Both the position numbers and the translations under genes were made by a program. This document shows positions 1 through 64,000 of a DNA stretch of 64,000 bases, in pieces; within the stretch, counting starts at the first letter, position 1; the number at the start of each line of letters is the position of its first letter. The DNA is taken from positions 1 through 64,000 of the forward strand of contig JARGOX010000019.1 of assembly GCA_029233925.1 (NCBI GenBank), read 5' to 3'. The DNA comes from Rhizobiaceae bacterium. Its GTDB lineage: Bacteria; Pseudomonadota; Alphaproteobacteria; Rhizobiales; Rhizobiaceae. The notes beneath the pieces were generated by a model. It had not been told where the DNA came from. It was given only the letters and a program-made list of their open reading frames with translations, and did not search any database.

Positions 1-54
1 AATCCAGTCCTCTGGAAAGGCAGCGGTGTCAGATCAAGTCGAGTCTTCTACAAT

Positions 55-342
55 TTACGGCAAAACCTCCTGCTCAAAACTGATCTTCAGTCTGGCCCCG
101 GTGGCTGCCGCATAACGTTGCAGCGCCTTCATTGAAGGGCTGACGCTGCCGCTTTCCAGCTTGGCAATATAGGACTGCGAGGTCTGCATTCTCGCAGCAA
201 CCTGCTCCTGCGTCATATCGGCTTGGGTTCGGGCTCGGATCAGCGCCTCGACAATCGAAAACTCTTCGGCAAGGGAATCGTATTCGACGCGCACATCAGG
301 ACGCTTCAGCAATTTCCCTTTCAACTCTTTCAACTTCGTCAT
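55..342 (-). CDS. higA: HigA-like antitoxin, XRE-family HTH protein
   Basis: A 95-residue protein with an XRE/Cro-C1 helix-turn-helix in its second third (TQEQVAARM then QSYIAKLESG, about residues 44-67) and a short C-terminal tail. It is the second gene of a toxin-first pair: its ATG overlaps the stop of the upstream toxin gene by 4 bp, the usual higBA layout. In this family the antitoxin binds and neutralises the toxin and represses the shared promoter. The order of genes, length and HTH fit HigA well. The cellular trigger is not visible from the sequence. Confidence 0.85.
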   Translation of the reverse strand: MTKLKELKGKLLKRPDVRVEYDSLAEEFSIVEALIRARTQADMTQEQVAARMQTSQSYIAKLESGSVSPSMKALQRYAAATGARLKISFEQEVLP

Positions 343-662
343 ATCATGTCCTCTGCTCGTTTCAGGGCGAGCTCAATTTCCCGGCGTGGGGTCTTCTGGC
401 TCTTTTTCGCAAAAACCCGAACCACGACAAGCCGTTTGGTCTTGACCACCTCATAAAGAGCTCGGGAGATGCCATCCCTGCCCTTCATTCGGATTCCCCA
501 GAGCGGCCCTTGAAGATGCTTTACATGCGGCTGCCGGACCCGATCGAGACCCAAAACCTGGATCAACTCGCCAATGTGGATGAATTTCGCAATCTGATCA
601 GCGGGCAGCGCTTCCAGTTCGGCATCTACCGTCGCATTGAGTGTTTCAACGATCCATGTCAT
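339..662 (-). CDS. higB: HigB/RelE-type toxin (phage-derived Gp49-like family)
   Basis: A small basic protein (about 107 residues from this start) of the RelE/HigB superfamily, usually ribosome-dependent mRNA interferases. The sequence runs from an acidic N-terminal helix (ATVDAELEALP) through the conserved core 'LWGIRMKGRDGISRALYEV' to a basic C-terminal helix (KTPRREIELALKRAED). I chose the ATG at 662 (protein MTWIVETL); an in-frame TTG at 692 would add ten AT-rich-encoded residues unlike the family. It overlaps higA by 4 bp, implying translational coupling. The RNase activity is family knowledge, not shown here. Confidence 0.82.
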   Translation of the reverse strand: MTWIVETLNATVDAELEALPADQIAKFIHIGELIQVLGLDRVRQPHVKHLQGPLWGIRMKGRDGISRALYEVVKTKRLVVVRVFAKKSQKTPRREIELALKRAEDMI

Positions 663-684
663 CAATATGTCAAATCTGATATAT

Positions 685-776
685 AATTTCAACTATAAAA
701 CGGCATACCTGGTTTTCAATGCAGCGAGAACCGTGACCTTTACTGCACACTTTCGATCCAACAATTTCAACTGTAA
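685..776. promoter_or_regulatory. Direct repeat upstream of higBA, possible antitoxin operator
   Basis: AATTTCAACTATAA (685-698) and AATTTCAACTGTAA (763-776) match at 13 of 14 positions and lie in the AT-rich gap between higB and the TRAP permease gene. HigA-type antitoxins commonly repress their own promoter, so these may be operator copies. The function is inference only. Confidence 0.3.
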
Positions 777-813
777 TGCGTCCAGCGGTTTGCGGCAAAT
801 CTGCGGAAATCCG

Positions 814-3156
814 CTAACTATCCCCTTTTGCATGCCTGTAAAAATACGATCGGGTCAATAGCGCCACGGCGAGCCCCATTGCCGGGCCGTATATCCAGGG
901 GTCGGCCGACAGGATGAGGGCTGCCAGCAGCAGACGGGTGGCGGTTTCCCAATGGGCCAGCCGGATCAGGTCAAATCGCGCCAATGCGCTGGCAAGCAAA
1001 TAAAGCGCAACAACAAGCCGGACCAGCAACCAGATCAGCGACACCATATTAATATTGCCATCATAGCCGGGCAGATATCGCGCTGCCCCGGCGGCTGTGT
1101 CGGGGCTCAGCACTGCGGCGGGTATCAGCAATATCTCTGGATAGAAGGCAAAAACGAAGGGGATCACGAACATCACGATGCCCGAGCGTACGGCCGAAAA
1201 GCTGGTGGCAATCGGATCGGCGCCGGTGATGGTCGATGCGGCATAGGATGCCACGGCAACCGGCGGCGTGATCGCACTGGCGCAAGCGAAGTAGAAGATG
1301 AACATATGCGCGGTGAAATGGGCAATACCCAGCCCCACCAGCAGCGGTCCCATCAGCAGGGCGGCGTTGATATAGGCGGGCACTGCGGGCATGCCCATGC
1401 CCAGAAGAATTGCCAGCAGCATGGTGACAAGAAGCGCCATGAACTGAAAGATGATGGGCGCCGAGCCGCCCAGATCGATGGCTCGCAGCCAACCCAGTAC
1501 ATCCAGCGCCACAAAATTGGCAAGCCCCGTCAGGTTGAGACTGACATCAATGACCGAGACCGCCAGAAACATCAGATAAAGCGTCGACATGGTCACGCCC
1601 GCATCAGAGAGGGCATCGACCAGAAGGCGCGGCTTGCGGCGGAATTCAGGATCGATGAACAAAAGCCCCATCAACAGGATCGCCGCCCACCATCCGACGC
1701 TGCCCGCGTCGCCTGCCGAGTTTTGAAGCAGTTGCATGATCCAGGGCAGATTGGTGGCGCGGCAATTGTTGCCCACCTGAATGATCTCTGCTCCCAGCAG
1801 CCTGGAAATGGGATCACACCCAATGGCATCCTTGGGGATCAGCAGCAACACGACGATCAGCAGCAGCGGCAGCGCAATCTGCAACATGTGCACACGGTCG
1901 CTGCGGTTCAGGCGCATATCGTCAGTGATTTCGCCAACGGCTGCAATGCCCTGTTTGCGCGACTGGAACATCACCGACAGGAACATACAGAAGAAATAGG
2001 CAAGCGCCGGGATCACGGCGGCAATGGCGACCTCCCGGTATGGCACGCCCGTCATGGAAGCCAGAACAAAGGCGGCAATGCCCATGATCGGCGGCATGAT
2101 CTGTCCGCCGGAAGAGGCAGCGGCCTCGATGCCGCCGGCATAGACCTTGGAAAATCCGCGTTTGACCATCATCGGGATGGTCAGGACACCGGTGCCCAGC
2201 ACATTGACCACCGGCGTTCCGGTGGTGGTCCCAAACATGGCAGAGGCGACAATGGCCGCATGGGCGGGGCCGCCGCGCAGCCTGCGCGTCCACAAAAACG
2301 CCAGTTTGATCAGGGTTTTGCCGCCGGCGGATACAGCCAGCAGGGCGCCGAGCACGACATAGGGAAAGACCGTATTCATCATGATATGCAGGAACTGGCC
2401 CAACAGACCCGAGCCCTGGTTGATCAGGATATCATGAATGCGCGATCGCCCGTCGCTGAGCATGCGCGGCTCGCCACCCAGCGAGGTAATCAGATATTTG
2501 TTCATCCCGTCAGAGCCGAAAAAATACCAGATCAGCACGGTGCCCAGCGCGTAGGCTGCCAGCAGAATTGACACCAGGACGAGGGAAAAACCCCAGACCT
2601 CGGTGTTATAGGCCAGGAAGACAACCACGGCGAGGCCAACGATCAGCACCAGCCAGCTGCCCGTATTGGCCAGGCATCGCGGGTTTTCGACGCTTGTGGG
2701 TGCAGGCAGCCCCAGGGCGGCGGCAATGCCCTGTTCGGCCTCCAGCGTGCGTGCAATCAGCGCGGCGCGCTCACCGCTGAGCACATCGAGCAGGCAGACC
2801 GCTTCGTTTTCAACCAGATAGGTCAAGGAGATTGCCAGCGCCGCCGCCACAAGCGCCACATCCATCGCCAGGCCTGACCAGCGCCAGATCGCCGTGCGAT
2901 CCTGCCAGCGCCTCCAGACCGAACTGGTCAGCACCACGATGATCATCATCCATGCAAAGACGATCGGATAGAATATCTCATAGGGGAACCGCCGCACGGC
3001 CAAAGAAGGCGCATCAAGGGCGGCACGCCAGAACTGATCCCAGCCGGGAATCGAAGGCGTCGCATTGACCATGCCCACCACGACAAAAACCAGGGCGAGC
3101 AGATAGACCAGTTTCTGCCAACCCGCGCCGCGCGGCGGGCTGTGTGTATCGACCAT
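814..3156 (-). CDS. TRAP transporter permease, fused small and large subunits (DctQM type)
   Basis: A 780-residue inner-membrane protein. Hydrophobic segments start near residue 16 and recur through the chain, giving a small DctQ-like N-terminal part and a DctM-like C-terminal two thirds. The large domain has typical TRAP glycine-rich stretches (for example 'AAASSGGQIMPPIMG' and 'GMGMPAVPAYI'). Fused permeases of this size pair with TAXI-type binding proteins, and such a gene lies immediately upstream (stop 3224). Expected role: Na+ or H+ driven uptake of an organic acid captured in the periplasm. A 67-bp gap with a GC-rich hairpin separates the two genes. Confidence 0.9.
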   Translation of the reverse strand: MVDTHSPPRGAGWQKLVYLLALVFVVVGMVNATPSIPGWDQFWRAALDAPSLAVRRFPYEIFYPIVFAWMMIIVVLTSSVWRRWQDRTAIWRWSGLAMDVALVAAALAISLTYLVENEAVCLLDVLSGERAALIARTLEAEQGIAAALGLPAPTSVENPRCLANTGSWLVLIVGLAVVVFLAYNTEVWGFSLVLVSILLAAYALGTVLIWYFFGSDGMNKYLITSLGGEPRMLSDGRSRIHDILINQGSGLLGQFLHIMMNTVFPYVVLGALLAVSAGGKTLIKLAFLWTRRLRGGPAHAAIVASAMFGTTTGTPVVNVLGTGVLTIPMMVKRGFSKVYAGGIEAAASSGGQIMPPIMGIAAFVLASMTGVPYREVAIAAVIPALAYFFCMFLSVMFQSRKQGIAAVGEITDDMRLNRSDRVHMLQIALPLLLIVVLLLIPKDAIGCDPISRLLGAEIIQVGNNCRATNLPWIMQLLQNSAGDAGSVGWWAAILLMGLLFIDPEFRRKPRLLVDALSDAGVTMSTLYLMFLAVSVIDVSLNLTGLANFVALDVLGWLRAIDLGGSAPIIFQFMALLVTMLLAILLGMGMPAVPAYINAALLMGPLLVGLGIAHFTAHMFIFYFACASAITPPVAVASYAASTITGADPIATSFSAVRSGIVMFVIPFVFAFYPEILLIPAAVLSPDTAAGAARYLPGYDGNINMVSLIWLLVRLVVALYLLASALARFDLIRLAHWETATRLLLAALILSADPWIYGPAMGLAVALLTRSYFYRHAKGDS

Positions 3157-3189
3157 GCTGTTCAGCCCAAATCCCCCTTATGGGAGCCA

Positions 3190-3210
3190 GACGCGGGGCA
3201 ATCCCGCGTC
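3190..3210. other. Intercistronic GC hairpin between TAXI binding protein and permease genes
   Basis: GACGCGGG (3190-3197) pairs with CCCGCGTC (3203-3210) around a 5-base loop. No T-run follows on the minus strand. It may stabilise the upstream message so the binding protein is made in excess over the permease, as often seen in transporter operons. The role is inferred. Confidence 0.5.
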
Positions 3211-3223
3211 CGGTCAGATCAGT

Positions 3224-4270
3224 TCACTTGGCGCAATCGGGAAGCCTATAGCCTGCCTCTTCCCAGGCCCGTGTCGCACCCGGATGATAGGTCACCGGGT
3301 TGGGGCCGCACATGCCTGATTCCTTTGCGCCCAGCGCTTCCAAGCCGATATTGCGGGCATAGGGCGCCTTGGCATAGATTTCGTCCAGCGTTTCAATATG
3401 CGCCTTGGTCAACTGATAGGCCAGTTCTTCGTCCATGGATACATTGACACAATTGCCGCCGACTGAACCGCGGGTGCGGAAGACATCATCTTCGGACACG
3501 ATTGTCGCATTTTCGCCCAGCGACTGCATCTGCTCCATCGTCAGTTCAAAGGGCGCCGAGCCCGGCGCCGCCAGAACCCTCTGCATCGCCTCACCCTCAT
3601 AGATGTCCTTGGGGATGGACCAGAAGGTCATCTTGCCCGCGGACAGCGCCTGAAGCGGCCGGTCGGAGGGCACGAATTCCGGCAAAACGGCGGCATCTGA
3701 CGTGCCTTCGGTGATCGTTGTCGCCATCTGCGACCAATCGCTCTGGATGCCCTCGTAGCCCTTGCCTTCTTCCAGACCGGCGACAACCTGGATCAGCCCG
3801 CGTGCTTCTGCTGTGGCGCCACCACGCGGCGGGCCGTTCAAGATGCGGCGGCCTTCCAGATCACCCCAACCCTGCAGGCCCACAGTATCATAGGCATAAA
3901 GCAGATAGGCGCCGAACGAATAGGGATAGAGAATACGCAGCTTGGCGGCCAGTTCCGCACCCTTTTCAGGACCCATCGCGGCATAGGGGCCAACGCCCTT
4001 GGACATCAAAAAGGGCAAGACAAAGGGGCAAATGCCGATGTCAGCCTTGCCTTCAGCCACGGCCAGCGTTGCATTGGCCCCGGTCTGTCCCAGCGTGATC
4101 TGAATATCGGCGATATCACGCCCGGCGGCCACTTCGGCCAGATGGGCAATGGTCAGGTGAACCGCCACCCCGGGGGCGGACGTATGGGCCGTCAGATTTT
4201 CAGCGGCGGTCGCGGCGGTGACGGCGGCCATCGAACCGGCGGCCATTGCGGCAAACAAAATTGTCTTCAT
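3224..4270 (-). CDS. TAXI family TRAP transporter solute-binding protein
   Basis: A 348-residue periplasmic protein with an N-terminal signal peptide (MKTILFAAMAAGSMAAV, likely cut near ATAAEN, residues 20-24). The mature part follows the TAXI pattern: an early ligand-binding lobe (LTIAHLAEVAAGRD, 'LAVAEGKADIGI') and the middle segment 'LEGRRILNGPPRGGATAEAR', which corresponds to the family's glycine-rich binding loop. It sits directly before the fused TRAP permease and should deliver solute to it. Family members are reported to bind dicarboxylates, glutamate and other carboxylates. The ligand here is unknown; the downstream enzymes suggest a methylated or methoxylated acid. Confidence 0.9.
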   Translation of the reverse strand: MKTILFAAMAAGSMAAVTAATAAENLTAHTSAPGVAVHLTIAHLAEVAAGRDIADIQITLGQTGANATLAVAEGKADIGICPFVLPFLMSKGVGPYAAMGPEKGAELAAKLRILYPYSFGAYLLYAYDTVGLQGWGDLEGRRILNGPPRGGATAEARGLIQVVAGLEEGKGYEGIQSDWSQMATTITEGTSDAAVLPEFVPSDRPLQALSAGKMTFWSIPKDIYEGEAMQRVLAAPGSAPFELTMEQMQSLGENATIVSEDDVFRTRGSVGGNCVNVSMDEELAYQLTKAHIETLDEIYAKAPYARNIGLEALGAKESGMCGPNPVTYHPGATRAWEEAGYRLPDCAK

Positions 4271-4296
4271 TTGTCTTTCCTCCCATTATTGTTGAG

Positions 4297-4322
4297 CGCG
4301 CCCCCGCAATTTCGGGAGCGCG
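4297..4322. other. Intercistronic hairpin between O-demethylase and TAXI genes
   Basis: CGCGCCCCCG (4297-4306) and CGGGAGCGCG (4313-4322) form a 10-bp stem with one mismatch around a 6-base loop, in the 63-bp gap before the binding-protein gene. On the minus strand it precedes a good GGGAGGA ribosome site, so it more likely acts as an RNA-processing or stability element than a terminator. Confidence 0.45.
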
Positions 4323-4333
4323 TGGTTCGGCTT

Positions 4334-5692
4334 TCAGTCTCGTTTGATGGATTTTTCGAAATAGGGCACCGGTGCAATTTTTGCCCGAATGCCAACAACC
4401 TCATGCTCTTCAACCGTGCGACGGCGCGAATTCGGCTCGCCCCACATCAATGTAACCTCTTTGCCCATCTGCGCCTTGTCACTTTCAACCAATGCGGTGG
4501 ATAGAATTGCACCGGCATTGGAGGAATAGGACGACCATTGCGAGATGCCGATCGGCGCGCCATCCATGCGCACTTCATCATATTCAAAGCTCGCATACAT
4601 CGGAACGGGCAGTGAAATGAACTTGGTGCGGGGGCGCTGTGATCCCACAGATTGGCGCATCACGTTGAAGACGTCGTCATTGTTCCATTCCAGCGTCACC
4701 TTTGTGCGGTGCTGGCCATCCTTGTTTGCCAGCAAGGCATCCCTGCCGATGAAGTCATGGTCATAATGCACCATCTTGCCATAGCCTAGCTCCATCGGCT
4801 CGACACAATAATCCATGGCATTGTCAGAGACGAAACTCCCCCCCAGCGAGGCGCCACCCTCAAAGGATTTGGCAGGCAGCCATTCGCGAAAGGCCTTCAT
4901 TTCGTCGCCCAGATAGACGGCAGGGAAAGGCCGTGGCATCCAGCCACTTTCCTGCGCCGCTGTCGGATAGGTGGCGGCGCCTGCCTTGCGCAGGTCAAAG
5001 GCTATGCCGGCTTCCTCAACCCGCTCACGAACCGCCTGCTGCGCATCCCATGGCCCGTAGATCTCAAAGCCCGGGCGACCGGCCATGCCGTGGCGCAGGG
5101 CCCGTACGGTCTGACCGGCAATCTTGAATTCGCCGATGTGGAAAAACTTGATCTCCGGCAAAGTGCCCTCGACCACTTCCTGCAGCAGCGGCAGGGCGTT
5201 CGGCCCCTGCAACTGAAAGCGGAACACGTCCCGGCTGGGGCGTGGGATAATCATGTTTTCATTGCGTGTGACCTCGATATTCAGATCAGACTTTTCCGCG
5301 TTGAACTGCAGCCAGTTGCTGGCCGTTGGCGGGCCCACCACGCGCAGGAAATCCTCCGCCTCGCAGAACACGATGGCGTCAGAGATCAATCTGCCGCCCT
5401 GATCCACCATGACCAGTTGCTTGGCGCGCATGGGGTGAAGATCGCTCAGCTTGTTGGTGGCAAAATAAGTGATGAATTTCAGCACATCGGCGCCGCGCAG
5501 ATGCAGTTCGGTCATGTGAAAGGACTGCTCGAACAGAACGACAGAATGCTGCCAGGCGCGTTGTTCATCACGCCAATTGGTAAACTCCGGCGGAATGCCC
5601 GGGAAGATCACATGACCCAGGTTCGAGCCACGCAGCATGTTCAGCGCGCCACCAGCGGCGTTGATTTTCTGTTCCAGATTCATGTCTGTCAT
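4334..5692 (-). CDS. Aminomethyltransferase-fold O-demethylase-like protein (LigM/DesA type)
   Basis: A GcvT-fold protein of about 452 residues, longer than glycine-cleavage T protein and DmdA and close to the tetrahydrofolate-dependent O-demethylases LigM and DesA. Those enzymes move a methyl group from a methoxy-aromatic acid to tetrahydrofolate in the cytoplasm. Recognisable parts: an N-terminal 'FPGIPPEFTNWRDEQRAW' motif, 'HMTELHLRGADVLKFI' for the T-protein core, 'RFQLQGPNALPLLQ', and a C-terminal barrel ('KVTLEWNNDDVF'). The ATG at 5692 (MTDMNLEQ) is preferred over one 18 bases upstream. It precedes the TRAP genes, so the substrate is probably imported by them. A DMSP or other methyl donor cannot be excluded. 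Confidence 0.75.
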   Translation of the reverse strand: MTDMNLEQKINAAGGALNMLRGSNLGHVIFPGIPPEFTNWRDEQRAWQHSVVLFEQSFHMTELHLRGADVLKFITYFATNKLSDLHPMRAKQLVMVDQGGRLISDAIVFCEAEDFLRVVGPPTASNWLQFNAEKSDLNIEVTRNENMIIPRPSRDVFRFQLQGPNALPLLQEVVEGTLPEIKFFHIGEFKIAGQTVRALRHGMAGRPGFEIYGPWDAQQAVRERVEEAGIAFDLRKAGAATYPTAAQESGWMPRPFPAVYLGDEMKAFREWLPAKSFEGGASLGGSFVSDNAMDYCVEPMELGYGKMVHYDHDFIGRDALLANKDGQHRTKVTLEWNNDDVFNVMRQSVGSQRPRTKFISLPVPMYASFEYDEVRMDGAPIGISQWSSYSSNAGAILSTALVESDKAQMGKEVTLMWGEPNSRRRTVEEHEVVGIRAKIAPVPYFEKSIKRD

Positions 5693-5742
5693 CGTCTTTC
5701 CTTGAAGCATATTTTGCGGTGAATTACCGGTATTGCGTTGAA

Positions 5743-6648
5743 TTACCGGGGCTTGGCCCCGTGATGATAGGGGATAACAGAAATATTCCTGCCAATTTCG
5801 ATCGTCATGAGATCTTCGGCAACAAGCACGGTTCCGTCGAATTCTTCGGCCAGTTCCGCCATGACCGCGCCAATGGGCATGGGATGCGGCGGCAACAGCA
5901 CAAGATGTGTCAGCATTGCCAGTCTGGGCCGGGTCTGCGCAAAAACCCGCCCCACCTCACGCGGCGTGGCATGATGATCGATCGCGACCTTGGCTTTCGG
6001 GTTTTTGGCAAATGTCTCCGGGGTCGCCGCCGCAACCTCATGCACGAACACATCTGCCCTCTGGGCCTGGGCGATCAGGTTTTCGTTGTAGCGCGTATCA
6101 TGGCTATGAACAAAGACATGGTCTGCATATTCCACCCGAAAGGCATAGGCTGGCCGGATGAATTCACCATGATCCACCTCGATGGCGATGATCTTCAGCC
6201 CGCCGCGGTCATAGACAATGCCTTCTGTATAGACGTGCGGGATGATCCGCATGTGTTCGGGATCGATCTCACTGTCGGCGACGCGAATATCGCGGTCCGG
6301 CCGTGTCGCGATCCAGGCGCCTTCGGCAAGGCCTTCCACACCGGGTGGTCCGTAAACCTGCAGCGGCCCGCCGCGGTTTGAAAAGGGCTGCTGAATGGTT
6401 CCGGTCATCAGCAGATCGAAAATGCCGGAATAATGATCCGAGTGAAAGTGCGAAAGGATAACTGTGTCGGTGTGCCCCAGGGCAAAGCCTGCCTGCGACA
6501 GGCGAATAACGGTGCCACGCCCGCAATCAATCAGAACCCTCTGGTCGCCCGCCTCAATCATGGTCGCGGTGCCAAAGGCATTGATGTCGGGATTGGGAAT
6601 GCCCGTTCCCAGCAAGGTCACGCGCAATATGTCTTGGCTTGTCGTCAC
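5743..6648 (-). CDS. MBL-fold metallo-hydrolase
   Basis: A 301-residue metallo-beta-lactamase-fold hydrolase with intact metal motif HxHxDH at residues 67-72 (HFHSDH) and later ligand histidines ('HSHDTRYNE', 'IDHHATPREVG', 'LTHLVLLPP'), resembling the RNase Z/arylsulfatase-like branch. The start is the GTG at 6648, which has a strong GGAGG eight bases upstream. The same frame stays open to 7098, but that extension runs antisense through the LysR gene and is not coding. It is first in a leftward unit with the O-demethylase and the TRAP genes, so it probably hydrolyses an ester, sulfate or lactone form of the imported compound. The reaction is inferred. Confidence 0.85.
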   Translation of the reverse strand: MTTSQDILRVTLLGTGIPNPDINAFGTATMIEAGDQRVLIDCGRGTVIRLSQAGFALGHTDTVILSHFHSDHYSGIFDLLMTGTIQQPFSNRGGPLQVYGPPGVEGLAEGAWIATRPDRDIRVADSEIDPEHMRIIPHVYTEGIVYDRGGLKIIAIEVDHGEFIRPAYAFRVEYADHVFVHSHDTRYNENLIAQAQRADVFVHEVAAATPETFAKNPKAKVAIDHHATPREVGRVFAQTRPRLAMLTHLVLLPPHPMPIGAVMAELAEEFDGTVLVAEDLMTIEIGRNISVIPYHHGAKPR

Positions 6649-6742
6649 AGATATTTCCTCCACCCGGGACACAGCTTGTGCTGGAGGAGGTATGATGTAA
6701 AATTCCAAATTGGACATATAACATAGAAAATCGGCATACCTC

Positions 6743-7654
6743 ATGAATCCCAAATACCTTGTACAGCTGGCGACCATCATCGAGCTTGGATCGGTTACCA
6801 AAGCGGCCCAAAAACTGAATACGACGCAGCCAACGCTGTCGCGAACGGTCAAGGTCATTGAAGACCGGGTCGGCAGCGCTGTGCTGCGTCGCGGACGCCA
6901 TGGGGTGACGCCTACGGAAATCGGCATGCGACTGGCCGAAGCCGGACGCGAGATCATGCGCAGGTCCCAGCAGGCCGAGACGACGATCCAGGAATGGAAA
7001 CATGGCCGCACCGGCGAAATCCGGGTCGGCGTCGGCCCCATGCTCGCTGCCACCGTGATGGGCGATTTCTTTGCGGAGATGGTGGTGTCGCCGCCCAACT
7101 ACGGCGTGAAGATTTTTTGCGAATATGCCGCAAGGCTGGTTGAGCGGCTGAACAACGGCCAACTCGATCTGGCCATTATTCCCTATGATCTGAACCGGAG
7201 TGAAGACAAATTGGTGCGTGAAAGACTGTTTCAGGATCGTCTGGCGGTTTTTGTCGGCAGCAACGACCCGCTGACCGGAAAAACCAGCGTATCGCCGCAG
7301 GATCTCTCACAGCATCAATGGATATCCGTCGGTGAAATCTCCGGCCTGTTTGACGTCACCCGCGAAACGCTTGATCGTCTTGGACTGCCCGATGTGACGC
7401 CGACGCTGGAAAACACCGGCGATGTGACCATGACGTTCCGCATTCTGGAATTGACCAAGTCGTGCAGCATGTTGCCCTTTCGTCTGCTGGGAAGCATCCA
7501 GAAGCGCTTTGACATTGCACCCGTTGATCTGAATGTCGAACTGCCGGCCAGAAACGTCGGCTTCTGGACCACCATTCCCGGCAGGGACCTGCCCGAAATC
7601 GTGGATTTCCTGGCAAGGCTGAACGGCTACCTGCACAAGATGCGGCTTAATTGA
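6743..7654 (+). CDS. LysR family transcriptional regulator
   Basis: A 303-residue LysR-type activator. The winged HTH occupies residues 1-60 ('GSVTKAAQKLNTTQPTLSR'), followed by a linker helix and the periplasmic-binding-like effector domain. It is divergent from the MBL-hydrolase/O-demethylase/TRAP unit across a 94-bp AT-rich gap (6649-6742), the classic arrangement for a LysR regulator acting on its neighbour. The effector is probably the imported substrate or a breakdown product. Confidence 0.92.
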   Translation: MNPKYLVQLATIIELGSVTKAAQKLNTTQPTLSRTVKVIEDRVGSAVLRRGRHGVTPTEIGMRLAEAGREIMRRSQQAETTIQEWKHGRTGEIRVGVGPMLAATVMGDFFAEMVVSPPNYGVKIFCEYAARLVERLNNGQLDLAIIPYDLNRSEDKLVRERLFQDRLAVFVGSNDPLTGKTSVSPQDLSQHQWISVGEISGLFDVTRETLDRLGLPDVTPTLENTGDVTMTFRILELTKSCSMLPFRLLGSIQKRFDIAPVDLNVELPARNVGFWTTIPGRDLPEIVDFLARLNGYLHKMRLN

Positions 7655-8021
7655 AGGGTCATGCACAATGCAGAGCGAGACTAAACTGAACGGCAAGTAC
7701 GGGCGATCAATGGCAGTACCATGGAGATGGCCAATTGTGCCAGCCGAAGCACCCATCAATTTGACAGCGCAAAGACTTTGCCAATGCCACCCCACAACCT
7801 ATAATGAACTTCATTCATTATATTTCTTTATCTCAATCAACACTTGAAATATAAGATCAAGGCTGAAATGCCGCCTTAACGCTTCTGTGGAAATTGCTTC
7901 AGTCCACTGACCTTTGCATAGAGACGTTCTGCGGTTCAGATATTTACGCGCATACAAAGACAATGAGTTACACTCACCTGCCTCATTCAACGGCAAGCCT
8001 CATCAACACCGTGGAGAACGA
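7655..8021. other. Gene-free stretch holding the tetR promoter, operator and a long leader
   Basis: No convincing coding region between the LysR stop and the tetR start. The stretch contains a promoter with an overlapping palindrome (7778-7822), implying an mRNA leader of about 200 bases before tetR. No strong leader secondary structure was recognised by eye. Confidence 0.5.
7778..7822 (+). promoter_or_regulatory. tetR promoter with 23-bp palindromic operator
   Basis: TTGCCA (7778-7783), 16 bases, then TATAAT (7800-7805) make a good sigma-70 promoter on the plus strand. A perfect palindrome, TATAATGAA-CTTCA-TTCATTATA (7800-7822), covers the -10 box. Its core ATGAA-N5-TTCAT (7804-7818) recurs at 10854-10868 and 28618-28632. 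This fits TetR autorepression. The bases are seen directly; protein binding is inferred. Confidence 0.7.
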
Positions 8022-8723
8022 ATGACCAGTGTAACACCACGCAGACCGGTTTCGCGACTGTCACGAGAGCGGCGCATTGCCGATATCATGGCGGCGGGGC
8101 GCGAGGTCTTTCGGGAGAAGGGCTATGAAGATGCACCGCTGTCAGACATCGCCGAGAAAGCCAATGTCGTGGAAGGCAGTATCTATCGGTACTTCGATAA
8201 CAAACGCGATCTTCTCGTCAAGGTCATCGAGGTTTGGTATGAAGGCATGTTGGCCGACTATCAGGAACAGCTGTCGGGCATTCGCGGCACACGCAACCGA
8301 CTGCGCTACATGATCTGGCGACACCTCAAAACCATCCACGACGAACCGGCACTGTGCAATCTGATGTTCCAGTTCCTGCGATCCGGCAAGGATTACAGCA
8401 AAACCGGGGTGTTTAACCTCAACAGGAATTATACCCGCCAAACCCTGGATATCATCAGTGAAGGGGTTCGGAAGGGCGAACTACGGGGCGATGTTTCGCT
8501 GCGGCTGGTGCGCGACATGATTTACGGCTGCGTGGAACATACCACATGGGCCTACCTGCGCGGTGAAGCCGATTTCGATGTTGAAAAAACAGCCGACGAT
8601 GTCGTCGAACTGGTGCTCAGTGGGCTTCTGGTGCGCTATACCGGCAGTCCGACAGGGCCGGATATTGCCACCAGACTGGAAAATGCCGTGGAGAAGCTGG
8701 AAGCAATGACCGAAAAACCATAG
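8022..8723 (+). CDS. TetR/AcrR family transcriptional regulator, probable master repressor of the acyl-CoA regulon
   Basis: A 233-residue TetR regulator. The N-terminal HTH spans about residues 17-65 ('ADIMAAGREVFREKGYEDAP' then 'VVEGSIYRYFDNKRDLL'), followed by an all-helical ligand-binding domain. The ATG at 8022 follows GGAGA; the upstream in-frame extension to 7914 lacks a good ribosome site. It adjoins the SDR/acyl-CoA dehydrogenase pair, and its probable operator recurs in front of all three transcription units up to 28.6 kb. The ligand may be an acyl-CoA intermediate, as in AtuR, FadR-type and PsrA-type TetR repressors. Repression and the ligand are inferences. Confidence 0.9.
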   Translation: MTSVTPRRPVSRLSRERRIADIMAAGREVFREKGYEDAPLSDIAEKANVVEGSIYRYFDNKRDLLVKVIEVWYEGMLADYQEQLSGIRGTRNRLRYMIWRHLKTIHDEPALCNLMFQFLRSGKDYSKTGVFNLNRNYTRQTLDIISEGVRKGELRGDVSLRLVRDMIYGCVEHTTWAYLRGEADFDVEKTADDVVELVLSGLLVRYTGSPTGPDIATRLENAVEKLEAMTEKP

Positions 8724-8735
8724 CAGAAGAAGCGG

Positions 8736-9602
8736 TCAGTCCCCGGTTTTGAAATAGTCCGGCTTTCCGGTCGTCCAGGTCTCGCCCCAGAGCTGCCCGC
8801 CGCCGTCGACGGTCAGCAACTCGCCGGTAATGAACCTGCCGGATGGACCGCCCAGATACATGCACGCTTCGGCGATGTCCCAGGTGTTACCCGCCTGCAT
8901 CATGGGATTGGATTGAGGATAGGCGGCGCGCGCTTCAGGCGTATAGACCTTCCAACCTTCCGTTTCGATGGCGCCCGGCGCAATACAATTGACGCGGATG
9001 CCAAGCGGCGCCCATTCAACGGCCACACTTCGGGTCAGCCCTATGACGCCGGAGCGCGCAGCGATCGTGTGCGCAACGCCATGCAGTCCGTGGTTCGTTA
9101 CAACGACGATGTTGACGATACTGCCCGGTTTGCCAGTGTCGCGCCACTTGCGCGCGGCCGACTGCATCATGAACCAGGTGCCGTTGAGATTGGTGTTGAT
9201 GACCGCGTTCCACCCTTTGACCGAGAAATCGATCGCAGCCTGCGGAAACTGCCCCCCGGCGCTATTGACCAGGATGTCGACAGGCCCATGCTCATTCCAA
9301 AGCGTGTCAAAAAAGCTCTCTACAGCTTCAGCATCGCGGATATCGACGCTCGCCCCGTGACAATCCAGCCCTTTGTCGCGCATGGCGGCCACAAGCAAAT
9401 CGATTTTCTCCTGACTTCGGCCCGATATGACAACCCTGGCGCCAAGCCTTCCAAAAAGCCAGGCTGTGGCGCGGCCGATGCCGCCTGCCCCGCCGGAAAT
9501 GAGCACGGTTTTCCCCTGCAACGCACCATCCGCATAGACGGTCGGGCAGGAAGCAAGGTCGGCGTCAGAGAGGCCGAATTTTTCTTTGTCGTCTGCGCTC
9601 AT
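8736..9602 (-). CDS. SDR family oxidoreductase, enoyl-CoA-reductase-like
   Basis: A 288-residue short-chain dehydrogenase/reductase with the cofactor motif GGAGGIG (residues 37-43) and 'NSAGG' at about 113. The usual active-site Tyr-x3-Lys is absent: the aligned stretch reads HTIAARSGV (178-186), so Tyr is replaced by Thr179 and Lys by Arg183. A similar pattern ('HSGAARAGV') is found in PECR-type trans-2-enoyl-CoA reductases. It likely reduces or isomerises an unsaturated acyl-CoA in the pathway served by the overlapping dehydrogenase gene, which it follows with a 4-bp overlap. An AtuB/AtuG-like role is plausible. Substrate unknown. Confidence 0.8.
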   Translation of the reverse strand: MSADDKEKFGLSDADLASCPTVYADGALQGKTVLISGGAGGIGRATAWLFGRLGARVVISGRSQEKIDLLVAAMRDKGLDCHGASVDIRDAEAVESFFDTLWNEHGPVDILVNSAGGQFPQAAIDFSVKGWNAVINTNLNGTWFMMQSAARKWRDTGKPGSIVNIVVVTNHGLHGVAHTIAARSGVIGLTRSVAVEWAPLGIRVNCIAPGAIETEGWKVYTPEARAAYPQSNPMMQAGNTWDIAEACMYLGGPSGRFITGELLTVDGGGQLWGETWTTGKPDYFKTGD

Positions 9603-10813
9603 GTGTCCATGTCTTTCAACAGTTCACCCGCGATAATCATCTTGCGAACTTCGGTGGTTCCTGCACCAATTTCCAAAAGCTTGATCGAGCGGAAGAGCCG
9701 GTTGATCTCCGATTCCCAGATATAACCATAGCCTCCGTGAACCTGAACGGCCAGATCAAGCACCTTGTGGACGGCTTCCGCCGTGAACATGACTGACGCG
9801 GCTGTCAACTTGTGGATGTCGCCGCGTCCGCCGCCGCCAACCTCCAAGGGTGCGGCTGCGGCCAGAACCTTGTAGGTCAGTGCGCGCATGGCCTCGACCT
9901 CCACATACATATCCGCCAACATGGACTGAACCATCTGGAACGAGCCGATCGGCTTGCCAAATTGCTTGCGCATCTTGGCATATTCTACAGACAGTTCGAG
10001 CGCCCGTTCTGCAATACCGAGACAAATCGGCGAAATCATCGCCCGCTCGAGATCAAGGCCGCTCATGACAATCGAGACGCCGCGATTTTCCTCGCCCACC
10101 AGATTTTCCACCGGGACACGGCAATCCTCGAAAACAAGCTCAGCCGTCTGGCTGCCGCGATACCCCATCTTGATAAGCTTCTGAGCCACCTTGAAACCCG
10201 GCATTTCCTTTTCCACGATAAAGGCGGATACACCACGGGAGCCTTTTTCCTTGTCGGTTTTCGCATAGACAAGGATGACGTCCGCTATCGGGCCGTTTGT
10301 AATGTATATCTTCGAACCGTTGAGGACATAATGGTCGCCTTCGCGGCGCGCGGTGGTACGCATGGAGCCGATTGCATCCGAACCTGCACCCGGCTCGGTC
10401 AACGCCAAGGCACCCACTTTTTTGCCGGAGCACATATCAGGAAGATATTTCTTGCGCTGTGCGTCATTGCCGTTTCGGTAAATGTTGTTGAGGCAAAGAT
10501 TGTCATGGGCGACCCAGGACAGAGCCATTGCATGATTCCACCTTGCCATGGCTTGCCCGACAAGACCGGCAGCCACAAGGTCCAGCCCGGCGCCGCCGAA
10601 TTCTTCCGGTACAGTGATCCCAAAGAGGCCGTTATCGCCGATCTTTGGAAAGGCGTCTTCAGGCCACCATTCATCCTTATCCATACGTTCGCACAGGGGA
10701 TAAAGCTCATTGCGCGAAAAACGATCCGCATTGTCGAGGATCATCTGTTGTTCCGTATCCAGATCAAAGCTGTTGGACCATTCATTCGCTCCATGGCGAT
10801 CCTGCATTTTCAT
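9599..10813 (-). CDS. Isovaleryl-CoA-dehydrogenase-like acyl-CoA dehydrogenase
   Basis: A 404-residue FAD-dependent acyl-CoA dehydrogenase that oxidises an acyl-CoA to the 2-enoyl-CoA and passes electrons to ETF. Family signatures are clear: 'ALTEPGAGSDA' (about 137-147), 'LNGSKIYITNG' (164-174) and a C-terminal 'VHGGYGY'. The catalytic base appears to be Glu256 in GLDLER, the position used by isovaleryl-CoA dehydrogenase. The alternative Glu position of most family members reads EIGAGTTEVRK, with Gly. Branched substrates are therefore likely (isovaleryl- or citronellyl-type). First gene of a leftward pair with the SDR, preceded by GGAGG and by a TetR-type operator at 10854-10868. Confidence 0.88.
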   Translation of the reverse strand: MKMQDRHGANEWSNSFDLDTEQQMILDNADRFSRNELYPLCERMDKDEWWPEDAFPKIGDNGLFGITVPEEFGGAGLDLVAAGLVGQAMARWNHAMALSWVAHDNLCLNNIYRNGNDAQRKKYLPDMCSGKKVGALALTEPGAGSDAIGSMRTTARREGDHYVLNGSKIYITNGPIADVILVYAKTDKEKGSRGVSAFIVEKEMPGFKVAQKLIKMGYRGSQTAELVFEDCRVPVENLVGEENRGVSIVMSGLDLERAMISPICLGIAERALELSVEYAKMRKQFGKPIGSFQMVQSMLADMYVEVEAMRALTYKVLAAAAPLEVGGGGRGDIHKLTAASVMFTAEAVHKVLDLAVQVHGGYGYIWESEINRLFRSIKLLEIGAGTTEVRKMIIAGELLKDMDT

Positions 10814-10853
10814 TCCTCCGGCTTGACTGGCGCTCAGTCAAAGAAGCGCCTTA

Positions 10854-10868
10854 ATGAAATTACTTCAT
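10854..10868. promoter_or_regulatory. Probable TetR operator in the divergent dehydrogenase/hydratase promoter region
   Basis: ATGAA-ATTAC-TTCAT, the second copy of the ATGAA-N5-TTCAT palindrome. On the minus strand, TTGACA then 15 bases then TATGAT lies so that the operator overlaps the -10 region of the dehydrogenase promoter. The same site lies about 160 bp before the divergent enoyl-CoA hydratase gene, so one site could control both directions. Confidence 0.65.
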
Positions 10869-11026
10869 CATAAACTTATCGGCAATATGTCAACCAATAA
10901 AATATAAATAGCGGGCACATCAAGCGAAATTTACCTTTCTTTCAAAATGCTGGGGATTGGATATTGACAATATTGATGAATTCAAATCATTTAGCCAAAC
11001 GCAATAACAATCAAGCAGGTGGAGTC

Positions 11027-11809
11027 GTGACAGATACAGTACTTGTCGAGCGTCGAGGCGCCGTGGTCTGGATAACGATCAACAGGCCCGAACGGCGCAA
11101 TGCGCTTAATGAAAGCGTGGCAAGCGGCATAGCAGCCGCTCTAGACGAAGCGGAAGCAAACGCCGAAGTTCGGGCTGTCGTTCTGACGGGCGCTGGAGAC
11201 AAGGCCTTTTGCGCCGGCGGCGACCTTCAGCTTCAGGCGGATGGAACGCCCTTCACAATCAATGCTGCCGATCCCCGGCATTATGTCGCCGCTCTCCTGC
11301 GCCGTATGGACGCTTGCCGTCTGCCGCTCGTTGCGCGTGTTAACGGCCACGCGCTCGCCGGAGGCTTCGGGCTGGTCTGCGCCTGCGACCTGGTGGTTGC
11401 CAGCGAAAATGCGCTGATTGGCGTCACGGAGGTCAAGGTCGGGTTGTTTCCCGCGATGATACTGCCGTTCCTGTTGCGCACGGTGCCCTACCGCCGAATC
11501 ATGGAAATGTGCCTGACCGGCGAACCAATTCCCGCTGCAGACAGTGTCCTCGATGGCATCGTCAACTATGCGGTTCCGGCCGAGGAACTTGATGACAAGC
11601 TGCAATGGCTGCTGGGGCGAATTACCGACAAGTCACCCACCGGCATCCGGCTCGGCAAACAGGGGCTGGCAAAAATTCGCGAAATGTCCACCGACGCCGC
11701 GCTCGAATATGCACAATTCATGTTGGCCAATATGGCGCGCACCAAGGACGCCGTCGAGGGTTTCCAGGCCTTCAACGAAAAGCGCAGCCCCAAGTGGACC
11801 GGGGAATGA
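11027..11809 (+). CDS. Enoyl-CoA hydratase, AtuE/methylglutaconyl-CoA-hydratase-like
   Basis: A 260-residue crotonase-fold protein. The oxyanion-hole segments are 'DKAFCAGGDL' (about 58-67) and 'NGHALAGGFGLVCACDL' (about 106-122), followed by 'GVTEVKVGLFPAMILPFLLR', which carries a catalytic-type Glu and resembles LiuC/AtuE hydratases acting on glutaconyl-type CoA esters. I chose the GTG at 11027, which follows AGGTGGAG; an upstream ATG at 10964 would add 21 low-complexity residues. It opens the rightward operon and overlaps atuA by 4 bp. The neighbouring biotin carboxylase fits a 3-methylglutaconyl or isohexenylglutaconyl substrate. Confidence 0.85.
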   Translation: MTDTVLVERRGAVVWITINRPERRNALNESVASGIAAALDEAEANAEVRAVVLTGAGDKAFCAGGDLQLQADGTPFTINAADPRHYVAALLRRMDACRLPLVARVNGHALAGGFGLVCACDLVVASENALIGVTEVKVGLFPAMILPFLLRTVPYRRIMEMCLTGEPIPAADSVLDGIVNYAVPAEELDDKLQWLLGRITDKSPTGIRLGKQGLAKIREMSTDAALEYAQFMLANMARTKDAVEGFQAFNEKRSPKWTGE

Positions 11810-13635
11810 CAATGGCTGGCAAGGCAGTGCGCATCGGTTGCGGCGCGGGCTTCTGGGGCGATAGCCCTGAAGGGGCTGCGCAAATCGTGCGTTCTGGAAA
11901 AGTCGATTATCTGGTGATGGACTATCTGGCAGAGATCACCATGTCGATCCTCACCCGGATGAAGGACAAACGCGCGGACCTTGGCTATGCGATTGATTTC
12001 GTCACCGCAGTCATGAAACCGCTTGCCCAGGAGATCGCACAGAAGAATATCCGCGTTGTCACCAATGCCGGCGGCGTCAATCCGGAAGCTTGCCGCGACG
12101 CGCTGCTCGCAGTCTTCAAAGAGGTGGGTGTCGACCTCAAAGTCGCGGTCGTGATGGGCGATGACCTGTCGGACTATGTGCACCGCTACCGCGAACAGGG
12201 CGTTAGGGAAATGTTTTCCGGCGCGCCGATGCCAGAACGGCTTGCCAGCGTCAGCGCCTATCTGGGCGCCTTTCCGATCGCCGCGGCACTCAATGCAGGC
12301 GCGGATATCGTCATCACGGGTCGGGCAGTGGATTCAGCCGTTGTCCTGGGGCCACTCATCCATGAATTCGGTTGGACACCATCCGACTATGACAAGCTGT
12401 CCGCCGGCAGTCTTGCCGGCCACCTTCTTGAATGTGGGCCACAGGTCACCGGCGGCATCTTCACCGATTGGAATGACGTCAGCGGCTGGGATGATATGGG
12501 CTATCCCATCGCTGAATGTCATGCCGACGGCAGCTTTATCGTCACCAAACCCGACAACACCGGCGGCCTGGTCAGCCCTGCCTCTGTGGCTGAGCAAGTC
12601 GTGTATGAGGTAGGAGACCCCGCATGCTACATCCTCCCGGATGTGATCGCAGACTGGACCGCGATCCGGCTCGAACAAATCGGGCCGGATCGCGTGAAGG
12701 TCAGCGGCGCCAAGGGACGTCCGCCAACCGACAGCTACAAGGTCAGCGCCACCTATGCCGACGGTTACCGGGCATTTGTCACCATGGCAATCATCGGTCG
12801 CGATGCAGCGGCAAAGGCTCAAGCGACCGGCGAAGCCATTCTCAAACGCGCAAACCGCTTGATCACCAAAGCCGACTTTCCGGAATTTTCCGAAACCTCT
12901 GTCGAAATTCTTGGCAGCGAAGCCAATTACGGAGCAAATGCGCGCAGGGCAGATACGCGGGAGGTTATCCTGAAGATCGCCGTCAGGCATCCGGTCAAGG
13001 ACGCGCTGAAAATCTTTGCTCGGGAGATTTTTCAGTCTGCTACATCGATGGCGCAGGGACTGACCGGATTTGCCGGTGGCAGACCAGAGCCGCAACCGGT
13101 CATCCGCCTGTTTTCCTTCACCGCCGCGAAACACGATATTCCGGTCACGGTCGCATTCGAAGGCCGAACCATTGAAGTGCCACTTCATGTCCCCAACGAA
13201 GTCGATAGAGACGAGGCGCGGGCAATCACCCCGGGCCCGGTCGCGGTTCCCGCGGGTCCACTTGCCGCCATTCCACTCATTGCGCTCGCTCATGGTCGCA
13301 GCGGAGACAAGGGCGATATTGGCAACATCGGAATTCTGGCGCGAAAACCTGAATATCTGCCCTGGATTCGGCGCAGCGCCACCCCTGACGCCGTGCGTGG
13401 ATACTTTGCCCATTTCCTCAAAGGCAGCGTCGATCGTTTCGAATGGCCTGGGCTCAACGGTTTCAATTTCCTGCTCCATCAGGGGCTTGGAGGCGGCGGT
13501 ATCGCCTCACTTCGCCATGACCCGCAAGGCAAGGCGCTGGCGGGGATCATGATGGACTTTCCAGTGGAGGTGCCTGTCGAATGGGTGTCGCCGGGTGGGG
13601 AGCTGGAAGACTGGCAGAAAGAGGCCATACCATGA
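11806..13635 (+). CDS. atuA: AtuA family protein (DUF1446), acyclic terpene utilisation
   Basis: A 609-residue DUF1446/AtuA-family protein. The N-terminal two thirds has the conserved stretches 'IGCGAGFWGDSPEGA', 'VVTNAGGVNPEACRDAL' and 'GADIVITGRAVDSAVVLGPL'. The C-terminal part, from about residue 490, contains 'LAHGRSGDKGDIGNIGI', typical of the AtuA-like ferredoxin-fold domain. AtuA is genetically linked to citronellol/geraniol catabolism in Pseudomonas, but its reaction is not established. It overlaps both the upstream hydratase (ATGA) and the downstream biotin carboxylase (ATGA). An alternative ATG lies two codons downstream at 11812. Confidence 0.9.
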   Translation: MTMAGKAVRIGCGAGFWGDSPEGAAQIVRSGKVDYLVMDYLAEITMSILTRMKDKRADLGYAIDFVTAVMKPLAQEIAQKNIRVVTNAGGVNPEACRDALLAVFKEVGVDLKVAVVMGDDLSDYVHRYREQGVREMFSGAPMPERLASVSAYLGAFPIAAALNAGADIVITGRAVDSAVVLGPLIHEFGWTPSDYDKLSAGSLAGHLLECGPQVTGGIFTDWNDVSGWDDMGYPIAECHADGSFIVTKPDNTGGLVSPASVAEQVVYEVGDPACYILPDVIADWTAIRLEQIGPDRVKVSGAKGRPPTDSYKVSATYADGYRAFVTMAIIGRDAAAKAQATGEAILKRANRLITKADFPEFSETSVEILGSEANYGANARRADTREVILKIAVRHPVKDALKIFAREIFQSATSMAQGLTGFAGGRPEPQPVIRLFSFTAAKHDIPVTVAFEGRTIEVPLHVPNEVDRDEARAITPGPVAVPAGPLAAIPLIALAHGRSGDKGDIGNIGILARKPEYLPWIRRSATPDAVRGYFAHFLKGSVDRFEWPGLNGFNFLLHQGLGGGGIASLRHDPQGKALAGIMMDFPVEVPVEWVSPGGELEDWQKEAIP

Positions 13636-15116
13636 GCGATCCACTATTCAACAAGGTTCTGGTGGCCAATCGCGGCGAGATCGCCTGCCGCATCATGCGT
13701 ACGCTTACGGATATGGGTATCTCCACCGTCGCCATACACCACGCGGCGGAAAGCAAGGCCCGGCATGTGCAAATGGCGGACAAAGCTGTCGAAATTTGCG
13801 GCGAAACACCTGTGGCAGCCCATTTGGACATGGGACAGATTATCGAGATCGCCCGCAATCTCGAGGTTGACGCCATCCATCCGGGCTATGGCTTTCTCTC
13901 GGAGAACGCCAACTTTGCAGCCGCTGTGGCGGAGGCCGGCATGACTTTTATCGGACCGGACGCCGAGACGATCGCCTTGATGGGCGACAAGATTTCGGCC
14001 CGTAATTTTGCGGAAAAGCACAATGTTGCGGTTGCACCCTCTGTCATGCCGACAGATGATCTTGATGATTTCATCGAGAAGGCCGCCGGCATCGGCTATC
14101 CGCTTTTGATAAAGGCGGCTGCCGGGGGCGGCGGCAAAGGCATGAGCATCGTTCGCGAGGCGGGAGCGCTTGTCGAGGCCGCCCGCGTCGCCTCCAGCGA
14201 GGCCCAACGCTATTTTGGTGACGGAAGGGTCTATGCAGAAACATACGTCGACCATCCCCGCCATATAGAAGTGCAGGTTCTGGGTGACGGCAAGGGCGGC
14301 GCCATTCATCTTTTCGAGCGCGAATGTTCCGTACAGCGCCGCTTCCAGAAGATTATCGAAGAAGCACCTGCGGCAAACCTTTCTGCAGAACTGCGCGATG
14401 AGATCTGCACCTCGGCCACACGTCTTGCCGCAGCTGCCAACTACAAGAACGCCGGCACCGTCGAATATATCCTGGGGGCCGATGGTCGCTTCTTCTTCCT
14501 TGAAATGAACACCCGACTACAGGTGGAACACCCGGTCACCGAAATGATCACCGGCATCGATCTGGTGCGTGCGCAAATCGAGATTGCAGCCGGCAAGGAG
14601 CTTCCCCTGCCCCAATCCGAAGTGCGCACGTCCGGCCACGCCATCGAATGCAGAATCTGCGCAGAAAATCCCGAACAGGACTTCATGCCGGAAACCGGCG
14701 TCGTGCGGCATCTCGGCGTACCGGAAGCAGAATGGCTGCGTTTCGAGAATGCGTTGACGCACGGACAAAAAATCACCGCCGATTTCGACCCCATGCTGGC
14801 CAAGCTCGTCGCGCATGGCCCCGACCGCGATGCAGCCATCGAGCGCTCGATTGCAGCCCTCGGCGAACTCGCCCTTCTGGGCGTGAAAACGAATATCGAT
14901 TATCTCGCGCGGCTCATCAACCACGATGCTTTCAGGACAGCCGAGCTGCATACCGGTTTCATTGCTCAGCACCGGGACGACCTCGCACCCGAGGCGTTGA
15001 ATGAGACCGAGCGTGCACAGATTCTGGCCGCGGCCTTTCTCGGTTTTCGACAGACACGTGATCTCATCGTCGGCACACCGGAGCCGCATGCTGCAATCGG
15101 CGGATGGAGGAACTGA
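13632..15116 (+). CDS. Biotin carboxylase subunit of an acyl-CoA carboxylase (BC-only alpha part)
   Basis: A 494-residue biotin carboxylase that makes carboxybiotin from bicarbonate and ATP. Visible motifs: the N-terminal 'VANRGEIACRIMRT', the ATP-grasp glycine loop 'AAAGGGGKGMSIV' near residue 160, and 'EMNTRLQVEHPVTEM' near 293. It ends with 'AIGGWRN', the point where methylcrotonyl- and geranyl-CoA carboxylase alpha chains normally continue into the BT and biotin-carrier domains. Here a TGA stops the frame and those domains are encoded by the next gene in another frame. Start overlaps atuA by 4 bp. AtuF-like by context; a methylcrotonyl-CoA role is the alternative. Confidence 0.9.
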   Translation: MSDPLFNKVLVANRGEIACRIMRTLTDMGISTVAIHHAAESKARHVQMADKAVEICGETPVAAHLDMGQIIEIARNLEVDAIHPGYGFLSENANFAAAVAEAGMTFIGPDAETIALMGDKISARNFAEKHNVAVAPSVMPTDDLDDFIEKAAGIGYPLLIKAAAGGGGKGMSIVREAGALVEAARVASSEAQRYFGDGRVYAETYVDHPRHIEVQVLGDGKGGAIHLFERECSVQRRFQKIIEEAPAANLSAELRDEICTSATRLAAAANYKNAGTVEYILGADGRFFFLEMNTRLQVEHPVTEMITGIDLVRAQIEIAAGKELPLPQSEVRTSGHAIECRICAENPEQDFMPETGVVRHLGVPEAEWLRFENALTHGQKITADFDPMLAKLVAHGPDRDAAIERSIAALGELALLGVKTNIDYLARLINHDAFRTAELHTGFIAQHRDDLAPEALNETERAQILAAAFLGFRQTRDLIVGTPEPHAAIGGWRN

Positions 15117-15118
15117 GG

Positions 15119-15622
15119 ATGGGTTTCCAATTGATCCTTGATGGTGAGGAACACGACGTCGCCATTGTTCGGCGCAGGCCACATCTGGTCTTGCGCATTG
15201 ATGGCATTCAGCACGAATTTTCCGAGATCGGCGGACCAGGCGACGGCCTGCATGCGTTGAAATGCGGCAAACATCCCATTGATTTCATCCGCGCCTCGGA
15301 CAATGAACGCCAGATCATTCGGCTCGGTGGCCGGACCTTCGAAGTGGGCCTTACCGATCCATTTTCAGAAGGCATGGAGAGTGGCGGCAATATGGATGCC
15401 GTGCGTTCGCCAATGCCCGGAACCGTCGTTTCCATCCAGTGCAAGGAAGGCGACACGGTGGTGCGCGGCACACCGCTGGTGACGATTGAAAGCATGAAAC
15501 TGCAGACCGTGTTGTCTGCCATGCGCGAAGGAACTGTGGCTGAAATATTGCGGGCCGAGGGCGAAACTTTCGAAAAGGACGCGATCATCGTCATGCTGGA
15601 ACCAGAGACAGAGAAGGCCTGA
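15119..15622 (+). CDS. BT-domain and biotin carboxyl carrier protein (second half of a split alpha subunit)
   Basis: A 167-residue protein. The first ~95 residues resemble the BT domain that bridges alpha and beta subunits in methylcrotonyl/geranyl-type carboxylases. The C-terminal half is a biotinyl domain ('SPMPGTVVSIQCKEGDTV') with the biotin attachment sequence ESMKLQ; Lys127 is the expected biotinylated residue. The start at 15119 follows GGAGG with eight-base spacing, two bases after the BC stop. Together with the preceding gene it sums to about the length of a normal fused alpha subunit. Interacts with the BC protein and the carboxyltransferase encoded next. Confidence 0.88.
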   Translation: MGFQLILDGEEHDVAIVRRRPHLVLRIDGIQHEFSEIGGPGDGLHALKCGKHPIDFIRASDNERQIIRLGGRTFEVGLTDPFSEGMESGGNMDAVRSPMPGTVVSIQCKEGDTVVRGTPLVTIESMKLQTVLSAMREGTVAEILRAEGETFEKDAIIVMLEPETEKA

Positions 15623-15627
15623 CAGAC

Positions 15628-17235
15628 ATGCGCAAGATCCAATCCATGATCTCTACGGCTTCGCCCGATTTCCGCACCTACGATGCCCACAATCGGCGCA
15701 TTCTGACGGAATTTCGCGAAAAGCAGGAGGCAGCACGCCATAGCCGCCAGCAACGCGACCTCGACCGGCTGGAAAAACAAGGCAAGATGCGTCCACGCGA
15801 GCGAATCGAGATGTTGCTCGATCCAGGTACGCCGTTCCTCGAGCTGTCATCGTTGGCCGCCAATATGGCTTACGACGGCGGCTCACCCTCGGCCAGTTCA
15901 ATCGTCGGCATAGGCGTGGTCTCCGGCCGCGAGGTCATGATCCGCGCCGACGATCCGACCATCAAAGGCGGCGCATGGTATCCTCTGACCATCAAGAAGA
16001 TCGTTCGCGCGCTGGATATCGCGATCGAAAACCGCCTGCCTGTGATCCACCTTTGCGATAGCGCCGGCGGTTTCCTGCAACTGCAATCGGATTTGTTTCC
16101 TGACAAATTCATGGGCGGTCGAATTTTCCGCAACCAATCCATTCTGTCCAAGATGGGCGTGAAACAATTGGCGCTCGTCTTCGGCCATTGCACCGCTGGC
16201 GGCGCCTATATTCCCGGCCTTTCGGATTACAATGTCATCGTGCGCGGCACCGGCGCGGTTTTCCTGGGTGGTCCGCCGCTCGTCAAGGCAGCGACCGGCG
16301 AGGAGGTGAGCGTTGAGGAACTGGGTGGTGCGGACATGCACACTTCAGTCTCCGGCTCGTGCGATTACCCCGCCTCAAGCGAAGCAGAAGCCATTCACAT
16401 CGGGCGCGAAATCGTCGCTCAGTGGGAGCGGCCGAAGAAATGGGATTGCCAACGCGAAACGCCGGAAGATCCCGCCTACGACCCCGACGAGCTTTACGGC
16501 ATCATTCCCGATGACATCAAAAAGCATTTTGACATGCGCGAGGTGATTGCGCGTATGGTCGACGGCAGTCGCTTCCACGAATATCAACCGAATTACGGCA
16601 CGACATTGATTTGCGGTTTCGCTCATATCTGGGGCTACAAGGTCGGCATACTTGCCAATAATGGCGTGCTGTTCAATGATTCCTCGCTCAAGGGCGCCCA
16701 TTTCATGGAGCTCTGCAACCAGAACAATACGCCGCTGGTCTTCCTGCAGAATATAACGGGATACATGATCGGTCGCGAATATGAGCGACGCGGCATTACC
16801 AAAGACGGCGCCAAGATGATCATGGCGCAGAGCTGTTCTCACGTGCCCAAATTCACCGTCATGTGTAACGGATCGTTCGGCGCGGGCAATTACGGCATGT
16901 GCGGCCGCGCCTTTGACGGGCGCTTCATGTTCTGCTGGCCAAATCACCAGATCGGCGTGATGGGCGGTGACCAGGCCGCCAACACGCTCGCGGAGGTCAA
17001 GATCAATCAGATGAAACGCAATGGTGGCGTGGTTGATGAGGCAGAAGTTCAGAAACTCTGGGAGGAGACCCGCTCTGCCTATCAGGAGCAACTTTCAGCC
17101 TATTATTCGACATCGCAACTGTGGGATGACGGGATCATCGACCCGGTCGACACCCGCAATGCGCTCGGCGTCTCGATTTCCGCTTCCCTCAATGCGCCGC
17201 TCGGTGATCCGGGATACGGCGTTTTCAGGTTTTAG
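15628..17235 (+). CDS. Acyl-CoA carboxylase beta subunit (carboxyltransferase; AtuC/LiuB-like)
   Basis: A 535-residue carboxyltransferase that transfers CO2 from carboxybiotin to an acyl-CoA. The N-terminal half has 'GKMRPRERIEMLLDPGTPFLEL' features and 'LCDSAGGFLQLQSDLFP'; the C-terminal half has 'TPLVFLQNITGYMIG' and 'GNYGMCGRAFDGRF', both standard for the methylcrotonyl/geranyl-CoA carboxylase beta group. Operon position after BC and BCCP gives a complete three-part enzyme. The substrate is most likely 3-methylcrotonyl-CoA or a longer 3-methyl-branched enoyl-CoA. AtuA next door favours a terpenoid acyl-CoA; no HMG-CoA lyase gene is present in the window. Confidence 0.92.
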   Translation: MRKIQSMISTASPDFRTYDAHNRRILTEFREKQEAARHSRQQRDLDRLEKQGKMRPRERIEMLLDPGTPFLELSSLAANMAYDGGSPSASSIVGIGVVSGREVMIRADDPTIKGGAWYPLTIKKIVRALDIAIENRLPVIHLCDSAGGFLQLQSDLFPDKFMGGRIFRNQSILSKMGVKQLALVFGHCTAGGAYIPGLSDYNVIVRGTGAVFLGGPPLVKAATGEEVSVEELGGADMHTSVSGSCDYPASSEAEAIHIGREIVAQWERPKKWDCQRETPEDPAYDPDELYGIIPDDIKKHFDMREVIARMVDGSRFHEYQPNYGTTLICGFAHIWGYKVGILANNGVLFNDSSLKGAHFMELCNQNNTPLVFLQNITGYMIGREYERRGITKDGAKMIMAQSCSHVPKFTVMCNGSFGAGNYGMCGRAFDGRFMFCWPNHQIGVMGGDQAANTLAEVKINQMKRNGGVVDEAEVQKLWEETRSAYQEQLSAYYSTSQLWDDGIIDPVDTRNALGVSISASLNAPLGDPGYGVFRF

Positions 17236-17238
17236 CCG

Positions 17239-17841
17239 ATGGCCGAAGCAATCCGTTTCTATTTTGACTTTGCCTCACCCTATGCTTATTTCGCCAGCCG
17301 CGAGATTGAGAAAGTCGCTGCGGATTGTGATAGATCCGTCGAATGGAGGCCCGTTTTGCTTTGGGCCGTCCTCAAGGCCCATGCCATTGCGCCGCCGATG
17401 GATGCGCCGGTCAAACGCGACTATTTCTTCAAGGATATGGCGCGTTCCGCTCGTTTCTTTGGCTTGCCCTACAAGCAACCGGCGAAATTGCCTTTGTCGT
17501 CACATCTGGCAGCGCGGCTTTTCCACTTCATCGACAGGGATGACTCGCAGGCATCGATCACATTCGCGCGGCGGGTTTTTTCCACCTTTTTCGTCGAGGG
17601 CGTTGATATCTCTGATGAAACAGTCATGACGGCGCTTGCAAGCGAAGTCGGTTTGTCTTCAGAACTGGCCAAAGAAGGCATGAAGGGACCGCAGGGCCGC
17701 GCGCTGCTGGAATCGGCGGTGAGCGAAGCAATTGCAGATGGCGTGATCGGTTCTCCGTTTTTCATCGCCGACGGCGAGAAATATTTCGGTGCAGATCGTT
17801 TGTCACACCTTGCAGGGTTTCTGAAGGCGACACAAAAATGA
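17239..17841 (+). CDS. 2-hydroxychromene-2-carboxylate isomerase-like DsbA-family protein
   Basis: A 200-residue thioredoxin-fold protein of the HCCA isomerase/kappa-GST group. It begins with the family motif 'FYFDFASPYAYF', placing the active-site Ser at residue 13, and ends with 'GVIGSPFFIADGEKYFGADRL', the typical cis-Pro region. Known relatives use glutathione to isomerise an aromatic ring-cleavage intermediate. No aromatic ring-cleavage gene lies nearby, so a double-bond isomerase or dehalogenase-like role on an acyl-CoA or glutathione adduct is possible. It begins three bases after the carboxyltransferase stop. Confidence 0.85.
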   Translation: MAEAIRFYFDFASPYAYFASREIEKVAADCDRSVEWRPVLLWAVLKAHAIAPPMDAPVKRDYFFKDMARSARFFGLPYKQPAKLPLSSHLAARLFHFIDRDDSQASITFARRVFSTFFVEGVDISDETVMTALASEVGLSSELAKEGMKGPQGRALLESAVSEAIADGVIGSPFFIADGEKYFGADRLSHLAGFLKATQK

Positions 17842-17950
17842 CATCGAGGCCCAAAAGATTTTCACGGGAAACACCATTTTCATCGCGTCGATTGGATATG
17901 ATGCGAGGGTTCACACTGCCCAGGCAGGCTTGGCAAAAAGGATTGCATTG

Positions 17951-18601
17951 ATGAGCGAAGACACCTTGAAACCAACGCATTACATCAATTCGGACCACCC
18001 CGATATCCAAGGTTTCACGCAGGACCATGCAGGCACAGGGGATGACGTCTCCAAGGCTGTTAATCTCTACTACGCGGTCCGCGATGCGGTTCCGTACAAT
18101 ATCTATGCATTCGCGCTTGATGAACCAAACTTTGTCGCCTCCAACGTTCTAAAGTCGGAAAATGCGTTTTGCGTTCCGAAGGCGGTCGCGCTCGCCGCTG
18201 TCGCCAGAGCCGCGGGAATTCCGTCCAAGGTTGGTTTTGCAGATGTGCGAAACCACATCACCACCCCACGCGTAACGGAATTGATGGGCAATGACATTTT
18301 CCGTTGGCACGCCTATACAGCACTCTATCTGGATGGAAACTGGGTAAAGGCGACGCCGGCATTCGATCTGGAACTTTGCCAGCGCCATGAGATGATGCCG
18401 CTGGATTTCAACGGACGTGATGACTCCATATTTCATCCTCATGATACCAAGGGGCGCCGTCATATGGAGTATCTCGCGTTTCATGGCGAATTTGCCGACA
18501 TGCCCTTTGAGACATTCGCAGGCGAAATGCGCACCAGCTATTCGCGGATGCTTGAGGCATTTGCAAAGGACCGTGCCGAAAGGCGTATGTCAAAACACTG
18601 A
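17951..18601 (+). CDS. Transglutaminase-like (cysteine protease fold) protein, function unknown
   Basis: A 216-residue cytoplasmic protein with a transglutaminase-like core. Candidate catalytic residues are Cys74 (NAFCVPKA), His120 (FRWHAYT) and Asp139 (TPAFDLE), in the right order and spacing for the Cys-His-Asp triad. No signal peptide is seen. I start at the ATG 17951, preceded by AAGGA, seven codons inside a longer open frame. It lies between the isomerase-like and thiolase genes of the TetR-controlled operon. Such proteins usually hydrolyse or transfer amides or esters; a role in acyl-CoA or acyl-glutathione turnover is guesswork. Confidence 0.8.
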   Translation: MSEDTLKPTHYINSDHPDIQGFTQDHAGTGDDVSKAVNLYYAVRDAVPYNIYAFALDEPNFVASNVLKSENAFCVPKAVALAAVARAAGIPSKVGFADVRNHITTPRVTELMGNDIFRWHAYTALYLDGNWVKATPAFDLELCQRHEMMPLDFNGRDDSIFHPHDTKGRRHMEYLAFHGEFADMPFETFAGEMRTSYSRMLEAFAKDRAERRMSKH

Positions 18602-18627
18602 CAACAACCCGACAAAAGAAGGTCATC

Positions 18628-19809
18628 ATGACACAGGCAGTTCACATTCTTGCAGGTAACCGCACTGCAATCGGCACTTTTGGCGGGTCACTTTCAGCGC
18701 AAGAACCCAGCGCGCTTGGCGCGGCCGTCGCTGTGGAAGCCATGAAACGCGCATCTGTCGACCCGGCAGAGATCGGCCACGTGGTCTACGGCAATGTCAT
18801 CCCGACCGGGCCGCATGACGCCTATTTGGGGCGGGCCGCTGCACTGGGTGCAGGCATTCCTGAAGAAGCGCCCGCAATGACACTCAACCGCCTGTGCGGC
18901 AGTGGGGCTCAAGCCATTGTTTCTGTCGCCCAGAACATCATGCTTGGCGATTGCCAGGTGGGGCTTGCCGGAGGCACGGAAGTGATGAGCCGCGCTCCGC
19001 ATTATCTCCAGGCCGGGCGGTTCGGGCAGAAGATGGGCGATGCGAAAATGATCGACGGGCTTACCGGCATTTTGACCGACCCTTTCGGCAGCGGCATCAT
19101 GGGCGTCACTGCCGAAAATGTTTCCGAGAAGTACCATATCTGTCGGGAGGATCAGGACGCCTTTGCGCTTGAAAGCCAGCAGCGTGCCGCCCATGCGATC
19201 AGGAATGGGCATTTCAAGACACAGATTTTGCCCCTTGAAGTAAAGGCCGGACGCACGTCGCATATTTTCGAAACGGATGAACACCCCAAGTCGGATACGA
19301 CAATGGAAGGGCTTGCGGCGCTTAGGCCCGCCTTCAAAAAGGATGGCACAGTCACGGCTGGAAATTCCTCGGGCATCAATGACGGGGCGGCTGCGGTGGT
19401 CCTTGCCTCCGAAGACTACGTCAACCGCAACGGCGCAGAAACGCTCGGTCGTCTTGTAGGCTACGCCCATTCGGGTGTCGAACCCAGGATCATGGGTATC
19501 GGACCGGTGCCGGCTGTTCGCATGCTGCTTGAGCGGACAGGCCTGTCGCTTTCCGACATTGATGTCATCGAATCCAATGAAGCCTTTGCAGCACAGGCGC
19601 TTGCCGTCAGTCGCGAACTCAAGTTCGATCCGCAGAAGGTCAATCCTGACGGTGGCGCCGTCGCACTTGGCCATCCTGTCGGAGCAACAGGGGTCATATT
19701 GAGCGTAAAAGCGCTGTACTATCTCGCACGCACAGGCGGACGTTATGCCATTGTCACCATGTGTATCGGAGGCGGGCAAGGCATCGCTCTGGCATTCGAG
19801 CGCGGATAA
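18628..19809 (+). CDS. Acetyl-CoA acyltransferase / thiolase
   Basis: A 393-residue thiolase with nucleophilic Cys90 in 'NRLCGSGAQA', 'NEAFAAQAL' and 'GGAVALGHPVGATG' (catalytic His near 350), and the second Cys in 'TMCIGGGQG' near 380. It cleaves a 3-oxoacyl-CoA with CoA to give acetyl-CoA and a shortened acyl-CoA. Length and motifs fit the degradative/biosynthetic thiolase II group. Last gene of the rightward operon and convergent with the leftward thioesterase gene 24 bp away. It would complete the beta-oxidation step of the cluster. Confidence 0.93.
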   Translation: MTQAVHILAGNRTAIGTFGGSLSAQEPSALGAAVAVEAMKRASVDPAEIGHVVYGNVIPTGPHDAYLGRAAALGAGIPEEAPAMTLNRLCGSGAQAIVSVAQNIMLGDCQVGLAGGTEVMSRAPHYLQAGRFGQKMGDAKMIDGLTGILTDPFGSGIMGVTAENVSEKYHICREDQDAFALESQQRAAHAIRNGHFKTQILPLEVKAGRTSHIFETDEHPKSDTTMEGLAALRPAFKKDGTVTAGNSSGINDGAAAVVLASEDYVNRNGAETLGRLVGYAHSGVEPRIMGIGPVPAVRMLLERTGLSLSDIDVIESNEAFAAQALAVSRELKFDPQKVNPDGGAVALGHPVGATGVILSVKALYYLARTGGRYAIVTMCIGGGQGIALAFERG

Positions 19810-19833
19810 AGATCAACTCAAAGATAGCTGCAC

Positions 19834-20262
19834 TCATCTTTTCTCGAGAACTTTCCATACACCGGTGCAGCTTGCGACGGGCCGACCGTCAACCGTGCAA
19901 TCGCCGCGGATGAACATCAGCGATCGGGTCGCCTTTATGACTTCGGGTTCAACCTCGACGACATCGCCACACAGAATGGCGTCGAGAAACCGGCAATCGA
20001 ACTCGATGGTGAACATGGGCAGATTATCGCGCGACCAGCGGCCTGCAAAGCCGAGCGCTTCATCTGCAAACGACATGACAACACCACCATGAGCCCGTTC
20101 ATGTGAGTTGTCGTGACGACTGTCTGTCTTCATGCAAAAACGGACATGCTTGCCAGCGGGCCGATAGTAAAATGGACCCATGTGACGCGAGAAGTTCGTA
20201 CCCTCAAGGACTTTCCAGCCCTCGCCGGGATGCCATTCTCCCGCGCTTTCATTTTCGATCAT
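19834..20262 (-). CDS. PaaI-family hotdog thioesterase
   Basis: A 142-residue hotdog-fold protein with 'ERAHGGVVMSFADEALG', the active-site region of the PaaI/YbgC-type acyl-CoA thioesterases. Its start overlaps the enoyl-CoA isomerase-like gene by 4 bp, and it is the last gene of the nine-gene leftward operon. Likely releases CoA from stalled or toxic acyl-CoA intermediates. Substrate unknown. Confidence 0.85.
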   Translation of the reverse strand: MIENESAGEWHPGEGWKVLEGTNFSRHMGPFYYRPAGKHVRFCMKTDSRHDNSHERAHGGVVMSFADEALGFAGRWSRDNLPMFTIEFDCRFLDAILCGDVVEVEPEVIKATRSLMFIRGDCTVDGRPVASCTGVWKVLEKR

Positions 20263-21032
20263 TTAGCCTTCTTTCGCGCAAAAAATGCAGCGATCTGTGC
20301 CTTCATTGCCGGCGCGCGACCCAGTTCACCCTGCAGGTCGCGCTCCATATTGAGCTGCTCATCCAAAGTAAGATGATGACTGGCCTCAATCAATCGTTTT
20401 GTCGATGCGATGGCGCCAGCATCGCGACTGACAAGCGTATCGCAGATCGACCGGCACTCGGCTTCCAACGCTGCATCATCGACAACTTTCCAGATCAGGC
20501 CCCAATCGGAAGCAGTATCAGCGGAAACCTTCTCGCCCAGCAACATCATGGCAGATGCCTTGCCGCGCCCCATTGCGTGCGTCAGAAAGGCGGTATTGCC
20601 CGCATCCGGGACGAGCGCGATGCCGACAAAAGGCTCATAAAAATAGGCGGAGCGGGCTGCGACCACGATATCGCAAGCCAACGCGATGCCGACAGAGGCG
20701 CCCGCGCAGGGTCCATTGACCGCGGCGACAAATGGCAGGCGCGAGGTGCGAATTGCCCGGATGACCGGGTTGAAATGATTTTCGAGGACATCATCGAGCG
20801 CGGGAACATCGTCGGGTGAAATCGTCGAAAGATCATAGCCGGCTCCAAACGCTCTGCCTTCTCCGGTCAGCATCACAGCGCGTACGGACGTATCGGCATC
20901 GCAACGATTGATGGCCGCCAGCAATTCATCCGCTGTCTGATCCCGATAGGCATTGAGCTGCTTTATCCGGCAAACTGCAATGTGCGCCACCCCGTCTGAG
21001 ATGGTCAATTTGATATCCGAGTAATCAGCCAT
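20259..21032 (-). CDS. Enoyl-CoA hydratase/isomerase family protein, PaaG-like
   Basis: A 257-residue crotonase-fold protein. The oxyanion-hole segments are 'GEGRAFGAGYDLS' (about 58-70) and 'NGPCAGASVGIALACDI'. The catalytic loop reads 'FVGIALVPDAGNTAFL' with Asp at the position where hydratases carry the second Glu, a feature of PaaG-type isomerases. The ATG at 21032 gives MADYSDIK; a longer open frame to 21137 would overlap the upstream gene deeply and lacks family similarity. The true start overlaps the nitronate-monooxygenase-like gene by 8 bp. It may shift a double bond so that branched substrates can enter beta-oxidation. Confidence 0.86.
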   Translation of the reverse strand: MADYSDIKLTISDGVAHIAVCRIKQLNAYRDQTADELLAAINRCDADTSVRAVMLTGEGRAFGAGYDLSTISPDDVPALDDVLENHFNPVIRAIRTSRLPFVAAVNGPCAGASVGIALACDIVVAARSAYFYEPFVGIALVPDAGNTAFLTHAMGRGKASAMMLLGEKVSADTASDWGLIWKVVDDAALEAECRSICDTLVSRDAGAIASTKRLIEASHHLTLDEQLNMERDLQGELGRAPAMKAQIAAFFARKKAK

Positions 21033-21978
21033 TGCGTCCCTCAAATCCGGCGGCGGCACGTTTGCACGCCTCATCATATTCGTGTTTAAGTCGTGTGCAT
21101 AAATCAGTTGCTGGCGGGATATCCGAGATAGCGCCAATTCCCTGACCGGAGGCCCATAAATCGCGCCAGGGCTTGATATTGTCGGTGGTCGACAAATTAA
21201 GCTCCGCAGCCGGGGTCAGGTCATCGGGGTCAAGCCCCGCTTCGACAAAACTTTCGCGCAGGAAATTGCCTGGAAGGCCGCTCACGCGGGGCGTCAGCAC
21301 GATATCTTCAGCTTGCCCTGCGACCATCAATTCCTTATGGCGCATGGGAGCAGAACTTTCTTCAGTGGCTAAAAAGCGGCTGCCCATATAGGCCAGGTCT
21401 GCGCCCATCAACTGCGCCGCGAGGACCTGGGGACCGGTGGCAACAGCTCCGCCCAGCAGAAGCGTTCCATCAAATATGCGACGCAGATCCTGCATGAATG
21501 CAAATGGATTGAGCGTGCCGGCATGCCCGCCAGCGCCATAGGTCACGGCGATCAAACCATCCGCACCGGCTTCAATCGCCTTTTCGGCAAATTTCATGTT
21601 GACGACGTCGTGAAACACAAGGCCGCCATAGTCATGTACTGCCCTGATCAGATCACGGTTAAGGCCAAGCGATGTAATGACCAATGGCACCTTATGATCA
21701 ATTGTTACAGCCAGATCGGCCTCAAGCCGTGCATTGCTGCGGTGAACGACAATGTTAACGCCGAAGGGCACATCGCAGTCTGTTACCGACAAGGCGCCTT
21801 CAATCTGGTCGAGCCAGGCCACATAGCCTTCGGTTCGCCGCTGGTTCAATACGGGAAAGGTGCCGACAACCCCGGATTTGCAACAGGCGATTACCAGTTC
21901 AGGGGTCGACGTCAAAAACATTGGGGACGCAACAACAGGCAGAGAAAGTTTGCCTTCCCAACTCTTCGGTAAAGTCAT
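21025..21978 (-). CDS. Nitronate monooxygenase / NPD-family FMN protein
   Basis: A 317-residue TIM-barrel FMN protein of the 2-nitropropane dioxygenase/enoyl-reductase II-like family. Visible features are the N-terminal 'LPVVASPMFLTS', the phosphate/FMN segment 'GADGLIAVTYGAGGHAG' (about 140) and 'GGAVATGPQVLAAQLMGADLAYMGS' split across two strands. Members oxidise nitronates or act as flavin-dependent oxidoreductases of unsaturated acids. It lies between livK and the crotonase gene, after a terminator-like hairpin. In acyl-CoA clusters such proteins are common but their job is usually unknown. Confidence 0.82.
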   Translation of the reverse strand: MTLPKSWEGKLSLPVVASPMFLTSTPELVIACCKSGVVGTFPVLNQRRTEGYVAWLDQIEGALSVTDCDVPFGVNIVVHRSNARLEADLAVTIDHKVPLVITSLGLNRDLIRAVHDYGGLVFHDVVNMKFAEKAIEAGADGLIAVTYGAGGHAGTLNPFAFMQDLRRIFDGTLLLGGAVATGPQVLAAQLMGADLAYMGSRFLATEESSAPMRHKELMVAGQAEDIVLTPRVSGLPGNFLRESFVEAGLDPDDLTPAAELNLSTTDNIKPWRDLWASGQGIGAISDIPPATDLCTRLKHEYDEACKRAAAGFEGRNG

Positions 21979-22009
21979 GAGCGTGCCGCAAGGTTAGAGT
22001 AGATGGAAA

Positions 22010-22037
22010 AGACACGGGCCCCAAAGAGCCCGTGCCG
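22010..22037 (-). terminator. Terminator-like hairpin after livK, possible operon attenuator
   Basis: Read on the minus strand, CACGGGC and GCCCGTG form a 7-bp stem with an 8-base loop, followed by TCTTTT. It lies in the 77-bp gap between livK and the nitronate-monooxygenase-like gene. Because the operon continues, it may be a partial terminator that lowers expression of the last three enzymes relative to the binding protein. Confidence 0.55.
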
Positions 22038-22055
22038 AAATTGTCTGCTGAAGTT

Positions 22056-23237
22056 CTAGAAGTCCATAAGTTCTGTCACGGCCTTCGAGGCGCCGGTCTT
22101 GGAATCAATCTCCACAACCAGTGTCGCTGTGGCAGCGATGTGCTTGTCAGCAGAGAACGAGATCGGCTGTGTGACGCCATTGGTTTCGAACTTTTCACCA
22201 GAAGCCAACTTCTCGGAAATGCAGGCGCGTGTCAGGTCTTTTCCGCATGCCTCTGCAGCCTGGAACATGATCAGTGACGCAGCATAGGCCGTCAGTGAAT
22301 AGCGGCTGAGGCCCTTGACTTCATCTTCCTTCAGATACTTGTTGGCCATCGCTTCGAAATGCTCTGCTCCTTTGGAACCGAGCGGAGAGACATAGTCACC
22401 GGAAAAATAGGTGAAGCCTGTCGGCTGCATCAATTTGACGATCGGGGTAAGCTGTCCTGTAGGCACCGTGGCGATTTGCAGATCCATCTTGAATTTGGCT
22501 GCTTCCTTTGCCATGGCCGGAATTTCCGAGGTTACCCCGCCGGCGATCAGAATGTTGACGCCAGCGGCACGCATTTTCAGAATTTCCGCGCCGAAATCCT
22601 TTTGCCCGCGCTTGAAGGTGAGCGGATCTGCGTAATCGAGACCAAAGTCCTTGATCGCGCGAGTAAATGCAGTTTCGACTTGCTTTCCGAAATCGTCGTC
22701 CTGACGAATGACACCAATTTTCGGCGTCTTTCCATCCATCTTGTTCTCGACGATATATTTGATCTCCCCGAAGAGCAGATCCTCATAGGAAGCGCCGATC
22801 ATGAAGATTGATGGCTTGACCGGATTGACTGCCGGTTCGTAAGGCGAAAAATTTACCATCGTCGGAATTGCCTGCTCCTCCAGGATCGGCAATGTAGCGG
22901 CAACACCGGCGCCTGCACCGGTTGTCAACATGGCAAAGACACCCTCGTCAATAAGCTTCTGAAGTGCCTGAACGGTGTTGGCGGGCACATAGGCATCGTC
23001 TTCATCCTTGATGACGATCTTCCTGCCATTGATGCCGCCCTTTTCGTTCCATTCGGCAGCAGCCACGGTGTTTCCGTAAATCACCTGATAGGCAAGCGAA
23101 GCCGTGACAGGATGGGTTAGCGGAACGATATTGCCGAAAACGACCTCGGTATCCGTGACGCCCTGTTCGGCCATTGCGCCTGTTGCAAACAGGCTGACGC
23201 CTGCCGCAAGTAGTGCTTTCCTGAATAACATTTTCAT
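22056..23237 (-). CDS. Branched-chain amino acid-type ABC transporter substrate-binding protein (LivK family)
   Basis: A 393-residue periplasmic binding protein with signal peptide MKMLFRKALLAAGVSLFATG (cleavage near AMAEQ). The mature protein starts 'GVTDTEVVFGNIVPLTHPV', the standard type I fold opening for this family, followed by 'WNEKGGINGRKIVIKDED'. The ATG at 23237 has GAGGAGAAC upstream. The partner permeases and ATPases are encoded immediately upstream in the same operon. Many LivK paralogues in acyl-CoA clusters bind carboxylic acids rather than amino acids, so the ligand is probably the acid activated by the acyl-CoA ligase at 25202-27043. Confidence 0.9.
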   Translation of the reverse strand: MKMLFRKALLAAGVSLFATGAMAEQGVTDTEVVFGNIVPLTHPVTASLAYQVIYGNTVAAAEWNEKGGINGRKIVIKDEDDAYVPANTVQALQKLIDEGVFAMLTTGAGAGVAATLPILEEQAIPTMVNFSPYEPAVNPVKPSIFMIGASYEDLLFGEIKYIVENKMDGKTPKIGVIRQDDDFGKQVETAFTRAIKDFGLDYADPLTFKRGQKDFGAEILKMRAAGVNILIAGGVTSEIPAMAKEAAKFKMDLQIATVPTGQLTPIVKLMQPTGFTYFSGDYVSPLGSKGAEHFEAMANKYLKEDEVKGLSRYSLTAYAASLIMFQAAEACGKDLTRACISEKLASGEKFETNGVTQPISFSADKHIAATATLVVEIDSKTGASKAVTELMDF

Positions 23238-23275
23238 TTTGTTCTCCTCTCGTTGCATTCCCATTTCGACCGCTC

Positions 23276-24322
23276 TCAAACGGAAAGCGGCCATCTGCTC
23301 CAGTAGCGCTTCAAATTGCGCCAAACGCCAATCAGGCCATCCGGCTCCAGACGAAGCGTCAGGATTATGACAAGGCCAATCAGAAGGCCTTTGATTTCCA
23401 ATGCGCCACGCGCCAGCACATCGCTTATCCCTGCCGGCAACAGGCCGATGGCATCGCCAACAAATTCCGGCAAAAGGATGATAAATGCGGCGCCGATAAT
23501 GGCGCCTGCAACCGACCCGAGACCGCCGACGATGATCATCGCCAGCGCTTCGATCGCCAGCGTGACCGAAAAAATATCGACATTGATAAAGCGGAACTGG
23601 AAGGCCATGAGCCCACCCGCCAGGCCAACAATGAAAGAAGAGGCCGCGAAAGCGGTCAATTTGTAGGTGGTCAGGTTGATGCCCATTGCGCGGGCGGCAA
23701 TATCCTGATCACGGATCGCATTGAAGGCCCGGCCGACACGCGTACGCATGATGTTGAGAACGCCGAGCGTTACCAGCACCAGAATCCCGAGACAGAAATA
23801 GTACATTGTCGTTGGATCTGCCAGGTCGAAGCCGAAAAGCACCGTATCCTCAATCCGCACGCCGTAGGGTCCGTGTGTGATGGGTTCGGCAAACAGCAGG
23901 AACTGGGTGATGATGAACGAAAAGGCCAGCGTGGTGATCGCCAGATAGAGCCCTTTCAGCCGCAATGACGGTATGCCGACAAGAAAACTCAGTGCCGCAG
24001 CGACAATACCTGACATCGGCAACGCAAGCTCGGGCGGCCAGTTGTAGTCAGCGATCAGCAGTCCGGTCGTGTAACAGCCTGCGGCCAGAAATCCTGACTG
24101 TCCAAGCGAAATCTGCCCCGTTGAGCCGGTCAATAGATTAAGCCCGATTGCCCCGACTGCAGCGATCAGAATACGGATTGCCAGGCCAAGGACAAACAGC
24201 CCCGAAAACGCCGGAAGAACAATCATCGCAGCCATCAAGGCCACGAGCCAGAACCAGACAACCGGATTGTCCGACAACGAGATGTGACGGGGATAGGATT
24301 CGATATGGTTTCCCGTACGCAT
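23276..24322 (-). CDS. livM: ABC transporter permease LivM family
   Basis: A 348-residue inner-membrane permease with about nine to ten hydrophobic segments. It has the family stretches 'GLNLLTGSTGQISLGQSGFLAAG' (split over two helices), 'RVGRAFNAIRDQDIAARAMGI' (ATPase-coupling loop) and 'LAMIIVGGLGSVAGAIIGAAF'. It starts at the last base of the livH stop (TGATG), so the two permeases are translationally coupled. It forms the channel with LivH for the solute captured by the neighbouring binding protein. Confidence 0.92.
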   Translation of the reverse strand: MRTGNHIESYPRHISLSDNPVVWFWLVALMAAMIVLPAFSGLFVLGLAIRILIAAVGAIGLNLLTGSTGQISLGQSGFLAAGCYTTGLLIADYNWPPELALPMSGIVAAALSFLVGIPSLRLKGLYLAITTLAFSFIITQFLLFAEPITHGPYGVRIEDTVLFGFDLADPTTMYYFCLGILVLVTLGVLNIMRTRVGRAFNAIRDQDIAARAMGINLTTYKLTAFAASSFIVGLAGGLMAFQFRFINVDIFSVTLAIEALAMIIVGGLGSVAGAIIGAAFIILLPEFVGDAIGLLPAGISDVLARGALEIKGLLIGLVIILTLRLEPDGLIGVWRNLKRYWSRWPLSV

Positions 24323-25194
24323 CAGACACGCTCCAGTTCTTTTTCACCGAACAGCCCGTAGGGACGTACCATGAGGATGACGATGATGAGGATGAGGCCG
24401 GAAATCTCCTTGAGCCCATTCCAGATATAACCGGCTGACAGCTCGCCGATCACACCGATGATGAGTCCGCCGAAGCCCGCTCCGATTGGCGAATCCAGAC
24501 CGCCGAGGATTGCTGCAGGGAAGGACTTGAGCCCGAAATGCCACATGTCCGGCGCCCGGGCGAACAGCACCGAAACCATGACGCCCGCCAAACCCGAAAC
24601 GATCGCTGATATGGCCCAGGCAAAACTAGACATTCGGCGGCTGTCGACGCCCATCAACAGCGCTGCTGTCTCATCCTGAGATGTTGCGCGCATCGCCATT
24701 CCCACACGCGAGAAGCGGAAAAAGGCCCAGGTCATCGCAGACACCGCCATGAACAGGATCAACACGGCCAATTGCTCGGTCAGCAGGAAGACTGGACCGA
24801 TCTCAACAACGCCGCCCGAAAAAGGCACGCTGAAGCCTTCGAATTCGTGTCCCCAAACGAGGGTCGTCAGACTGCGAAGCGTGATCGCAATACCGATGGT
24901 CACCATCACGATGGCGAAGATCGGTTGGCCGGTCATGGGCCGAATGAACAATCGTTCGATTGCCATACCAATGAGCGCTGCAAGCACGATGGTGGACGGA
25001 ACAAGCAACCAGAAGGGAAATAGCAGTGTGTGCGTGAGCGTCCACGCGGTGTAAGCGACCAGCATCATCACCTCACCCTGCGCGAAATTCAGGACGCCGG
25101 TGGTGCGAAAAATGATGGCGAAGGACATGCCGATCAGCCCATAGACCGAACCAATCACCAATCCGGACGCAACTAAATTCAGAAACAGGTCCAT
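24322..25194 (-). CDS. livH: ABC transporter permease LivH family
   Basis: A 290-residue inner-membrane permease. The start is the ATG at 25194 (MDLFLNLVASGL); an in-frame extension to 25248 overlaps the ligase gene and is not needed. Family signatures: 'NFAQGEVMMLVAYTAW' near residue 35 and the coupling loop 'RVGMAMRATSQDETAALLMGVD'. It lies between the acyl-CoA ligase gene and livM in the operon livF-livG-ligase-livH-livM-livK. Confidence 0.92.
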   Translation of the reverse strand: MDLFLNLVASGLVIGSVYGLIGMSFAIIFRTTGVLNFAQGEVMMLVAYTAWTLTHTLLFPFWLLVPSTIVLAALIGMAIERLFIRPMTGQPIFAIVMVTIGIAITLRSLTTLVWGHEFEGFSVPFSGGVVEIGPVFLLTEQLAVLILFMAVSAMTWAFFRFSRVGMAMRATSQDETAALLMGVDSRRMSSFAWAISAIVSGLAGVMVSVLFARAPDMWHFGLKSFPAAILGGLDSPIGAGFGGLIIGVIGELSAGYIWNGLKEISGLILIIVILMVRPYGLFGEKELERV

Positions 25195-25201
25195 GCGTGC
25201 C

Positions 25202-27043
25202 TCACCCTTGATACATCGCGTCGACAAGCGATTTGAATTTCTCTTCAATCACGGATCGTCGCACCTTCATCGTGGCGGTCACTTCGCCATCGTCGTGGTC
25301 GAGTTCCTTTGAAAGGAGTGTGAACTTGCGGATGTTCTCCACCCGGGAGAACTCCGTGTTGAGTATGTCAATCTCATCGGCGATCAGTTTGCGCACCTCT
25401 GCGCGTTCGGAAAGCGATTTGAAATTGGTGTAGGCCAGGCCTTGCTCCTGCGCCCATTTACCCACGGTTTCGAAATCAACCTGAATCAATGCCGCCAGGA
25501 AATTGCGGCGTTCGCCGATCAACACACATTCCCTGATGTATGGACTATCCTTGGCGCGGTTCTCGATCAGAGAGGGCGTGATATTCTTGCCGCCCGACGT
25601 GATGATAATGTCCTTCTTGCGGTCAGTGACCGCAATCGAATTGTCTGAGCGAATTTCGCCAATATCACCCGTCTTCAGCCAATCTCCATCGAATGTGGAC
25701 CTGGTTGCTTGCTCATCGTTCAGATAGCCATTGAAGACGGCTGGCGAGCGCACCAGAATTTCGCCGTCATCGGCAATGCGATGCTCGTAGCCTTCCATTG
25801 GCCGCCCGGACAGCCCCTTGCCGGTACAACCCCAATATTGGGTGTGGGAGATGCCGGAAAGCTCCGTCATGCCGTAGACCTGATAGACCTTGAGCCCGAG
25901 CGCCCAGAAAAACTCGAGCACTTCAGGCGATACCGTTGCGCCGCCGCAGAGCATTGTCCGAGCCTTGTTCAAACCCAGATATTTCTGCAGCGGGCGGAAA
26001 CAGATCAGCCAGAGAATCAGAAACTGGAGCTGATCTGCGATACTGGCAAAGCGGCCACCGTTTTCCTGACGCCGTGCGGCGATTTTCAGGCCAAGGGGAA
26101 TGCTTCTGTCAATCACCCATTGCTGGAGCCGCGTTGCATCTTTTTTCTTCACCATGATGGAGTTCTGCATCTTCTCCCAGATGCGCGGTACACCCAGGAA
26201 GAAGCTCGGTGAAATTTCCCGCAGATTCTCGGCGACCGTATCGATGCTCTCGCCAAAATTGACCGCAGAGCCATGGACAAGCTGCTGCACGGAAGAACAA
26301 AGCCGTTCGGCCACGTGACACAGGGGCAAGTAGCAGACGACCTCAATTCCCTTGCCGGCGATGTCATGCCTCTGACCAAGTTTGACCGCACCGAAAATCA
26401 ACCCTCGATGAGAAAGCATCGCACCTTTCGGCATACCGGTGGTTCCGGACGTGTAGACGATCACTGCAGTATCTTCAGGCCTAACCTCCGCGATGCATCT
26501 TTCGAATTCATCCCCGTATTCATCCCGTTTCGACCGGCCGAGTTCGAGAACCTCATCGAAGCTCATGAGCATGTCGCGCGGATATTTGCGCATACCCTTC
26601 ATGTCGACGCAGATGATCTTGCGCAAATTTGGCAGCGCACCGCCCTTTTCGATTGCGTCGAAAACCTTGTCGGTCTGCTCCTGATCGCCGCAGACTGCAA
26701 TTGAAGAACCGGAATGATCGAGGATGTAGCGCAGTTCCACCCACGGATTGGTTGGGTAGATCCCGATGCAGGCCCCACCCAGCGCCTGCATGGCAAGATC
26801 GGAATACATCCATTCCGGGGTATTTTCGCCTGCCACGGCCAGAAAATCGCCTTTCTTGACACCAAGAGCAATCAGGCCGTAGGCGAAGTCTTTGGTTTTC
26901 TCGTAATAGTCCCGGAACGTCATGCGCTCCCAGATACCGAAATCCTTTTCCCGGAACGCCAGCCGGTCAGGGGTGGTGTCGGACCAGTGCTTGAGAAGCC
27001 CGGGCAAAGTCGCTTTATCGTAGAAACTGGGATCGAGCATCAT
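25202..27043 (-). CDS. AMP-dependent acyl-CoA synthetase/ligase (long-chain type)
   Basis: A 613-residue acyl-adenylate-forming ligase that activates a carboxylic acid with ATP and CoA. Motifs: the phosphate loop 'VIVYTSGTTGMPKGAMLSH' (about 202-220), 'YGMTELSGISH', and the C-terminal 'TGDIGEIRSDNSIAVTDRKK' with 'ITSGGKNITPSLIE'. Size and motif spacing fit the long-chain FadD15-like group, with AtuH as a functional analogue. Its start overlaps livG by 4 bp and it is followed 7 bp later by livH, so uptake and activation are produced together. It is the probable entry enzyme of the pathway. Confidence 0.92.
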   Translation of the reverse strand: MMLDPSFYDKATLPGLLKHWSDTTPDRLAFREKDFGIWERMTFRDYYEKTKDFAYGLIALGVKKGDFLAVAGENTPEWMYSDLAMQALGGACIGIYPTNPWVELRYILDHSGSSIAVCGDQEQTDKVFDAIEKGGALPNLRKIICVDMKGMRKYPRDMLMSFDEVLELGRSKRDEYGDEFERCIAEVRPEDTAVIVYTSGTTGMPKGAMLSHRGLIFGAVKLGQRHDIAGKGIEVVCYLPLCHVAERLCSSVQQLVHGSAVNFGESIDTVAENLREISPSFFLGVPRIWEKMQNSIMVKKKDATRLQQWVIDRSIPLGLKIAARRQENGGRFASIADQLQFLILWLICFRPLQKYLGLNKARTMLCGGATVSPEVLEFFWALGLKVYQVYGMTELSGISHTQYWGCTGKGLSGRPMEGYEHRIADDGEILVRSPAVFNGYLNDEQATRSTFDGDWLKTGDIGEIRSDNSIAVTDRKKDIIITSGGKNITPSLIENRAKDSPYIRECVLIGERRNFLAALIQVDFETVGKWAQEQGLAYTNFKSLSERAEVRKLIADEIDILNTEFSRVENIRKFTLLSKELDHDDGEVTATMKVRRSVIEEKFKSLVDAMYQG

Positions 27044-27804
27044 TTCTTCCCCAAATACGCATTGATGACATCAGGGTTCTGTGAGACCTCCCCCGGTTCA
27101 CCAACGCATATGAGCTGGCCACGATCCAGGACCGCAATACGGTCAGAAATATCCATGACCACCCCCATGTCGTGTTCGACCATCATGACGGTGATCCCGA
27201 ACTCATCCCTGATATCGAGAATGAAGCGAGCGATATCCTCTGTTTCTTCAGCGTTCATGCCCGACACCATCTCGTCGAGCAGCAAAAGCCGCGGCGCAAT
27301 CGCAAGCGCCCGGCCCAGTTCGACCCGCTTTTGAAGTCCATAGGAGAGCTGACCAACCGGCAGGTCGCGCAAATGCTCGATCTCCAGGAAATCGATGATC
27401 TCTTCCACCCGGCGGCGCGCTTTGATTTCCTCATCGCGCGGGCGGCCCCAGAAAAAGGGTGCCGTCAGAATATTGGCCTTCAATTGATGGTGCAGTCCCA
27501 CCAGCAGGTTTTGTACCACTGTCGCATGATGAAAGACGGCCAGGTTCTGAAATGTCCGGCCGATTCCAAATTCAGCGAGTTGATGCGTATGCGCCTTATG
27601 CAGCGCCCGCTCGCCGAACATGATCTTGCCTTCGCTCGGCGGAAAGATGGCCGATACAAGGTTGAACAGCGTGGTCTTTCCCGCGCCGTTTGGCCCGATA
27701 AGCGAAAAGATTGAACCCTCTTCGACGTCCAGCGAAACATTGTCGACCGCGACAAGCCCGCCGAACCGCTGTGTGAGATTTTCAACGGTCAACAAAACAG
27801 TCAC
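27040..27804 (-). CDS. livG: ABC transporter ATP-binding protein LivG family
   Basis: A 254-residue ATPase with Walker A GPNGAGKTT (about 37-45), signature 'LSYGLQKRVELGRAL', Walker B 'LLLLDEMVSGMN' and the C-terminal 'LGKK' extension typical of LivG. The GTG at 27804 is preferred: it has AGAGG eight bases upstream and overlaps the livF stop (GTGA). Note the signature reads LSYG rather than LSGG, which is common in this family. Couples ATP hydrolysis to LivHM. Confidence 0.92.
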   Translation of the reverse strand: MTVLLTVENLTQRFGGLVAVDNVSLDVEEGSIFSLIGPNGAGKTTLFNLVSAIFPPSEGKIMFGERALHKAHTHQLAEFGIGRTFQNLAVFHHATVVQNLLVGLHHQLKANILTAPFFWGRPRDEEIKARRRVEEIIDFLEIEHLRDLPVGQLSYGLQKRVELGRALAIAPRLLLLDEMVSGMNAEETEDIARFILDIRDEFGITVMMVEHDMGVVMDISDRIAVLDRGQLICVGEPGEVSQNPDVINAYLGKK

Positions 27805-28592
27805 GACAGCCACCTCTTGCGCCGTTTGTAGTGCTTTATGTCGCGGAAACTTTTCTTCGCGCCATGGTCTCCAAAGCCAAGATAGAACTCCTTGACATCA
27901 GCGTTCTTCGCAATCTCGGATGCGGTTCCATCAAGCACGATCCGCCCGTTTTCCATGATGTAGGCATAGTCTGCAATCTCCAGGGCGAGTGCAGCATTCT
28001 GCTCCACCAGCAAGATTGATATGCCTTCCTCATTGCGCAACCGCGTGATCGCTTCGAATATCTCTTCAATAATCTGAGGCGCAAGCCCAAGACTGGGCTC
28101 ATCAAGCAGCAGCAATCTGGGCTGGCCTATCAGCGCCCGCCCCACAGCAACCATCTGCTGTTCGCCGCCCGAAAGATAACCGGCCTCCCCCTTGCGCCGC
28201 TCCTTAAGCCTCGGAAACATTGTATAGACCTTGTCCAACGCATCATGAAGCGCCGCCGTCGAGGCCGTATAGCCACCCATCAGAAGGTTTTCCTCTACGG
28301 TCATAAGTGGAAACAGGCGCCGCCCCTCGGGGACATGAATAATTCCCGCCCGGACTATTTCGTTGGCTGATGTTTTGCCGATATCGCGATCGCGGAACAT
28401 GATCTGGCCGTGAAGAACTTCGCCTTTTTCCGGAAACAGCACGTTGGAAATTGCTTTGAGCAAGGTCGACTTGCCTGCACCATTTGAGCCGAGAAGCGCA
28501 ACAAGACGTCCCTCCGGTACTTCCAGCGAAACGTCACGCACCGCTTCGATGACGCGGTCGTAAACGATCTGCATGTTGGTCAAAGTGAGCAT
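27801..28592 (-). CDS. livF: ABC transporter ATP-binding protein LivF family
   Basis: A 263-residue ATPase with Walker A GSNGAGKST (about 35-43), signature 'LSGGEQQMVAVGRALIGQP' and Walker B 'LLLLDEPSLGLAP'. It is the first gene of a nine-gene leftward operon running to 19834. Its C-terminus is about 25 residues longer than usual and basic ('KHYKRRKRWLS'). The promoter at 28612-28639 carries a TetR-type operator between the -35 and -10 boxes. Confidence 0.93.
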   Translation of the reverse strand: MLTLTNMQIVYDRVIEAVRDVSLEVPEGRLVALLGSNGAGKSTLLKAISNVLFPEKGEVLHGQIMFRDRDIGKTSANEIVRAGIIHVPEGRRLFPLMTVEENLLMGGYTASTAALHDALDKVYTMFPRLKERRKGEAGYLSGGEQQMVAVGRALIGQPRLLLLDEPSLGLAPQIIEEIFEAITRLRNEEGISILLVEQNAALALEIADYAYIMENGRIVLDGTASEIAKNADVKEFYLGFGDHGAKKSFRDIKHYKRRKRWLS

Positions 28593-29478
28593 GCTTATTG
28601 AAAACCTGACGAATATAATGAACTTACTTCATCTCGCAAAGATGGCAAGGAGCTCCCGGATGCCCGGAGACCACAATGACAGTTCAGGATATTGGCGCAT
28701 GCGCTCGAATATCGAATAGAACGACTTCTGCTGATTTTCACCGTGTCCCCCACTTTGGCTGCAAGCTGCGAGCATTCTCCCGTGCTCATTCACTAGAAAT
28801 GAATTTTGCTCATTAGTGGCTGTTCAGGTCTATTTGTCAATCGGAAAAATGCTTATATTTTCCAAAATTGGACGCAAAAAATTAGCCTCATCAATGACGA
28901 TCAAGTGACCATATCTGTCTGAAAACGGGCTCAAATCGACTTACACTGGGACTTTTAACCAGGAGGGCAAGTATTGACGTGCAGGTAAAACCGAAATTGA
29001 TTTGACAACCCGAAAGCATGTTCATCGTCAATAAAAAGACCCGCACCAGACGAAGGGACCGCATCCTGCATCGCATCCAAGACTCCCTTAGTGAATGCAG
29101 TTCATCCGCTACAGAATCGCATCAAAGTGACTTGTCGGCTGCAAGGCGATGCTTTTGCGGCATGGCGTATGCGGCAAAGAAGAACATCAAAAAGACATTC
29201 GCACCAACAGATCATCCCCATGCAGCGGGAACACACCTGGCAGTCAGCCAGAATACGCTTACCTGGCCATTGAAATAACTCTGCGCCGGCCAACGTATTC
29301 GACCTGCTGCCGAGACGATAAAATGGATTTATCGGATAGGGACTTGTGGTGATGGGGCAGGTGCTTCCGGTGCCCGATCAAGGGAATTCAGCGGGCAATC
29401 AAAGACATCGGCACGCGTGCCGGTAAAACAGTCCCGACAGGTCCTTGAAAATCCTGGTCGGTGCGGTCTTCGAGGACT
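28593..29478. other. Long gene-poor stretch between livF and the protease gene
   Basis: About 890 bp. Apart from the livF promoter/operator at 28612-28639, I see no frame with a recognisable protein, convincing ribosome site or family motif; several frames of 60-86 codons are open on both strands but look random. It may hold a degraded gene or an unknown regulatory region. Confidence 0.4.
28612..28639 (-). promoter_or_regulatory. livF operon promoter with TetR-type operator in the spacer
   Basis: On the minus strand TTGCGA (28639-28634), 16 bases, then TATATT (28617-28612). The 15-bp palindrome ATGAA-CTTAC-TTCAT (28618-28632) fills the spacer almost exactly, a position where a bound repressor would block RNA polymerase. 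Same core as at 7804-7818 and 10854-10868. Confidence 0.7.
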
Positions 29479-30951
29479 TCAGATCGGTGGCATGCTCGAC
29501 ATATGCACGCTCAATGCGGATAAGGCCCAATCGCGCATGGGAGCGAGCGCCCGGGTACACACTGCAGCACCGCCGGTCATCTGGCACTGATTGATCAGGC
29601 CGAAATCGACCACTGATTGTTGACGCAATGCGACGACGCCGAGATAGTATCCGCTTCGTCCTACATGCGTGATGAAGCCATAATTCTGGTACTGGCGTGT
29701 CATGTCCACCTGGATCAGCGGACCCAGTGCGCCCTTGCGATTGGCGATAAAACCGTCGGGGCGGGTGATCGGGTACGAATAGGTGAACGCCGGATCGGGA
29801 AAGAGTGGGCCGAGCGAAAATATCACCTCGTTCTCAAGCTGCGCTGAAAAGGCATTGGCCTGCGACCAATCATTGGCATTGTCGGAGCCATCAAAAGCCC
29901 TGATCCAGATGGTGATCCCATTGCCCACATTCGCCGTGCAGCCGCCCTGCCCCTGGTGCGGTCTTTTGTTTTCCGGCAGCGGTACCACCGCACCGGAACG
30001 CAGGTCCTCCCAGATATCAAACTGCATCGTGCTGAATTTTATGGGAAGGCCGCCGCCGACGGCCGTCTGCACTTTTTGGAGACCGGCCGGATCATCCACC
30101 GAGGCGGCGATTTCCTCGAAACTGGCGGTCCGCGAGAGCGACAGCGTGAAGGCACCGCAGTCCACCTGTTCAAGTCGGGATTGAGGCGGTTGAACAGAGA
30201 AAGTGAAGGCGTTTTCCGGATCAACCCTGTTGCCCGACCGAATATCGGTCCAATTGCCGGAAGCCATCAGGTAGCTGGCGCTGACTGCCCAGACGATCCC
30301 CGTAGCTCCACTCTGCAGCCCGCCTGCCCCGATGGCCACTACCTGGCCCTCGTGGTCAAAAACCGGTGCGCCGGAATGACCATGGGTCAAATTTCCGTCG
30401 AGCCGGATGATTGCCGTGTCCAGGTCCCAGGGACCGTTCTGCTCGATGAGCCGCCGCTCGCTGTCGGGCAGCATTTGCTTGAGCCGCGCCGGTGGCGGGT
30501 CATTGCCGGTTGTCACGGTGAGCAGCTTATCATCAGCAGTGGGTGCACCGAGAGCAAATCCAACTGCCGCGACCTGGGAATGCACCGGTGGCGGACGGTT
30601 GGTCACGGTCTGGACGGACGCGCCGACGCGCTTTTCCAATCGCAGTGCGATCACGTCCTGTGCCCTGATCTCGCGCAGAGGTACCGCCTTGAAGCTGCCG
30701 TGGTTGCGGAATTGAACCGTGATCAAATCACAGCCGGCCACAACGTGCCGGGCTGTCACGACCTGGTCAGCCTTTGGCCAGACAAAGGCTGTGCCCGACC
30801 GTTCGTTGCCATCCGTGCAGCGCGTTGCGATAACAAGGCCAACATCGCCTCGCGCCGCACTGAGCAGCTGCGGGCTGGGAGATTGAGCCAGCACGGCGGT
30901 CGCCCAGAAAAGGGGTGCCAGGATCGTCAGAACGCGCGCGACGTAAGCCAT
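29479..30951 (-). CDS. Secreted trypsin-like serine protease with C-terminal extension
   Basis: A 490-residue exported protein. Residues 1-22 form a signal peptide (cut near AVLAQ). Residues about 35-235 are a trypsin-like protease domain with likely triad His69 (TARHVV), Asp99 (AQDVIALRL) and Ser193 (GHSGAPV). The remaining ~250 residues have no domain I recognise; they contain several Cys and aromatic residues and may bind ligand or envelope. No PDZ domain is evident, so this is not a standard DegP. It follows a small membrane-protein gene by 5 bp, suggesting joint function. Substrate unknown. Confidence 0.83.
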   Translation of the reverse strand: MAYVARVLTILAPLFWATAVLAQSPSPQLLSAARGDVGLVIATRCTDGNERSGTAFVWPKADQVVTARHVVAGCDLITVQFRNHGSFKAVPLREIRAQDVIALRLEKRVGASVQTVTNRPPPVHSQVAAVGFALGAPTADDKLLTVTTGNDPPPARLKQMLPDSERRLIEQNGPWDLDTAIIRLDGNLTHGHSGAPVFDHEGQVVAIGAGGLQSGATGIVWAVSASYLMASGNWTDIRSGNRVDPENAFTFSVQPPQSRLEQVDCGAFTLSLSRTASFEEIAASVDDPAGLQKVQTAVGGGLPIKFSTMQFDIWEDLRSGAVVPLPENKRPHQGQGGCTANVGNGITIWIRAFDGSDNANDWSQANAFSAQLENEVIFSLGPLFPDPAFTYSYPITRPDGFIANRKGALGPLIQVDMTRQYQNYGFITHVGRSGYYLGVVALRQQSVVDFGLINQCQMTGGAAVCTRALAPMRDWALSALSVHMSSMPPI

Positions 30952-30956
30952 GGCCC

Positions 30957-31613
30957 CTACTCCGTTTGATCACAGAAAAGCTTGTGGACATAATCGGCGA
31001 AGTCAGACTGCTGCTCCTCCGGCAGGGCCAGGCCGAATTGTCCAGCTTGGCTCCAAGGGGCATCGGCCCCTTGCATGGCTTCCAGGCGGAGCCGCGTCGT
31101 GCCAAAGGCAACATCCGACAGAGCCGAGCACTGCACCGACGATCCAGCGCTGAACGTATAGCCTGGATTCTGTGGGGCCTTCGGGTCCGGGACGGCTGCC
31201 AATCCACCGATCCTCAGCCCTGTTTGATCGAAGATGGCGAGATCTCGCGCAAGGGCTTCCGGCAGGCCGGCGGCCGTGTATCTTTCGATACGAACATCCA
31301 GAGGAGGCGCCAGCCAGCCGTTGGTCCGAACGAGAATACTGCAGGGTACACCGGCCAGGACGCCGATGCAGAAGGCGAGCAACCGAAGCCGGGTAACCGG
31401 GCTTTTGCCCGGCAGCTTTCCCCCGAGGCCAAAGAACGCAGCCAGCAGCGCCACCAGCCCGGCAAGCACATCTCCGGTCAACGGCGATACCGATATGCCA
31501 ACCAAACCGCCCACAAGCAGACCCAGCAACAGGCCCGATAGAAAATCGGCCAGATCTGGCGTGTTTTCGTCACGAGAGTCAGGAGTTGATGTTGCCGTCA
31601 ATTGAAACTCCAC
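30957..31613 (-). CDS. Uncharacterised membrane protein upstream of the protease
   Basis: A 218-residue protein. After an Asp/Glu-rich N-terminus, residues about 22-75 form two glycine-rich hydrophobic helices ('LLLGLLVGGLVGISV', 'VLAGLVALLAAFFGLGG') and a third lies near 83-100. The C-terminal half is soluble-looking with 'RYTAAGLPEALARDLAIFD'. I do not recognise the family. It lies 5 bp before the secreted protease gene, so it may anchor, secrete or inhibit that protease; this is inferred from position only. Confidence 0.65.
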   Translation of the reverse strand: MEFQLTATSTPDSRDENTPDLADFLSGLLLGLLVGGLVGISVSPLTGDVLAGLVALLAAFFGLGGKLPGKSPVTRLRLLAFCIGVLAGVPCSILVRTNGWLAPPLDVRIERYTAAGLPEALARDLAIFDQTGLRIGGLAAVPDPKAPQNPGYTFSAGSSVQCSALSDVAFGTTRLRLEAMQGADAPWSQAGQFGLALPEEQQSDFADYVHKLFCDQTE

Positions 31614-31968
31614 ACTGAAGGTTTCAGATTGGACTTGCAGTAAACTTACGCGGGAACAATACCTCTAACAGGGCCTGCCTGTTCCATGACTTTGCAGGAG
31701 TTGTGCAGGGAAATGTGAAAGTCGGTTTGCTTCGAACAAGCTGCTCCCGACAACCAACCAATCGTCACAGAGAGTAGCATCAAATTGAAATAATATGCAA
31801 CTTGGGTTTGATTCAATCGCCACAATTTTCAACCATAGTGGCAATTTTGATGCCCCCCCCAATTCGGCTCGTTTGAGCCATGCATAACCACGCCAAAGCC
31901 TGATTGGCGGTGCGTCAGAATATCGGACGAAAGCAGCAAACGGGATTCAGTCGGCCGTGCATCAGGCG
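31614..31968. other. Gene-free AT-rich stretch
   Basis: About 355 bp downstream of the ABC ATPase gene and upstream of the membrane-protein gene. Only a weak inverted repeat GCCAC (31819-31823) / GTGGC (31838-31842) was seen, without a clear T-run; it could be a poor terminator of the leftward sugar operon. Presumably also contains the promoter for the membrane-protein/protease pair. Confidence 0.35.
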
Positions 31969-32724
31969 CTACGCTTGAACCTGCTCCACCTCGCCGCTGA
32001 GGATGTAGTGGGACAGACGGTCGGCGGAGAGGTCGGCGGCGAGCAGGTCGATCTGGTTTTGGCCGTTGCGCAGGATACTGACCCGGTCGGCAACCGCGAC
32101 CACATCCTTCATGCTGTGGCTGATGAGAATGACGGTCTTTCCGCTCTGCTTGAGCGAACGCACCAGTTCCAGAACCTGTTCGGTCTCGCGCACGCCAAGC
32201 GCTGCGGTCGGCTCATCAAGAATGACAATATTGGCGTTCCAGCGCAGCGCCCGGCAGATCGCAACGGCCTGCCGCTGACCTCCGGACAATTCCTCCACCT
32301 TGATGTTCATGTCGGTGATCGACTTGTTCAACTGGGACATGTAGCCCGCAGCGTCCTGGCGCATCTTCTTCTTGTCGAGCATGCGTATGCCCAACACGTT
32401 TTTGGTCAGCTCCGCCCCCATGAAGATATTTTCATAGATGCTCATGCGGGCAGCCACAGCCAGATCCTGGTGGATTGTCGCCAATCCGGCTTTCAGGGAT
32501 TCTGTCGGCGTGGTGAACCGACAGGGGGCCCCATCGATGACGACCTCCCCCCTGTCGGGCATTTCAACACCAGCCAGAACTTTGATGAGGGTGGATTTTC
32601 CGGCGCCATTGTCGCCGCAAATCGCGTGCACCTCACCCTCGTGAATATCGATACTCACGCCGCGCAGCGCTTCCACCGCACCGTAGTTCTTGTAGATATT
32701 GCGTGTCGATATTTTCACAGGCAT
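31969..32724 (-). CDS. Sugar-type ABC transporter ATP-binding protein, single nucleotide-binding domain (FrcA-like)
   Basis: A 251-residue ATPase with Walker A 'GDNGAGKST' (about 36-44), signature 'LSGGQRQAVAICRAL' and Walker B 'IVILDEPTAALG'. Only one ATPase domain is present, unlike RbsA-type proteins with two; fructose importer FrcA has the same layout. The ATG at 32724 (MPVKIST) is used; a TTG/ATG pair 12-15 bases upstream is possible. It is the last gene of the leftward operon nucleoside hydrolase-unknown-kinase-permease-binding protein-ATPase. Confidence 0.88.
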   Translation of the reverse strand: MPVKISTRNIYKNYGAVEALRGVSIDIHEGEVHAICGDNGAGKSTLIKVLAGVEMPDRGEVVIDGAPCRFTTPTESLKAGLATIHQDLAVAARMSIYENIFMGAELTKNVLGIRMLDKKKMRQDAAGYMSQLNKSITDMNIKVEELSGGQRQAVAICRALRWNANIVILDEPTAALGVRETEQVLELVRSLKQSGKTVILISHSMKDVVAVADRVSILRNGQNQIDLLAADLSADRLSHYILSGEVEQVQA

Positions 32725-32762
32725 GAGATGTTCCATCAATGAAATGGCTTGGTCGAGGCCGC

Positions 32763-33710
32763 TCAGTTCAGATACTGATCGACATTGTTTGCATCGACAA
32801 GGATCGCCGGTTTGAACAGGTAAGGTCCTGCCACCATTTCTTCCTTTTTCTTGCCGTCAACGGCAATGGCTTTCATGGAGTCCACGGCTGCGGTCGCCAT
32901 GTCTTCCAGAGGCACGGCCACTGTTGCCGTCATCATGGAATCGGGAGATTTGATGCGGCGGAAGACTTCCTGACCACCATCGATGGACACCAGGGACACA
33001 TCGCCCTTTTTCATGCCGCTCTCGATCAACAGATCATCGATGATGAAGGCCTGGCCGTCGAAGGAAGCCCAGATACCCTTGTACTGACCGGCTTTCTGCA
33101 GGATCAGCGCGCTCATGCCATTGCGCACGTCATCCTGCCAGCTCTTGGTGCGGGCCATGGAGTGGGAGCCGACAACGGTAACGGTTGGATTTTCCGCAAG
33201 CACGACGTCCAGCATGATGCCGCGGATACGGGCGCCAGCATTGGATTCAAATCTCTGGGCCAGAATGCCGCCTTCAAAATCAATGGTGCCGAGCAGGTAG
33301 ACAGCCGCTTCAGCGCCGACAACAAATTCATTGGGCTGCACATCGAACAATGTGTGCGGGCTTGAGCCACTGGAGATGGTGATGACGGGAATACCCGCAT
33401 CTTTGGCGTCCTGGAACTGGGCATCGAATTGCACCGGTTTGGACATGCAAAGAACCATGCCGTCGACCTTTTTCTGGATGAGGTTTTCGATTTGCTCGGC
33501 ATGGGTCTGCAAGGATCCGTTGGAGTTGAGGACCTGTGTGTCCCAACCGAATTCCTTGGCCCTGGCCTCGGCTGTGTTTGAGCAGCGGGCGTGTGTTTCC
33601 GCCGACATCTGGAACGCCACGATACCGAGATCGAATGCGGCGGCTTGACCGGAAATAAGAGCTGCACCCAACACTGCGGCTGCACCCATCAATGTTTTGA
33701 ACCTATTCAT
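32763..33710 (-). CDS. Sugar ABC transporter substrate-binding protein (CUT2/RbsB family)
   Basis: A 315-residue periplasmic protein with signal peptide MNRFKTLMGAAAVLGAALIS, cut near QAAAFD. The mature chain has the RbsB-type pattern: 'LGIVAFQMSAETHARCSNTA', then 'EQIENLIQKKVDGMVLCMSK', 'AKDAGIPVITISSG', and hinge segments later. The ATG at 33710 has GGGGAAC upstream; a longer open frame to 34430 runs across the permease gene and is not real. Expected ligand: a pentose, hexose or nucleoside, given the adjacent kinase and nucleoside hydrolase. Confidence 0.9.
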   Translation of the reverse strand: MNRFKTLMGAAAVLGAALISGQAAAFDLGIVAFQMSAETHARCSNTAEARAKEFGWDTQVLNSNGSLQTHAEQIENLIQKKVDGMVLCMSKPVQFDAQFQDAKDAGIPVITISSGSSPHTLFDVQPNEFVVGAEAAVYLLGTIDFEGGILAQRFESNAGARIRGIMLDVVLAENPTVTVVGSHSMARTKSWQDDVRNGMSALILQKAGQYKGIWASFDGQAFIIDDLLIESGMKKGDVSLVSIDGGQEVFRRIKSPDSMMTATVAVPLEDMATAAVDSMKAIAVDGKKKEEMVAGPYLFKPAILVDANNVDQYLN

Positions 33711-33739
33711 AATTGTTCCCCTTTTTTTAGACAGTACGG

Positions 33740-34687
33740 TTACAGAGCGAAAGCCGCTCTCTTCAAGACGGATGCCGAAACGGCAACCGAGGCTACGATG
33801 ATGATCCCCAGCATGATGTCCTGGATGTAATATTGGGCCCCGAGCAGGACCAGGCCGTTTGACAGCACGACAATGATGAGTGCGCCGACAATCGTTCCCA
33901 GGATATTGGGTTTGGCTGGTGTGAACATCGTCATTCCCAACAGGGTGGCCGCTATGCCGTTGAGCAGAAAGTCTCCGGCCATTTGCGGTGCTGCTGATGA
34001 TAGATTTGCCACAAGAAATACAGCTGTCAGTCCTGCGGCAAGGCCTGACAATGCAAGGCCAAGAATTTTGCTCTTTCGTGTGTTGATGCCGGACCGGCGG
34101 GCCGCTTCCTCGTTTTCGCCCGTCGCCTGCAGATGTATTCCGGTCTTTGTCTGAGTGGACAGGAAAAAGGACAGGGCAACGATGGCCAACGTAAACAGGA
34201 TGATCACCGGCACCGGCCCTATCTTGCCCCTGCCGAGGAACAGAAAATCGGGATCCCAACGGCCAACAAAGGCGACACCACCGGTGATCATGAATGCCAG
34301 TCCATTGGCGACCGATGCGGTGCCCAGGGTGGAAATAAGGGACGGGACCTTGAGATATGTCACCAGATAGCCATTGAGCAATCCGGCAAACAGCCCCATG
34401 GCAAGGCCGGCGGACACCGCCAGCGGCCATGGATAGGCCGCCTGCATCAGACTGCCGATGACAACGGCCGACAGGCTGCAGACATTGGCGAATGAAAGAT
34501 CCAGCTCAGAGGCGATCAGTGCGAAGGTAAAGCCGATCGACAGAACCATCAGGAAGCTCACCTGTTTGAGCACATTGAGCAAATTTGCTGTCGAGGCAAA
34601 ATTCTCTGCAAACACCATCAGGAACGCAAAGAGGACCAGTCCGGCAAACAGGGTTCCATATTTTTCGATGGCGTGTTTGGGTATCAT
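33740..34687 (-). CDS. Sugar ABC transporter permease (CUT2/RbsC family)
   Basis: A 315-residue inner-membrane permease. It has the RbsC-type opening 'NLLNVLKQVSFLMVLSIGFTF' (two strands), the conserved 'LDLSFANVCSLSAVV' and the coupling loop 'ATGENEEAARRSGINTRKSKI', then several C-terminal helices. I start at the ATG 34687 (MIPKHAIEKYG), which has GGAAG upstream; an 18-codon upstream extension is less likely. It sits between the kinase and binding-protein genes and should pair with the single-domain ATPase. Confidence 0.9.
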   Translation of the reverse strand: MIPKHAIEKYGTLFAGLVLFAFLMVFAENFASTANLLNVLKQVSFLMVLSIGFTFALIASELDLSFANVCSLSAVVIGSLMQAAYPWPLAVSAGLAMGLFAGLLNGYLVTYLKVPSLISTLGTASVANGLAFMITGGVAFVGRWDPDFLFLGRGKIGPVPVIILFTLAIVALSFFLSTQTKTGIHLQATGENEEAARRSGINTRKSKILGLALSGLAAGLTAVFLVANLSSAAPQMAGDFLLNGIAATLLGMTMFTPAKPNILGTIVGALIIVVLSNGLVLLGAQYYIQDIMLGIIIVASVAVSASVLKRAAFAL

Positions 34688-34813
34688 CTCAGAACTTCCC
34701 TGTTGGCTGAGCGCGCTGCAAAAGACCGACAACTTTGCCACGCGAACCGATCAGGGCAGATGCCCTGTCGCCTTTGCCATTGTCCTGGCTGTATGGGTCC
34801 ATGAAAAGAACTT

Positions 34814-36328
34814 TCACTGGTTTTTTCCGTTATTGCTGCGCGACAGTGGCGCTTTGGATCTGGAAATTCGATGCGAGATGGATTCGAGCGTAGCGCCTGC
34901 CTCTTTGAAAATCTCAAATCGCTCACCATAAATCTCCTGCACCGCCGCATCGGGCGTATACCAGATACCCTTTGCCATGATCCTTTGCGTGATGTCACTG
35001 ATCTGGCCGGAGTCCGAACACGCCAGACTGGCCGCACCGATAAGGCCGGATTCACTGGCCTGCGGCACGAAAATGGGGCGCCCCAGAATATCGGCTTTCA
35101 ATTGGCAAAGGATGGTATTGTTCGCCAGGCCGCCTGACAGGCACAAATGGTCGACAGGCCTGCCTGCTGCAGCTTCTGCGCGCTCCAGTATGATCCGCGC
35201 CAGGAAGTTGATGCCTTCGGCGACCGCACGAATGAAATCGCGCGACTCATGCGATCCATTCAGTCCGACAAAGGCGCCACGCAAGTCAGCGTCCCAAAAC
35301 GGCGTCCTCTCCCCATCCAGATAGGGCAGGAAAAGAGGTGGTATCCGGTCGCTCTCGAAAGACCATTCAATCATGTCTTCAATGGACTGGCCTTTACAGA
35401 ACCTGTCGGCAGCCCATTGCAACCGGGATGCTGCCCCCTGGGTCGGCCCCCCCAATTGCCATTGCCGCGGCCCCCATTGAACCGAAATCAGCCCGTCAGA
35501 TTTGAATTGCGTTTCGGTGATGACGCCAAAGACATCGCTGGTGCCCGAAATACCGTAGCCCGTGCCGGGGTTGAGCCCGCCGGAGCCCAGGACGCAGCCC
35601 CAGGTATCGGTCGATCCGCACAGAACCGGTTTTCCGGCAAGCTTTTCCAAGGCGCCTGGCAGCCCTTCGCGAACCACGCCCACCTGCGAGAAAGGACTGC
35701 GTTTTTCCGGGCATAGGGCGGGGGCAATTGCCAGCGCATCAAGTGTATCGTGATCGCCCTCCAGCGCTTGGAAGAATTCCGCCAGCATATTTTGCGAAAT
35801 GCGGTCTGAGCAGGCTACACCGGTCAATTGCAGATTGAGATAGTCCTTCGGTTCAATCACCATCTTCACCTTGGCCCAGACGTCCGGCTTTTCCGCCTGC
35901 AGCCATAGCATGCGGGCAATCGGATGATAGGGGTTCAAATTTGGAAGTCTGCGCGAAACCTCCGGTGAAACCCTGCCCAAAAAGCGCGCAAGTGCGCTGG
36001 CTCCCCGGGAATCCTGAAAGGTAATGGCCGGATGAACAACATGGCCCTGTGCTTCAATCGGCACCTGCGTTCGCGTAAAACCGCAGCCGGCGATAGCCTC
36101 GACCCTGCCAAGGTCAGCACCCTGCTGCTGCAATTGCCCGCATGCTTCCTGAAACGCCTGCCACCAGATAGCCGGATCGACTTCGAACTCGCCCTCGGTG
36201 CTCCTGGAAATCTCCAGCGGCAAGCGCACCATCTTTTCGATGTCACCTTGCCGCGAGACCACAGCAACTCTCAGGCTGCTGCCCCCAAGGTCATAGGCCA
36301 ATACCCCCGTGGCCAGCCCCCCCGTCAT
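34814..36328 (-). CDS. FGGY-family carbohydrate kinase (xylulokinase-like)
   Basis: A 504-residue sugar kinase. The N-terminal phosphate motif is 'VLAYDLGGSSLRVAVV'; the middle carries 'GYGISGTSDVFGVI', and the ATP-binding C-terminal domain has 'HLCLSGGLANNTILCQLKADI'. Length and motifs fit xylulokinase and related FGGY kinases for pentoses or pentitols. It lies 126 bp before the CUT2 permease gene and downstream of the unknown gene and nucleoside hydrolase. Likely phosphorylates the sugar released after uptake or hydrolysis; exact sugar unknown. Confidence 0.87.
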   Translation of the reverse strand: MTGGLATGVLAYDLGGSSLRVAVVSRQGDIEKMVRLPLEISRSTEGEFEVDPAIWWQAFQEACGQLQQQGADLGRVEAIAGCGFTRTQVPIEAQGHVVHPAITFQDSRGASALARFLGRVSPEVSRRLPNLNPYHPIARMLWLQAEKPDVWAKVKMVIEPKDYLNLQLTGVACSDRISQNMLAEFFQALEGDHDTLDALAIAPALCPEKRSPFSQVGVVREGLPGALEKLAGKPVLCGSTDTWGCVLGSGGLNPGTGYGISGTSDVFGVITETQFKSDGLISVQWGPRQWQLGGPTQGAASRLQWAADRFCKGQSIEDMIEWSFESDRIPPLFLPYLDGERTPFWDADLRGAFVGLNGSHESRDFIRAVAEGINFLARIILERAEAAAGRPVDHLCLSGGLANNTILCQLKADILGRPIFVPQASESGLIGAASLACSDSGQISDITQRIMAKGIWYTPDAAVQEIYGERFEIFKEAGATLESISHRISRSKAPLSRSNNGKNQ

Positions 36329-36485
36329 TGCTGCAGCCCCGGAATTAGGCGGCCAGCCCTCCGTTCAGCAATATCCATATCGCTTTGAGACATGTCATGG
36401 GTCATTTTGCTACCGCTGGTCAGAGCGTCTTCCCGATTTCATATGCATTTCCATCAACTCTTCATCGACATCTTGTCCAATTGCG

Positions 36486-36980
36486 TCAAAGGCATTGTGG
36501 CGGACAGGCTTTGGTCCAGAACGGATCACGTGCGCGGGAGGCATCATGATCGCGATAGCCAGCAGGTGCAGGTTCCACGTCGCCCCACCAGCCATGGGCG
36601 CAAACGGAACGCCAGGCCATCTGATCCTCCAGGGTCCGTTCATCATTGTCATGGGCTCTCTTGAGCCGCAACCAAGCGGCGCGGACCGCCTCGTCGTGAC
36701 TGTCTGACGGGTCGTTGCAGTAGTCGTAGAAGGCCCCGGTCAGCATTTCCATTTCAAGAGCAATGTCCGGCCACTCGTGCCGGTCCAGATGCCAGGCTTC
36801 CAGCCATTCGCCAACAACCGCTTCAATTGCTTCATGGCGAGGCGCATTGGCAGATTTGCGTGTGGTCGTCAGCATGTGGCGAACCAGTTCAGAGGCCGCA
36901 TGATCCGTTCTGGCTCTGCGGGCAGCCGCCTTCATGTCTTCGATCGAACGTTCTGATCGTTCGCTCAACTCTTCAAGCAT
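36486..36980 (-). CDS. Hypothetical protein between nucleoside hydrolase and kinase, possibly frameshifted
   Basis: About 164 residues from the ATG at 36980 (a GTG nine bases upstream, overlapping the previous stop, is possible). It is rich in Asp, Glu, His and Trp ('AFYDYCNDPSDSHDEAV', 'CAHGWWGD') and looks soluble. I recognise no family. The C-terminal part may be frameshifted: after about 36600 another frame continues smoothly to 36410 with a natural-looking end (AFDAIGQDVDEELMEMHM). Position inside the operon suggests a role in nucleoside/sugar use. Confidence 0.5.
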   Translation of the reverse strand: MLEELSERSERSIEDMKAAARRARTDHAASELVRHMLTTTRKSANAPRHEAIEAVVGEWLEAWHLDRHEWPDIALEMEMLTGAFYDYCNDPSDSHDEAVRAAWLRLKRAHDNDERTLEDQMAWRSVCAHGWWGDVEPAPAGYRDHDASRARDPFWTKACPPQCL

Positions 36981-36988
36981 ATGTCCCA

Positions 36989-37951
36989 CTAATTCATGTC
37001 TCCCGGTTTGCCGCCATTTTGGTCAAGCGCACGGACCGCACCTGCCATCCGCTCGAACATCGCATCGGCATTCAAAGTCGCGACGACATGTGCATTCGGC
37101 TTTGCGCTGCTGCGCCCCCACCAGTCAATAGTGGATCTGCCGACGGTGGTGCCTTCGGCTATCTCTATTTCAACATTACAATCGCGACCTTCAAAAAGCT
37201 CGGGCCAAAGCAGATAGGCAATGACACAGGCATCATGCATGGGATGTCCATCGTCACCACCCAGCGCTGCACCACCCGGACGTTCGCGCCTGAGCATCGA
37301 GACAATCTGACGGCTGACAGAGGCTTGCCTGTCAAATCCTGCCAGGCGCGCCGGCGTGGCAACAGCCTGATAGGTGGCATTCAACGGAAAAAGCACGATC
37401 GGCACCCCGGAAGCAAAAACAATGGACGCGGCATGCGGGTCAACGAAAAAATTGAACTCCGCAGCTGCCGTCATATTGCCCAGATCACGGGCACCACCCA
37501 TGATGATACATTGTTCGATCTTGTCACTGATATCGGGCGCTTGGACCAGAGCAAGCGCAATATTGGTCAGCGGCCCGAGGGCACACAGGGTGATCGGGCG
37601 ATCACTGTGACGTAGCGTATCGATCAGAAATGCCACGGCGTGTGCCTGCTGCTGCCCTTGGCGCGGCGCCTCCAGCGCCATGCCGGCAAGGCCGTCAGCG
37701 CCGCAGATGAACTCGGCGGTATGAAGCGGCCGCAGGATCGGCCTGGGGCATCCCTTGAATACAGGCACCTCGGGGCGCCCCGCAAGCTGGCAAATTCGCA
37801 GGGCATTGATGCATGTCTGATCGACCGGCACATTGCCCGCAACGGTCGTGACACCGCACACCTCGAGACAATCGGGCGCGCTCAATGCCAGCAACAAAGC
37901 GAGCGCGTCGTCCTGACCGGGATCGGTATCGATGATGATCTTGCGGTTCAT
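36989..37951 (-). CDS. Nucleoside hydrolase (inosine/uridine-preferring type)
   Basis: A 320-residue IunH-family nucleosidase that splits a nucleoside into base and ribose. The metal-binding signature is at the N-terminus: IIIDTDPGQDDAL, giving Asp8, Asp10, Asp14 and Asp15 as likely Ca2+ and catalytic ligands. Further family stretches are 'TVAGNVPVDQT' and 'EFNFFVDPHAA'. The ATG at 37951 follows GAGGGGGAG; a longer open frame to 38032 is not supported. First gene of a leftward operon; the MarR gene and a palindromic site lie divergently upstream. Confidence 0.93.
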   Translation of the reverse strand: MNRKIIIDTDPGQDDALALLLALSAPDCLEVCGVTTVAGNVPVDQTCINALRICQLAGRPEVPVFKGCPRPILRPLHTAEFICGADGLAGMALEAPRQGQQQAHAVAFLIDTLRHSDRPITLCALGPLTNIALALVQAPDISDKIEQCIIMGGARDLGNMTAAAEFNFFVDPHAASIVFASGVPIVLFPLNATYQAVATPARLAGFDRQASVSRQIVSMLRRERPGGAALGGDDGHPMHDACVIAYLLWPELFEGRDCNVEIEIAEGTTVGRSTIDWWGRSSAKPNAHVVATLNADAMFERMAGAVRALDQNGGKPGDMN

Positions 37952-38113
37952 GCTCCCCCTCGCTTTTCTGCCTGAGACACCTTTGGGTGACATCAACGTT
38001 TCTGTACCAATGCAACCCTGGCCTTCGGCCAAAGAAAATTCCGAAAGCTTTCAAACCATGCTTGCCCGTACTTGCAAGAATATTCACATACCAGCTTGAG
38101 CGGCCCTGCAATT

Positions 38114-38132
38114 TACCTTAGCGTCTAAGATA
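38114..38132. promoter_or_regulatory. Palindrome between nucleoside hydrolase and marR, candidate MarR operator
   Basis: CTTAG (38117-38121) and CTAAG (38125-38129) flank CGT, with TA/TA matches just outside. The centre is about 35 bp before the marR start and 170 bp before the nucleoside hydrolase start. MarR repressors typically bind such sites in divergent regions. Inferred. Confidence 0.45.
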
Positions 38133-38157
38133 CTTTCTCAATAAGGGATATGACACT

Positions 38158-38706
38158 ATGAATGTCAAGACGCCAAATCCGGCACAAGCTGAGGAAGCTC
38201 GCACACGTCAACTTGCCCTTCTCGACCAGACCATGCGCGCCGCCGGGGCGCAGAGAATTCTCTATAGCGCCTTATTGGCAAGCAAATTGGGTCTGCGTCA
38301 AACTGATCTCGAATGTCTTTTCATCATCACCTTGGGCGAGGACGTGACGCCTGGCCGGCTGGCCGAAGAAACGGGTTTGACCACCGGCGCGATTACCGGT
38401 GTTGTCGACCGCATCGAGAAACGTGGTTATATCAAACGGGTGCGTGATCCATCCGACCGGCGGCGCATCTTCCTTCAGCCGGTTGCAAAACGCATTTCGG
38501 AAATCCGCGCGGCAAACCGGCAGATGCACGATCTGTGGATGCGCGAATTGGTCAAATATTCCGACGGGGAACTGGAATTGCTTCTGGACTTTGCCAAAAA
38601 CAACTACCGCTCCGCAGTGGCCGCAACCATTGCTCTGCAAAAGGGAGATTTCCCCAAGGGCGGCGATTCTGCTCAGTCGGACCGGCCACAGGACAAATCA
38701 CAATGA
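38158..38706 (+). CDS. MarR family transcriptional regulator
   Basis: A 182-residue MarR protein with the winged HTH at about 60-115: 'EDVTPGRLAEETGLTTGAI', recognition helix then 'VVDRIEKRGYIKRVRDPSDRR', the family's wing motif. It is divergent from the nucleoside/sugar operon and overlaps the next SDR gene by 4 bp. MarR control of a sugar/nucleoside cassette is less usual than LacI, DeoR or RpiR. Confidence 0.9.
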   Translation: MNVKTPNPAQAEEARTRQLALLDQTMRAAGAQRILYSALLASKLGLRQTDLECLFIITLGEDVTPGRLAEETGLTTGAITGVVDRIEKRGYIKRVRDPSDRRRIFLQPVAKRISEIRAANRQMHDLWMRELVKYSDGELELLLDFAKNNYRSAVAATIALQKGDFPKGGDSAQSDRPQDKSQ

Positions 38707-39488
38707 GCGGCGCGATGGCGGGCAAGCGCGTCATCGTGACCGGCGGCGCCGGATCACTCGGTCGGGCGCTGTGCGATGCTTTTCTGGCGGAAGGCGCATG
38801 CGTCGGCTTCACCGCAACGGAAGAAAAACGGGCACGGGAGACAGCAGGATTCATGGCTACCGAGGGACAAAAACCGATTTTCGCCATCGCTGATTTCACC
38901 GAGCCGGAAAGCGCCGGCAAAGCGATCTCGGAGCTCGCCGGACAATTGGGCGGTTGTGATGTTCTGATCAACAATGCGGCCATCGGCGTCAAAAAAGGGC
39001 TTCGGGATGCATCGGCCACGGACTGGATGTCCTCACTGTCGGTCAATGTGGTCGCTCCCTATTTCGCCGCGCGTGCCGCCGCGAAGGTCATGGGCCGGGG
39101 CGGCGTCATCATTGGCATTGCATCGGAAATGGCGACGCTTGCCAGTGCAAAATCAATGATCTATCCGACCAGCAAGGCGGCTCTCGTTCACCTGTCAAAA
39201 TGCCTGGCGGCGGAACTGGCGCCGCGTGGCATCCGTGTGGTGACGGTCTCACCGGGCGCCTTTTTGGGCGAAATGCTGCACCGGTCTCTTCCCAAGGGAA
39301 CGCCGGAAGAACGTCTGGACGAAATCACACGGATCGCCGACAATGTGCCGTTGGGCCATATCGTCCACCCCGAACAGATCGCGCAGACGGTGCTGTTTGT
39401 GGCCTCAGAGGCCGCCGCCTACATCACCGGCACCGACATTGCGGTGGATGGGGGAACCAGCATGCCCCGGCGCATTGATCCCGATTGA
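38703..39488 (+). CDS. SDR family oxidoreductase
   Basis: A 261-residue classical SDR. The cofactor motif is VTGGAGSLG (about 12-20), 'NNAAIG' near 88, and the active site YPTSKAA carries Tyr-x3-Lys; the C-terminus 'ITGTDIAVDGGTSMP' is standard. Start ATG overlaps the marR stop by 4 bp (an upstream open frame belongs to the MarR gene region). Likely oxidises a sugar or polyol linked to the neighbouring kinase/nucleosidase cassette; substrate not readable from sequence. Confidence 0.88.
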   Translation: MSGAMAGKRVIVTGGAGSLGRALCDAFLAEGACVGFTATEEKRARETAGFMATEGQKPIFAIADFTEPESAGKAISELAGQLGGCDVLINNAAIGVKKGLRDASATDWMSSLSVNVVAPYFAARAAAKVMGRGGVIIGIASEMATLASAKSMIYPTSKAALVHLSKCLAAELAPRGIRVVTVSPGAFLGEMLHRSLPKGTPEERLDEITRIADNVPLGHIVHPEQIAQTVLFVASEAAAYITGTDIAVDGGTSMPRRIDPD

Positions 39489-39509
39489 GACGAAGCTTTG
39501 TGCCAACAA

Positions 39510-39542
39510 AAAGGGAGCGCGAATGATTTCGCGCTCTCTTTT
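39510..39542. terminator. Bidirectional Rho-independent terminator between SDR and bioY
   Basis: GAGCGCGAA (39515-39523) pairs perfectly with TTCGCGCTC (39528-39536) around loop TGAT; G/T and A/T pairs extend the stem and T-runs follow on the plus strand (TCTTTT) and, via AAA, on the minus strand. It lies between the convergent SDR and bioY genes and can end both transcripts. Confidence 0.85.
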
Positions 39543-39599
39543 CAATTTGCAATCACACCGTGATCGATTGTTCAGCTAAGCCTTTGCAAGGCCCATCAG

Positions 39600-40196
39600 C
39601 TATTCACCCTTGGGTGAAGCGAATTTCCAGATGGCGGGCATCAGCAGCGCGGCCAGCGCGATCTTGAATGCTGCGCCGGGAAGGAAGGGGTAAAGACCGA
39701 ACTGCAGGACAGGCTTGTCCCAACCGATGATAGCGCCAAGCCAGGCATTGCCGAAGGCAAGAATGATGGCCGTGCCGATGGTCATGGCGGCAAGCGTCAG
39801 CCACACATTGCGGCCCCAGCCCTTTTCTGCAAGCCAGCCAACCGTGGCGGCTGCTACGAGAAAGCCGAGCAGATAGCCGCCTGTTGGTCCGACCATATAG
39901 GCAAGGCCCAGGCCCTTTTCCGGTGTTCCGGCGAAGGCCGGCAGACCCATAGCGCCCTCAACGATGTAGAGCGCGAGTGTTGCCGCACCCAGACGCCAGC
40001 CAAAGGCCATGCCGATCACCAGCACGACAAATGTCTGCATGGTCATGGGCACCGGGTAGAATGGAACCTGGATTTTTGCGGAAATCCACAATGCAATGCT
40101 GCCGACAACAGCCAGTGTCACATGACGCAGCAATGAACTGTCATTCGACCACAATGTGTCTGCCAATGTTTTGGGTGCGTGGGTAATGGTACTCAT
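39600..40196 (-). CDS. bioY: BioY biotin ECF transporter S component
   Basis: A 198-residue membrane protein with about six helices and the BioY signatures 'KIQVPFYPVPMTMQTFVVL' and 'GPTGGYLLGFLVAA'. BioY binds biotin with high affinity and imports it, alone or with an ECF energising module; no BioMN genes are present in the window. Starts 31 bp after pxpC-like gene ends, with AGAGGG upstream, so it is very likely co-transcribed with the biotin carboxylase genes in the same operon. The operon thus imports the cofactor for its own enzyme. Confidence 0.93.
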   Translation of the reverse strand: MSTITHAPKTLADTLWSNDSSLLRHVTLAVVGSIALWISAKIQVPFYPVPMTMQTFVVLVIGMAFGWRLGAATLALYIVEGAMGLPAFAGTPEKGLGLAYMVGPTGGYLLGFLVAAATVGWLAEKGWGRNVWLTLAAMTIGTAIILAFGNAWLGAIIGWDKPVLQFGLYPFLPGAAFKIALAALLMPAIWKFASPKGE

Positions 40197-40227
40197 TTGT
40201 ATCCCTCTTGTTTGTCTTCACTCACAA

Positions 40228-41202
40228 TCAGCGCAATGTGTCACGGATGCTCTGAATCAGAGCTGCCCGGTCGCGCCGCGCTGACAGAGCGGTATGCATG
40301 TTGACCTTGATAAATTTGGTTAGCGTATGCGGCTGCAATTGTCCAATGAGATCCATATCGGCGGAAATCACTGTTCCCATCATGAAATAACCGCCGCCGG
40401 AGACCGCATCGCGGTGCAGGACAATGGGTTCTGTGCCGCCCGGTATCTGAATGGAGCCATAGGGGTAACAGGCATCCGTGATGTTGGACGGATCAGAGCC
40501 CGCACCAAAGGGCGGTTCGCGATCCACGAATTCGACCGGCGTTCCACCCTGGAAACGATAGCCCATCCTGTCTGCCTCGAGCGCAACCTTCCAGGTATCC
40601 TTGAAAAACTGCTCGCCCGCCGCTTCCGTCATGCGGTGCCAGTAAAGGCCCGGCAGAACGCGCAATTCCGCCGGCTTGCCCGGGGCTCTGCGCAGTGCGT
40701 CAGGAACGCTTGCGCCCTCTTTCACAGACCCGCTGTGCGCACCGATGGGCAATGAATCGCCTGCCATGATGGCCCGTCCATCAACCCCGCCCAGGGCGCC
40801 GATTGCATAGGTTGATCGGCTTCCCAGTGCCAGCGGCGTGTCGATGCCGCCGGCAACGGCGATATAGGCGCGGGCACCGGATCGGATATAGTCGAATGTC
40901 AGGGTCTGACCCTTCTTGATCTTCAGGGTTGTCCAGGTCTCCTGGACCTCCCCATCAATCATCGGCGGCAGCTCACCGCCGGTGACGGCAATCCATGTAT
41001 CCTGTGTGAATTCCAGCGCCGGCCCCATGAAGACGGCTTCCAGACAGGCGGCCCCCTCATCGTTGCCGACAAGCAAATTGGCAGCGCGCAGTGCCAATCG
41101 ATCCATGGCGCCGCCCATGGGGATACCGAGATGATAATATCCGGGACGGCCAAGGTCTTGGATGGTGGTCGCCAGACCTGCTGATTTTACATTAATCGGC
41201 AT
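40228..41202 (-). CDS. PxpC-like (KipA-type) biotin-dependent carboxyltransferase family protein
   Basis: A 324-residue member of the KipA/PxpC/urea amidolyase-type carboxyltransferase family. It has 'TTIQDLGRPGYYHLGIPMGGAMD' (two strands) at the N-terminus, 'ARAYIAVAGGID' in the middle and 'SRSTYAIGALGG', all family hallmarks. The ATG at 41202 gives MPINVKSAG; it overlaps the pxpB-like gene by 11 bp. In known systems the PxpB/PxpC pair hydrolyses 5-oxoproline with ATP. Here the dedicated biotin carboxylase suggests a carboxybiotin-dependent step. Substrate unknown. Confidence 0.87.
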   Translation of the reverse strand: MPINVKSAGLATTIQDLGRPGYYHLGIPMGGAMDRLALRAANLLVGNDEGAACLEAVFMGPALEFTQDTWIAVTGGELPPMIDGEVQETWTTLKIKKGQTLTFDYIRSGARAYIAVAGGIDTPLALGSRSTYAIGALGGVDGRAIMAGDSLPIGAHSGSVKEGASVPDALRRAPGKPAELRVLPGLYWHRMTEAAGEQFFKDTWKVALEADRMGYRFQGGTPVEFVDREPPFGAGSDPSNITDACYPYGSIQIPGGTEPIVLHRDAVSGGGYFMMGTVISADMDLIGQLQPHTLTKFIKVNMHTALSARRDRAALIQSIRDTLR

Positions 41203-42067
41203 TGAGAACCTCCAGAATTTTGGCATTGGTGCCATCAATGTCTTTGTTGAAATCATCCAGTGAAAACACGACATCGCGAATGCGTGGCTCATAAGTGCCC
41301 GCTTCCACCTCGGCGAGGTTCCTGTCGTATTCTTCCCTGTCAATCGGCTTCCATTTGACAATGTCACCGGGCCTGAAGAACACCATGAAGTCCTTCAGAT
41401 AGGGGGTCTGCTGCGTCGGATCATAGATCGGCATGGGCGTGACGCCAAACATCTGGTAGCCACCGGCGCCGCGGACGGAATAGACACAGGAGAAGCAGCC
41501 GCCATAGCCAACAGTCAGTTTCGGGGTGTCCGTGCGTGGTCGCAGATATTTGGGCACCTGAATTTGCCGTGCCCGATCAACCATCTGGTAGAGAAATGGC
41601 AGGCCCGACACAAAGCCCACCATCGATACGAACCATGGAGAGCCGGAATGGGCTTCGATGAAATCCTCGACGCTGGCGTAATTGTTGATACGCGCGGCAT
41701 ATTCGATATCGGTTGAGTCCGGGTCCTGGTGGCGTTCACGGAATCGCATCAAGGTCTCATGCGTCCAGGGATCCTGGTAGTAGACGGGTATCTCGATGAC
41801 CCGCGTATTGAGCACCGGTTCCGACTTGTCAGCAACCTCCTGCATGCGCTTCAATTCGGCCATGAGATCATCGGGATGAACAAGATCTGGATTGAACTTG
41901 ATCTGGAATGAGGCGTTCGCCGGACAAATTTCCGTCACGCCCCTGATATCGGCATCACGAACGGCATTGGTCATGGAAAGCGCCATGAAGAATGCTTCAA
42001 GAGACATTTCTTCGCTGACTTCCACAAAGATATGCTCGTCCCCACCAAAAGTGTATCTCAAGCTCAT
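41192..42067 (-). CDS. PxpB-like (KipI-type) protein, divergent
   Basis: A 291-residue KipI/PxpB-family protein. The usual core 'GFLPGFPYL' is replaced by 'GFVSGLPFLYQ', and the 'GSVGIGGxxTGIYP' region by 'VGYGGCFSCVYSVRGAGGY', so it is an outlying member. N- and C-terminal halves otherwise follow the family. Its ATG overlaps the accC-like stop (TAATG) with a good GGAGG, so production is coupled. Expected to work as a heterodimer with the PxpC-like protein. Confidence 0.8.
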   Translation of the reverse strand: MSLRYTFGGDEHIFVEVSEEMSLEAFFMALSMTNAVRDADIRGVTEICPANASFQIKFNPDLVHPDDLMAELKRMQEVADKSEPVLNTRVIEIPVYYQDPWTHETLMRFRERHQDPDSTDIEYAARINNYASVEDFIEAHSGSPWFVSMVGFVSGLPFLYQMVDRARQIQVPKYLRPRTDTPKLTVGYGGCFSCVYSVRGAGGYQMFGVTPMPIYDPTQQTPYLKDFMVFFRPGDIVKWKPIDREEYDRNLAEVEAGTYEPRIRDVVFSLDDFNKDIDGTNAKILEVLNAD

Positions 42068-43449
42068 TATGCACCTCCCTGTTGGATTGCGAGTTTGTCG
42101 GCATTGGCTTCAAGCCATGGTTCCAGCCATTTCGTGTGTACGGCACCGGCCTGGACTTCCGGCGCATTGGCCAGAGCCGTGAAGAGCGGGGTCGTCGTTT
42201 TCAGATCGCCCATATGCAGTTCAGCAAGGGCGCGTTTCAAACGGACAATCGCCTTTTCGCGTGTATCTGCGGTGACAATCAGCTTGCCGAGCAGCGAGTC
42301 ATAAAAGGGCGGGATCTGGTAACCCTGATAGACCATATGATCAAAACGAACGCCTGGCCCGCCGGGAATGCGCAGATCGCCGACGATACCCGGGAATGGC
42401 ATGAAATTGTTTGCAGGATCCTCGGCATTGATACGCACTTCAATGGCGTGGCCGCGTATCTTGACGTCGTCCTGTTTGATAGCCAGCGGTTCACCACCGG
42501 CAATCCTGATCATTTCAGCCAGAAGGTCGATACCGACGATGCTCTCGGTGACCGGATGCTCCACCTGGATGCGGGTGTTCATCTCGATGAAATAATAATC
42601 GCCGGTCTGATCGTCATAGAGATATTCGATCGTGCCTGCGCCCTTGTATTTCACCGCCGCTGCCAGGGCGACAGCCGATGCGCAGAGCTTTTCGCGAACG
42701 GCCGGCGTCAGCGCTGAAGAGGGCGCTTCCTCCCAGACCTTCTGGCGACGACGCTGCAGGGAACATTCACGCTCATAACAATGGATGAAGTTTTCACCGT
42801 CACCCAGAATCTGAACTTCAATGTGACGGGCCCGTTCAATCACCTTCTCCAGATAAAGCCCGCCATCGCCAAAGGCGGCCTCCGCTTCGGCAGCGGCCTG
42901 GGGTGCAAGACTCATGAACTCCGCTGCATTGGCAGCAATCCGGATGCCCCGGCCGCCGCCACCTGCAGTGGCCTTGATCATGATTGGATAACCAATCTCA
43001 TCAGCCAGTTTCTCGGCCTCGGCAAGGTCGTCGATCAGCCCATCACTGCCCGGTACGGTGGGCACACCTGCCTGTTTGGCCGCCTGGCGCGCCGACGCCT
43101 TGTCGCCCATGCGACGGATGACATCGCCGGAAGGCCCGACAAATGCCATACCGGCAGCCGCGACTGCATCGGCAAATTCTGCGTTCTCGGCCAAAAACCC
43201 ATAGCCCGGATGAATGGAATCGCAGCCGGTCTCTTTTGCCGCATTGAGCACTGCCTCAACATTCAAATAGGATTTTTTTGCTGGCGGCGGACCAATTTCA
43301 ATGGACTCGTCGGCCATTTCCACGGCCAGAGAATCGGCATCCGCAGTGCTGTAGACCTGAACCGTCCTGACACCCAGTTCCCGGGCGGCACGAATGATGC
43401 GGACGGCAATTTCACCGCGATTGGCGATCAGAATTTTGGAAAGTGCCAT
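42067..43449 (-). CDS. Acetyl-CoA-carboxylase-type biotin carboxylase (AccC-like)
   Basis: A 460-residue biotin carboxylase. Motifs: 'KILIANRGEIAVRII' at the start, 'ATAGGGGRGIRIA' near 163, and 'EMNTRIQVEHPVTESIVGIDLL' split near 290. It uses ATP and bicarbonate to carboxylate the biotin on the partner carrier encoded just upstream. It is probably a second, dedicated paralogue rather than the housekeeping AccC, because it is embedded in a transport/PxpABC operon without accA or accD. The target acceptor is presumably handled by PxpB/PxpC-like proteins. Confidence 0.92.
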   Translation of the reverse strand: MALSKILIANRGEIAVRIIRAARELGVRTVQVYSTADADSLAVEMADESIEIGPPPAKKSYLNVEAVLNAAKETGCDSIHPGYGFLAENAEFADAVAAAGMAFVGPSGDVIRRMGDKASARQAAKQAGVPTVPGSDGLIDDLAEAEKLADEIGYPIMIKATAGGGGRGIRIAANAAEFMSLAPQAAAEAEAAFGDGGLYLEKVIERARHIEVQILGDGENFIHCYERECSLQRRRQKVWEEAPSSALTPAVREKLCASAVALAAAVKYKGAGTIEYLYDDQTGDYYFIEMNTRIQVEHPVTESIVGIDLLAEMIRIAGGEPLAIKQDDVKIRGHAIEVRINAEDPANNFMPFPGIVGDLRIPGGPGVRFDHMVYQGYQIPPFYDSLLGKLIVTADTREKAIVRLKRALAELHMGDLKTTTPLFTALANAPEVQAGAVHTKWLEPWLEANADKLAIQQGGA

Positions 43450-43460
43450 TGTGATTCCGA

Positions 43461-43703
43461 TCAGGTTTCGATTTCGACCAAAGTCACGCCAGGCGCGATG
43501 GCCTCTTCATTGTCCACCGTGAAGGCGGTGATCGTGCCATCGGCATCGCTGGCCACCGGATGAAATGACTTCATCACCTCGATCAGTCCGATGACATCAC
43601 CTTTGGCCACGCTGTCACCCACTTCCTTGTAATTTGGCTCGGAAGGAGACGGTTTGCGGTAAAAGACACCGGGCAGCATCGCTTTGACTTCATGTTTGCT
43701 CAT
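43461..43703 (-). CDS. Minimal biotin carboxyl carrier protein (AccB-like)
   Basis: An 80-residue protein consisting almost entirely of a biotinyl domain; standard AccB is about twice as long. The attachment sequence is IEVMKSF, with Lys45 the expected biotinylation site, and 'LPGVFYRKPSPSEPNYKEVGD' resembles the AccB biotinyl-domain entry. The start at 43703 (MSKHEV) follows GGAG; other ATGs lie 3 and 12 bases upstream. It lies 36 bp after the pxpA-like gene and 11 bp before accC. Confidence 0.88.
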   Translation of the reverse strand: MSKHEVKAMLPGVFYRKPSPSEPNYKEVGDSVAKGDVIGLIEVMKSFHPVASDADGTITAFTVDNEEAIAPGVTLVEIET

Positions 43704-43739
43704 CATTTTCTCCATCAAGTTTCAGGTCTATGCACGTCA

Positions 43740-44471
43740 TCAGGCGGCCTTCATATAGGCATCCAGCGAGGCCTTCACGTTCTGTGCTATGGCGATGACA
43801 TTGGGCGTGTCGGAATGAATGCAGATTGTTTTGGCCTGGACGGCCACTTCGGTTCCCGCCGTGGTGACCACAATTCCATCGCGCACCGCGCGCAGTGCCT
43901 TTTGTCCCACGGCCTGCGGATCAAGAGCCGGATGCTCGCGTGTGATCAGCAGCTTTCCTGTCTCGTCATAGTCAAGATCGGCGAAGAACTCGGAGACAAA
44001 TCCAAGTCCGCGCGCCGTATAGATCTCCTCATGCAAGGTGCCACTCAGTCCAAAAATGGGCACCTCGAAACTTTCACAGGCATCGCATATGGCCTGCGCG
44101 ATATGCTCTTCGCGCGCCGCCATGCCATAGAGCGCACCATGCGGCTTCATGTGTGAAAGACTGACGCCTGCCACGTCGAGAAAACCTTTCAGGGCGCCGA
44201 TCTGATAGATGACGATATTGGCCAATTCATCACGGTCGATCTTCATTTCCCTGCGCCCGAAACCGGGCAGATCGGGAAGGGAGAAATGCGCGCCGACCTT
44301 GACATTGTGCTTCTTGGCCAGTTCCACGGTCTTGCGCATGTGGTTGGGGTCGGAACCATGAAACCCGCATGCCACATTGGCCTGTGTGATATAGGGCATG
44401 ACGCCTTCGTCATCACCCATAACGTAGAGGCCGAAACTTTCTCCCATGTCGCAATTGATATTGATAGTCAT
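43740..44471 (-). CDS. PxpA-like LamB/YcsF family protein
   Basis: A 243-residue LamB/YcsF-family TIM-like protein, the PxpA subunit type of ATP-dependent 5-oxoprolinase. Conserved: 'INCDMGESFG', 'ANVACGFHGSDPNHM', 'GAHFSLPDLPGFGRR', 'MKPHGALYG' and 'ICIHSDTPNV'. Two hallmark places differ from typical family members: FADR reads FADL and ICVHGD reads ICIHSD. The ATG at 44471 has GAGGAA upstream; a longer open frame runs back through the permease gene. A lactam or amide other than 5-oxoproline may be the substrate. Confidence 0.88.
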   Translation of the reverse strand: MTININCDMGESFGLYVMGDDEGVMPYITQANVACGFHGSDPNHMRKTVELAKKHNVKVGAHFSLPDLPGFGRREMKIDRDELANIVIYQIGALKGFLDVAGVSLSHMKPHGALYGMAAREEHIAQAICDACESFEVPIFGLSGTLHEEIYTARGLGFVSEFFADLDYDETGKLLITREHPALDPQAVGQKALRAVRDGIVVTTAGTEVAVQAKTICIHSDTPNVIAIAQNVKASLDAYMKAA

Positions 44472-44482
44472 GGCAAAATTCC

Positions 44483-45511
44483 TCAGTCTTTCAAAGAAGC
44501 AACGTAACGCAGGCGGATCTGATCGGCGATGACGGCCAGAATGAGCAAACCGCCCAGGACAACCGTTTGCAGATAGGATTCTATGCGGGCGAGATTCATG
44601 CCGTTCTGGACAAGTCCGATGAACAGAGCACCCAGAACAACATTTTCCATCCGCCCGACACCACCGCGCAAACTGACGCCTGCAATGACACAGGCGGCGA
44701 TCGATTGCAGCGGCATGGAGGCGCCGATATTGGCCTCGCCAGTATCGAGCCGCGCCGTCAGCAACATGCCCGCCACCGCAGCCAGGGCGGCGCAGAGAAC
44801 ATAGGTCCACAGCAATGTGGATCTGGTGTTGATACCGGAGAGTTGCGCCGCCTTGAGGTTTCCGCCAACAGCATAGATATAGCGTCCGAAACGGGTCCGG
44901 TAGAGAAACACGAAGAGCAGCACGGCGATGATGGCCGCGACATAAATCGGTGAGTGGATCCCAAACAGCGTTCCAAATCCGAAAATGTCACCAAAGGCCT
45001 GCGGCATGCCGTAAACCGGCGTACCACCTGTCAGGAACAGCGCGACACCAAAGCCCACGGAGGTCATCCCCAGAGACATCATGAAAGGGGAAACACCAAA
45101 GAATGCCACGCCAATGCCGTTGCAAACACCAATGAGCGTTCCGGCAGCAACGCCGGCGATGCAGCCGAGCGCAATGGCCAGCCAGATCGCATCGGGCATG
45201 GCCGCGTAGACGCTGGCCATGACCAGGGCGCCGACCACAGAAGTCAGGGCGAGGGTCGTGCCCACCGACAGGTCAAATCCGCCCGTCAGCAGCGCCAGCA
45301 TCTGCCCCATCGAGACAATCATCAGATAGACAGACTGTCGCAACACATTCATCAGGTTTCGACCGGTCAGGAAGTTATCCGACATGGATGCAAAAACGAT
45401 AACGGCAATGACCAGCAGGAAGGGCAGAATGCCCAATTTGACAAAAAGTCTCTTGGACATTTCCGCCAATCGCCCCGGCGAAAGGAATGAAGATTGATTT
45501 TGGTCAGTCAC
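44483..45511 (-). CDS. Sugar-type ABC transporter permease (RbsC family)
   Basis: A 342-residue inner-membrane permease with 'GRNLMNVLRQSVYLMIVSMGQ', the conserved 'GGFDLSVGTTLALTSVVGAL' and the coupling loop 'YAVGGNLKAAQLSGINTRS', typical of RbsC-like CUT2 permeases. The GTG start at 45511 immediately follows the rbsA-type stop with GGGAGG at eight bases. It is part of an importer with the TorT-like binding protein and two-domain ATPase, but its operon partners are lactamase-like enzymes, not sugar enzymes. Confidence 0.92.
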   Translation of the reverse strand: MTDQNQSSFLSPGRLAEMSKRLFVKLGILPFLLVIAVIVFASMSDNFLTGRNLMNVLRQSVYLMIVSMGQMLALLTGGFDLSVGTTLALTSVVGALVMASVYAAMPDAIWLAIALGCIAGVAAGTLIGVCNGIGVAFFGVSPFMMSLGMTSVGFGVALFLTGGTPVYGMPQAFGDIFGFGTLFGIHSPIYVAAIIAVLLFVFLYRTRFGRYIYAVGGNLKAAQLSGINTRSTLLWTYVLCAALAAVAGMLLTARLDTGEANIGASMPLQSIAACVIAGVSLRGGVGRMENVVLGALFIGLVQNGMNLARIESYLQTVVLGGLLILAVIADQIRLRYVASLKD

Positions 45512-47077
45512 TTACGCGGCCTCCCTTTCAAAAAAGTGCGACAGCAGATTGTTTTCGGTGATTTCGTCATCTTGCAGTTCGGCCTGAATCTTGCCCCTAT
45601 AGAATACGTAAGCACGGTTGGTCAGATGCAATATCTCGGGCAGATCCGATGAAATCAGAACGATGGCCACACCTTGCTCACACAGTTCGGCGATGAACGC
45701 ATAGATGGCGGCTCTTGTGCCGACGTCCACACCAACCGTCGGCTCATCAAAGACGATGAGATCGAAGGTGCGTGTAAGGCTGCGCGCCAACATGAGTTTT
45801 TGCTGATTGCCACCGGAGAATTGGCCCGCCTCGCGTTCGATCTTGCGCGGCGACAGGTTGAGCTGATCGGCCAGATCACTGGTAATTTTCTTCTCGGCGC
45901 GTCTGTTGAGAAAGATGCCATTTGAAAATGGCGGGACATCCAGCGACGCGGTGCTGATATTCTCGCGCGCCGGGCGCATCATCATCAGCCCGTCCGAGCG
46001 ACGGTCCGACGGCAGATACATGAAACCGCGCTTTAACATGTCACGTGTCTTTGGTTTTGCCACCGCTTCACCCTTGAAGCGGATTTTTCCGCTTTCGATG
46101 GCCAGCGAGCCAAAACAGGCCTGGGCAAATTTTGATTTCCCCGAGCCGACCAGTCCTGCAAAGCCGACAATCTCGCCTCGCCTGACGGTCACGGAAGCGC
46201 CGTTGACACCGCCGGCTCCGGGTGTGTGCAAATCATCGACCTGGAGTATGATCTCGCCGGGATTGAATTTGACCTTCGGAAAGATCTGCCCGACAACGCG
46301 GCCTGTCATCAAGGTTACGAGATCATCATCGCTGGTGGTTTTTGCATCGACCGTGTCGATGTATTTTCCGTCTCTCAAAATGGTAATGCGATCACCGATC
46401 TCGCGGATTTCGGCCATGCGATGGGTGATGTAGATAATCCCGACCCCACGCTCCTTCAGCCTGTTGACCAGCCGGAACAATTGTTCGGTCTCGTGGTTGG
46501 TGAGAGACGCAGTGGGCTCGTCCAGAATCAATACGGAGGGTTCGGTGCGAAAAGCCTTGGCGATTTCCACCATCTGCTGCTCTGCACGGGTCAGATGATC
46601 GACACGGCGCCCTGGCACCAGGTGAAAATCGAGGTCCTGCAGAATGGCCTCGGCCTTTGCCCTTTGTTGCCCTGGCTGAAGCAATCCACCCCTGGTGGGT
46701 TCAGCGCCAAGGAACATATTTTCGGCAATTGTCATTTGCGGGATCAGCGAGAATTCCTGAAAGACCGCGCTAATGCCCAACTCCCGCGCCTCGTGAACGC
46801 TGGCCAGATTGGCCTCCTGGCCATTAAACAGAATTTTGCCGCTGGTTGGCGTATTGGCGCCGGCGAGCATCGAAATCAAAGTCGATTTTCCAGCCCCATT
46901 TTCCCCGAAAAGAACGTGAACCTCACCGTGCCGAAGCTCGAAATTCATATTGTCCAGGGCGCGAACCCCGGGATAGTCCTTGGTCAGGTTCACGGTCTGG
47001 AGGAGTGGATGCGCATTGCTGGAATGCGCATCCCCTTCAAGCCGCTGGGCGGGAGAAACCCTGGCTTTGTCCGTCAT
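45512..47077 (-). CDS. Sugar-type ABC transporter ATP-binding protein (RbsA family, two ATPase domains)
   Basis: A 521-residue ATPase with two nucleotide-binding domains. Domain 1: Walker A 'FGENGAGKST' near 60 and 'LILDEPTASLTNHE'. Domain 2: 'GFAGLVGSGKS' near 310 and 'LIVFDEPTVGVDVG', with signature 'FSGGNQQKLMLARSL'. Length and domain order match RbsA/XylG. Directly between the binding-protein gene (2-bp gap) and the permease gene. Confidence 0.93.
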   Translation of the reverse strand: MTDKARVSPAQRLEGDAHSSNAHPLLQTVNLTKDYPGVRALDNMNFELRHGEVHVLFGENGAGKSTLISMLAGANTPTSGKILFNGQEANLASVHEARELGISAVFQEFSLIPQMTIAENMFLGAEPTRGGLLQPGQQRAKAEAILQDLDFHLVPGRRVDHLTRAEQQMVEIAKAFRTEPSVLILDEPTASLTNHETEQLFRLVNRLKERGVGIIYITHRMAEIREIGDRITILRDGKYIDTVDAKTTSDDDLVTLMTGRVVGQIFPKVKFNPGEIILQVDDLHTPGAGGVNGASVTVRRGEIVGFAGLVGSGKSKFAQACFGSLAIESGKIRFKGEAVAKPKTRDMLKRGFMYLPSDRRSDGLMMMRPARENISTASLDVPPFSNGIFLNRRAEKKITSDLADQLNLSPRKIEREAGQFSGGNQQKLMLARSLTRTFDLIVFDEPTVGVDVGTRAAIYAFIAELCEQGVAIVLISSDLPEILHLTNRAYVFYRGKIQAELQDDEITENNLLSHFFEREAA

Positions 47078-47079
47078 TT

Positions 47080-48153
47080 TCAGTCAACCCGGAAAACAGG
47101 TTTGAAACCGTCTGGTGCCAATGTGGAAGAGGCATCAAAGTCTTTCAGGTTATCTGTATTGACGACGTAAAGTGCCGGACCCACATGTTTCTCATAGGGT
47201 TCGCCTTCGAGTGCACGCACCGCAATATCCACGGCAATGCGACCCTGCAGAACCGTTGAATCGGTCGGGGCTGCAACGATCTGACCACGGGCCAGGCCCT
47301 GGGCGACGCCCGGCGTGAAGTAGTAGGATGCCACTTTGACCTTATCGGTCAGACCACGCGAGCGCAAAATCGGAACAGCTGCTTCGGCTGTGACAGCCGT
47401 GCCGACAACATAGGCAAGATCGGGATGGGCTTCCAGTGTATCTTCAACCAGCTTGGCCTGTACTTCCTTGCCGGTGTCACCATATTTGGTTTCGACCAGG
47501 TCGATGTCACTGCCTTCGATGGCACCGATAAAGCCGGTGTTTCCAGCTTCAACCCAGCCAGCGCCGGATGGACCGGGGAACCAGGCAACCTTCACCTTGC
47601 CGCTGCCGGCAGGATGAAGCTTGGCCAGATATTCGCCGGTTTTTGCACCCATCTCGCCAAATGAAACAAGCGATTTGGCGGTGATTTCCGGAGAGGAGAT
47701 ACCGTTGATCACATCGATCACCGGAATATTCTTGGCGCGCACTTCACTGATGACATTGTTCAGACCATCGGCAGAAATGGCACCGATGATGACGGCCTGC
47801 GCACCCGCTGCGACACAATCTTCAATCTGCGATATTTGTTTGTTGAGTTCGGTATATCCGCCAGCCTCGACAACCTGCATCTTCACACCAAGGCGTTTGG
47901 CTTCTTCGGTCACACCATAATCAACGCCGAGCCAATAGGCGTCTTTCATATGGGGAAACGAAACGCAGATTTCCCAAGGCTTGGACGCCTTGGCCAACGG
48001 TGTGTAGTCAATGTCACGGCGCGGGCTGTTCATGTCAAATGCCGGTTCCCAAACCTGGACCGGGGCGGGAAACCAATCGGATGCCGAAGCACCCGGAGCA
48101 GCAACAGCAAAAATTGCTGCTGTGGCCAGAAGGCCTGTGATGAGCTTTTTCAT
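47080..48153 (-). CDS. TorT-like periplasmic substrate-binding protein
   Basis: A 357-residue periplasmic protein with signal peptide MKKLITGLLATAAIFAVAAP, cut near ASASD. The mature N-terminus has the TorT-type opening 'FPAPVQVWEPAFD' and 'ASKPWEICVSFPHMKDAYWL', then 'QVVEAGGYTELNKQISQIED'. TorT itself is a TMAO-sensing partner of TorS, but related proteins serve ABC importers; no TorS-like kinase is present here and ABC genes follow at once, so it is most likely the importer's binding protein. The ATG at 48153 follows AAGGAA. First gene of the nine-gene operon. Confidence 0.88.
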   Translation of the reverse strand: MKKLITGLLATAAIFAVAAPGASASDWFPAPVQVWEPAFDMNSPRRDIDYTPLAKASKPWEICVSFPHMKDAYWLGVDYGVTEEAKRLGVKMQVVEAGGYTELNKQISQIEDCVAAGAQAVIIGAISADGLNNVISEVRAKNIPVIDVINGISSPEITAKSLVSFGEMGAKTGEYLAKLHPAGSGKVKVAWFPGPSGAGWVEAGNTGFIGAIEGSDIDLVETKYGDTGKEVQAKLVEDTLEAHPDLAYVVGTAVTAEAAVPILRSRGLTDKVKVASYYFTPGVAQGLARGQIVAAPTDSTVLQGRIAVDIAVRALEGEPYEKHVGPALYVVNTDNLKDFDASSTLAPDGFKPVFRVD

Positions 48154-48505
48154 GAGATATTCCTTCACTTTTGGTTGAACGAATTCGTTGAGTTGCACTT
48201 ATTCACCATGCTGCGACCCACTAATGGGCCGTTTGTCCTCGCTTTGATGGTAGTGGGGCCAGTGCCATATTGTAAAATATGAATTACAATGCCACTATTT
48301 CTGAAAATCAGAGGCATTTGGAAAAAGCTGAAACCAGCGGCGACAGGCAATCGAAGATGAAAAAACCGCTGAGAATCTGCAAGAGGTTGTACCCTATGGA
48401 TATTTTTTGAATTATTTGCTAGTTGCACAAATTTTCAGCTTCGACTGATAGTTGCTCGTAATTCGTTCTTTATCTGAAATTTTTATATCTGCATTGGAAT
48501 ATTAG
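48154..48505. other. Gene-free divergent control region between the TorT-like operon and LysR
   Basis: 352 bp, clearly AT-rich. Contains the palindrome at 48268-48289; no coding frame was recognised. It must hold the promoters for both the nine-gene operon and lysR. Confidence 0.6.
48268..48289. promoter_or_regulatory. 22-bp palindrome, candidate LysR binding site
   Basis: ATTGTAA (48268-48274) and TTACAAT (48283-48289) are perfect inverted repeats separated by 8 bases, matching the T-N11-A pattern of LysR operators. It lies about 115 bp before the TorT-like start and 215 bp before the lysR start. Function inferred. Confidence 0.55.
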
Positions 48506-49450
48506 ATGGAACCCTCGCTCCGCCAGATACGCTACTTCCTTGCAACGGCCAATGCCGGACAGGTCTCCAGAGCGGCAATGGACATGAATGTATCACAGTC
48601 GGCCATCACCACAGCAATCAAGACTCTGGAAGAAATTATCGGCACTTCGCTGTTTGATCGTCATTCCAGTGGCGTCACCCTGACCTATGAGGGAAATCTG
48701 TTTCTGGAACATGCAATGCACATCGTTGAATCGGTGGAAGAGGCCGTGCGCATTCCCCGGCGCATCCGGGAAGATGTCAAGGGATCGATCAACATCGTCG
48801 TCACCTACACCATCTCGGGCTATTTCCTGCCGCCATTCCTCTCGCGCTTTTCCCGAGCCTTCCCGAACATCAAAATCAATCTGTCGGAGGCTGATCGCGC
48901 CACCATCGAAGAGGGCCTGATCACCAGCGGTTTCGATCTGGCCGTGATGCTGACATCGAATATTGTCAATCATGAGGAATTGTCCCACGATACATTGTGG
49001 CGATCGCGCCGACGGCTGTGGGTGGACGCCCACCACAAGTTCCTGAAAGTTCCGTCCCTGACTTTGCAGGATATTGCCGCTGAGCCCTACATCATGCTGA
49101 CGGTTGATGAGGCAAGCAATACCGCACAGCGCTACTGGAACCGGACCCCGCACAAACCCAATACGATTTTCCGCACGTCATCCGTCGAGGCTGTCAGAAG
49201 CCTCGTTGCCAACGGCATGGGAATCTCCATCCTGTCCGACATGGTGCATCGCCCCTGGTCGCTGGAAGGCCGGCGCGTCGAGGTCATTGAAGTCGCCGAC
49301 AAGATCCCGACCATGGATGTGGGCATGGCCTGGCATCACACAAAGGAACACAGCGAGGCAGCAAAAGCCTTTATCGAATTCATGCATCTGGGCATGGGCG
49401 CCAGCCACTCCCACAGCTTCATCGGCAGTGAAGGCCGAATGCGGCTGTAA
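48506..49450 (+). CDS. LysR family transcriptional regulator
   Basis: A 314-residue LysR regulator. HTH about residues 5-60 ('AGQVSRAAMDMNVSQSAIT'), followed by the effector domain beginning 'DVKGSINIVVTY'. Divergent from the TorT-like/PxpABC-like operon and separated from it by 352 bp containing a likely operator. The nearby cupin is 60 bp downstream on the same strand and may be co-transcribed. The effector is presumably the imported lactam-like compound. Confidence 0.92.
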   Translation: MEPSLRQIRYFLATANAGQVSRAAMDMNVSQSAITTAIKTLEEIIGTSLFDRHSSGVTLTYEGNLFLEHAMHIVESVEEAVRIPRRIREDVKGSINIVVTYTISGYFLPPFLSRFSRAFPNIKINLSEADRATIEEGLITSGFDLAVMLTSNIVNHEELSHDTLWRSRRRLWVDAHHKFLKVPSLTLQDIAAEPYIMLTVDEASNTAQRYWNRTPHKPNTIFRTSSVEAVRSLVANGMGISILSDMVHRPWSLEGRRVEVIEVADKIPTMDVGMAWHHTKEHSEAAKAFIEFMHLGMGASHSHSFIGSEGRMRL

Positions 49451-49509
49451 AGTGGTTTCTCCTCAATGTGAACCATTCAATTCAACCCTATAGAAAGGCG
49501 AGATCGCAC

Positions 49510-49821
49510 ATGTGTAACGCAAAGACTCCTGGAACGGCTGTGCCAACGGTTTTTATCGATATTGAGCGCACGCGCGTGACCGAATGGCGGTTCAAGGCGA
49601 AAGGCGACAATACCGGCTGGCACCGGCACCAATACGATTATGTCGTTGTCCCACTGTTTGACGGAATCCTGGAAATAGATACTGCAGATGGCAAGCGGAT
49701 CACTGCGCCGATGAAAAACGGTGTACCCTATTACCGGGAACTTGGCGTCGAGCATGATGTCATCAATGGCAATGACTTCGAATGTGCCTTCGTCGAGATC
49801 GAGTTTCTGCAGCAGAAATAG
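49510..49821 (+). CDS. Small cupin-domain protein
   Basis: A 103-residue single-domain cupin. Metal-binding type residues are visible in 'GWHRHQYDYVVVPLFDG', with a second conserved strand 'ITAPMKNGVPYYRELGVEH'. The ATG at 49510 is used because the upstream 14 residues add nothing to the fold. It follows lysR on the same strand. Could be an isomerase, dioxygenase or sensor; no specific function can be assigned. Confidence 0.75.
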   Translation: MCNAKTPGTAVPTVFIDIERTRVTEWRFKAKGDNTGWHRHQYDYVVVPLFDGILEIDTADGKRITAPMKNGVPYYRELGVEHDVINGNDFECAFVEIEFLQQK

Positions 49822-49908
49822 GTCTGCTGCTCGGCGTCGTTGGGCCTATAGGCCTGACGAAACGATTCCAACAGGCGACGTCTGGCATACGCCCTTCGGA
49901 ACGCCGAT

Positions 49909-49934
49909 GCCGCCGGTTTGAATTTCCCGGCGGC
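49909..49934. other. GC hairpin between convergent cupin and mmsB genes
   Basis: GCCGCCGG (49909-49916) pairs with CCGGCGGC (49927-49934) over a 10-base loop containing TTT. In a convergent 142-bp gap it probably serves as a terminator for one or both transcripts, though the T-runs are short. Confidence 0.45.
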
Positions 49935-49963
49935 AGCGAATTGATCCAGATGTCAAAATGCGC

Positions 49964-50857
49964 TCAGTCAGCAGGCCGTGCTGCGGTTTTCAGGTATTCT
50001 ATGATACCGGAAAAATCCTTGCCTGAACCGCCCTCTTCCAGAAAACTCTGGTAGAGCTGCATGGCGTGTTCGCCCATCGGGGTCGCCTGCCCCGTGCCGG
50101 ACGCCGCCTGCTGCGAAAGGCCGAGATCCTTGAGCATGAGTTCAGCGGCAAAGCCCGGTTTGAAGTCATGATCGGCCGGACTGTCGGGCCCGATGCCCGG
50201 AACCGGGCAATAATTGTTCACCGACCAGCAAAAACCTGATGACGTGGAAATCACGTCAAAGGCCGCCTGTGCGGAAAGCCCCAGTTTTTCGGCCAGCGCG
50301 AAGGATTCACAGGCACCGATCATCGAAATTCCAAGCAGCATGTTGTTGCAAATCTTGGCAGCCTGTCCCGCGCCGCTGGCGCCGCAATGGACCAGTTTGC
50401 CGCCCATGATGTCGAGGATCGGAGAGGCCTTGTCGAAGGCTTGCTTCTCCCCGCCGACCATGAAGGTCAATGTGCCGGCCTGCGCGCCGCCGGTGCCACC
50501 CGATACCGGTGCGTCGAGCAGTCGAAGACCGGATTTTTCTGCCATTTCACTTGCTGAGCGCGCACTTTCCACGTCGATGGTGGAGCAATCGATGATGACA
50601 GCGCCACTGGCCGCTGCCGGTACGATTTCAGCCATGACCGCCAGGACAATGGGCCCATTGGGCAGCATGGTGACGACAAATTCGGCGTCGCTAACCGCCT
50701 CGATGGCGCTCGCCGACGCTGTCATTCCCTCACGGGCAGCCGCCTCCATTGCAGCTGGCACCCGGTCGAACGCGTGCACATCATGGCCCGCTTTTTTCAA
50801 ATTGACAGCCATTGGCAGGCCCATATTGCCAAGTCCGATAAATGCGATTTTGCTCAT
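49964..50857 (-). CDS. mmsB: 3-hydroxyisobutyrate dehydrogenase
   Basis: A 297-residue beta-hydroxyacid dehydrogenase. N-terminal NAD-binding motif 'IGLGNMGLPMAVNLKKAGHD', substrate loop 'DAPVSGGTGGAQAGTL' (about 121-136) and catalytic region 'GQAAKICNNMLL' with the conserved Lys. It oxidises 3-hydroxyisobutyrate to methylmalonate semialdehyde in valine breakdown. It follows an isobutyryl-type acyl-CoA dehydrogenase 126 bp upstream on the same strand. mmsA and the hydrolase genes are not in the window. Confidence 0.88.
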   Translation of the reverse strand: MSKIAFIGLGNMGLPMAVNLKKAGHDVHAFDRVPAAMEAAAREGMTASASAIEAVSDAEFVVTMLPNGPIVLAVMAEIVPAAASGAVIIDCSTIDVESARSASEMAEKSGLRLLDAPVSGGTGGAQAGTLTFMVGGEKQAFDKASPILDIMGGKLVHCGASGAGQAAKICNNMLLGISMIGACESFALAEKLGLSAQAAFDVISTSSGFCWSVNNYCPVPGIGPDSPADHDFKPGFAAELMLKDLGLSQQAASGTGQATPMGEHAMQLYQSFLEEGGSGKDFSGIIEYLKTAARPAD

Positions 50858-50983
50858 GCCACGACATCCTGTTTCAAATTGAATTCATCCGCGCCGGGCG
50901 ATGCCATCCTGACATCCATCTGCCCCGCGCAAGGTCTTTCAGCCGCCCCGTCCGCTCTGTGGGATCGCGGCGTCCATTGCTCG

Positions 50984-52126
50984 TCAACGCTCCTCGAGCA
51001 TATGGCGGGCAACAATGACCCGCATGATTTCATTGGTCCCCTCAAGGATCTGGTGCACTCTAAGGTCACGCACGATCTTTTCCAGGCCGAAGTCGGCGAG
51101 ATAGCCGTAACCACCGTGAATCTGCAGCGCATCATTTGCCACCTTGAAGGCGACATCCGTGACGAAGCGCTTGGCCATGGCACAATGTTTGCTGGCATCC
51201 GGAGCGCCCGCATCCAACTTCGATGCGGCCTGATAGAGGAAGATGCGGGCGGCCTGAAGTTCGGTCTCCATGTCCGCCAGCTTGAATTGCAACGACTGAA
51301 AATCAGCAATGGGCCGCCCGAAAGCCTTGCGTTCGCGGGCATAGGCAACAGCCTTGTCGAGCGCCGATTGCGCCGCGCCAAGGGCGCTGGCTGCGATATT
51401 GAGACGGCCACCGTCGAGACCTGCCATGGCATAGCGGAAGCCTTTGCCCTCTTCGCCGAGCAAATGGTCTGCTGTGACGCAACAATCATCGAAACGAACC
51501 TCGGATGTCGGTTGCGCCTTCCAGCCCATCTTGCGTTCATTGGCGCCGAAGGAAAGACCTGGGGTGCCGTTTTCGACCAGCACTGCCGACACACCTTTTG
51601 GCCCGCTATCCCCCGTGCGCACCATGGCGAGATAGAGATCGGAACGCCCGCCCCCGGATATGAAGGATTTTGTGCCGTTGAGTTTCCAGCCGTTGCCGTC
51701 GCGCTCTGCGCGTGTCTGCAACGACGCGGCATCAGAGCCCGCCCCCGGCTCGGTCAGACAATAGGAGCAGATCAGCTCCATGGCACAGAGTTTCGGCAGC
51801 CAATGCGCGCGTTGCTGCTGCGTGCCGTAATTGTCGATCATCCAGGCGCACATATTGTGGATCGAAATGAATGAGCCAACGGAGGGACAGCCGGTCCCGA
51901 GCGCCTCGAAAATCAGCACGGCGTCCATTCGGCCAAGGCCTGAACCGCCCACATCCTCGCGGACATAAATGCCACCGAGCCCGAGTTCACCCACCGAGCG
52001 GATGACGTCTTCGGGAAAATGCCCGGTCTCGTCCCATTCGATGGCCTTCGGCGCGAGTTTATCCGCAGCCAGTGAAAGCGCCATATCGCGGATTGCGCCC
52101 TGTTCCTCGCTCAGTTCAAAATTCAT
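50984..52126 (-). CDS. Acyl-CoA dehydrogenase, isobutyryl-CoA-dehydrogenase-like
   Basis: A 380-residue FAD-dependent acyl-CoA dehydrogenase. 'CLTEPGAGSDAASL' lies near 123-136, 'IHGGYGYLADF' near 337, and catalytic Glu362 in LEGTNEIMR, the standard position for short-chain enzymes (contrast the Glu256-type enzyme at 9599-10813). Length, closing motif and the mmsB neighbour fit isobutyryl-CoA or short branched-chain acyl-CoA oxidation in valine degradation. Start ATG follows GAGGA. Divergent-type upstream region 52127-52508 contains no gene. Confidence 0.86.
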   Translation of the reverse strand: MNFELSEEQGAIRDMALSLAADKLAPKAIEWDETGHFPEDVIRSVGELGLGGIYVREDVGGSGLGRMDAVLIFEALGTGCPSVGSFISIHNMCAWMIDNYGTQQQRAHWLPKLCAMELICSYCLTEPGAGSDAASLQTRAERDGNGWKLNGTKSFISGGGRSDLYLAMVRTGDSGPKGVSAVLVENGTPGLSFGANERKMGWKAQPTSEVRFDDCCVTADHLLGEEGKGFRYAMAGLDGGRLNIAASALGAAQSALDKAVAYARERKAFGRPIADFQSLQFKLADMETELQAARIFLYQAASKLDAGAPDASKHCAMAKRFVTDVAFKVANDALQIHGGYGYLADFGLEKIVRDLRVHQILEGTNEIMRVIVARHMLEER

Positions 52127-52508
52127 TGCCGGTCCTCATTGCTTCGGGTGCATAGGCACATCAGTGCTTTGGGTGCAGGGCGCACAACAGTTCATACAGG
52201 ATTTGACATCAGATGTGCCTTTGCGCAATGGCGGTGTCTCACGGCAAATGCGCAAGACATCTGCTGCTTGCGGATCCAGACCACACAAGCCGGACCAGCG
52301 CCAAAGTGGCCAACCTCCTGCTACTCTCCTCCTAAGAGCCATCAATTTCATGCACCATAGGCGGTTGGTTGCGCAAATCAACACGCGTGGCTGCGCATCC
52401 AATGTGCACTTATGCGCATGCCACGATGCTTCATTGAAAGAACAAAACGCTCTAACCTATACCAAGCGGCATCGATGGCCGACAGGGATATGCCCTGTGT
52501 AAAATCCA
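52127..52508. other. Gene-free stretch before the isobutyryl-CoA-dehydrogenase-like gene
   Basis: About 380 bp. An 88-codon open frame on the minus strand (52136-52402) has a Cys-rich end but no ribosome site or family motif and was not accepted. Presumably holds the promoter of the leftward pair and the terminator of the DUF2182 gene. Confidence 0.4.
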
Positions 52509-53321
52509 TCAGTAAATCAGATAGCTGCCTGCAATCATCCACAGGCCGGCAATCGTCAACGCAATGCCGGCCCCTGTCGTCACCCATTTTTTTCCGGCGG
52601 AGACCTTCTCCAGGATCACGTAAAGCGCAAGGGCCGCGATCCACAGAAGGTTCATGATGCCGCCGACAAACAGCAGGGCCATCAGGAACCAGCAGCATCC
52701 GAGGCAATTGCCGCCATGCTGGACGCCCATCACCAAGGCGCCGCGCGCACCCGGCTTCCAATGATGCATGAAGAAAAACACCGGGTGCCGGCAGTGGCGA
52801 AGGCAGGCTTCCTTCAGGGGCGTCAGCTGGTAGGCGCCGGCAGCGATCAGCACAAGACCAGCGATCACGGGACTTGCGATCTCCATCATGCCGGTGACCA
52901 CGCCGACAGTTTCAAGCCCCCATTGCAATGCCGTGGCAAAGGCACTGAAAGCCGCCCATGTTGCCAGATAGCCCATCAGAAAGCATGCCGTTGCCGCCAA
53001 CGGCCGATCCGCAGACTTCTGCTTGCGGGCAATGCCGGCATAAATGAGCACCGCCGGGGCGGCGCTTGGCACCATCATGGCGATCATCATGACCCACCAC
53101 ATGAAAAAAACGAGCAGCGCGTAAGTGCCGGACCAGACGGCCGGTTGCATCATCATGCCGGGCATCTCGATGGCCATCCGGGTCATGGTGAGCGCCGACA
53201 TGTTCATTCCGACGCCCCACACCGTATAGGCAACGGCCAGCACAACGACCAATGCAAGTCCGCCCATCACGACCAGACGGTCGTGCCTGAGCACGGCTTC
53301 CAATGGGTTTGCCGAGATCAT
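52509..53321 (-). CDS. DUF2182 predicted metal-binding integral membrane protein
   Basis: A 270-residue multi-pass membrane protein of the DUF2182 family. About six hydrophobic segments; Met-rich 'MSALTMTRMAIEMPGMMMQPAV', 'WWVMMIAMMVPSAAPAVL' and a His-rich loop 'CRHPVFFFMHHWKPGARGAL', then 'GVQHGGNCLGCC'. These His, Cys and Met clusters suggest copper or another metal. The ATG at 53321 is used; a longer frame overlaps the DUF1326 gene. It lies 31 bp after the DUF1326 gene, with which it commonly pairs. Function unknown. Confidence 0.82.
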   Translation of the reverse strand: MISANPLEAVLRHDRLVVMGGLALVVVLAVAYTVWGVGMNMSALTMTRMAIEMPGMMMQPAVWSGTYALLVFFMWWVMMIAMMVPSAAPAVLIYAGIARKQKSADRPLAATACFLMGYLATWAAFSAFATALQWGLETVGVVTGMMEIASPVIAGLVLIAAGAYQLTPLKEACLRHCRHPVFFFMHHWKPGARGALVMGVQHGGNCLGCCWFLMALLFVGGIMNLLWIAALALYVILEKVSAGKKWVTTGAGIALTIAGLWMIAGSYLIY

Positions 53322-53352
53322 GTGGGCATTGCCAATGTCCTGTGCTCCAGCG

Positions 53353-53967
53353 TCAGGCCGCCCAGTCAAAGGGTGCAAAGTGACCGTTGCGACGGCCGCT
53401 CGTATCGTCCCATTGAATGCCGAAAACATTGAAGCGGCTGCGGGTCGCTTTGGCCAATGCAAGGCGCGCATTGGCCGGATGAGCCGCATTGTCCAGGTAG
53501 ATTGCCTCACCCTCTTTCACAAGGCTGGGCACGCCTTCAATCGCCTGATCGACCAGATCACCGGCTTTGACGACACGGTTCAATCCATCCATCTCGAAGG
53601 ATATCGGTCGCCTCTCCACACCGGCGAAGGTGCTGACGAGAGACCCCAGGACAGCCATCGGCCCACCGATCGAGCCGGAGGTGATTTCGCTGATGGCGTC
53701 AACCTGTGCGTCCGATGCATCTTCATCGATGATCAGGCCTGCCGTGAAGTTGCCCTGGTCCATCGGCCCGGGAGACAGCAACATCATGATGAACTTGACG
53801 CCACCCAGCGGAACGTCGTCTTTCTCACCCCGGTCGATGCGCATGGCGATCGCTACCTTGCAGTCTCCTTCAGTCGGCACGGCTGCGCTGTTGGTGGTGA
53901 TGCATGGACAAAGAAAGTCGCAGTTGCACGTCTCCATATACTCGCCTTCGATACGCCATTTCGACAT
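53353..53967 (-). CDS. DUF1326 domain protein with Cys-rich metal-binding N-terminus
   Basis: A 204-residue DUF1326-family protein. The N-terminus has METCNCDFLCPC (about residues 11-22), a CxCxxxCxC pattern able to bind metal. The rest is a beta-rich soluble domain ('FTAGLIIDEDASDAQVDAI'). The ATG at 53967 follows AAAGG; the upstream in-frame extension is not family-like. Transcribed just before the DUF2182 membrane protein, so both probably act in one metal-related function. Unknown biochemically. Confidence 0.84.
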   Translation of the reverse strand: MSKWRIEGEYMETCNCDFLCPCITTNSAAVPTEGDCKVAIAMRIDRGEKDDVPLGGVKFIMMLLSPGPMDQGNFTAGLIIDEDASDAQVDAISEITSGSIGGPMAVLGSLVSTFAGVERRPISFEMDGLNRVVKAGDLVDQAIEGVPSLVKEGEAIYLDNAAHPANARLALAKATRSRFNVFGIQWDDTSGRRNGHFAPFDWAA

Positions 53968-54244
53968 TTGCTGCGCCTTTTGCCTGAGAAATTTCACATG
54001 ACACCCAGTCGGCAACCGGGTCCGACTTCGCGATATCCGCTTCCGGGTCGGGTGGCATGACAGCAATTTAACGCAAGGCGACCGATTGTCAAAATTCACG
54101 ACGTCCGCGTTTACAGGTCTGCGATGTTGATCATGGATGCGCTCAACATCTCATGGCACGGTCGGTTCAGGCAGTTGATGCGGCTGTTAGTGGCGCTTGC
54201 GTTCGCACCCTCGCGCGGATTCCCCGCCTCAGGAATACGAAAAT

Positions 54245-55036
54245 TCACCCTTCCCCGTAGGCTTGCATATGCATGTCGATCAAAGCTGCGCATTGCACCG
54301 GATGGGTGGAAATCAGGAAATGGTCGGCACCGGGAACAACATGCAATGCACTGTCTTTTATCTGGGCGGCGATGGCTTCCGACAAGTCCACAATGGCCTG
54401 ATTGGCATAGGCACCACGAACGATGGTAACGGGACTTTTGATGGCCGCATATTCCAACAGGCCTGGCGTAAATCCCATGGCTGTTCGCCAGTCCAGAATA
54501 TTGGAATAGACCGTATCGCGGCAATAATTCCGGACCGCTTCGGGCAAGGCTGCAAAGGTTCCCGGCTTGCTCCAATAATCAATGATCAGACCGGGCGCAT
54601 CGGCGTCGCCGGCTGCGAAGGCCTGTTCAAGGCGTTGACCGATCTCTTTGGCCTGCTCTTTCCAGTGAAAATCACCCTGTACCGGCTGCGAATAGACCGG
54701 GTTTGCCTCGAAGGTGATGATGCTTTCGGGAGCAATCTTGCCACTGAGAATGGCTGCGAAAATTGCCAGCCCGCCATAGGAGTGGCCAATGATGTGAACC
54801 GGTTCGCCCACGCGATCGACCACCATTGCCACAAAATCCGACATTTCGGTCATGTCGCTGGTCGTCTCATTGCGGATTTCCGCGGTGCGGCCGTAGCCAG
54901 GCAGACTCGTGGTGATCATCCTGTACGAACCTTGGAGAGCCTTTTGGATGCCCCTCCAGGCGGCGCCATTGCTGTAGGACCCGGGAATGAACAGAAGCGC
55001 TGGTCCCTCGCCGCGTTCTTCGAACTCGAACGTCAT
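54245..55036 (-). CDS. Alpha/beta-hydrolase fold protein
   Basis: A 263-residue alpha/beta hydrolase. Nucleophile elbow GHSYGG with Ser86, oxyanion region 'LLFIPGSYSNGAAWRG' near the N-terminus, and the C-terminal catalytic His in 'PGADHFLIST'. ATG 55036 has GGGGG upstream. Likely an esterase, lactonase or haloperoxidase-like enzyme; substrate unknown. It stands alone between the DUF1326 gene and the rightward flavodoxin-like gene. Confidence 0.86.
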   Translation of the reverse strand: MTFEFEERGEGPALLFIPGSYSNGAAWRGIQKALQGSYRMITTSLPGYGRTAEIRNETTSDMTEMSDFVAMVVDRVGEPVHIIGHSYGGLAIFAAILSGKIAPESIITFEANPVYSQPVQGDFHWKEQAKEIGQRLEQAFAAGDADAPGLIIDYWSKPGTFAALPEAVRNYCRDTVYSNILDWRTAMGFTPGLLEYAAIKSPVTIVRGAYANQAIVDLSEAIAAQIKDSALHVVPGADHFLISTHPVQCAALIDMHMQAYGEG

Positions 55037-55298
55037 GACATATCCCCCGCTGCGCGCCGCGTCCTTACGATTGGCGCAGCTTTGCAAACTCCCATGCCGA
55101 TTGACACCGGATTATCAAAGGCGGTTTTCACGGTTACGTCAACCAAAACGCCGGGTGCAGCGCACATCGGCAGTTCCCTTGAGCGAAATCAAGGCTCAGA
55201 AGAGGTAAGAGCGTAGACTGGATATCAAGCCCACCATCCAACCATTTGGTGCACGTTCTTTTTTCGGACACATGATTCAACACAAAGCGGGGTTTGGC

Positions 55299-55826
55299 AT
55301 GAAAGGCGCGATTTTCTTCTCAAGCAAGTACGGCAGCACGGCCCAATATGCAGAATGGATACGTGAGGCCACGGATTTGCCGGCCTTCGATGTGGACAAG
55401 GCAAACGCCGATCCCTCGCAGTATGACTTCCTGGTTCTTGGCAGCCCGGTCCTCTATCACAAGTTGATGTTTCACAAATGGGTGAAACGAAATCTTGCTG
55501 GCATCATGGCCAGACCGACAATCCTGTTCAGCGTTTCTGGAGCCGGGGTCGGAGCCAAACTGGATGCCTGGCTTGCGGGTCACCTGCCAGCGGAGCTATT
55601 TTCTCATGTGCAGCATATTGCCTTGCGCGGGCGGCAAGATCCGAAGGACCTGTCCTGGCTGGACCGGCTGATGCTGATCATCGGTGGATTGACAAACGAC
55701 GACCCCGTCGCAAGCAAGGAAGAACTGAAAGGGTTTGATTTCATGGACAAATCCAGCATCGAACCCATCGTCGAGAAGATCGTGCAGTTGCAGGGAAAGG
55801 CTTTGCCAGGTCAAAAGGGAACATAG
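55299..55826 (+). CDS. Flavodoxin-like protein (menaquinone-dependent protoporphyrinogen oxidase/HemG-like)
   Basis: A 175-residue flavodoxin-fold protein. FMN phosphate loop 'FSSKYGSTAQYAEWI' at the N-terminus and 'FLVLGSPVLYHKLMFHKWVKR' resemble HemG-type flavodoxins, which oxidise protoporphyrinogen IX using quinones. The ATG at 55299 (MKGAIFF) is the family-like start. It ends 12 bp before the insertion sequence, which may cut off its terminator. Could instead be a general electron carrier. Confidence 0.78.
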   Translation: MKGAIFFSSKYGSTAQYAEWIREATDLPAFDVDKANADPSQYDFLVLGSPVLYHKLMFHKWVKRNLAGIMARPTILFSVSGAGVGAKLDAWLAGHLPAELFSHVQHIALRGRQDPKDLSWLDRLMLIIGGLTNDDPVASKEELKGFDFMDKSSIEPIVEKIVQLQGKALPGQKGT

Positions 55827-55843
55827 CCAGCGGCAAATGTGAG

Positions 55844-55893
55844 CGACCTGAGACATAGGTGACATTTTGTACCGGACACATAGGTAACACTTT
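55844..55893. repeat. Left terminal inverted repeat of the IS481-like element
   Basis: Contains two spaced copies of the motif ACATAGGT(G/A)ACA (55853-55864 and 55879-55890), repeated in inverted order at the right end. These are probably transposase binding sites. Confidence 0.7.
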
Positions 55894-55913
55894 TCGTTTT
55901 GCGGGAGGTGTTG

Positions 55914-57137
55914 ATGCCGTGGAAAGAGAGTTCGGTCTTGGAGGAACGTTTACGATTTGTCGCCCGCCGTCTTGATGGTGAAAGCATGAGCGACCTGTGC
56001 CGGGAGTTCGGGATTTCCCGCAAGACCGGTTACAAGATATTCAATGGCTATAAGAAGCACGGGTTGGAGGCGCTTTGCGATCGTTCTCGGCGACCGGTGC
56101 GTTATGCCAATCAATTGCCTGAAGCAATCGAGCGTATGATTGTTGAATGCAGGCGTGACAAACCCCACTGGGGCGCCAGAAAGATCCGCGAGCTGCTCGT
56201 TCGGCGCCTGGCCGGTGATGTGCGCATCCCGGCCAAGAGCACGGTTCATGCGGTGCTGGATCGTCATGGCCTGGTCAAGCGCGGCAGGCAGCGCAAGCGT
56301 CATAAGGCCCAAGGCACACCGCTATCGGCGGGATCGGTCGCCAATTCTCTGTGGTGCGCCGATTACAAGGGTGAGTTCAAGCTTGGCAATGGTCAATACT
56401 GTTACCCCCTGACTGTCACAGACCATGCCTCACGCATGCTGTTGATGTGCGAAGCCCATGATTCGACCAAAGAGATCAATGCCTTGTCAGCCTTCCAAAA
56501 CCTGTTTGCCGAACGCGGTCTGCCTGCTGCGATCAGAACCGACAATGGCTTGCCATTCGCCAGTCCCAACGGGCTCTACAATCTGTCCAGGCTGTCTGTT
56601 TGGTGGCTGCGGCTGGGCATTCGGATCGAACGCATCAAGCCCCCTCTCGGCGGCGCTTCGCTTGCCTGCCGGGCAATGAGACACCCGCAACAGAACGGCA
56701 GGCATGAGCGCATGCACCTGACATTGAAGAAAGAAACAACGAGGCCTCCGGGTGAAAACAGCCTGCAGCAACAAGCACGTTTTGATGCATTCATAAGCGA
56801 ATTCAATGACGAGCGGCCCCATGAGGCACTCGATATGAAGTATCCAAGCGAGATCTATTTGCCGTCTGAACGGTTGTACAAAGGCCTGCCGGAGGTGGAA
56901 TATCCCTTCCACGACAAGGACATTCTCGTAACATCCTGCGGACGCATCTGCATGCATAGAAAGAAGATCAACATCTCAACCGTCATGGCCGGCCAGAAGC
57001 TCGGCATCAAGGAGGTGGACGACGGAATATGGTTGGTGTCATTTATGAACTATGATCTGGGATATATCGACCTGGAGCAAAAAACATTGCAAACTATCGA
57101 CAACCCGTTCGGCACGAGGTTGTCACCTATGTCTTAG
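55914..57137 (+). CDS. IS481-family transposase with unusual in-frame insertion
   Basis: A 407-residue DDE transposase. The N-terminal HTH is at about 25-45 ('SDLCREFGISRKTGYKI') and the catalytic domain has Asp150 (CADYKGEF), Asp210 (RTDNGLPFA) and Glu265 (NGRHERMH), the DDE triad. Between Asp210 and Glu265 the expected sequence IKPGHPQQNGRHE is interrupted by 13 residues (244-256), a net gain of 12 versus the usual single Gly. The frame is intact to the stop. Start ATG 55914 follows GGGAGG. Whether the altered loop still supports transposition is unclear. Confidence 0.88.
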   Translation: MPWKESSVLEERLRFVARRLDGESMSDLCREFGISRKTGYKIFNGYKKHGLEALCDRSRRPVRYANQLPEAIERMIVECRRDKPHWGARKIRELLVRRLAGDVRIPAKSTVHAVLDRHGLVKRGRQRKRHKAQGTPLSAGSVANSLWCADYKGEFKLGNGQYCYPLTVTDHASRMLLMCEAHDSTKEINALSAFQNLFAERGLPAAIRTDNGLPFASPNGLYNLSRLSVWWLRLGIRIERIKPPLGGASLACRAMRHPQQNGRHERMHLTLKKETTRPPGENSLQQQARFDAFISEFNDERPHEALDMKYPSEIYLPSERLYKGLPEVEYPFHDKDILVTSCGRICMHRKKINISTVMAGQKLGIKEVDDGIWLVSFMNYDLGYIDLEQKTLQTIDNPFGTRLSPMS

Positions 57138-57167
57138 GTACGTTGTGTTACCCATGTCTCCGGGTCG
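57117..57167. repeat. Right terminal inverted repeat of the IS481-like element
   Basis: Reads, in the opposite orientation, ACATGGGTAACACAA then ACATAGGTGACAAC, matching the left repeat. The transposase stop codon (57135-57137) lies inside the repeat's inner part. Confidence 0.7.
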
Positions 57168-57181
57168 GACCACAGCAAGAA

Positions 57182-57255
57182 TGGAGCGGGTGAAGGGAAT
57201 CGAACCCTCGTATTCAGCTTGGGAAGCTGCTGCTCTACCATTGAGCTACACCCGC
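57182..57255 (-). tRNA. tRNA-Gly (anticodon CCC)
   Basis: A 74-base cloverleaf including the encoded CCA end. Acceptor stem GCGGGTG/CACCCGC pairs fully; the D-arm carries AGCTCAATGGTAGAGC; the anticodon loop TTCCCAA gives CCC; the T-arm has the conserved GGTTCGATTCC. It reads on the minus strand and lies 7 bp from the IS end. The CCC isoacceptor identity rests on loop position 34-36 being CCC. Confidence 0.95.
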
Positions 57256-57489
57256 ATTCCTATCGAATAGCGCGCCGGAGATTGAAGTGCAAGAGACTGC
57301 TTGCGCTTGTGCCAGGGACGCAATCCCTTGGCCAGGCCTGAACACCATTCATGAAGTCCTGTTAGAGTTCGGCCTCTCTATCAATATCGGCGCACGCTCA
57401 TTTTTGCCAGCCTCGTCATGCCAACGCTTAGCCCGATTTCAATGTGCTCAAGCGCCGGATAAGTCCAATCGGAAAGGGCTCACGCCCTA

Positions 57490-58257
57490 TTATTCCGGTA
57501 AAGCCGCGAGGCCAGCCCTGCGGCGTATCTCCGGATTGTCGGCCCGGAACTCCTCGCCGGCAAGATCGGTTGGCCGCTCCCGGCACAGCCAGGTGACGAT
57601 CGCAGCCGGATCGCCGGGCCGCAACAAATTCTCGCGCGCAATGCCACTCACCGGATTGACGCCTGACGCGCGAATCCGCGACTGCATCTGCGTATCAACC
57701 AGTCCAGGCTGAAGCCCGTAGGCAAGGCATGTATCCGACGCTTCCAGCGCCAATGATCTGGTTACCATTGCAAGCGCGGCCTTGGATGCGCAATAGGCAC
57801 TCCAGCCCTCCATCGCTTTCTCACTCGCCCCGGACGAAATATTGACGACACACGCCTTGCTGGGCAAGAACAGGGACGCGAAGGCACGAATACAGTGAAA
57901 CGCGCCAAAGAGATTGATCTCGACGGTCCTGACCCATTCGTCCATGTCGGTCTCGAGAATGTGTCCGATCGGACCGAGCGCGCCGGCATTGTTCACCAGA
58001 CCGTGCAAGAGGATGCCCTCCTCGTGAAGCCGGGTGGCGACGGCCTCGATATCCTGCGGGCGGGATACATCCATGGGTATGGGAAGGCATTGACCGCCTT
58101 TTTGCTGTGCTGTTTCAGCCACTTTTTCGGTATCGTTGCGGTTACGCCCGGTCGCCACGACAGCGAAACCCGCGGCAGCAAGATCATATGTGATTGCTTC
58201 GCCGATCCCGCGGGATGCGCCGGTCACGAGAATCCATTGGGGGCCTGGGTTCGTCAC
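57490..58257 (-). CDS. SDR family oxidoreductase
   Basis: A 255-residue classical SDR. Cofactor motif 'VTGASRGIG' (residues 12-20), 'NNAGALG', and active site YCASKAA with Tyr-x3-Lys (about 158-162). Its start overlaps the next upstream SDR gene by 4 bp. Last gene of the TRAP-linked cluster. Likely a sugar-acid or hydroxy-acid dehydrogenase; substrate unknown. Confidence 0.88.
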   Translation of the reverse strand: MTNPGPQWILVTGASRGIGEAITYDLAAAGFAVVATGRNRNDTEKVAETAQQKGGQCLPIPMDVSRPQDIEAVATRLHEEGILLHGLVNNAGALGPIGHILETDMDEWVRTVEINLFGAFHCIRAFASLFLPSKACVVNISSGASEKAMEGWSAYCASKAALAMVTRSLALEASDTCLAYGLQPGLVDTQMQSRIRASGVNPVSGIARENLLRPGDPAAIVTWLCRERPTDLAGEEFRADNPEIRRRAGLAALPE

Positions 58258-58976
58258 AGATGTCCTCCTCCGGTCACCAGCAGTTCCGTGCCGGTGACAA
58301 AGCCGGAACCGGCGCTCAGGAGAAAGGCCACGGCCTTGGCAACATCTGCCGGGGAGCCGATGCGTCCAACCGGTATGGACCTGATACGCTCCACTCCGAT
58401 CTGGGTGGCATCGCCCCCACGTAGCGATGCAAGTTCGCGGTTGGTCACGTCAGTCAGGCCGGTATCGATCAGCCCCGGTGCAACCACATTGATGCGAATT
58501 CCACGCGGCGCAAATTCTTTTGCGAGTGACTTCGCGGCATTGTGAAGGGCGGCCTTTGACGCGCCGTAAAGCAGATTGCTGGGTGAGGCGCGCAGTCCGG
58601 CAAGAGACCCCACGAAGACAACGCCGGCTCCTTCCTCCAGTCGATCATGGAGGGCCGAAAACAGCTTGAGCGGTGCGTAGACATTGGCCCGGAAGATCGC
58701 ATCGAAATCATCGATTTCGATGTCTGTCGCCCGGTGCGTGCGAATGACCCCCGCCACATGGACAAGCCCGCCGACAGAAACTGGCAGCGTCGAGACCAAT
58801 TTGTCGATGTCCTCAGGCAAATCGGCGCGAAGGAATTCGGTATCGGGTGGGATTGCTTGGTTTTCGGGCGCGTTGCGATCGGTCGCAACGACGCCGAGCC
58901 CTTGTTGGAGAAGCTGGGTGATGACGGCACTTCCAATACCACCACAGGCGCCCGTGACAAGTATCGGGGCACTCAT
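58254..58976 (-). CDS. SDR family oxidoreductase
   Basis: A 240-residue SDR with 'VTGACGGIGSA' at the N-terminus, 'VHVAGVIRTH' (catalytic-loop Asn replaced by His in NAG) and active site YGASKAALHN with Tyr-x3-Lys. 4-bp overlaps with the upstream GntR gene and the downstream SDR gene. Two adjacent SDRs in one operon suggest sequential redox steps on one compound. Confidence 0.87.
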   Translation of the reverse strand: MSAPILVTGACGGIGSAVITQLLQQGLGVVATDRNAPENQAIPPDTEFLRADLPEDIDKLVSTLPVSVGGLVHVAGVIRTHRATDIEIDDFDAIFRANVYAPLKLFSALHDRLEEGAGVVFVGSLAGLRASPSNLLYGASKAALHNAAKSLAKEFAPRGIRINVVAPGLIDTGLTDVTNRELASLRGGDATQIGVERIRSIPVGRIGSPADVAKAVAFLLSAGSGFVTGTELLVTGGGHL

Positions 58977-59671
58977 AGGATGCCGGCTTTCTTCTGGTTT
59001 TTACTCAGATAGGCAATCATTTCATCGCCGGCATTGCTGATATGTCGCCGACATGCCTGTTCGGCTTCGTCTGCCAGGCCTTTGCGCACTGCCTGGATTA
59101 TCTCTTCATGTTCCTTGACGGCAGCCTCATCACGTCCGGGAATCAGGCGGAAGCCAGCCCGATAGCGATGGCATTTGGACCAGATGTCTTCGAGTTGCCG
59201 TCTCAGGTGGTGATTGTGCGCGCGGTCGAGAACGAAACGGTGGAACTCCCAGTTAAGGGCGTTGACCTCGGAAAAGGCCTTCTCATGGCTTGCAAGCGCG
59301 AAGTCGCGGTTGATCTGTTCGAGGTGCTCTGCAATTTTCTGGCCTTCGTTCTGCATCGCCAGACGTATGGCAAGCCCTTCGAGGACTGCGCGGACTTCGA
59401 AAAGTTCCGTAATGTCAGTCATGGACATGGAGGCAATGCGCACGTCTCGATAGGGGGTGGCGTCTACAAGGCCGTCTCTTTCGAGGCGCATGAGAGCTTC
59501 GCGAACCGGAACCATGGATGTACCCAGCCGTTTTGAAAGAGCGGCAAGTGTCACGCGTTCGCCCGGTTCGAGAGCGCCCGAGAGTATCTCCTCGCGAAGT
59601 ATCTCATAGGCCGCGTCCGCCTTGGTGTGATGCCGGATTGGCTTGCTGTCTTTGTCAGGATCTCGGGTCAT
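58973..59671 (-). CDS. GntR family transcriptional regulator, FCD type
   Basis: A 232-residue FadR/GntR-type regulator. Winged HTH about residues 20-80 ('EILREEILSGALEPGERV', 'LAALSKRLGTSMVPVREAL'), then a helical FCD domain with metal-binding His/Asp residues ('FHRFVLDRAHNHHL', 'EHEEII'). ATG 59671 overlaps the MBL-fold gene by 4 bp. Being inside the operon, it probably represses its own transcription; FCD regulators often sense sugar acids or organic acids. Confidence 0.92.
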   Translation of the reverse strand: MTRDPDKDSKPIRHHTKADAAYEILREEILSGALEPGERVTLAALSKRLGTSMVPVREALMRLERDGLVDATPYRDVRIASMSMTDITELFEVRAVLEGLAIRLAMQNEGQKIAEHLEQINRDFALASHEKAFSEVNALNWEFHRFVLDRAHNHHLRRQLEDIWSKCHRYRAGFRLIPGRDEAAVKEHEEIIQAVRKGLADEAEQACRRHISNAGDEMIAYLSKNQKKAGIL

Positions 59672-60438
59672 GGTGCTTCCATCGTTCTCAAATTCTGCAC
59701 GTGCCAGCCGCCGTCCGGTTCGCACACAACCGACACTGGCGCAGGCGACGGCTCGTGTACAGGCAGGAAAGCCGCGTTCCTTGCAGCAAACGTCCTGACC
59801 ATTGCAAACCAGCCGCTGGCATCCTCTGCGGCGCCAAGCGCGATCTGCCGTTCGAGATTGGCTGCCGTGAACACCGGATCGGCAATCACCACGCGCCCTG
59901 CCGCGGTCTCAATCTCCACAGCGGCCGATGCGGGATGGTGGATGCCGACCTCGTGAAAGCGAAGGCCCGGCAAAAGGCACTCTTGCCCGTTGACAGGTGT
60001 GGCCCGCTCGAGACGGGCACTGATTTCCCCCGGTAGCGTGTGAACGAACCGCGGTTCTTCCGGACGACGCAGATCGGCCAATCCGCGTGCGGAAACGTAG
60101 ACCGGGGTATCTGGGCGCAAGCGATCGAGTCCACCAGCGGCATAGGGGCCGAAGCTTGTCAGCATGACCGCCAGCACGTCTGTGCCGAGATAGCTCTCGG
60201 CAGGCGAGTCAACCGTTTCAAACCCCGCCTGTTGCCCCTTGTTGCGGCGCATTGCAGCATTAAGAGGTTCAGGATCGGCGATCAGTCCGCTATCCACAAG
60301 AACGATACCGAGATCGCTCCTGAGTACGAACATATGGACGGCGATGTTGACCCAGGATTCAAAGTCGCGCTGGAAAAACACCTCCGGTCCGGGGGTCAAT
60401 GCACGGGCAACAGTAATCGTCTCGATACTCCAGATCAT
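59668..60438 (-). CDS. Degenerate MBL-fold protein (first metal motif missing)
   Basis: A 256-residue protein with the overall metallo-beta-lactamase fold. The usual HxHxDH motif is absent: the aligned segment is TSFGPYAAGG (94-103). Later ligand positions are partly kept ('GIHHPASAAVEI', 'IADPVF', 'PVHEPSP'). It may therefore be a noncatalytic or differently acting member. It overlaps the GntR gene and the epimerase gene by 4 bp each, so its level is tightly coupled to the pathway. Function unknown. Confidence 0.75.
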   Translation of the reverse strand: MIWSIETITVARALTPGPEVFFQRDFESWVNIAVHMFVLRSDLGIVLVDSGLIADPEPLNAAMRRNKGQQAGFETVDSPAESYLGTDVLAVMLTSFGPYAAGGLDRLRPDTPVYVSARGLADLRRPEEPRFVHTLPGEISARLERATPVNGQECLLPGLRFHEVGIHHPASAAVEIETAAGRVVIADPVFTAANLERQIALGAAEDASGWFAMVRTFAARNAAFLPVHEPSPAPVSVVCEPDGGWHVQNLRTMEAP

Positions 60439-61334
60439 GCCGCACTGGCCCCTCGCGCTTCGGCAACCCAGTCGGCGATGCCGGCCTCGAGATCGTATTG
60501 TGGCGCATAGCCGAAATCGCGCCGCGCGCGCGCTATCACATTGGCTCCGCGAAGGTGCCGTGCGGGATCGACACCCGGAGAAAGGACAATCTGCGCGTGG
60601 GGGAAATGCTTCATGACAATGGCAGCGAGTTCACCTCTTGTCCGCGACACACCTCCAGACAGATTGTAAACGGATTCGGGAAGATTGCCGCACTCTGCGG
60701 CCTGGACAAGGCCAAGCGCCAGATCTTTCACGTAGGTGAAGTCGCAGGGATGGTCACGCCCTGCGTCCTGGATCGCAGTCTCCCCTTGCATGAGCCTGCC
60801 AACAAAGTAGTCGCCGGTGGAATGACGCGGTCCGTAGACGAAGCCGGTTCTGAAAGACGCTACAGATACGGAGAAACTCTTGCGATAGGCATCGCACAGC
60901 GTTTCTGACATCATCTTGGTTGCATCATAGATGCCGACCGGATTGACCGGATCGGATTCGTCCAGCGGTCCGGCTTTCTCGATACGCCCATAGAGCGTCG
61001 CTGTTGAAAGGTTGACGACCCGCAGATTTGTGCCCCGTGCGGCCTCCAGCACGCTGAGCGAGCCCAGAACATTGACCTGCGTCGCCATCACCGGATCGGC
61101 AGAGGCCGGCGCGGGGCCGACCACCGCCGCGCAATGTATGATGCCATCGCATTCCCGGACGATACGGGCCATGCTTTCGCGGTCGGTTACATCGGCAACA
61201 TGGAATGCGTAATTTATGTCTGACGAAGCTGAACGTTGGTCGAGGCCAATGATCGAATGCCCGCGCGCGAGGGCCTGCCGGCACACTTCGGCCCCAACGA
61301 AACCGGCTGCGCCAGTGATACAGAACCGGCTCAT
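60435..61334 (-). CDS. NAD(P)-dependent sugar epimerase/dehydrogenase (uronate-dehydrogenase-like)
   Basis: A 299-residue extended SDR. Cofactor motif 'FCITGAAGFVGAEVC', then 'HCAAVVGP' and active site YDATKMMSE with Tyr-x3-Lys. The size and 'TATLYGRI' region fit UDP-sugar epimerases and uronate dehydrogenases. Both overlaps are 4 bp (cupin upstream, MBL-fold downstream). With the TRAP importer it may oxidise a hexuronate or aldonate; exact substrate inferred. Confidence 0.82.
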   Translation of the reverse strand: MSRFCITGAAGFVGAEVCRQALARGHSIIGLDQRSASSDINYAFHVADVTDRESMARIVRECDGIIHCAAVVGPAPASADPVMATQVNVLGSLSVLEAARGTNLRVVNLSTATLYGRIEKAGPLDESDPVNPVGIYDATKMMSETLCDAYRKSFSVSVASFRTGFVYGPRHSTGDYFVGRLMQGETAIQDAGRDHPCDFTYVKDLALGLVQAAECGNLPESVYNLSGGVSRTRGELAAIVMKHFPHAQIVLSPGVDPARHLRGANVIARARRDFGYAPQYDLEAGIADWVAEARGASAA

Positions 61335-61678
61335 TGGTCCAGCTCCGTCGTTGTCACTGCCTGTCCGTCATAGAGCAGCACAACGTTCACGAAACGCAAT
61401 GGCGTTTCGCCGGTGTTGACCAATCCGTGCGGCGTACCCGGCGGCGTCGCGATCATATCGCCGGGTCCGACATCAAATTTCCGTTCACCAACATGCGACA
61501 CGCCGGTTCCCTCTATCACGAGCCATGTCTCGAATTTGCCCTCGTGAACATGGCGCGTGCATTGATCGCCAGGTGCTATTTCGTACCAGGATATGCGCTG
61601 CGAGGACATGGTTTCATCGTTGATGACACGTGCCGGCAGACGCTGCGCGCCGCCATGAAGCTTTTCGTTTCCGGTCAT
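61331..61678 (-). CDS. Cupin-domain protein
   Basis: A 115-residue single-domain cupin with two metal motifs: 'HVHEGKFETWLVIEGTG' and 'PGDMIATPPGTPHGLVN'. ATG 61678 has AGGGG at eight bases; the upstream frame extends into the dctM gene. Located between dctM (37-bp gap) and the epimerase (4-bp overlap). Often acts as an isomerase or sensor in sugar-acid pathways; role here not known. Confidence 0.82.
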   Translation of the reverse strand: MTGNEKLHGGAQRLPARVINDETMSSQRISWYEIAPGDQCTRHVHEGKFETWLVIEGTGVSHVGERKFDVGPGDMIATPPGTPHGLVNTGETPLRFVNVVLLYDGQAVTTTELDQ

Positions 61679-61715
61679 TTCTTTGCCCCTGGATTCCGGT
61701 TCGTGCAGTTGGTGT

Positions 61716-62996
61716 TCATTGGCTGACTCCGTAAGCCAGGTCAGGCAGGAACAGCACAACCTGAGGAACGAAGGTAATCAGTGCGAGGACAAGGATCAGC
61801 GCGACGACATAGGGCACGCTTTCGCGCGCAACCGACGCCGCGCTCACATCGGCAATGCTGGCGGTGACGAAAAGCGCCATTCCGACGGGGGGCGTGATCA
61901 ACCCGATCATCATGTTGACGATCATGACGATACCAAAATGCACCGGATCAATCCCCATGGCGGTGACCACGGGAACCATGACCGGCGCAACCAGAATCAG
62001 AATCGCCGTCGTGTCGAGAAGCATGCCGAGGACCAAAAGAACAACATTGATAAGGATCAGAAACATCCAGCGGTCGAGATTGAGCGAGCCGACGAGCTGA
62101 GCGAGATGCTGGGGAATCTGTTCGTGCGCCAATGCCCAGGCAAAGACATGCGCGGCGGCAACAATGAGCAGGATCGCTCCCGAGTGAAGCGCGGCGCTGC
62201 GGCAGGCGCGATAGAAGGAAGCAGCCCCCATCTGCCTATAGGCAAAACCCAGAAGTGCAGAATAGAGCACACCGACCGCAGCCAGTTCCGTGGCAGTGAA
62301 GATGCCGGTACGCATGCCGCCTATCAGCACCACGGGTACGAACAGGGCGGGCAGTGCGAGCCAGAACTCATGGGCGCGCCGCGCACCGCTCACCTTTGGG
62401 GCCTTGGGAAGATTCTGGGTGCCTGCTCTGAGGTGTATGGTGACCATCAGCACGAAGGTCATTAACAGAGCGGGAAGAATGCCCGCCAGAAACATGCGCC
62501 CAACCGACACATCGGCGATGAAGGCGTAGAGGATGGACGCGATCGAAGGCGGCATGATGGGCCCGATTGTGGCGCTTGCGGCCGTGACCGCTGCGGCGTA
62601 GGCAGGCTTGTAACCGGCCTTGCGCATGGCTTCGACTTCTATGGCGCCCAGGCCGGCCGCATCAGCGAGGGCGGAGCCGGACATTCCTGAAAAAATGATG
62701 GAACTCAGGACGTTGACCTGCGCCAATCCTGCCCGCCAATGGCCAACAAGCGATCCTGCAAAAGCAAAAATTCGGTTCGTGATGCCCGAAGCATTCATCA
62801 GATTGCCCATCAGCAGAAAGAGCGGAATTGCGATAAGCAGAAAGCTGTCGAGCCCGAAAATCATCCGCTCCGCGATGATGGACGGCGGCACGCCGGCAAT
62901 GACGACAGCGAGAATGCCGACGAGCAGGATGGAAACCGCGACCGGCAATCCGATGGCCAGAAAGGTGAGCAGGCCAAGTCCATAGAAGAAAATCAT
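61716..62996 (-). CDS. TRAP transporter large permease subunit (DctM)
   Basis: A 426-residue inner-membrane protein with about twelve hydrophobic helices and TRAP large-subunit stretches: 'LPVAVSILLVGILAVVIAGV', 'SGMSGSALADAAGLGAIEVEAM', 'ATIGPIMPPSIASILYAFI' and 'LGMLLDTTAILILVAPVMVPV'. Overlaps the small-subunit gene by 4 bp. Imports an organic or sugar acid driven by Na+ or H+. Partner of the DctP fragment at the window end. Confidence 0.93.
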   Translation of the reverse strand: MIFFYGLGLLTFLAIGLPVAVSILLVGILAVVIAGVPPSIIAERMIFGLDSFLLIAIPLFLLMGNLMNASGITNRIFAFAGSLVGHWRAGLAQVNVLSSIIFSGMSGSALADAAGLGAIEVEAMRKAGYKPAYAAAVTAASATIGPIMPPSIASILYAFIADVSVGRMFLAGILPALLMTFVLMVTIHLRAGTQNLPKAPKVSGARRAHEFWLALPALFVPVVLIGGMRTGIFTATELAAVGVLYSALLGFAYRQMGAASFYRACRSAALHSGAILLIVAAAHVFAWALAHEQIPQHLAQLVGSLNLDRWMFLILINVVLLVLGMLLDTTAILILVAPVMVPVVTAMGIDPVHFGIVMIVNMMIGLITPPVGMALFVTASIADVSAASVARESVPYVVALILVLALITFVPQVVLFLPDLAYGVSQ

Positions 62997-63511
62997 GAGC
63001 GTATCACCTCAGTCTCCTCAGAAAGGTCGACCACGGCGGCCGGGATCATTCCAATTCCGGAGAGCGCCAACAACAGCGAATGAAAGGCAATCAGCAGGCA
63101 GCCGGCCATTGTTGGCCAGACCATGACGGCCATTGACCAACGGGTCGCAGCCAAAGGTAGCCCGGACACCTTGAAGGCCAGAACCATGACCAGATATGCA
63201 AGCCATGCGAATAGAAGCGCAGTGACTGAATGCACCAGGACATTCGCCGCCCTGCGCCAGGCAGGATTCAGCATGTTCAGGCCGGTGTCGACGGCGATAT
63301 GCACACCCCGTCGCGTAACTGCCGCAGCCGCCACGTAGGCCAGCCAGATCAGTGTGAGCCGGGTAACCTCTTCGGTCCAGATGAACGGATTGGTCATCAA
63401 ATAGCGACCCGCGACCTGAAGAAGGGTCAACGCCGCCGTCGCTAACAGCAGAGCGACGGCGACCACTTCTTCGACAAGACCGAGAGCCTTCAGGATTGGG
63501 CGCAAGATCAC
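62993..63511 (-). CDS. TRAP transporter small permease subunit (DctQ)
   Basis: A 172-residue membrane protein with four helices and the DctQ motif 'WTEEVTRLTLIWLAYVAAAA'. The GTG at 63511 has GAGGGG nine bases upstream, 18 bp after the binding-protein stop. Binds the large subunit to complete the importer. Confidence 0.9.
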   Translation of the reverse strand: MILRPILKALGLVEEVVAVALLLATAALTLLQVAGRYLMTNPFIWTEEVTRLTLIWLAYVAAAAVTRRGVHIAVDTGLNMLNPAWRRAANVLVHSVTALLFAWLAYLVMVLAFKVSGLPLAATRWSMAVMVWPTMAGCLLIAFHSLLLALSGIGMIPAAVVDLSEETEVIRS

Positions 63512-63529
63512 GTTCTCTGGCCCCTCAGA

Positions 63530-64000
63530 TCACTTGGCCACGTCGCTAATGCGGGTGTAAAGCTCGGCGTCACCACCCCAAAGCTCGGCGAGTTCAGGCA
63601 CAGCATCTGCCGCGGCGGCCCGCCACGCATCAAGATCGGTGGGCGTAACAAAGGTCATGCCTTTTTCCTTGAGCGCATCAGTTACCGAATCCTCGCTGTC
63701 GCTGAACGCCTTGGCAATATATTCGGTCCCTGCGCGAAGAGCCTCCCTCAAATGGGCGCGATCCTCCTCGCTCAACCGGTTATAGGCATCATCACTCAAC
63801 AGGATCGGCCCCGGCGCCGCGAATGACCAGGCGATCAGATTCACGTGATCGGACACCTCATGAAGTTTCTGCGCGAGGATCGTATCAAGCGGCACATCCG
63901 CGCCATCGACAACGCCGGCCTGCAGCGCGGAATACATTTCGGAGAAGGCGACAGGCGTGGGCGTCGCGCCAAATGCCTGGAACACCTGCGGATAGGGAGG
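63530..64000 (-). CDS. TRAP transporter binding protein DctP, C-terminal part (truncated by window)
   Basis: The last 157 residues of a DctP-family periplasmic binding protein; the coding frame continues beyond 64000. The visible sequence has the conserved 'ATPTPVAFSEMYSALQAGVVDGAD', the ligand Arg/Trp region 'VDGADVPLDTILAQK' and the usual helical C-terminus. Signal peptide lies outside the window. Captures the solute for DctQM; with the neighbouring dehydrogenase-type enzymes the ligand is likely a sugar acid. Confidence 0.9.
   Translation of the reverse strand, partial: PPYPQVFQAFGATPTPVAFSEMYSALQAGVVDGADVPLDTILAQKLHEVSDHVNLIAWSFAAPGPILLSDDAYNRLSEEDRAHLREALRAGTEYIAKAFSDSEDSVTDALKEKGMTFVTPTDLDAWRAAAADAVPELAELWGGDAELYTRISDVAK

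Follow-up and report, generated by a model that had tools for sequence, protein, structure and literature searches.

Introduction

Lactam breakdown is relevant to nylon monomers and pyrrolidone solvents. In Aspergillus nidulans, lamA and lamB have been described as genes of lactam catabolism under AmdR, co-regulated with the GABA transaminase gene gatA, and YcsF, a PxpA, was earlier related to LamB of 2-pyrrolidinone use; the same fungus is recorded as possessing, besides urease, a single urea-carboxylase protein that lacks an amidase (P38095, 1241 aa). In the urea amidolyase of K. lactis, Lys1605 has been proposed as the general base of the carboxyltransferase, its change to Ala leaving 0.095 of kcat, and guanidine carboxylases are reported to require Asp1584, with Asn (urea) or Asp (guanidine) at position 1330 (PMC11410670, PMC12186494). 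Lombard and Moreira (PMC3199775) left it open if the transferase of urea carboxylase, where its genes stand alone, acts together with other biotin carboxylases. PxpT and TRAP carriers have been named for 5-oxoproline (PMC13274462), and the caprolactamase paper considers roles for bicarbonate and carboxyphosphate.

Results

The window, which is the whole stretch of 64,000 nt analysed here (Rhizobiaceae bacterium, GCA_029233925.1, contig JARGOX010000019.1, positions 1-64,000 of the forward strand), contains a nine-gene operon on the minus strand at 48153-39600. A preliminary description had read it as one leftward operon with a TorT/Rbs-type importer, PxpA, a biotin carboxyl carrier protein (BCCP), AccC, PxpB, PxpC and BioY, and open reading frames together with profile searches placed all nine genes there. 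Given the starts that we chose for pxpA, the BCCP gene and pxpC, intergenic gaps run from -11 to +36 bp. The features, in operon order and then outside it, are as follows.

47080..48153, minus strand: TorT-like periplasmic binding protein, 357 aa, first gene, signal peptide judged by eye; NF008185 at 424 bits (cut-off 200), Peripla_BP_4
45512..47077, minus strand: RbsA/AraG-type two-domain ABC ATPase, ABC_tran in two stretches; best NCBIfam match AraG at 471 bits, below its cut-off of 689
44483..45511, minus strand: RbsC-type ABC permease, BPD_transp_2 at 130.9 bits
43740..44471, minus strand: PxpA-like protein (LamB/YcsF family), PF03746 at 296.5 bits; start MTININ chosen by eye
43461..43703, minus strand: BCCP, 80 aa, motif EVMKS, Biotin_lipoyl; NF005457 at 112 bits, above its cut-off of 87
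42067..43449, minus strand: AccC-like biotin carboxylase, NF009471 at 744.1 bits, above its cut-off of 686
41192..42067, minus strand: PxpB-like carboxyltransferase subunit (CT_C_D), 291 aa, PF02682 at 135.5 bits
40228..41202, minus strand: PxpC-like carboxyltransferase subunit (CT_A_B), PF02626 at 289.9 bits; start MPINVKSAG chosen by eye, 11 bp overlap with pxpB
39600..40196, minus strand: BioY, biotin-binding S component, PF02632 at 128.4 bits
39515..39536, minus strand: stem-loop with a T run, resembling a terminator, some 60 bp downstream of bioY, from a consensus scan only (14 such stems found, 9.1 expected)
48154..48505: intergenic region separating the operon from the divergent lysR
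48506..49450, plus strand: divergent LysR-type regulator, HTH_1 and LysR_substrate
49510..49821, plus strand: small cupin-like protein, an associated gene

The AccC translation carries GGGGRG and EMNTRIQVEHP, which we take to be biotin carboxylase signatures. The LysR product probably regulates the operon, and LysR is present at 82/102 dereplicated window-type loci. The cupin-like protein had no Pfam match of its own at E 0.001; homologues occur in 16 further loci of 103 mapped, plus the near-identical L070, several of them directly after bioY or pxpC, and the one in L077 matches Cupin_2 at E 2.8e-4, below the Pfam cut-off. An Rfam search returned nothing but one tRNA.

Relatives of the unit were found in at least 592 genome stretches, the loci from the genome-contig profile scan being the best 80 of the 592 confirmed. 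Culturable carriers of the unit include Ruegeria sp. TM1040 and Rhizobium johnstonii 3841. Most loci were recruited by PxpB alone, but L066, L067 and L069 (3/102) were recruited through the binding protein, so the importer count is slightly raised; L237 and L238 come from a PF02682 sample. Duplicates (L033, L034, L036, L037) are excluded from the 102-locus counts and included in the 104-row residue alignment; L109, L111, L133 and L142, each truncated by the end of its contig, are counted in both. When the gene set was sought in other genomes, as the preliminary description had proposed, the five core genes (pxpA, the BCCP gene, accC, pxpB and pxpC) stood in one order in 98 of the 102 dereplicated loci, the remaining four being the contig-end loci, and PxpB was accompanied by AccC and PxpC in all 102, which argues for co-occurrence beyond chance; the loci share descent, so these counts do not represent independent events. 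EVMK[STQ] was found in every locus with a detected BCCP (98/98). The idea that the biotin genes belong with PxpABC holds within the window-type clade, where the genes do not occur independently, but it does not extend to PxpABC of other clades, which were found without biotin genes nearby. Our canonical Pxp set (n = 61: 54 from 70 fetched stretches, hand-picked for spread and with the repeat L246 dropped, plus 7 others) was defined by the lack of AccC in the fetched stretch, so there the absence of biotin genes holds by definition. Because L050 pairs a permease (77% identical to the window's; the contig ends there) and a PxpA (67%) like those of the window with a different carboxylase set (AccC 44%, PxpB 35%, PxpC 39%), again with BCCP, the Lys and BioY, the biotin step appears to have been retained despite swapped proteins.

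In a tree of PxpB and PxpC obtained by a short search on a hand-picked subset of the window type (23 loci so labelled plus the contig-end loci), the window type, 8 guanidine/urea carboxylases and intermediates fall on one side of a branch with SH-aLRT 100, and canonical PxpBC lie outside; L109, L111, L133 and L142, in which AccC is partial or missing, are mislabelled 'CANON' there. The window PxpA likewise clusters with PxpA from further biotin-linked units, apart from canonical PxpA, in a tree of a hand-picked subset (28 window-type rows) that shows two PxpA subtypes. In profile scores, PxpB matches urea_carbox (115.5 bits) better than TIGR00370 (75.4, cut-off 145.55), PxpC reaches 217.7 bits against NF045499, under the 5-oxoprolinase cut-off of 500, and no single chain reaches TIGR02712 (cut-off 1303.85), the separate chains scoring 523.8, 235.8, 115.5 and 19.1.

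Lys173 of the window PxpB aligns with Lys1605 of the K. lactis enzyme. This site is Lys in 118/118 rows of the window/urea-carboxylase side (104/104 of the window type, groups of 2/2 and 4/4, and 8/8 bacterial carboxylases) and Arg in the 69 remaining rows (61/61 canonical, and groups of 6/6 and 2/2). Since Arg is also found in two further groups that are linked to biotin genes (6 and 2 loci), such genes can occur without the Lys, and we rejected a rule that equates the residue with biotin linkage. At position 1584 no residue is aligned in any of the 104 window-type rows; at 1330, Gln stands in 102/104 (a gap in 2), as it does in 60/61 canonical PxpC. All 8 bacterial carboxylase rows compared are of the guanidine type by the 1330 rule.

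The closest PDB chain to the binding protein is 4yhs_A (E 2.4e-144), followed by TorT (3o1h_B, E 2.9e-57). TorS and TorR are absent beside the window's TorT-like gene, which is followed by the ABC ATPase and permease and has the LysR gene upstream. PxpB adjoins a TorT-like importer in 13/14 plasmid records examined, with binding-protein identities of 60-68%. A profile search of the window's genome gave no BATS (BioB) match, and the host is predicted to be a biotin auxotroph. BioY, which the preliminary description regarded as a dedicated part, does lie in the operon; because a second BioY is encoded elsewhere in the same genome and BioY was seen in just 25/102 dereplicated loci, it is better regarded as a frequent companion than as a fixed part.

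Genes of lactam and GABA metabolism adjoin some relatives. Within 5.5 kb of the unit, GabT was found at 9/102 loci, succinate-semialdehyde dehydrogenase (SSADH) at 3/102 and the caprolactamase subunit CapB at 16/102, as against 0/61 canonical loci, a contrast that holds also at 40% identity, with search references themselves drawn from window-type loci; within 9 kb the figures are 13/102, 9/102 and 18/102. The references tested exceed their NCBIfam cut-offs (GabT of L117; SSADH of L071 and L264, TIGR01780; CapB and CapA of L103). GabT is absent within 9 kb at 89/102 loci, some of them incomplete. Two GabT loci, L035 and L038, belong to the window's own genus, and downstream of the unit in Rhizobium sp. 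CIAT894 lie SSADH, bioB and a gene annotated as carbonic anhydrase. The window's own genome has GabT on another contig and no CapB above its cut-off. Another HyuA type lies near 7/102 loci (that of L237 scores 529, the CapA cut-off being 1000), and a Mo-hydroxylase of the xanthine dehydrogenase family near 9/102. No locus has both GabT and CapB on its list of neighbours, so the lactam may differ from one locus to another. Two neighbour classes, U372 and U407, were dropped as likely artefacts: U407 of L103 is located opposite a gene for an AraC-type regulator, and the class adjoining pxpC in L064 falls on an annotated opposite-strand GntR gene.

Discussion

On the sequence evidence we think it reasonably probable that the operon encodes a system for the uptake and biotin-dependent opening of a lactam, most likely 2-pyrrolidone (gamma-butyrolactam). 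That the substrate belongs to the lactams seems quite likely; for 2-pyrrolidone itself we would put the chances at about even, and another small lactam such as 2-piperidone is less likely. The preliminary description had proposed that a lactam, urea or similar compound is imported, carboxylated with the help of biotin and opened; co-occurrence, clade, the Lys and the lactam/GABA neighbours of some relatives lend support to this process, and of the substrates, a lactam is kept, with 2-pyrrolidone as first candidate, but urea and guanidine are not.

From gene content, conservation, clade, residues and neighbours, which were observed directly, we infer each chemical step. The TorT-like ABC importer would take up a small lactam, and AccC would load the biotin of the 80-aa carrier with a carboxyl group from bicarbonate at the expense of ATP. 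PxpB and PxpC, as a split carboxyltransferase of the urea-carboxylase type with Lys173 as base, would transfer this group onto the nitrogen of the ring, and PxpA, the proposed ring-opening hydrolase, would hydrolyse the activated N-carboxy-lactam to an N-carboxy amino acid, which would lose CO2 to give GABA (5-aminovalerate in the case of 2-piperidone). GABA would then be burnt via GabT and SSADH, and BioY would provide biotin to the presumptively auxotrophic host. It counts against this reading that 2-pyrrolidone, a small and uncharged molecule, has no evident need of an ABC importer of its own. More broadly, we lean slightly towards the existence of a widespread, unnamed class of bacterial biotin-dependent lactamases that would act by N-carboxylation rather than phosphorylation, combining a split urea-carboxylase-type enzyme with PxpA and an ABC importer of its own to convert 2-pyrrolidone to GABA.

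Alternatively, one could envision the same biotin mechanism acting on another cyclic amide, such as 2-piperidone, caprolactam, a hydantoin or a substituted lactam that arises in plant or osmolyte metabolism. The CapB-type genes within 9 kb of 18/102 loci, including the CapB and CapA of L103 that exceed their cut-offs, the other HyuA type, the two PxpA subtypes and the Mo-hydroxylase, which could convert cyclic imines into lactams, would all fit this possibility; however, GabT and SSADH neighbours suggest a C4 product, and we regard it as unlikely, if far from negligible. GabT and SSADH may accept C5 substrates too. More doubtful is a biotin-dependent 5-oxoprolinase, with the substrate of canonical PxpABC and a different activation chemistry. 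Homology to PxpABC and the Gln at 1330 shared with canonical PxpC favour it, but PxpA, PxpB and PxpC all group apart from their canonical counterparts, PxpB and PxpC score below the 5-oxoprolinase equivalog cut-offs, and the neighbours are of the GABA type; moreover, G003 carries both a window-type unit and a canonical Pxp locus, and 11 Hydantoinase_B genes are present in the genome of the window, one of them within a fused frame of 1229 aa. The importer, too, is unlike the PxpT and TRAP carriers (PMC13274462), in line with the initial claim that it is not a known 5-oxoproline carrier.

The domain set, Lys1605 and clade membership could also be expected of a split urea or guanidine carboxylase. 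The lack of an aligned residue at 1584 and the Gln at 1330, neither Asn nor Asp, make both substrates unlikely, however, and led us to reject them; in addition, the annotated neighbourhoods examined name no carboxyguanidine deiminase and no allophanate hydrolase except PxpB itself, so that such an enzyme is highly improbable here. Just as improbable is a private acyl-CoA carboxylase made of AccC and BCCP, with PxpABC adjacent by accident: NCBIfam does name the two proteins acetyl-CoA carboxylase subunits, but the genes touch, their order is kept in 98/102 loci with the other four cut, a urea-carboxylase-type transferase adjoins them, and none of the nine products is an acyl-CoA carboxyltransferase. 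The fixed order and the missing AccA/AccD led us to reject an acetyl-CoA carboxylase.

The unit bears on the question of Lombard and Moreira (PMC3199775). If biotin-dependent lactam opening is correct, it would add to the ways in which lactams are opened with ATP and would give a function to a gene set that annotated neighbourhoods now divide piecemeal among 5-oxoprolinase, allophanate hydrolase and acetyl-CoA carboxylase labels; the Lys/Arg site allows members of the clade to be recognised simply from sequence. The pathway had been put forward as undescribed, and literature searches, judged by titles and abstract openings, found no publication on the bacterial five-gene set; as a process, though, it has an old genetic precedent in fungal lamA/lamB.

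Among known systems, the PxpABC 5-oxoprolinase (E. coli, B. subtilis, C. glutamicum) shares homologous PxpA, PxpB and PxpC encoded together, but canonical loci have Arg at the Lys site, no AccC nearby and a separate grouping. Urea and guanidine carboxylases share biotin carboxylase, CT_A_B, CT_C_D and BCCP, the side of the tree and the active-site Lys; the window enzyme differs in its four chains, its lack of Asp1584, its Gln at 1330 and its PxpA partner. Lactam hydrolases of the CapAB/OPLAH type also open lactams with ATP, and CapA and CapB adjoin some window-type relatives, but they belong to unrelated protein families and work without biotin. An acetyl-CoA carboxylase would require an AccA/AccD-type partner, absent among the nine operon products. 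TorT, the TMAO-sensing periplasmic protein, belongs to the sequence family of the window's binding protein, whose gene instead stands first in an ABC importer; the TorT proteins of L267 and L269, which have TorS or TorR beside them, are 44-50% identical to this binding protein. We take P38095 to be LamA, presumably a fungal urea-carboxylase-type protein, and P38096 to be LamB. On this presumed identity, LamA/LamB looks like a fused counterpart of the bacterial unit, combining, as the window does, a PxpA-family protein with a urea-carboxylase-type biotin enzyme. As to a link with GABA catabolism, GabT lies within 9 kb at 13/102 bacterial loci and not at the window's own. The fungal protein is one chain where the window has four separate subunits, an ABC importer and BioY.

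Results

The operon comprises nine genes on the minus strand, with intergenic gaps of −11 to +36 bp that depend on three gene starts picked by eye.

48153 to 39600, minus strand: in order, TorT-like binding protein, two-domain ABC ATPase, permease, PxpA, biotin carrier (80 aa, motif EVMKS), biotin carboxylase, PxpB, PxpC and BioY
Start at 48506, divergent from the operon: LysR gene
Next after the LysR gene: small cupin-like gene
Downstream of bioY: terminator-like stem

A PxpB 67–100% identical to that of the window was found in 18 of 61 genomes, its own included; the next by E-value shares 35% identity. The genome_contigs scan confirmed 592 stretches, and the window, 13 relatives, six plasmid loci, the best 80 of these 592 and two phylum-sample loci gave 102 dereplicated window-type loci. 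The core set of five (PxpA, biotin carrier, AccC, PxpB and PxpC) is complete and in the same order in 98 of these 102 loci, which are related by descent, the remaining four being interrupted at contig ends; comparison loci were hand-picked for spread, and one phylum is covered. L045 is the sole locus noted with pxpA on the opposite strand. Companions include LysR (82 loci), the TorT-like binding protein (55) and BioY (25). Adjoining the operon at 34814–39488 are, by eye only, FGGY kinase-, nucleoside hydrolase-, MarR regulator- and SDR dehydrogenase-like genes; because the SDR recurs in 2 of 102 window-type loci and each of the others in 1 of 102, we place them outside the conserved unit.

Where PxpA is of subtype 1 and an importer is present, the importer lies mostly upstream of pxpA, and with subtype 2 it lies downstream of pxpC; the importer link thus occurs in two arrangements. 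Seventeen plasmid records encode a binding protein 60–68% identical to the window's, and PxpB adjoins it in 13 of the 14 examined (nine by fetched locus, four by coordinates); in S. fredii NGR234 there is no PxpB within 6 kb of it. Among six plasmid records examined with binding proteins 43–50% identical, PxpB is adjacent in one, and a response regulator or TorS/TorR adjoins TorT in three. TorT-like ABC importers were also seen with PxpABC absent within 6 kb (L270:5923-12978, L271:5803-12963); one such importer in Pararhizobium gei is accompanied by a hydantoinase/oxoprolinase gene, and one in Rhodococcus pyridinivorans by an amidohydrolase and a succinate-semialdehyde dehydrogenase. Some loci without a TorT-type importer have a conserved block adjoining pxpC, of an extracellular binding protein, a different ABC transporter, two SDR dehydrogenases and often a GntR regulator (L041, L043, L064, L068, L096, L102, L107, L108, L115, L120, L121, L122, L127, L129). 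At L068:765-5112, on Agrobacterium plasmid pAtAF1_95, CBASS-annotated defence genes immediately adjoin the unit.

In short tree searches run without bootstrap, PxpB plus PxpC (110 rows) placed the window type, eight bacterial guanidine/urea carboxylases and intermediates on one side (SH-aLRT 100), with canonical PxpBC, from loci lacking AccC in the stretch fetched, outside it; the five canonical labels on the window-type side belong to four contigs that are cut and to L051. PxpA split similarly, window-type and intermediate proteins clustering together (91) in two clades (99 each).

Lys1605 of the K. lactis urea amidolyase is the proposed general base, and K1605A has a kcat 0.095 of the original (PMC5770610). 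Lys occupies this site in all window-type (104/104, four of them duplicates), distant (2/2), intermediate (4/4) and carboxylase (8/8) rows; all canonical rows have Arg there (61/61). The split at 1321 runs parallel: window-type rows have Asp (103 of 104, one gap), as do all eight carboxylases, and canonical rows have Ser (60 of 61, one gap). Guanidine carboxylases are marked by Asp1584 and told from urea carboxylases by Asp1330 (PMC11410670), the latter having asparagine at the deciding site (PMC12186494). The eight bacterial carboxylases carry both Asp residues, and K. lactis has Asp1584 with Asn1330. The window type, like the canonical rows, has no aligned residue at 1584; at 1330 it has Gln in 102 of 104 rows (two gaps). 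Of the four intermediates, two have Asn at 1330, one Gln and one Ser. With Lys at 1605, nothing at 1584 and Gln at 1330, the window type thus retains the transfer base and not the urea/guanidine marks.

Biotin-linked Pxp genes also occur in other layouts. In a separate second group (L054, L055, L192, L218, L220, L222), PxpB and PxpC of canonical size adjoin AccC and BCCP-like proteins (in L054, a BCCP-like protein only), and a further layout, L248 and L249, has AccC-BCCP in a single frame (622 aa, L248), PxpB-PxpC in another (570 aa) and PxpA. Site 1605 is Arg in 6/6 second-group and 2/2 fused-group rows.

At L050, gene order is as in the window up to a contig end within the permease. Its permease (77% identity) and PxpA (67%) resemble the window's, and its carboxylase set differs (AccC 44%, PxpB 35%, PxpC 39%); a BCCP, the Lys and BioY are present. 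L050 PxpA falls within the window's PxpA clade and its PxpBC among the intermediates.

Within 5.5 kb of PxpB, the 4-aminobutyrate transaminase GabT (at least 50% identity to a reference exceeding its NCBIfam cut-off) was found at 9 of the 102 window-type loci, succinate-semialdehyde dehydrogenase at 3 and caprolactamase CapB at 16, and each at 0 of 61 canonical loci, even at 40% identity. Within 9 kb the window-type counts are 13, 9 and 18; canonical loci mostly have flanks of about 6 kb, and the two sets can therefore be compared evenly only at 5.5 kb. The window's 6.1 Mb genome has one GabT above cut-off, and the chance of a GabT within 18 kb in such a genome is therefore about 0.3%. GabT lies directly after pxpC (L035, L088), after bioY (L038, L071), after the importer (L098, L117, L123, L144) or past lysR (L112, L139), and GabT and CapB loci do not overlap. 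At L103, CapB and CapA both exceed their cut-offs and stand behind an AraC-type gene of their own. Downstream of the operon, Rhizobium sp. CIAT894 carries succinate-semialdehyde dehydrogenase (TIGR01780, 727 bits versus a cut-off of 646), an annotated carbonic anhydrase (NCBIfam just 63.7 versus 221) and bioB; searches at other loci found such a bioB near L035 and L088, and for the carbonic anhydrase a weak match (35%) near L144 only. A xanthine-dehydrogenase-family molybdenum hydroxylase lies within 9 kb of the unit at 9 of 102 window-type loci (L046, L047, L069, L074, L075, L100, L101, L104, L136); this enzyme might form lactams from cyclic imines or N-heterocycles.

The window's genome (99.4% complete) gave no BATS/BioB match and has two BioY genes, so its host is probably a biotin auxotroph. 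It holds one PxpA, one PxpC and 11 Hydantoinase_B genes, and no CapB above its cut-off.

Discussion

Mechanism and substrate are here inferred from sequence, and the neighbouring genes fit a lactam with GABA as product and biotin in demand. L050 looks like a natural swap, in which importer and PxpA were retained and the carboxylase was exchanged for a different one; because the exchange again brought in a biotin carboxylase, it speaks for the biotin step being required. Since two other biotin-linked Pxp groups have Arg, biotin coupling of Pxp may have more than one origin, or may work differently in the Arg groups.

A fungal precedent may be at hand in A. nidulans, whose urea carboxylase P38095 we take to be LamA; if so, LamA and LamB together would be a fused form of the window's operon. 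P38095 is that fungus's one urea carboxylase and is without an amidase partner, urease also being present (PMC3073912), and AmdR governs its genes for use of acetamide, omega amino acids (gatA, gabA) and lactams (lamA, lamB) (PMC8016842).
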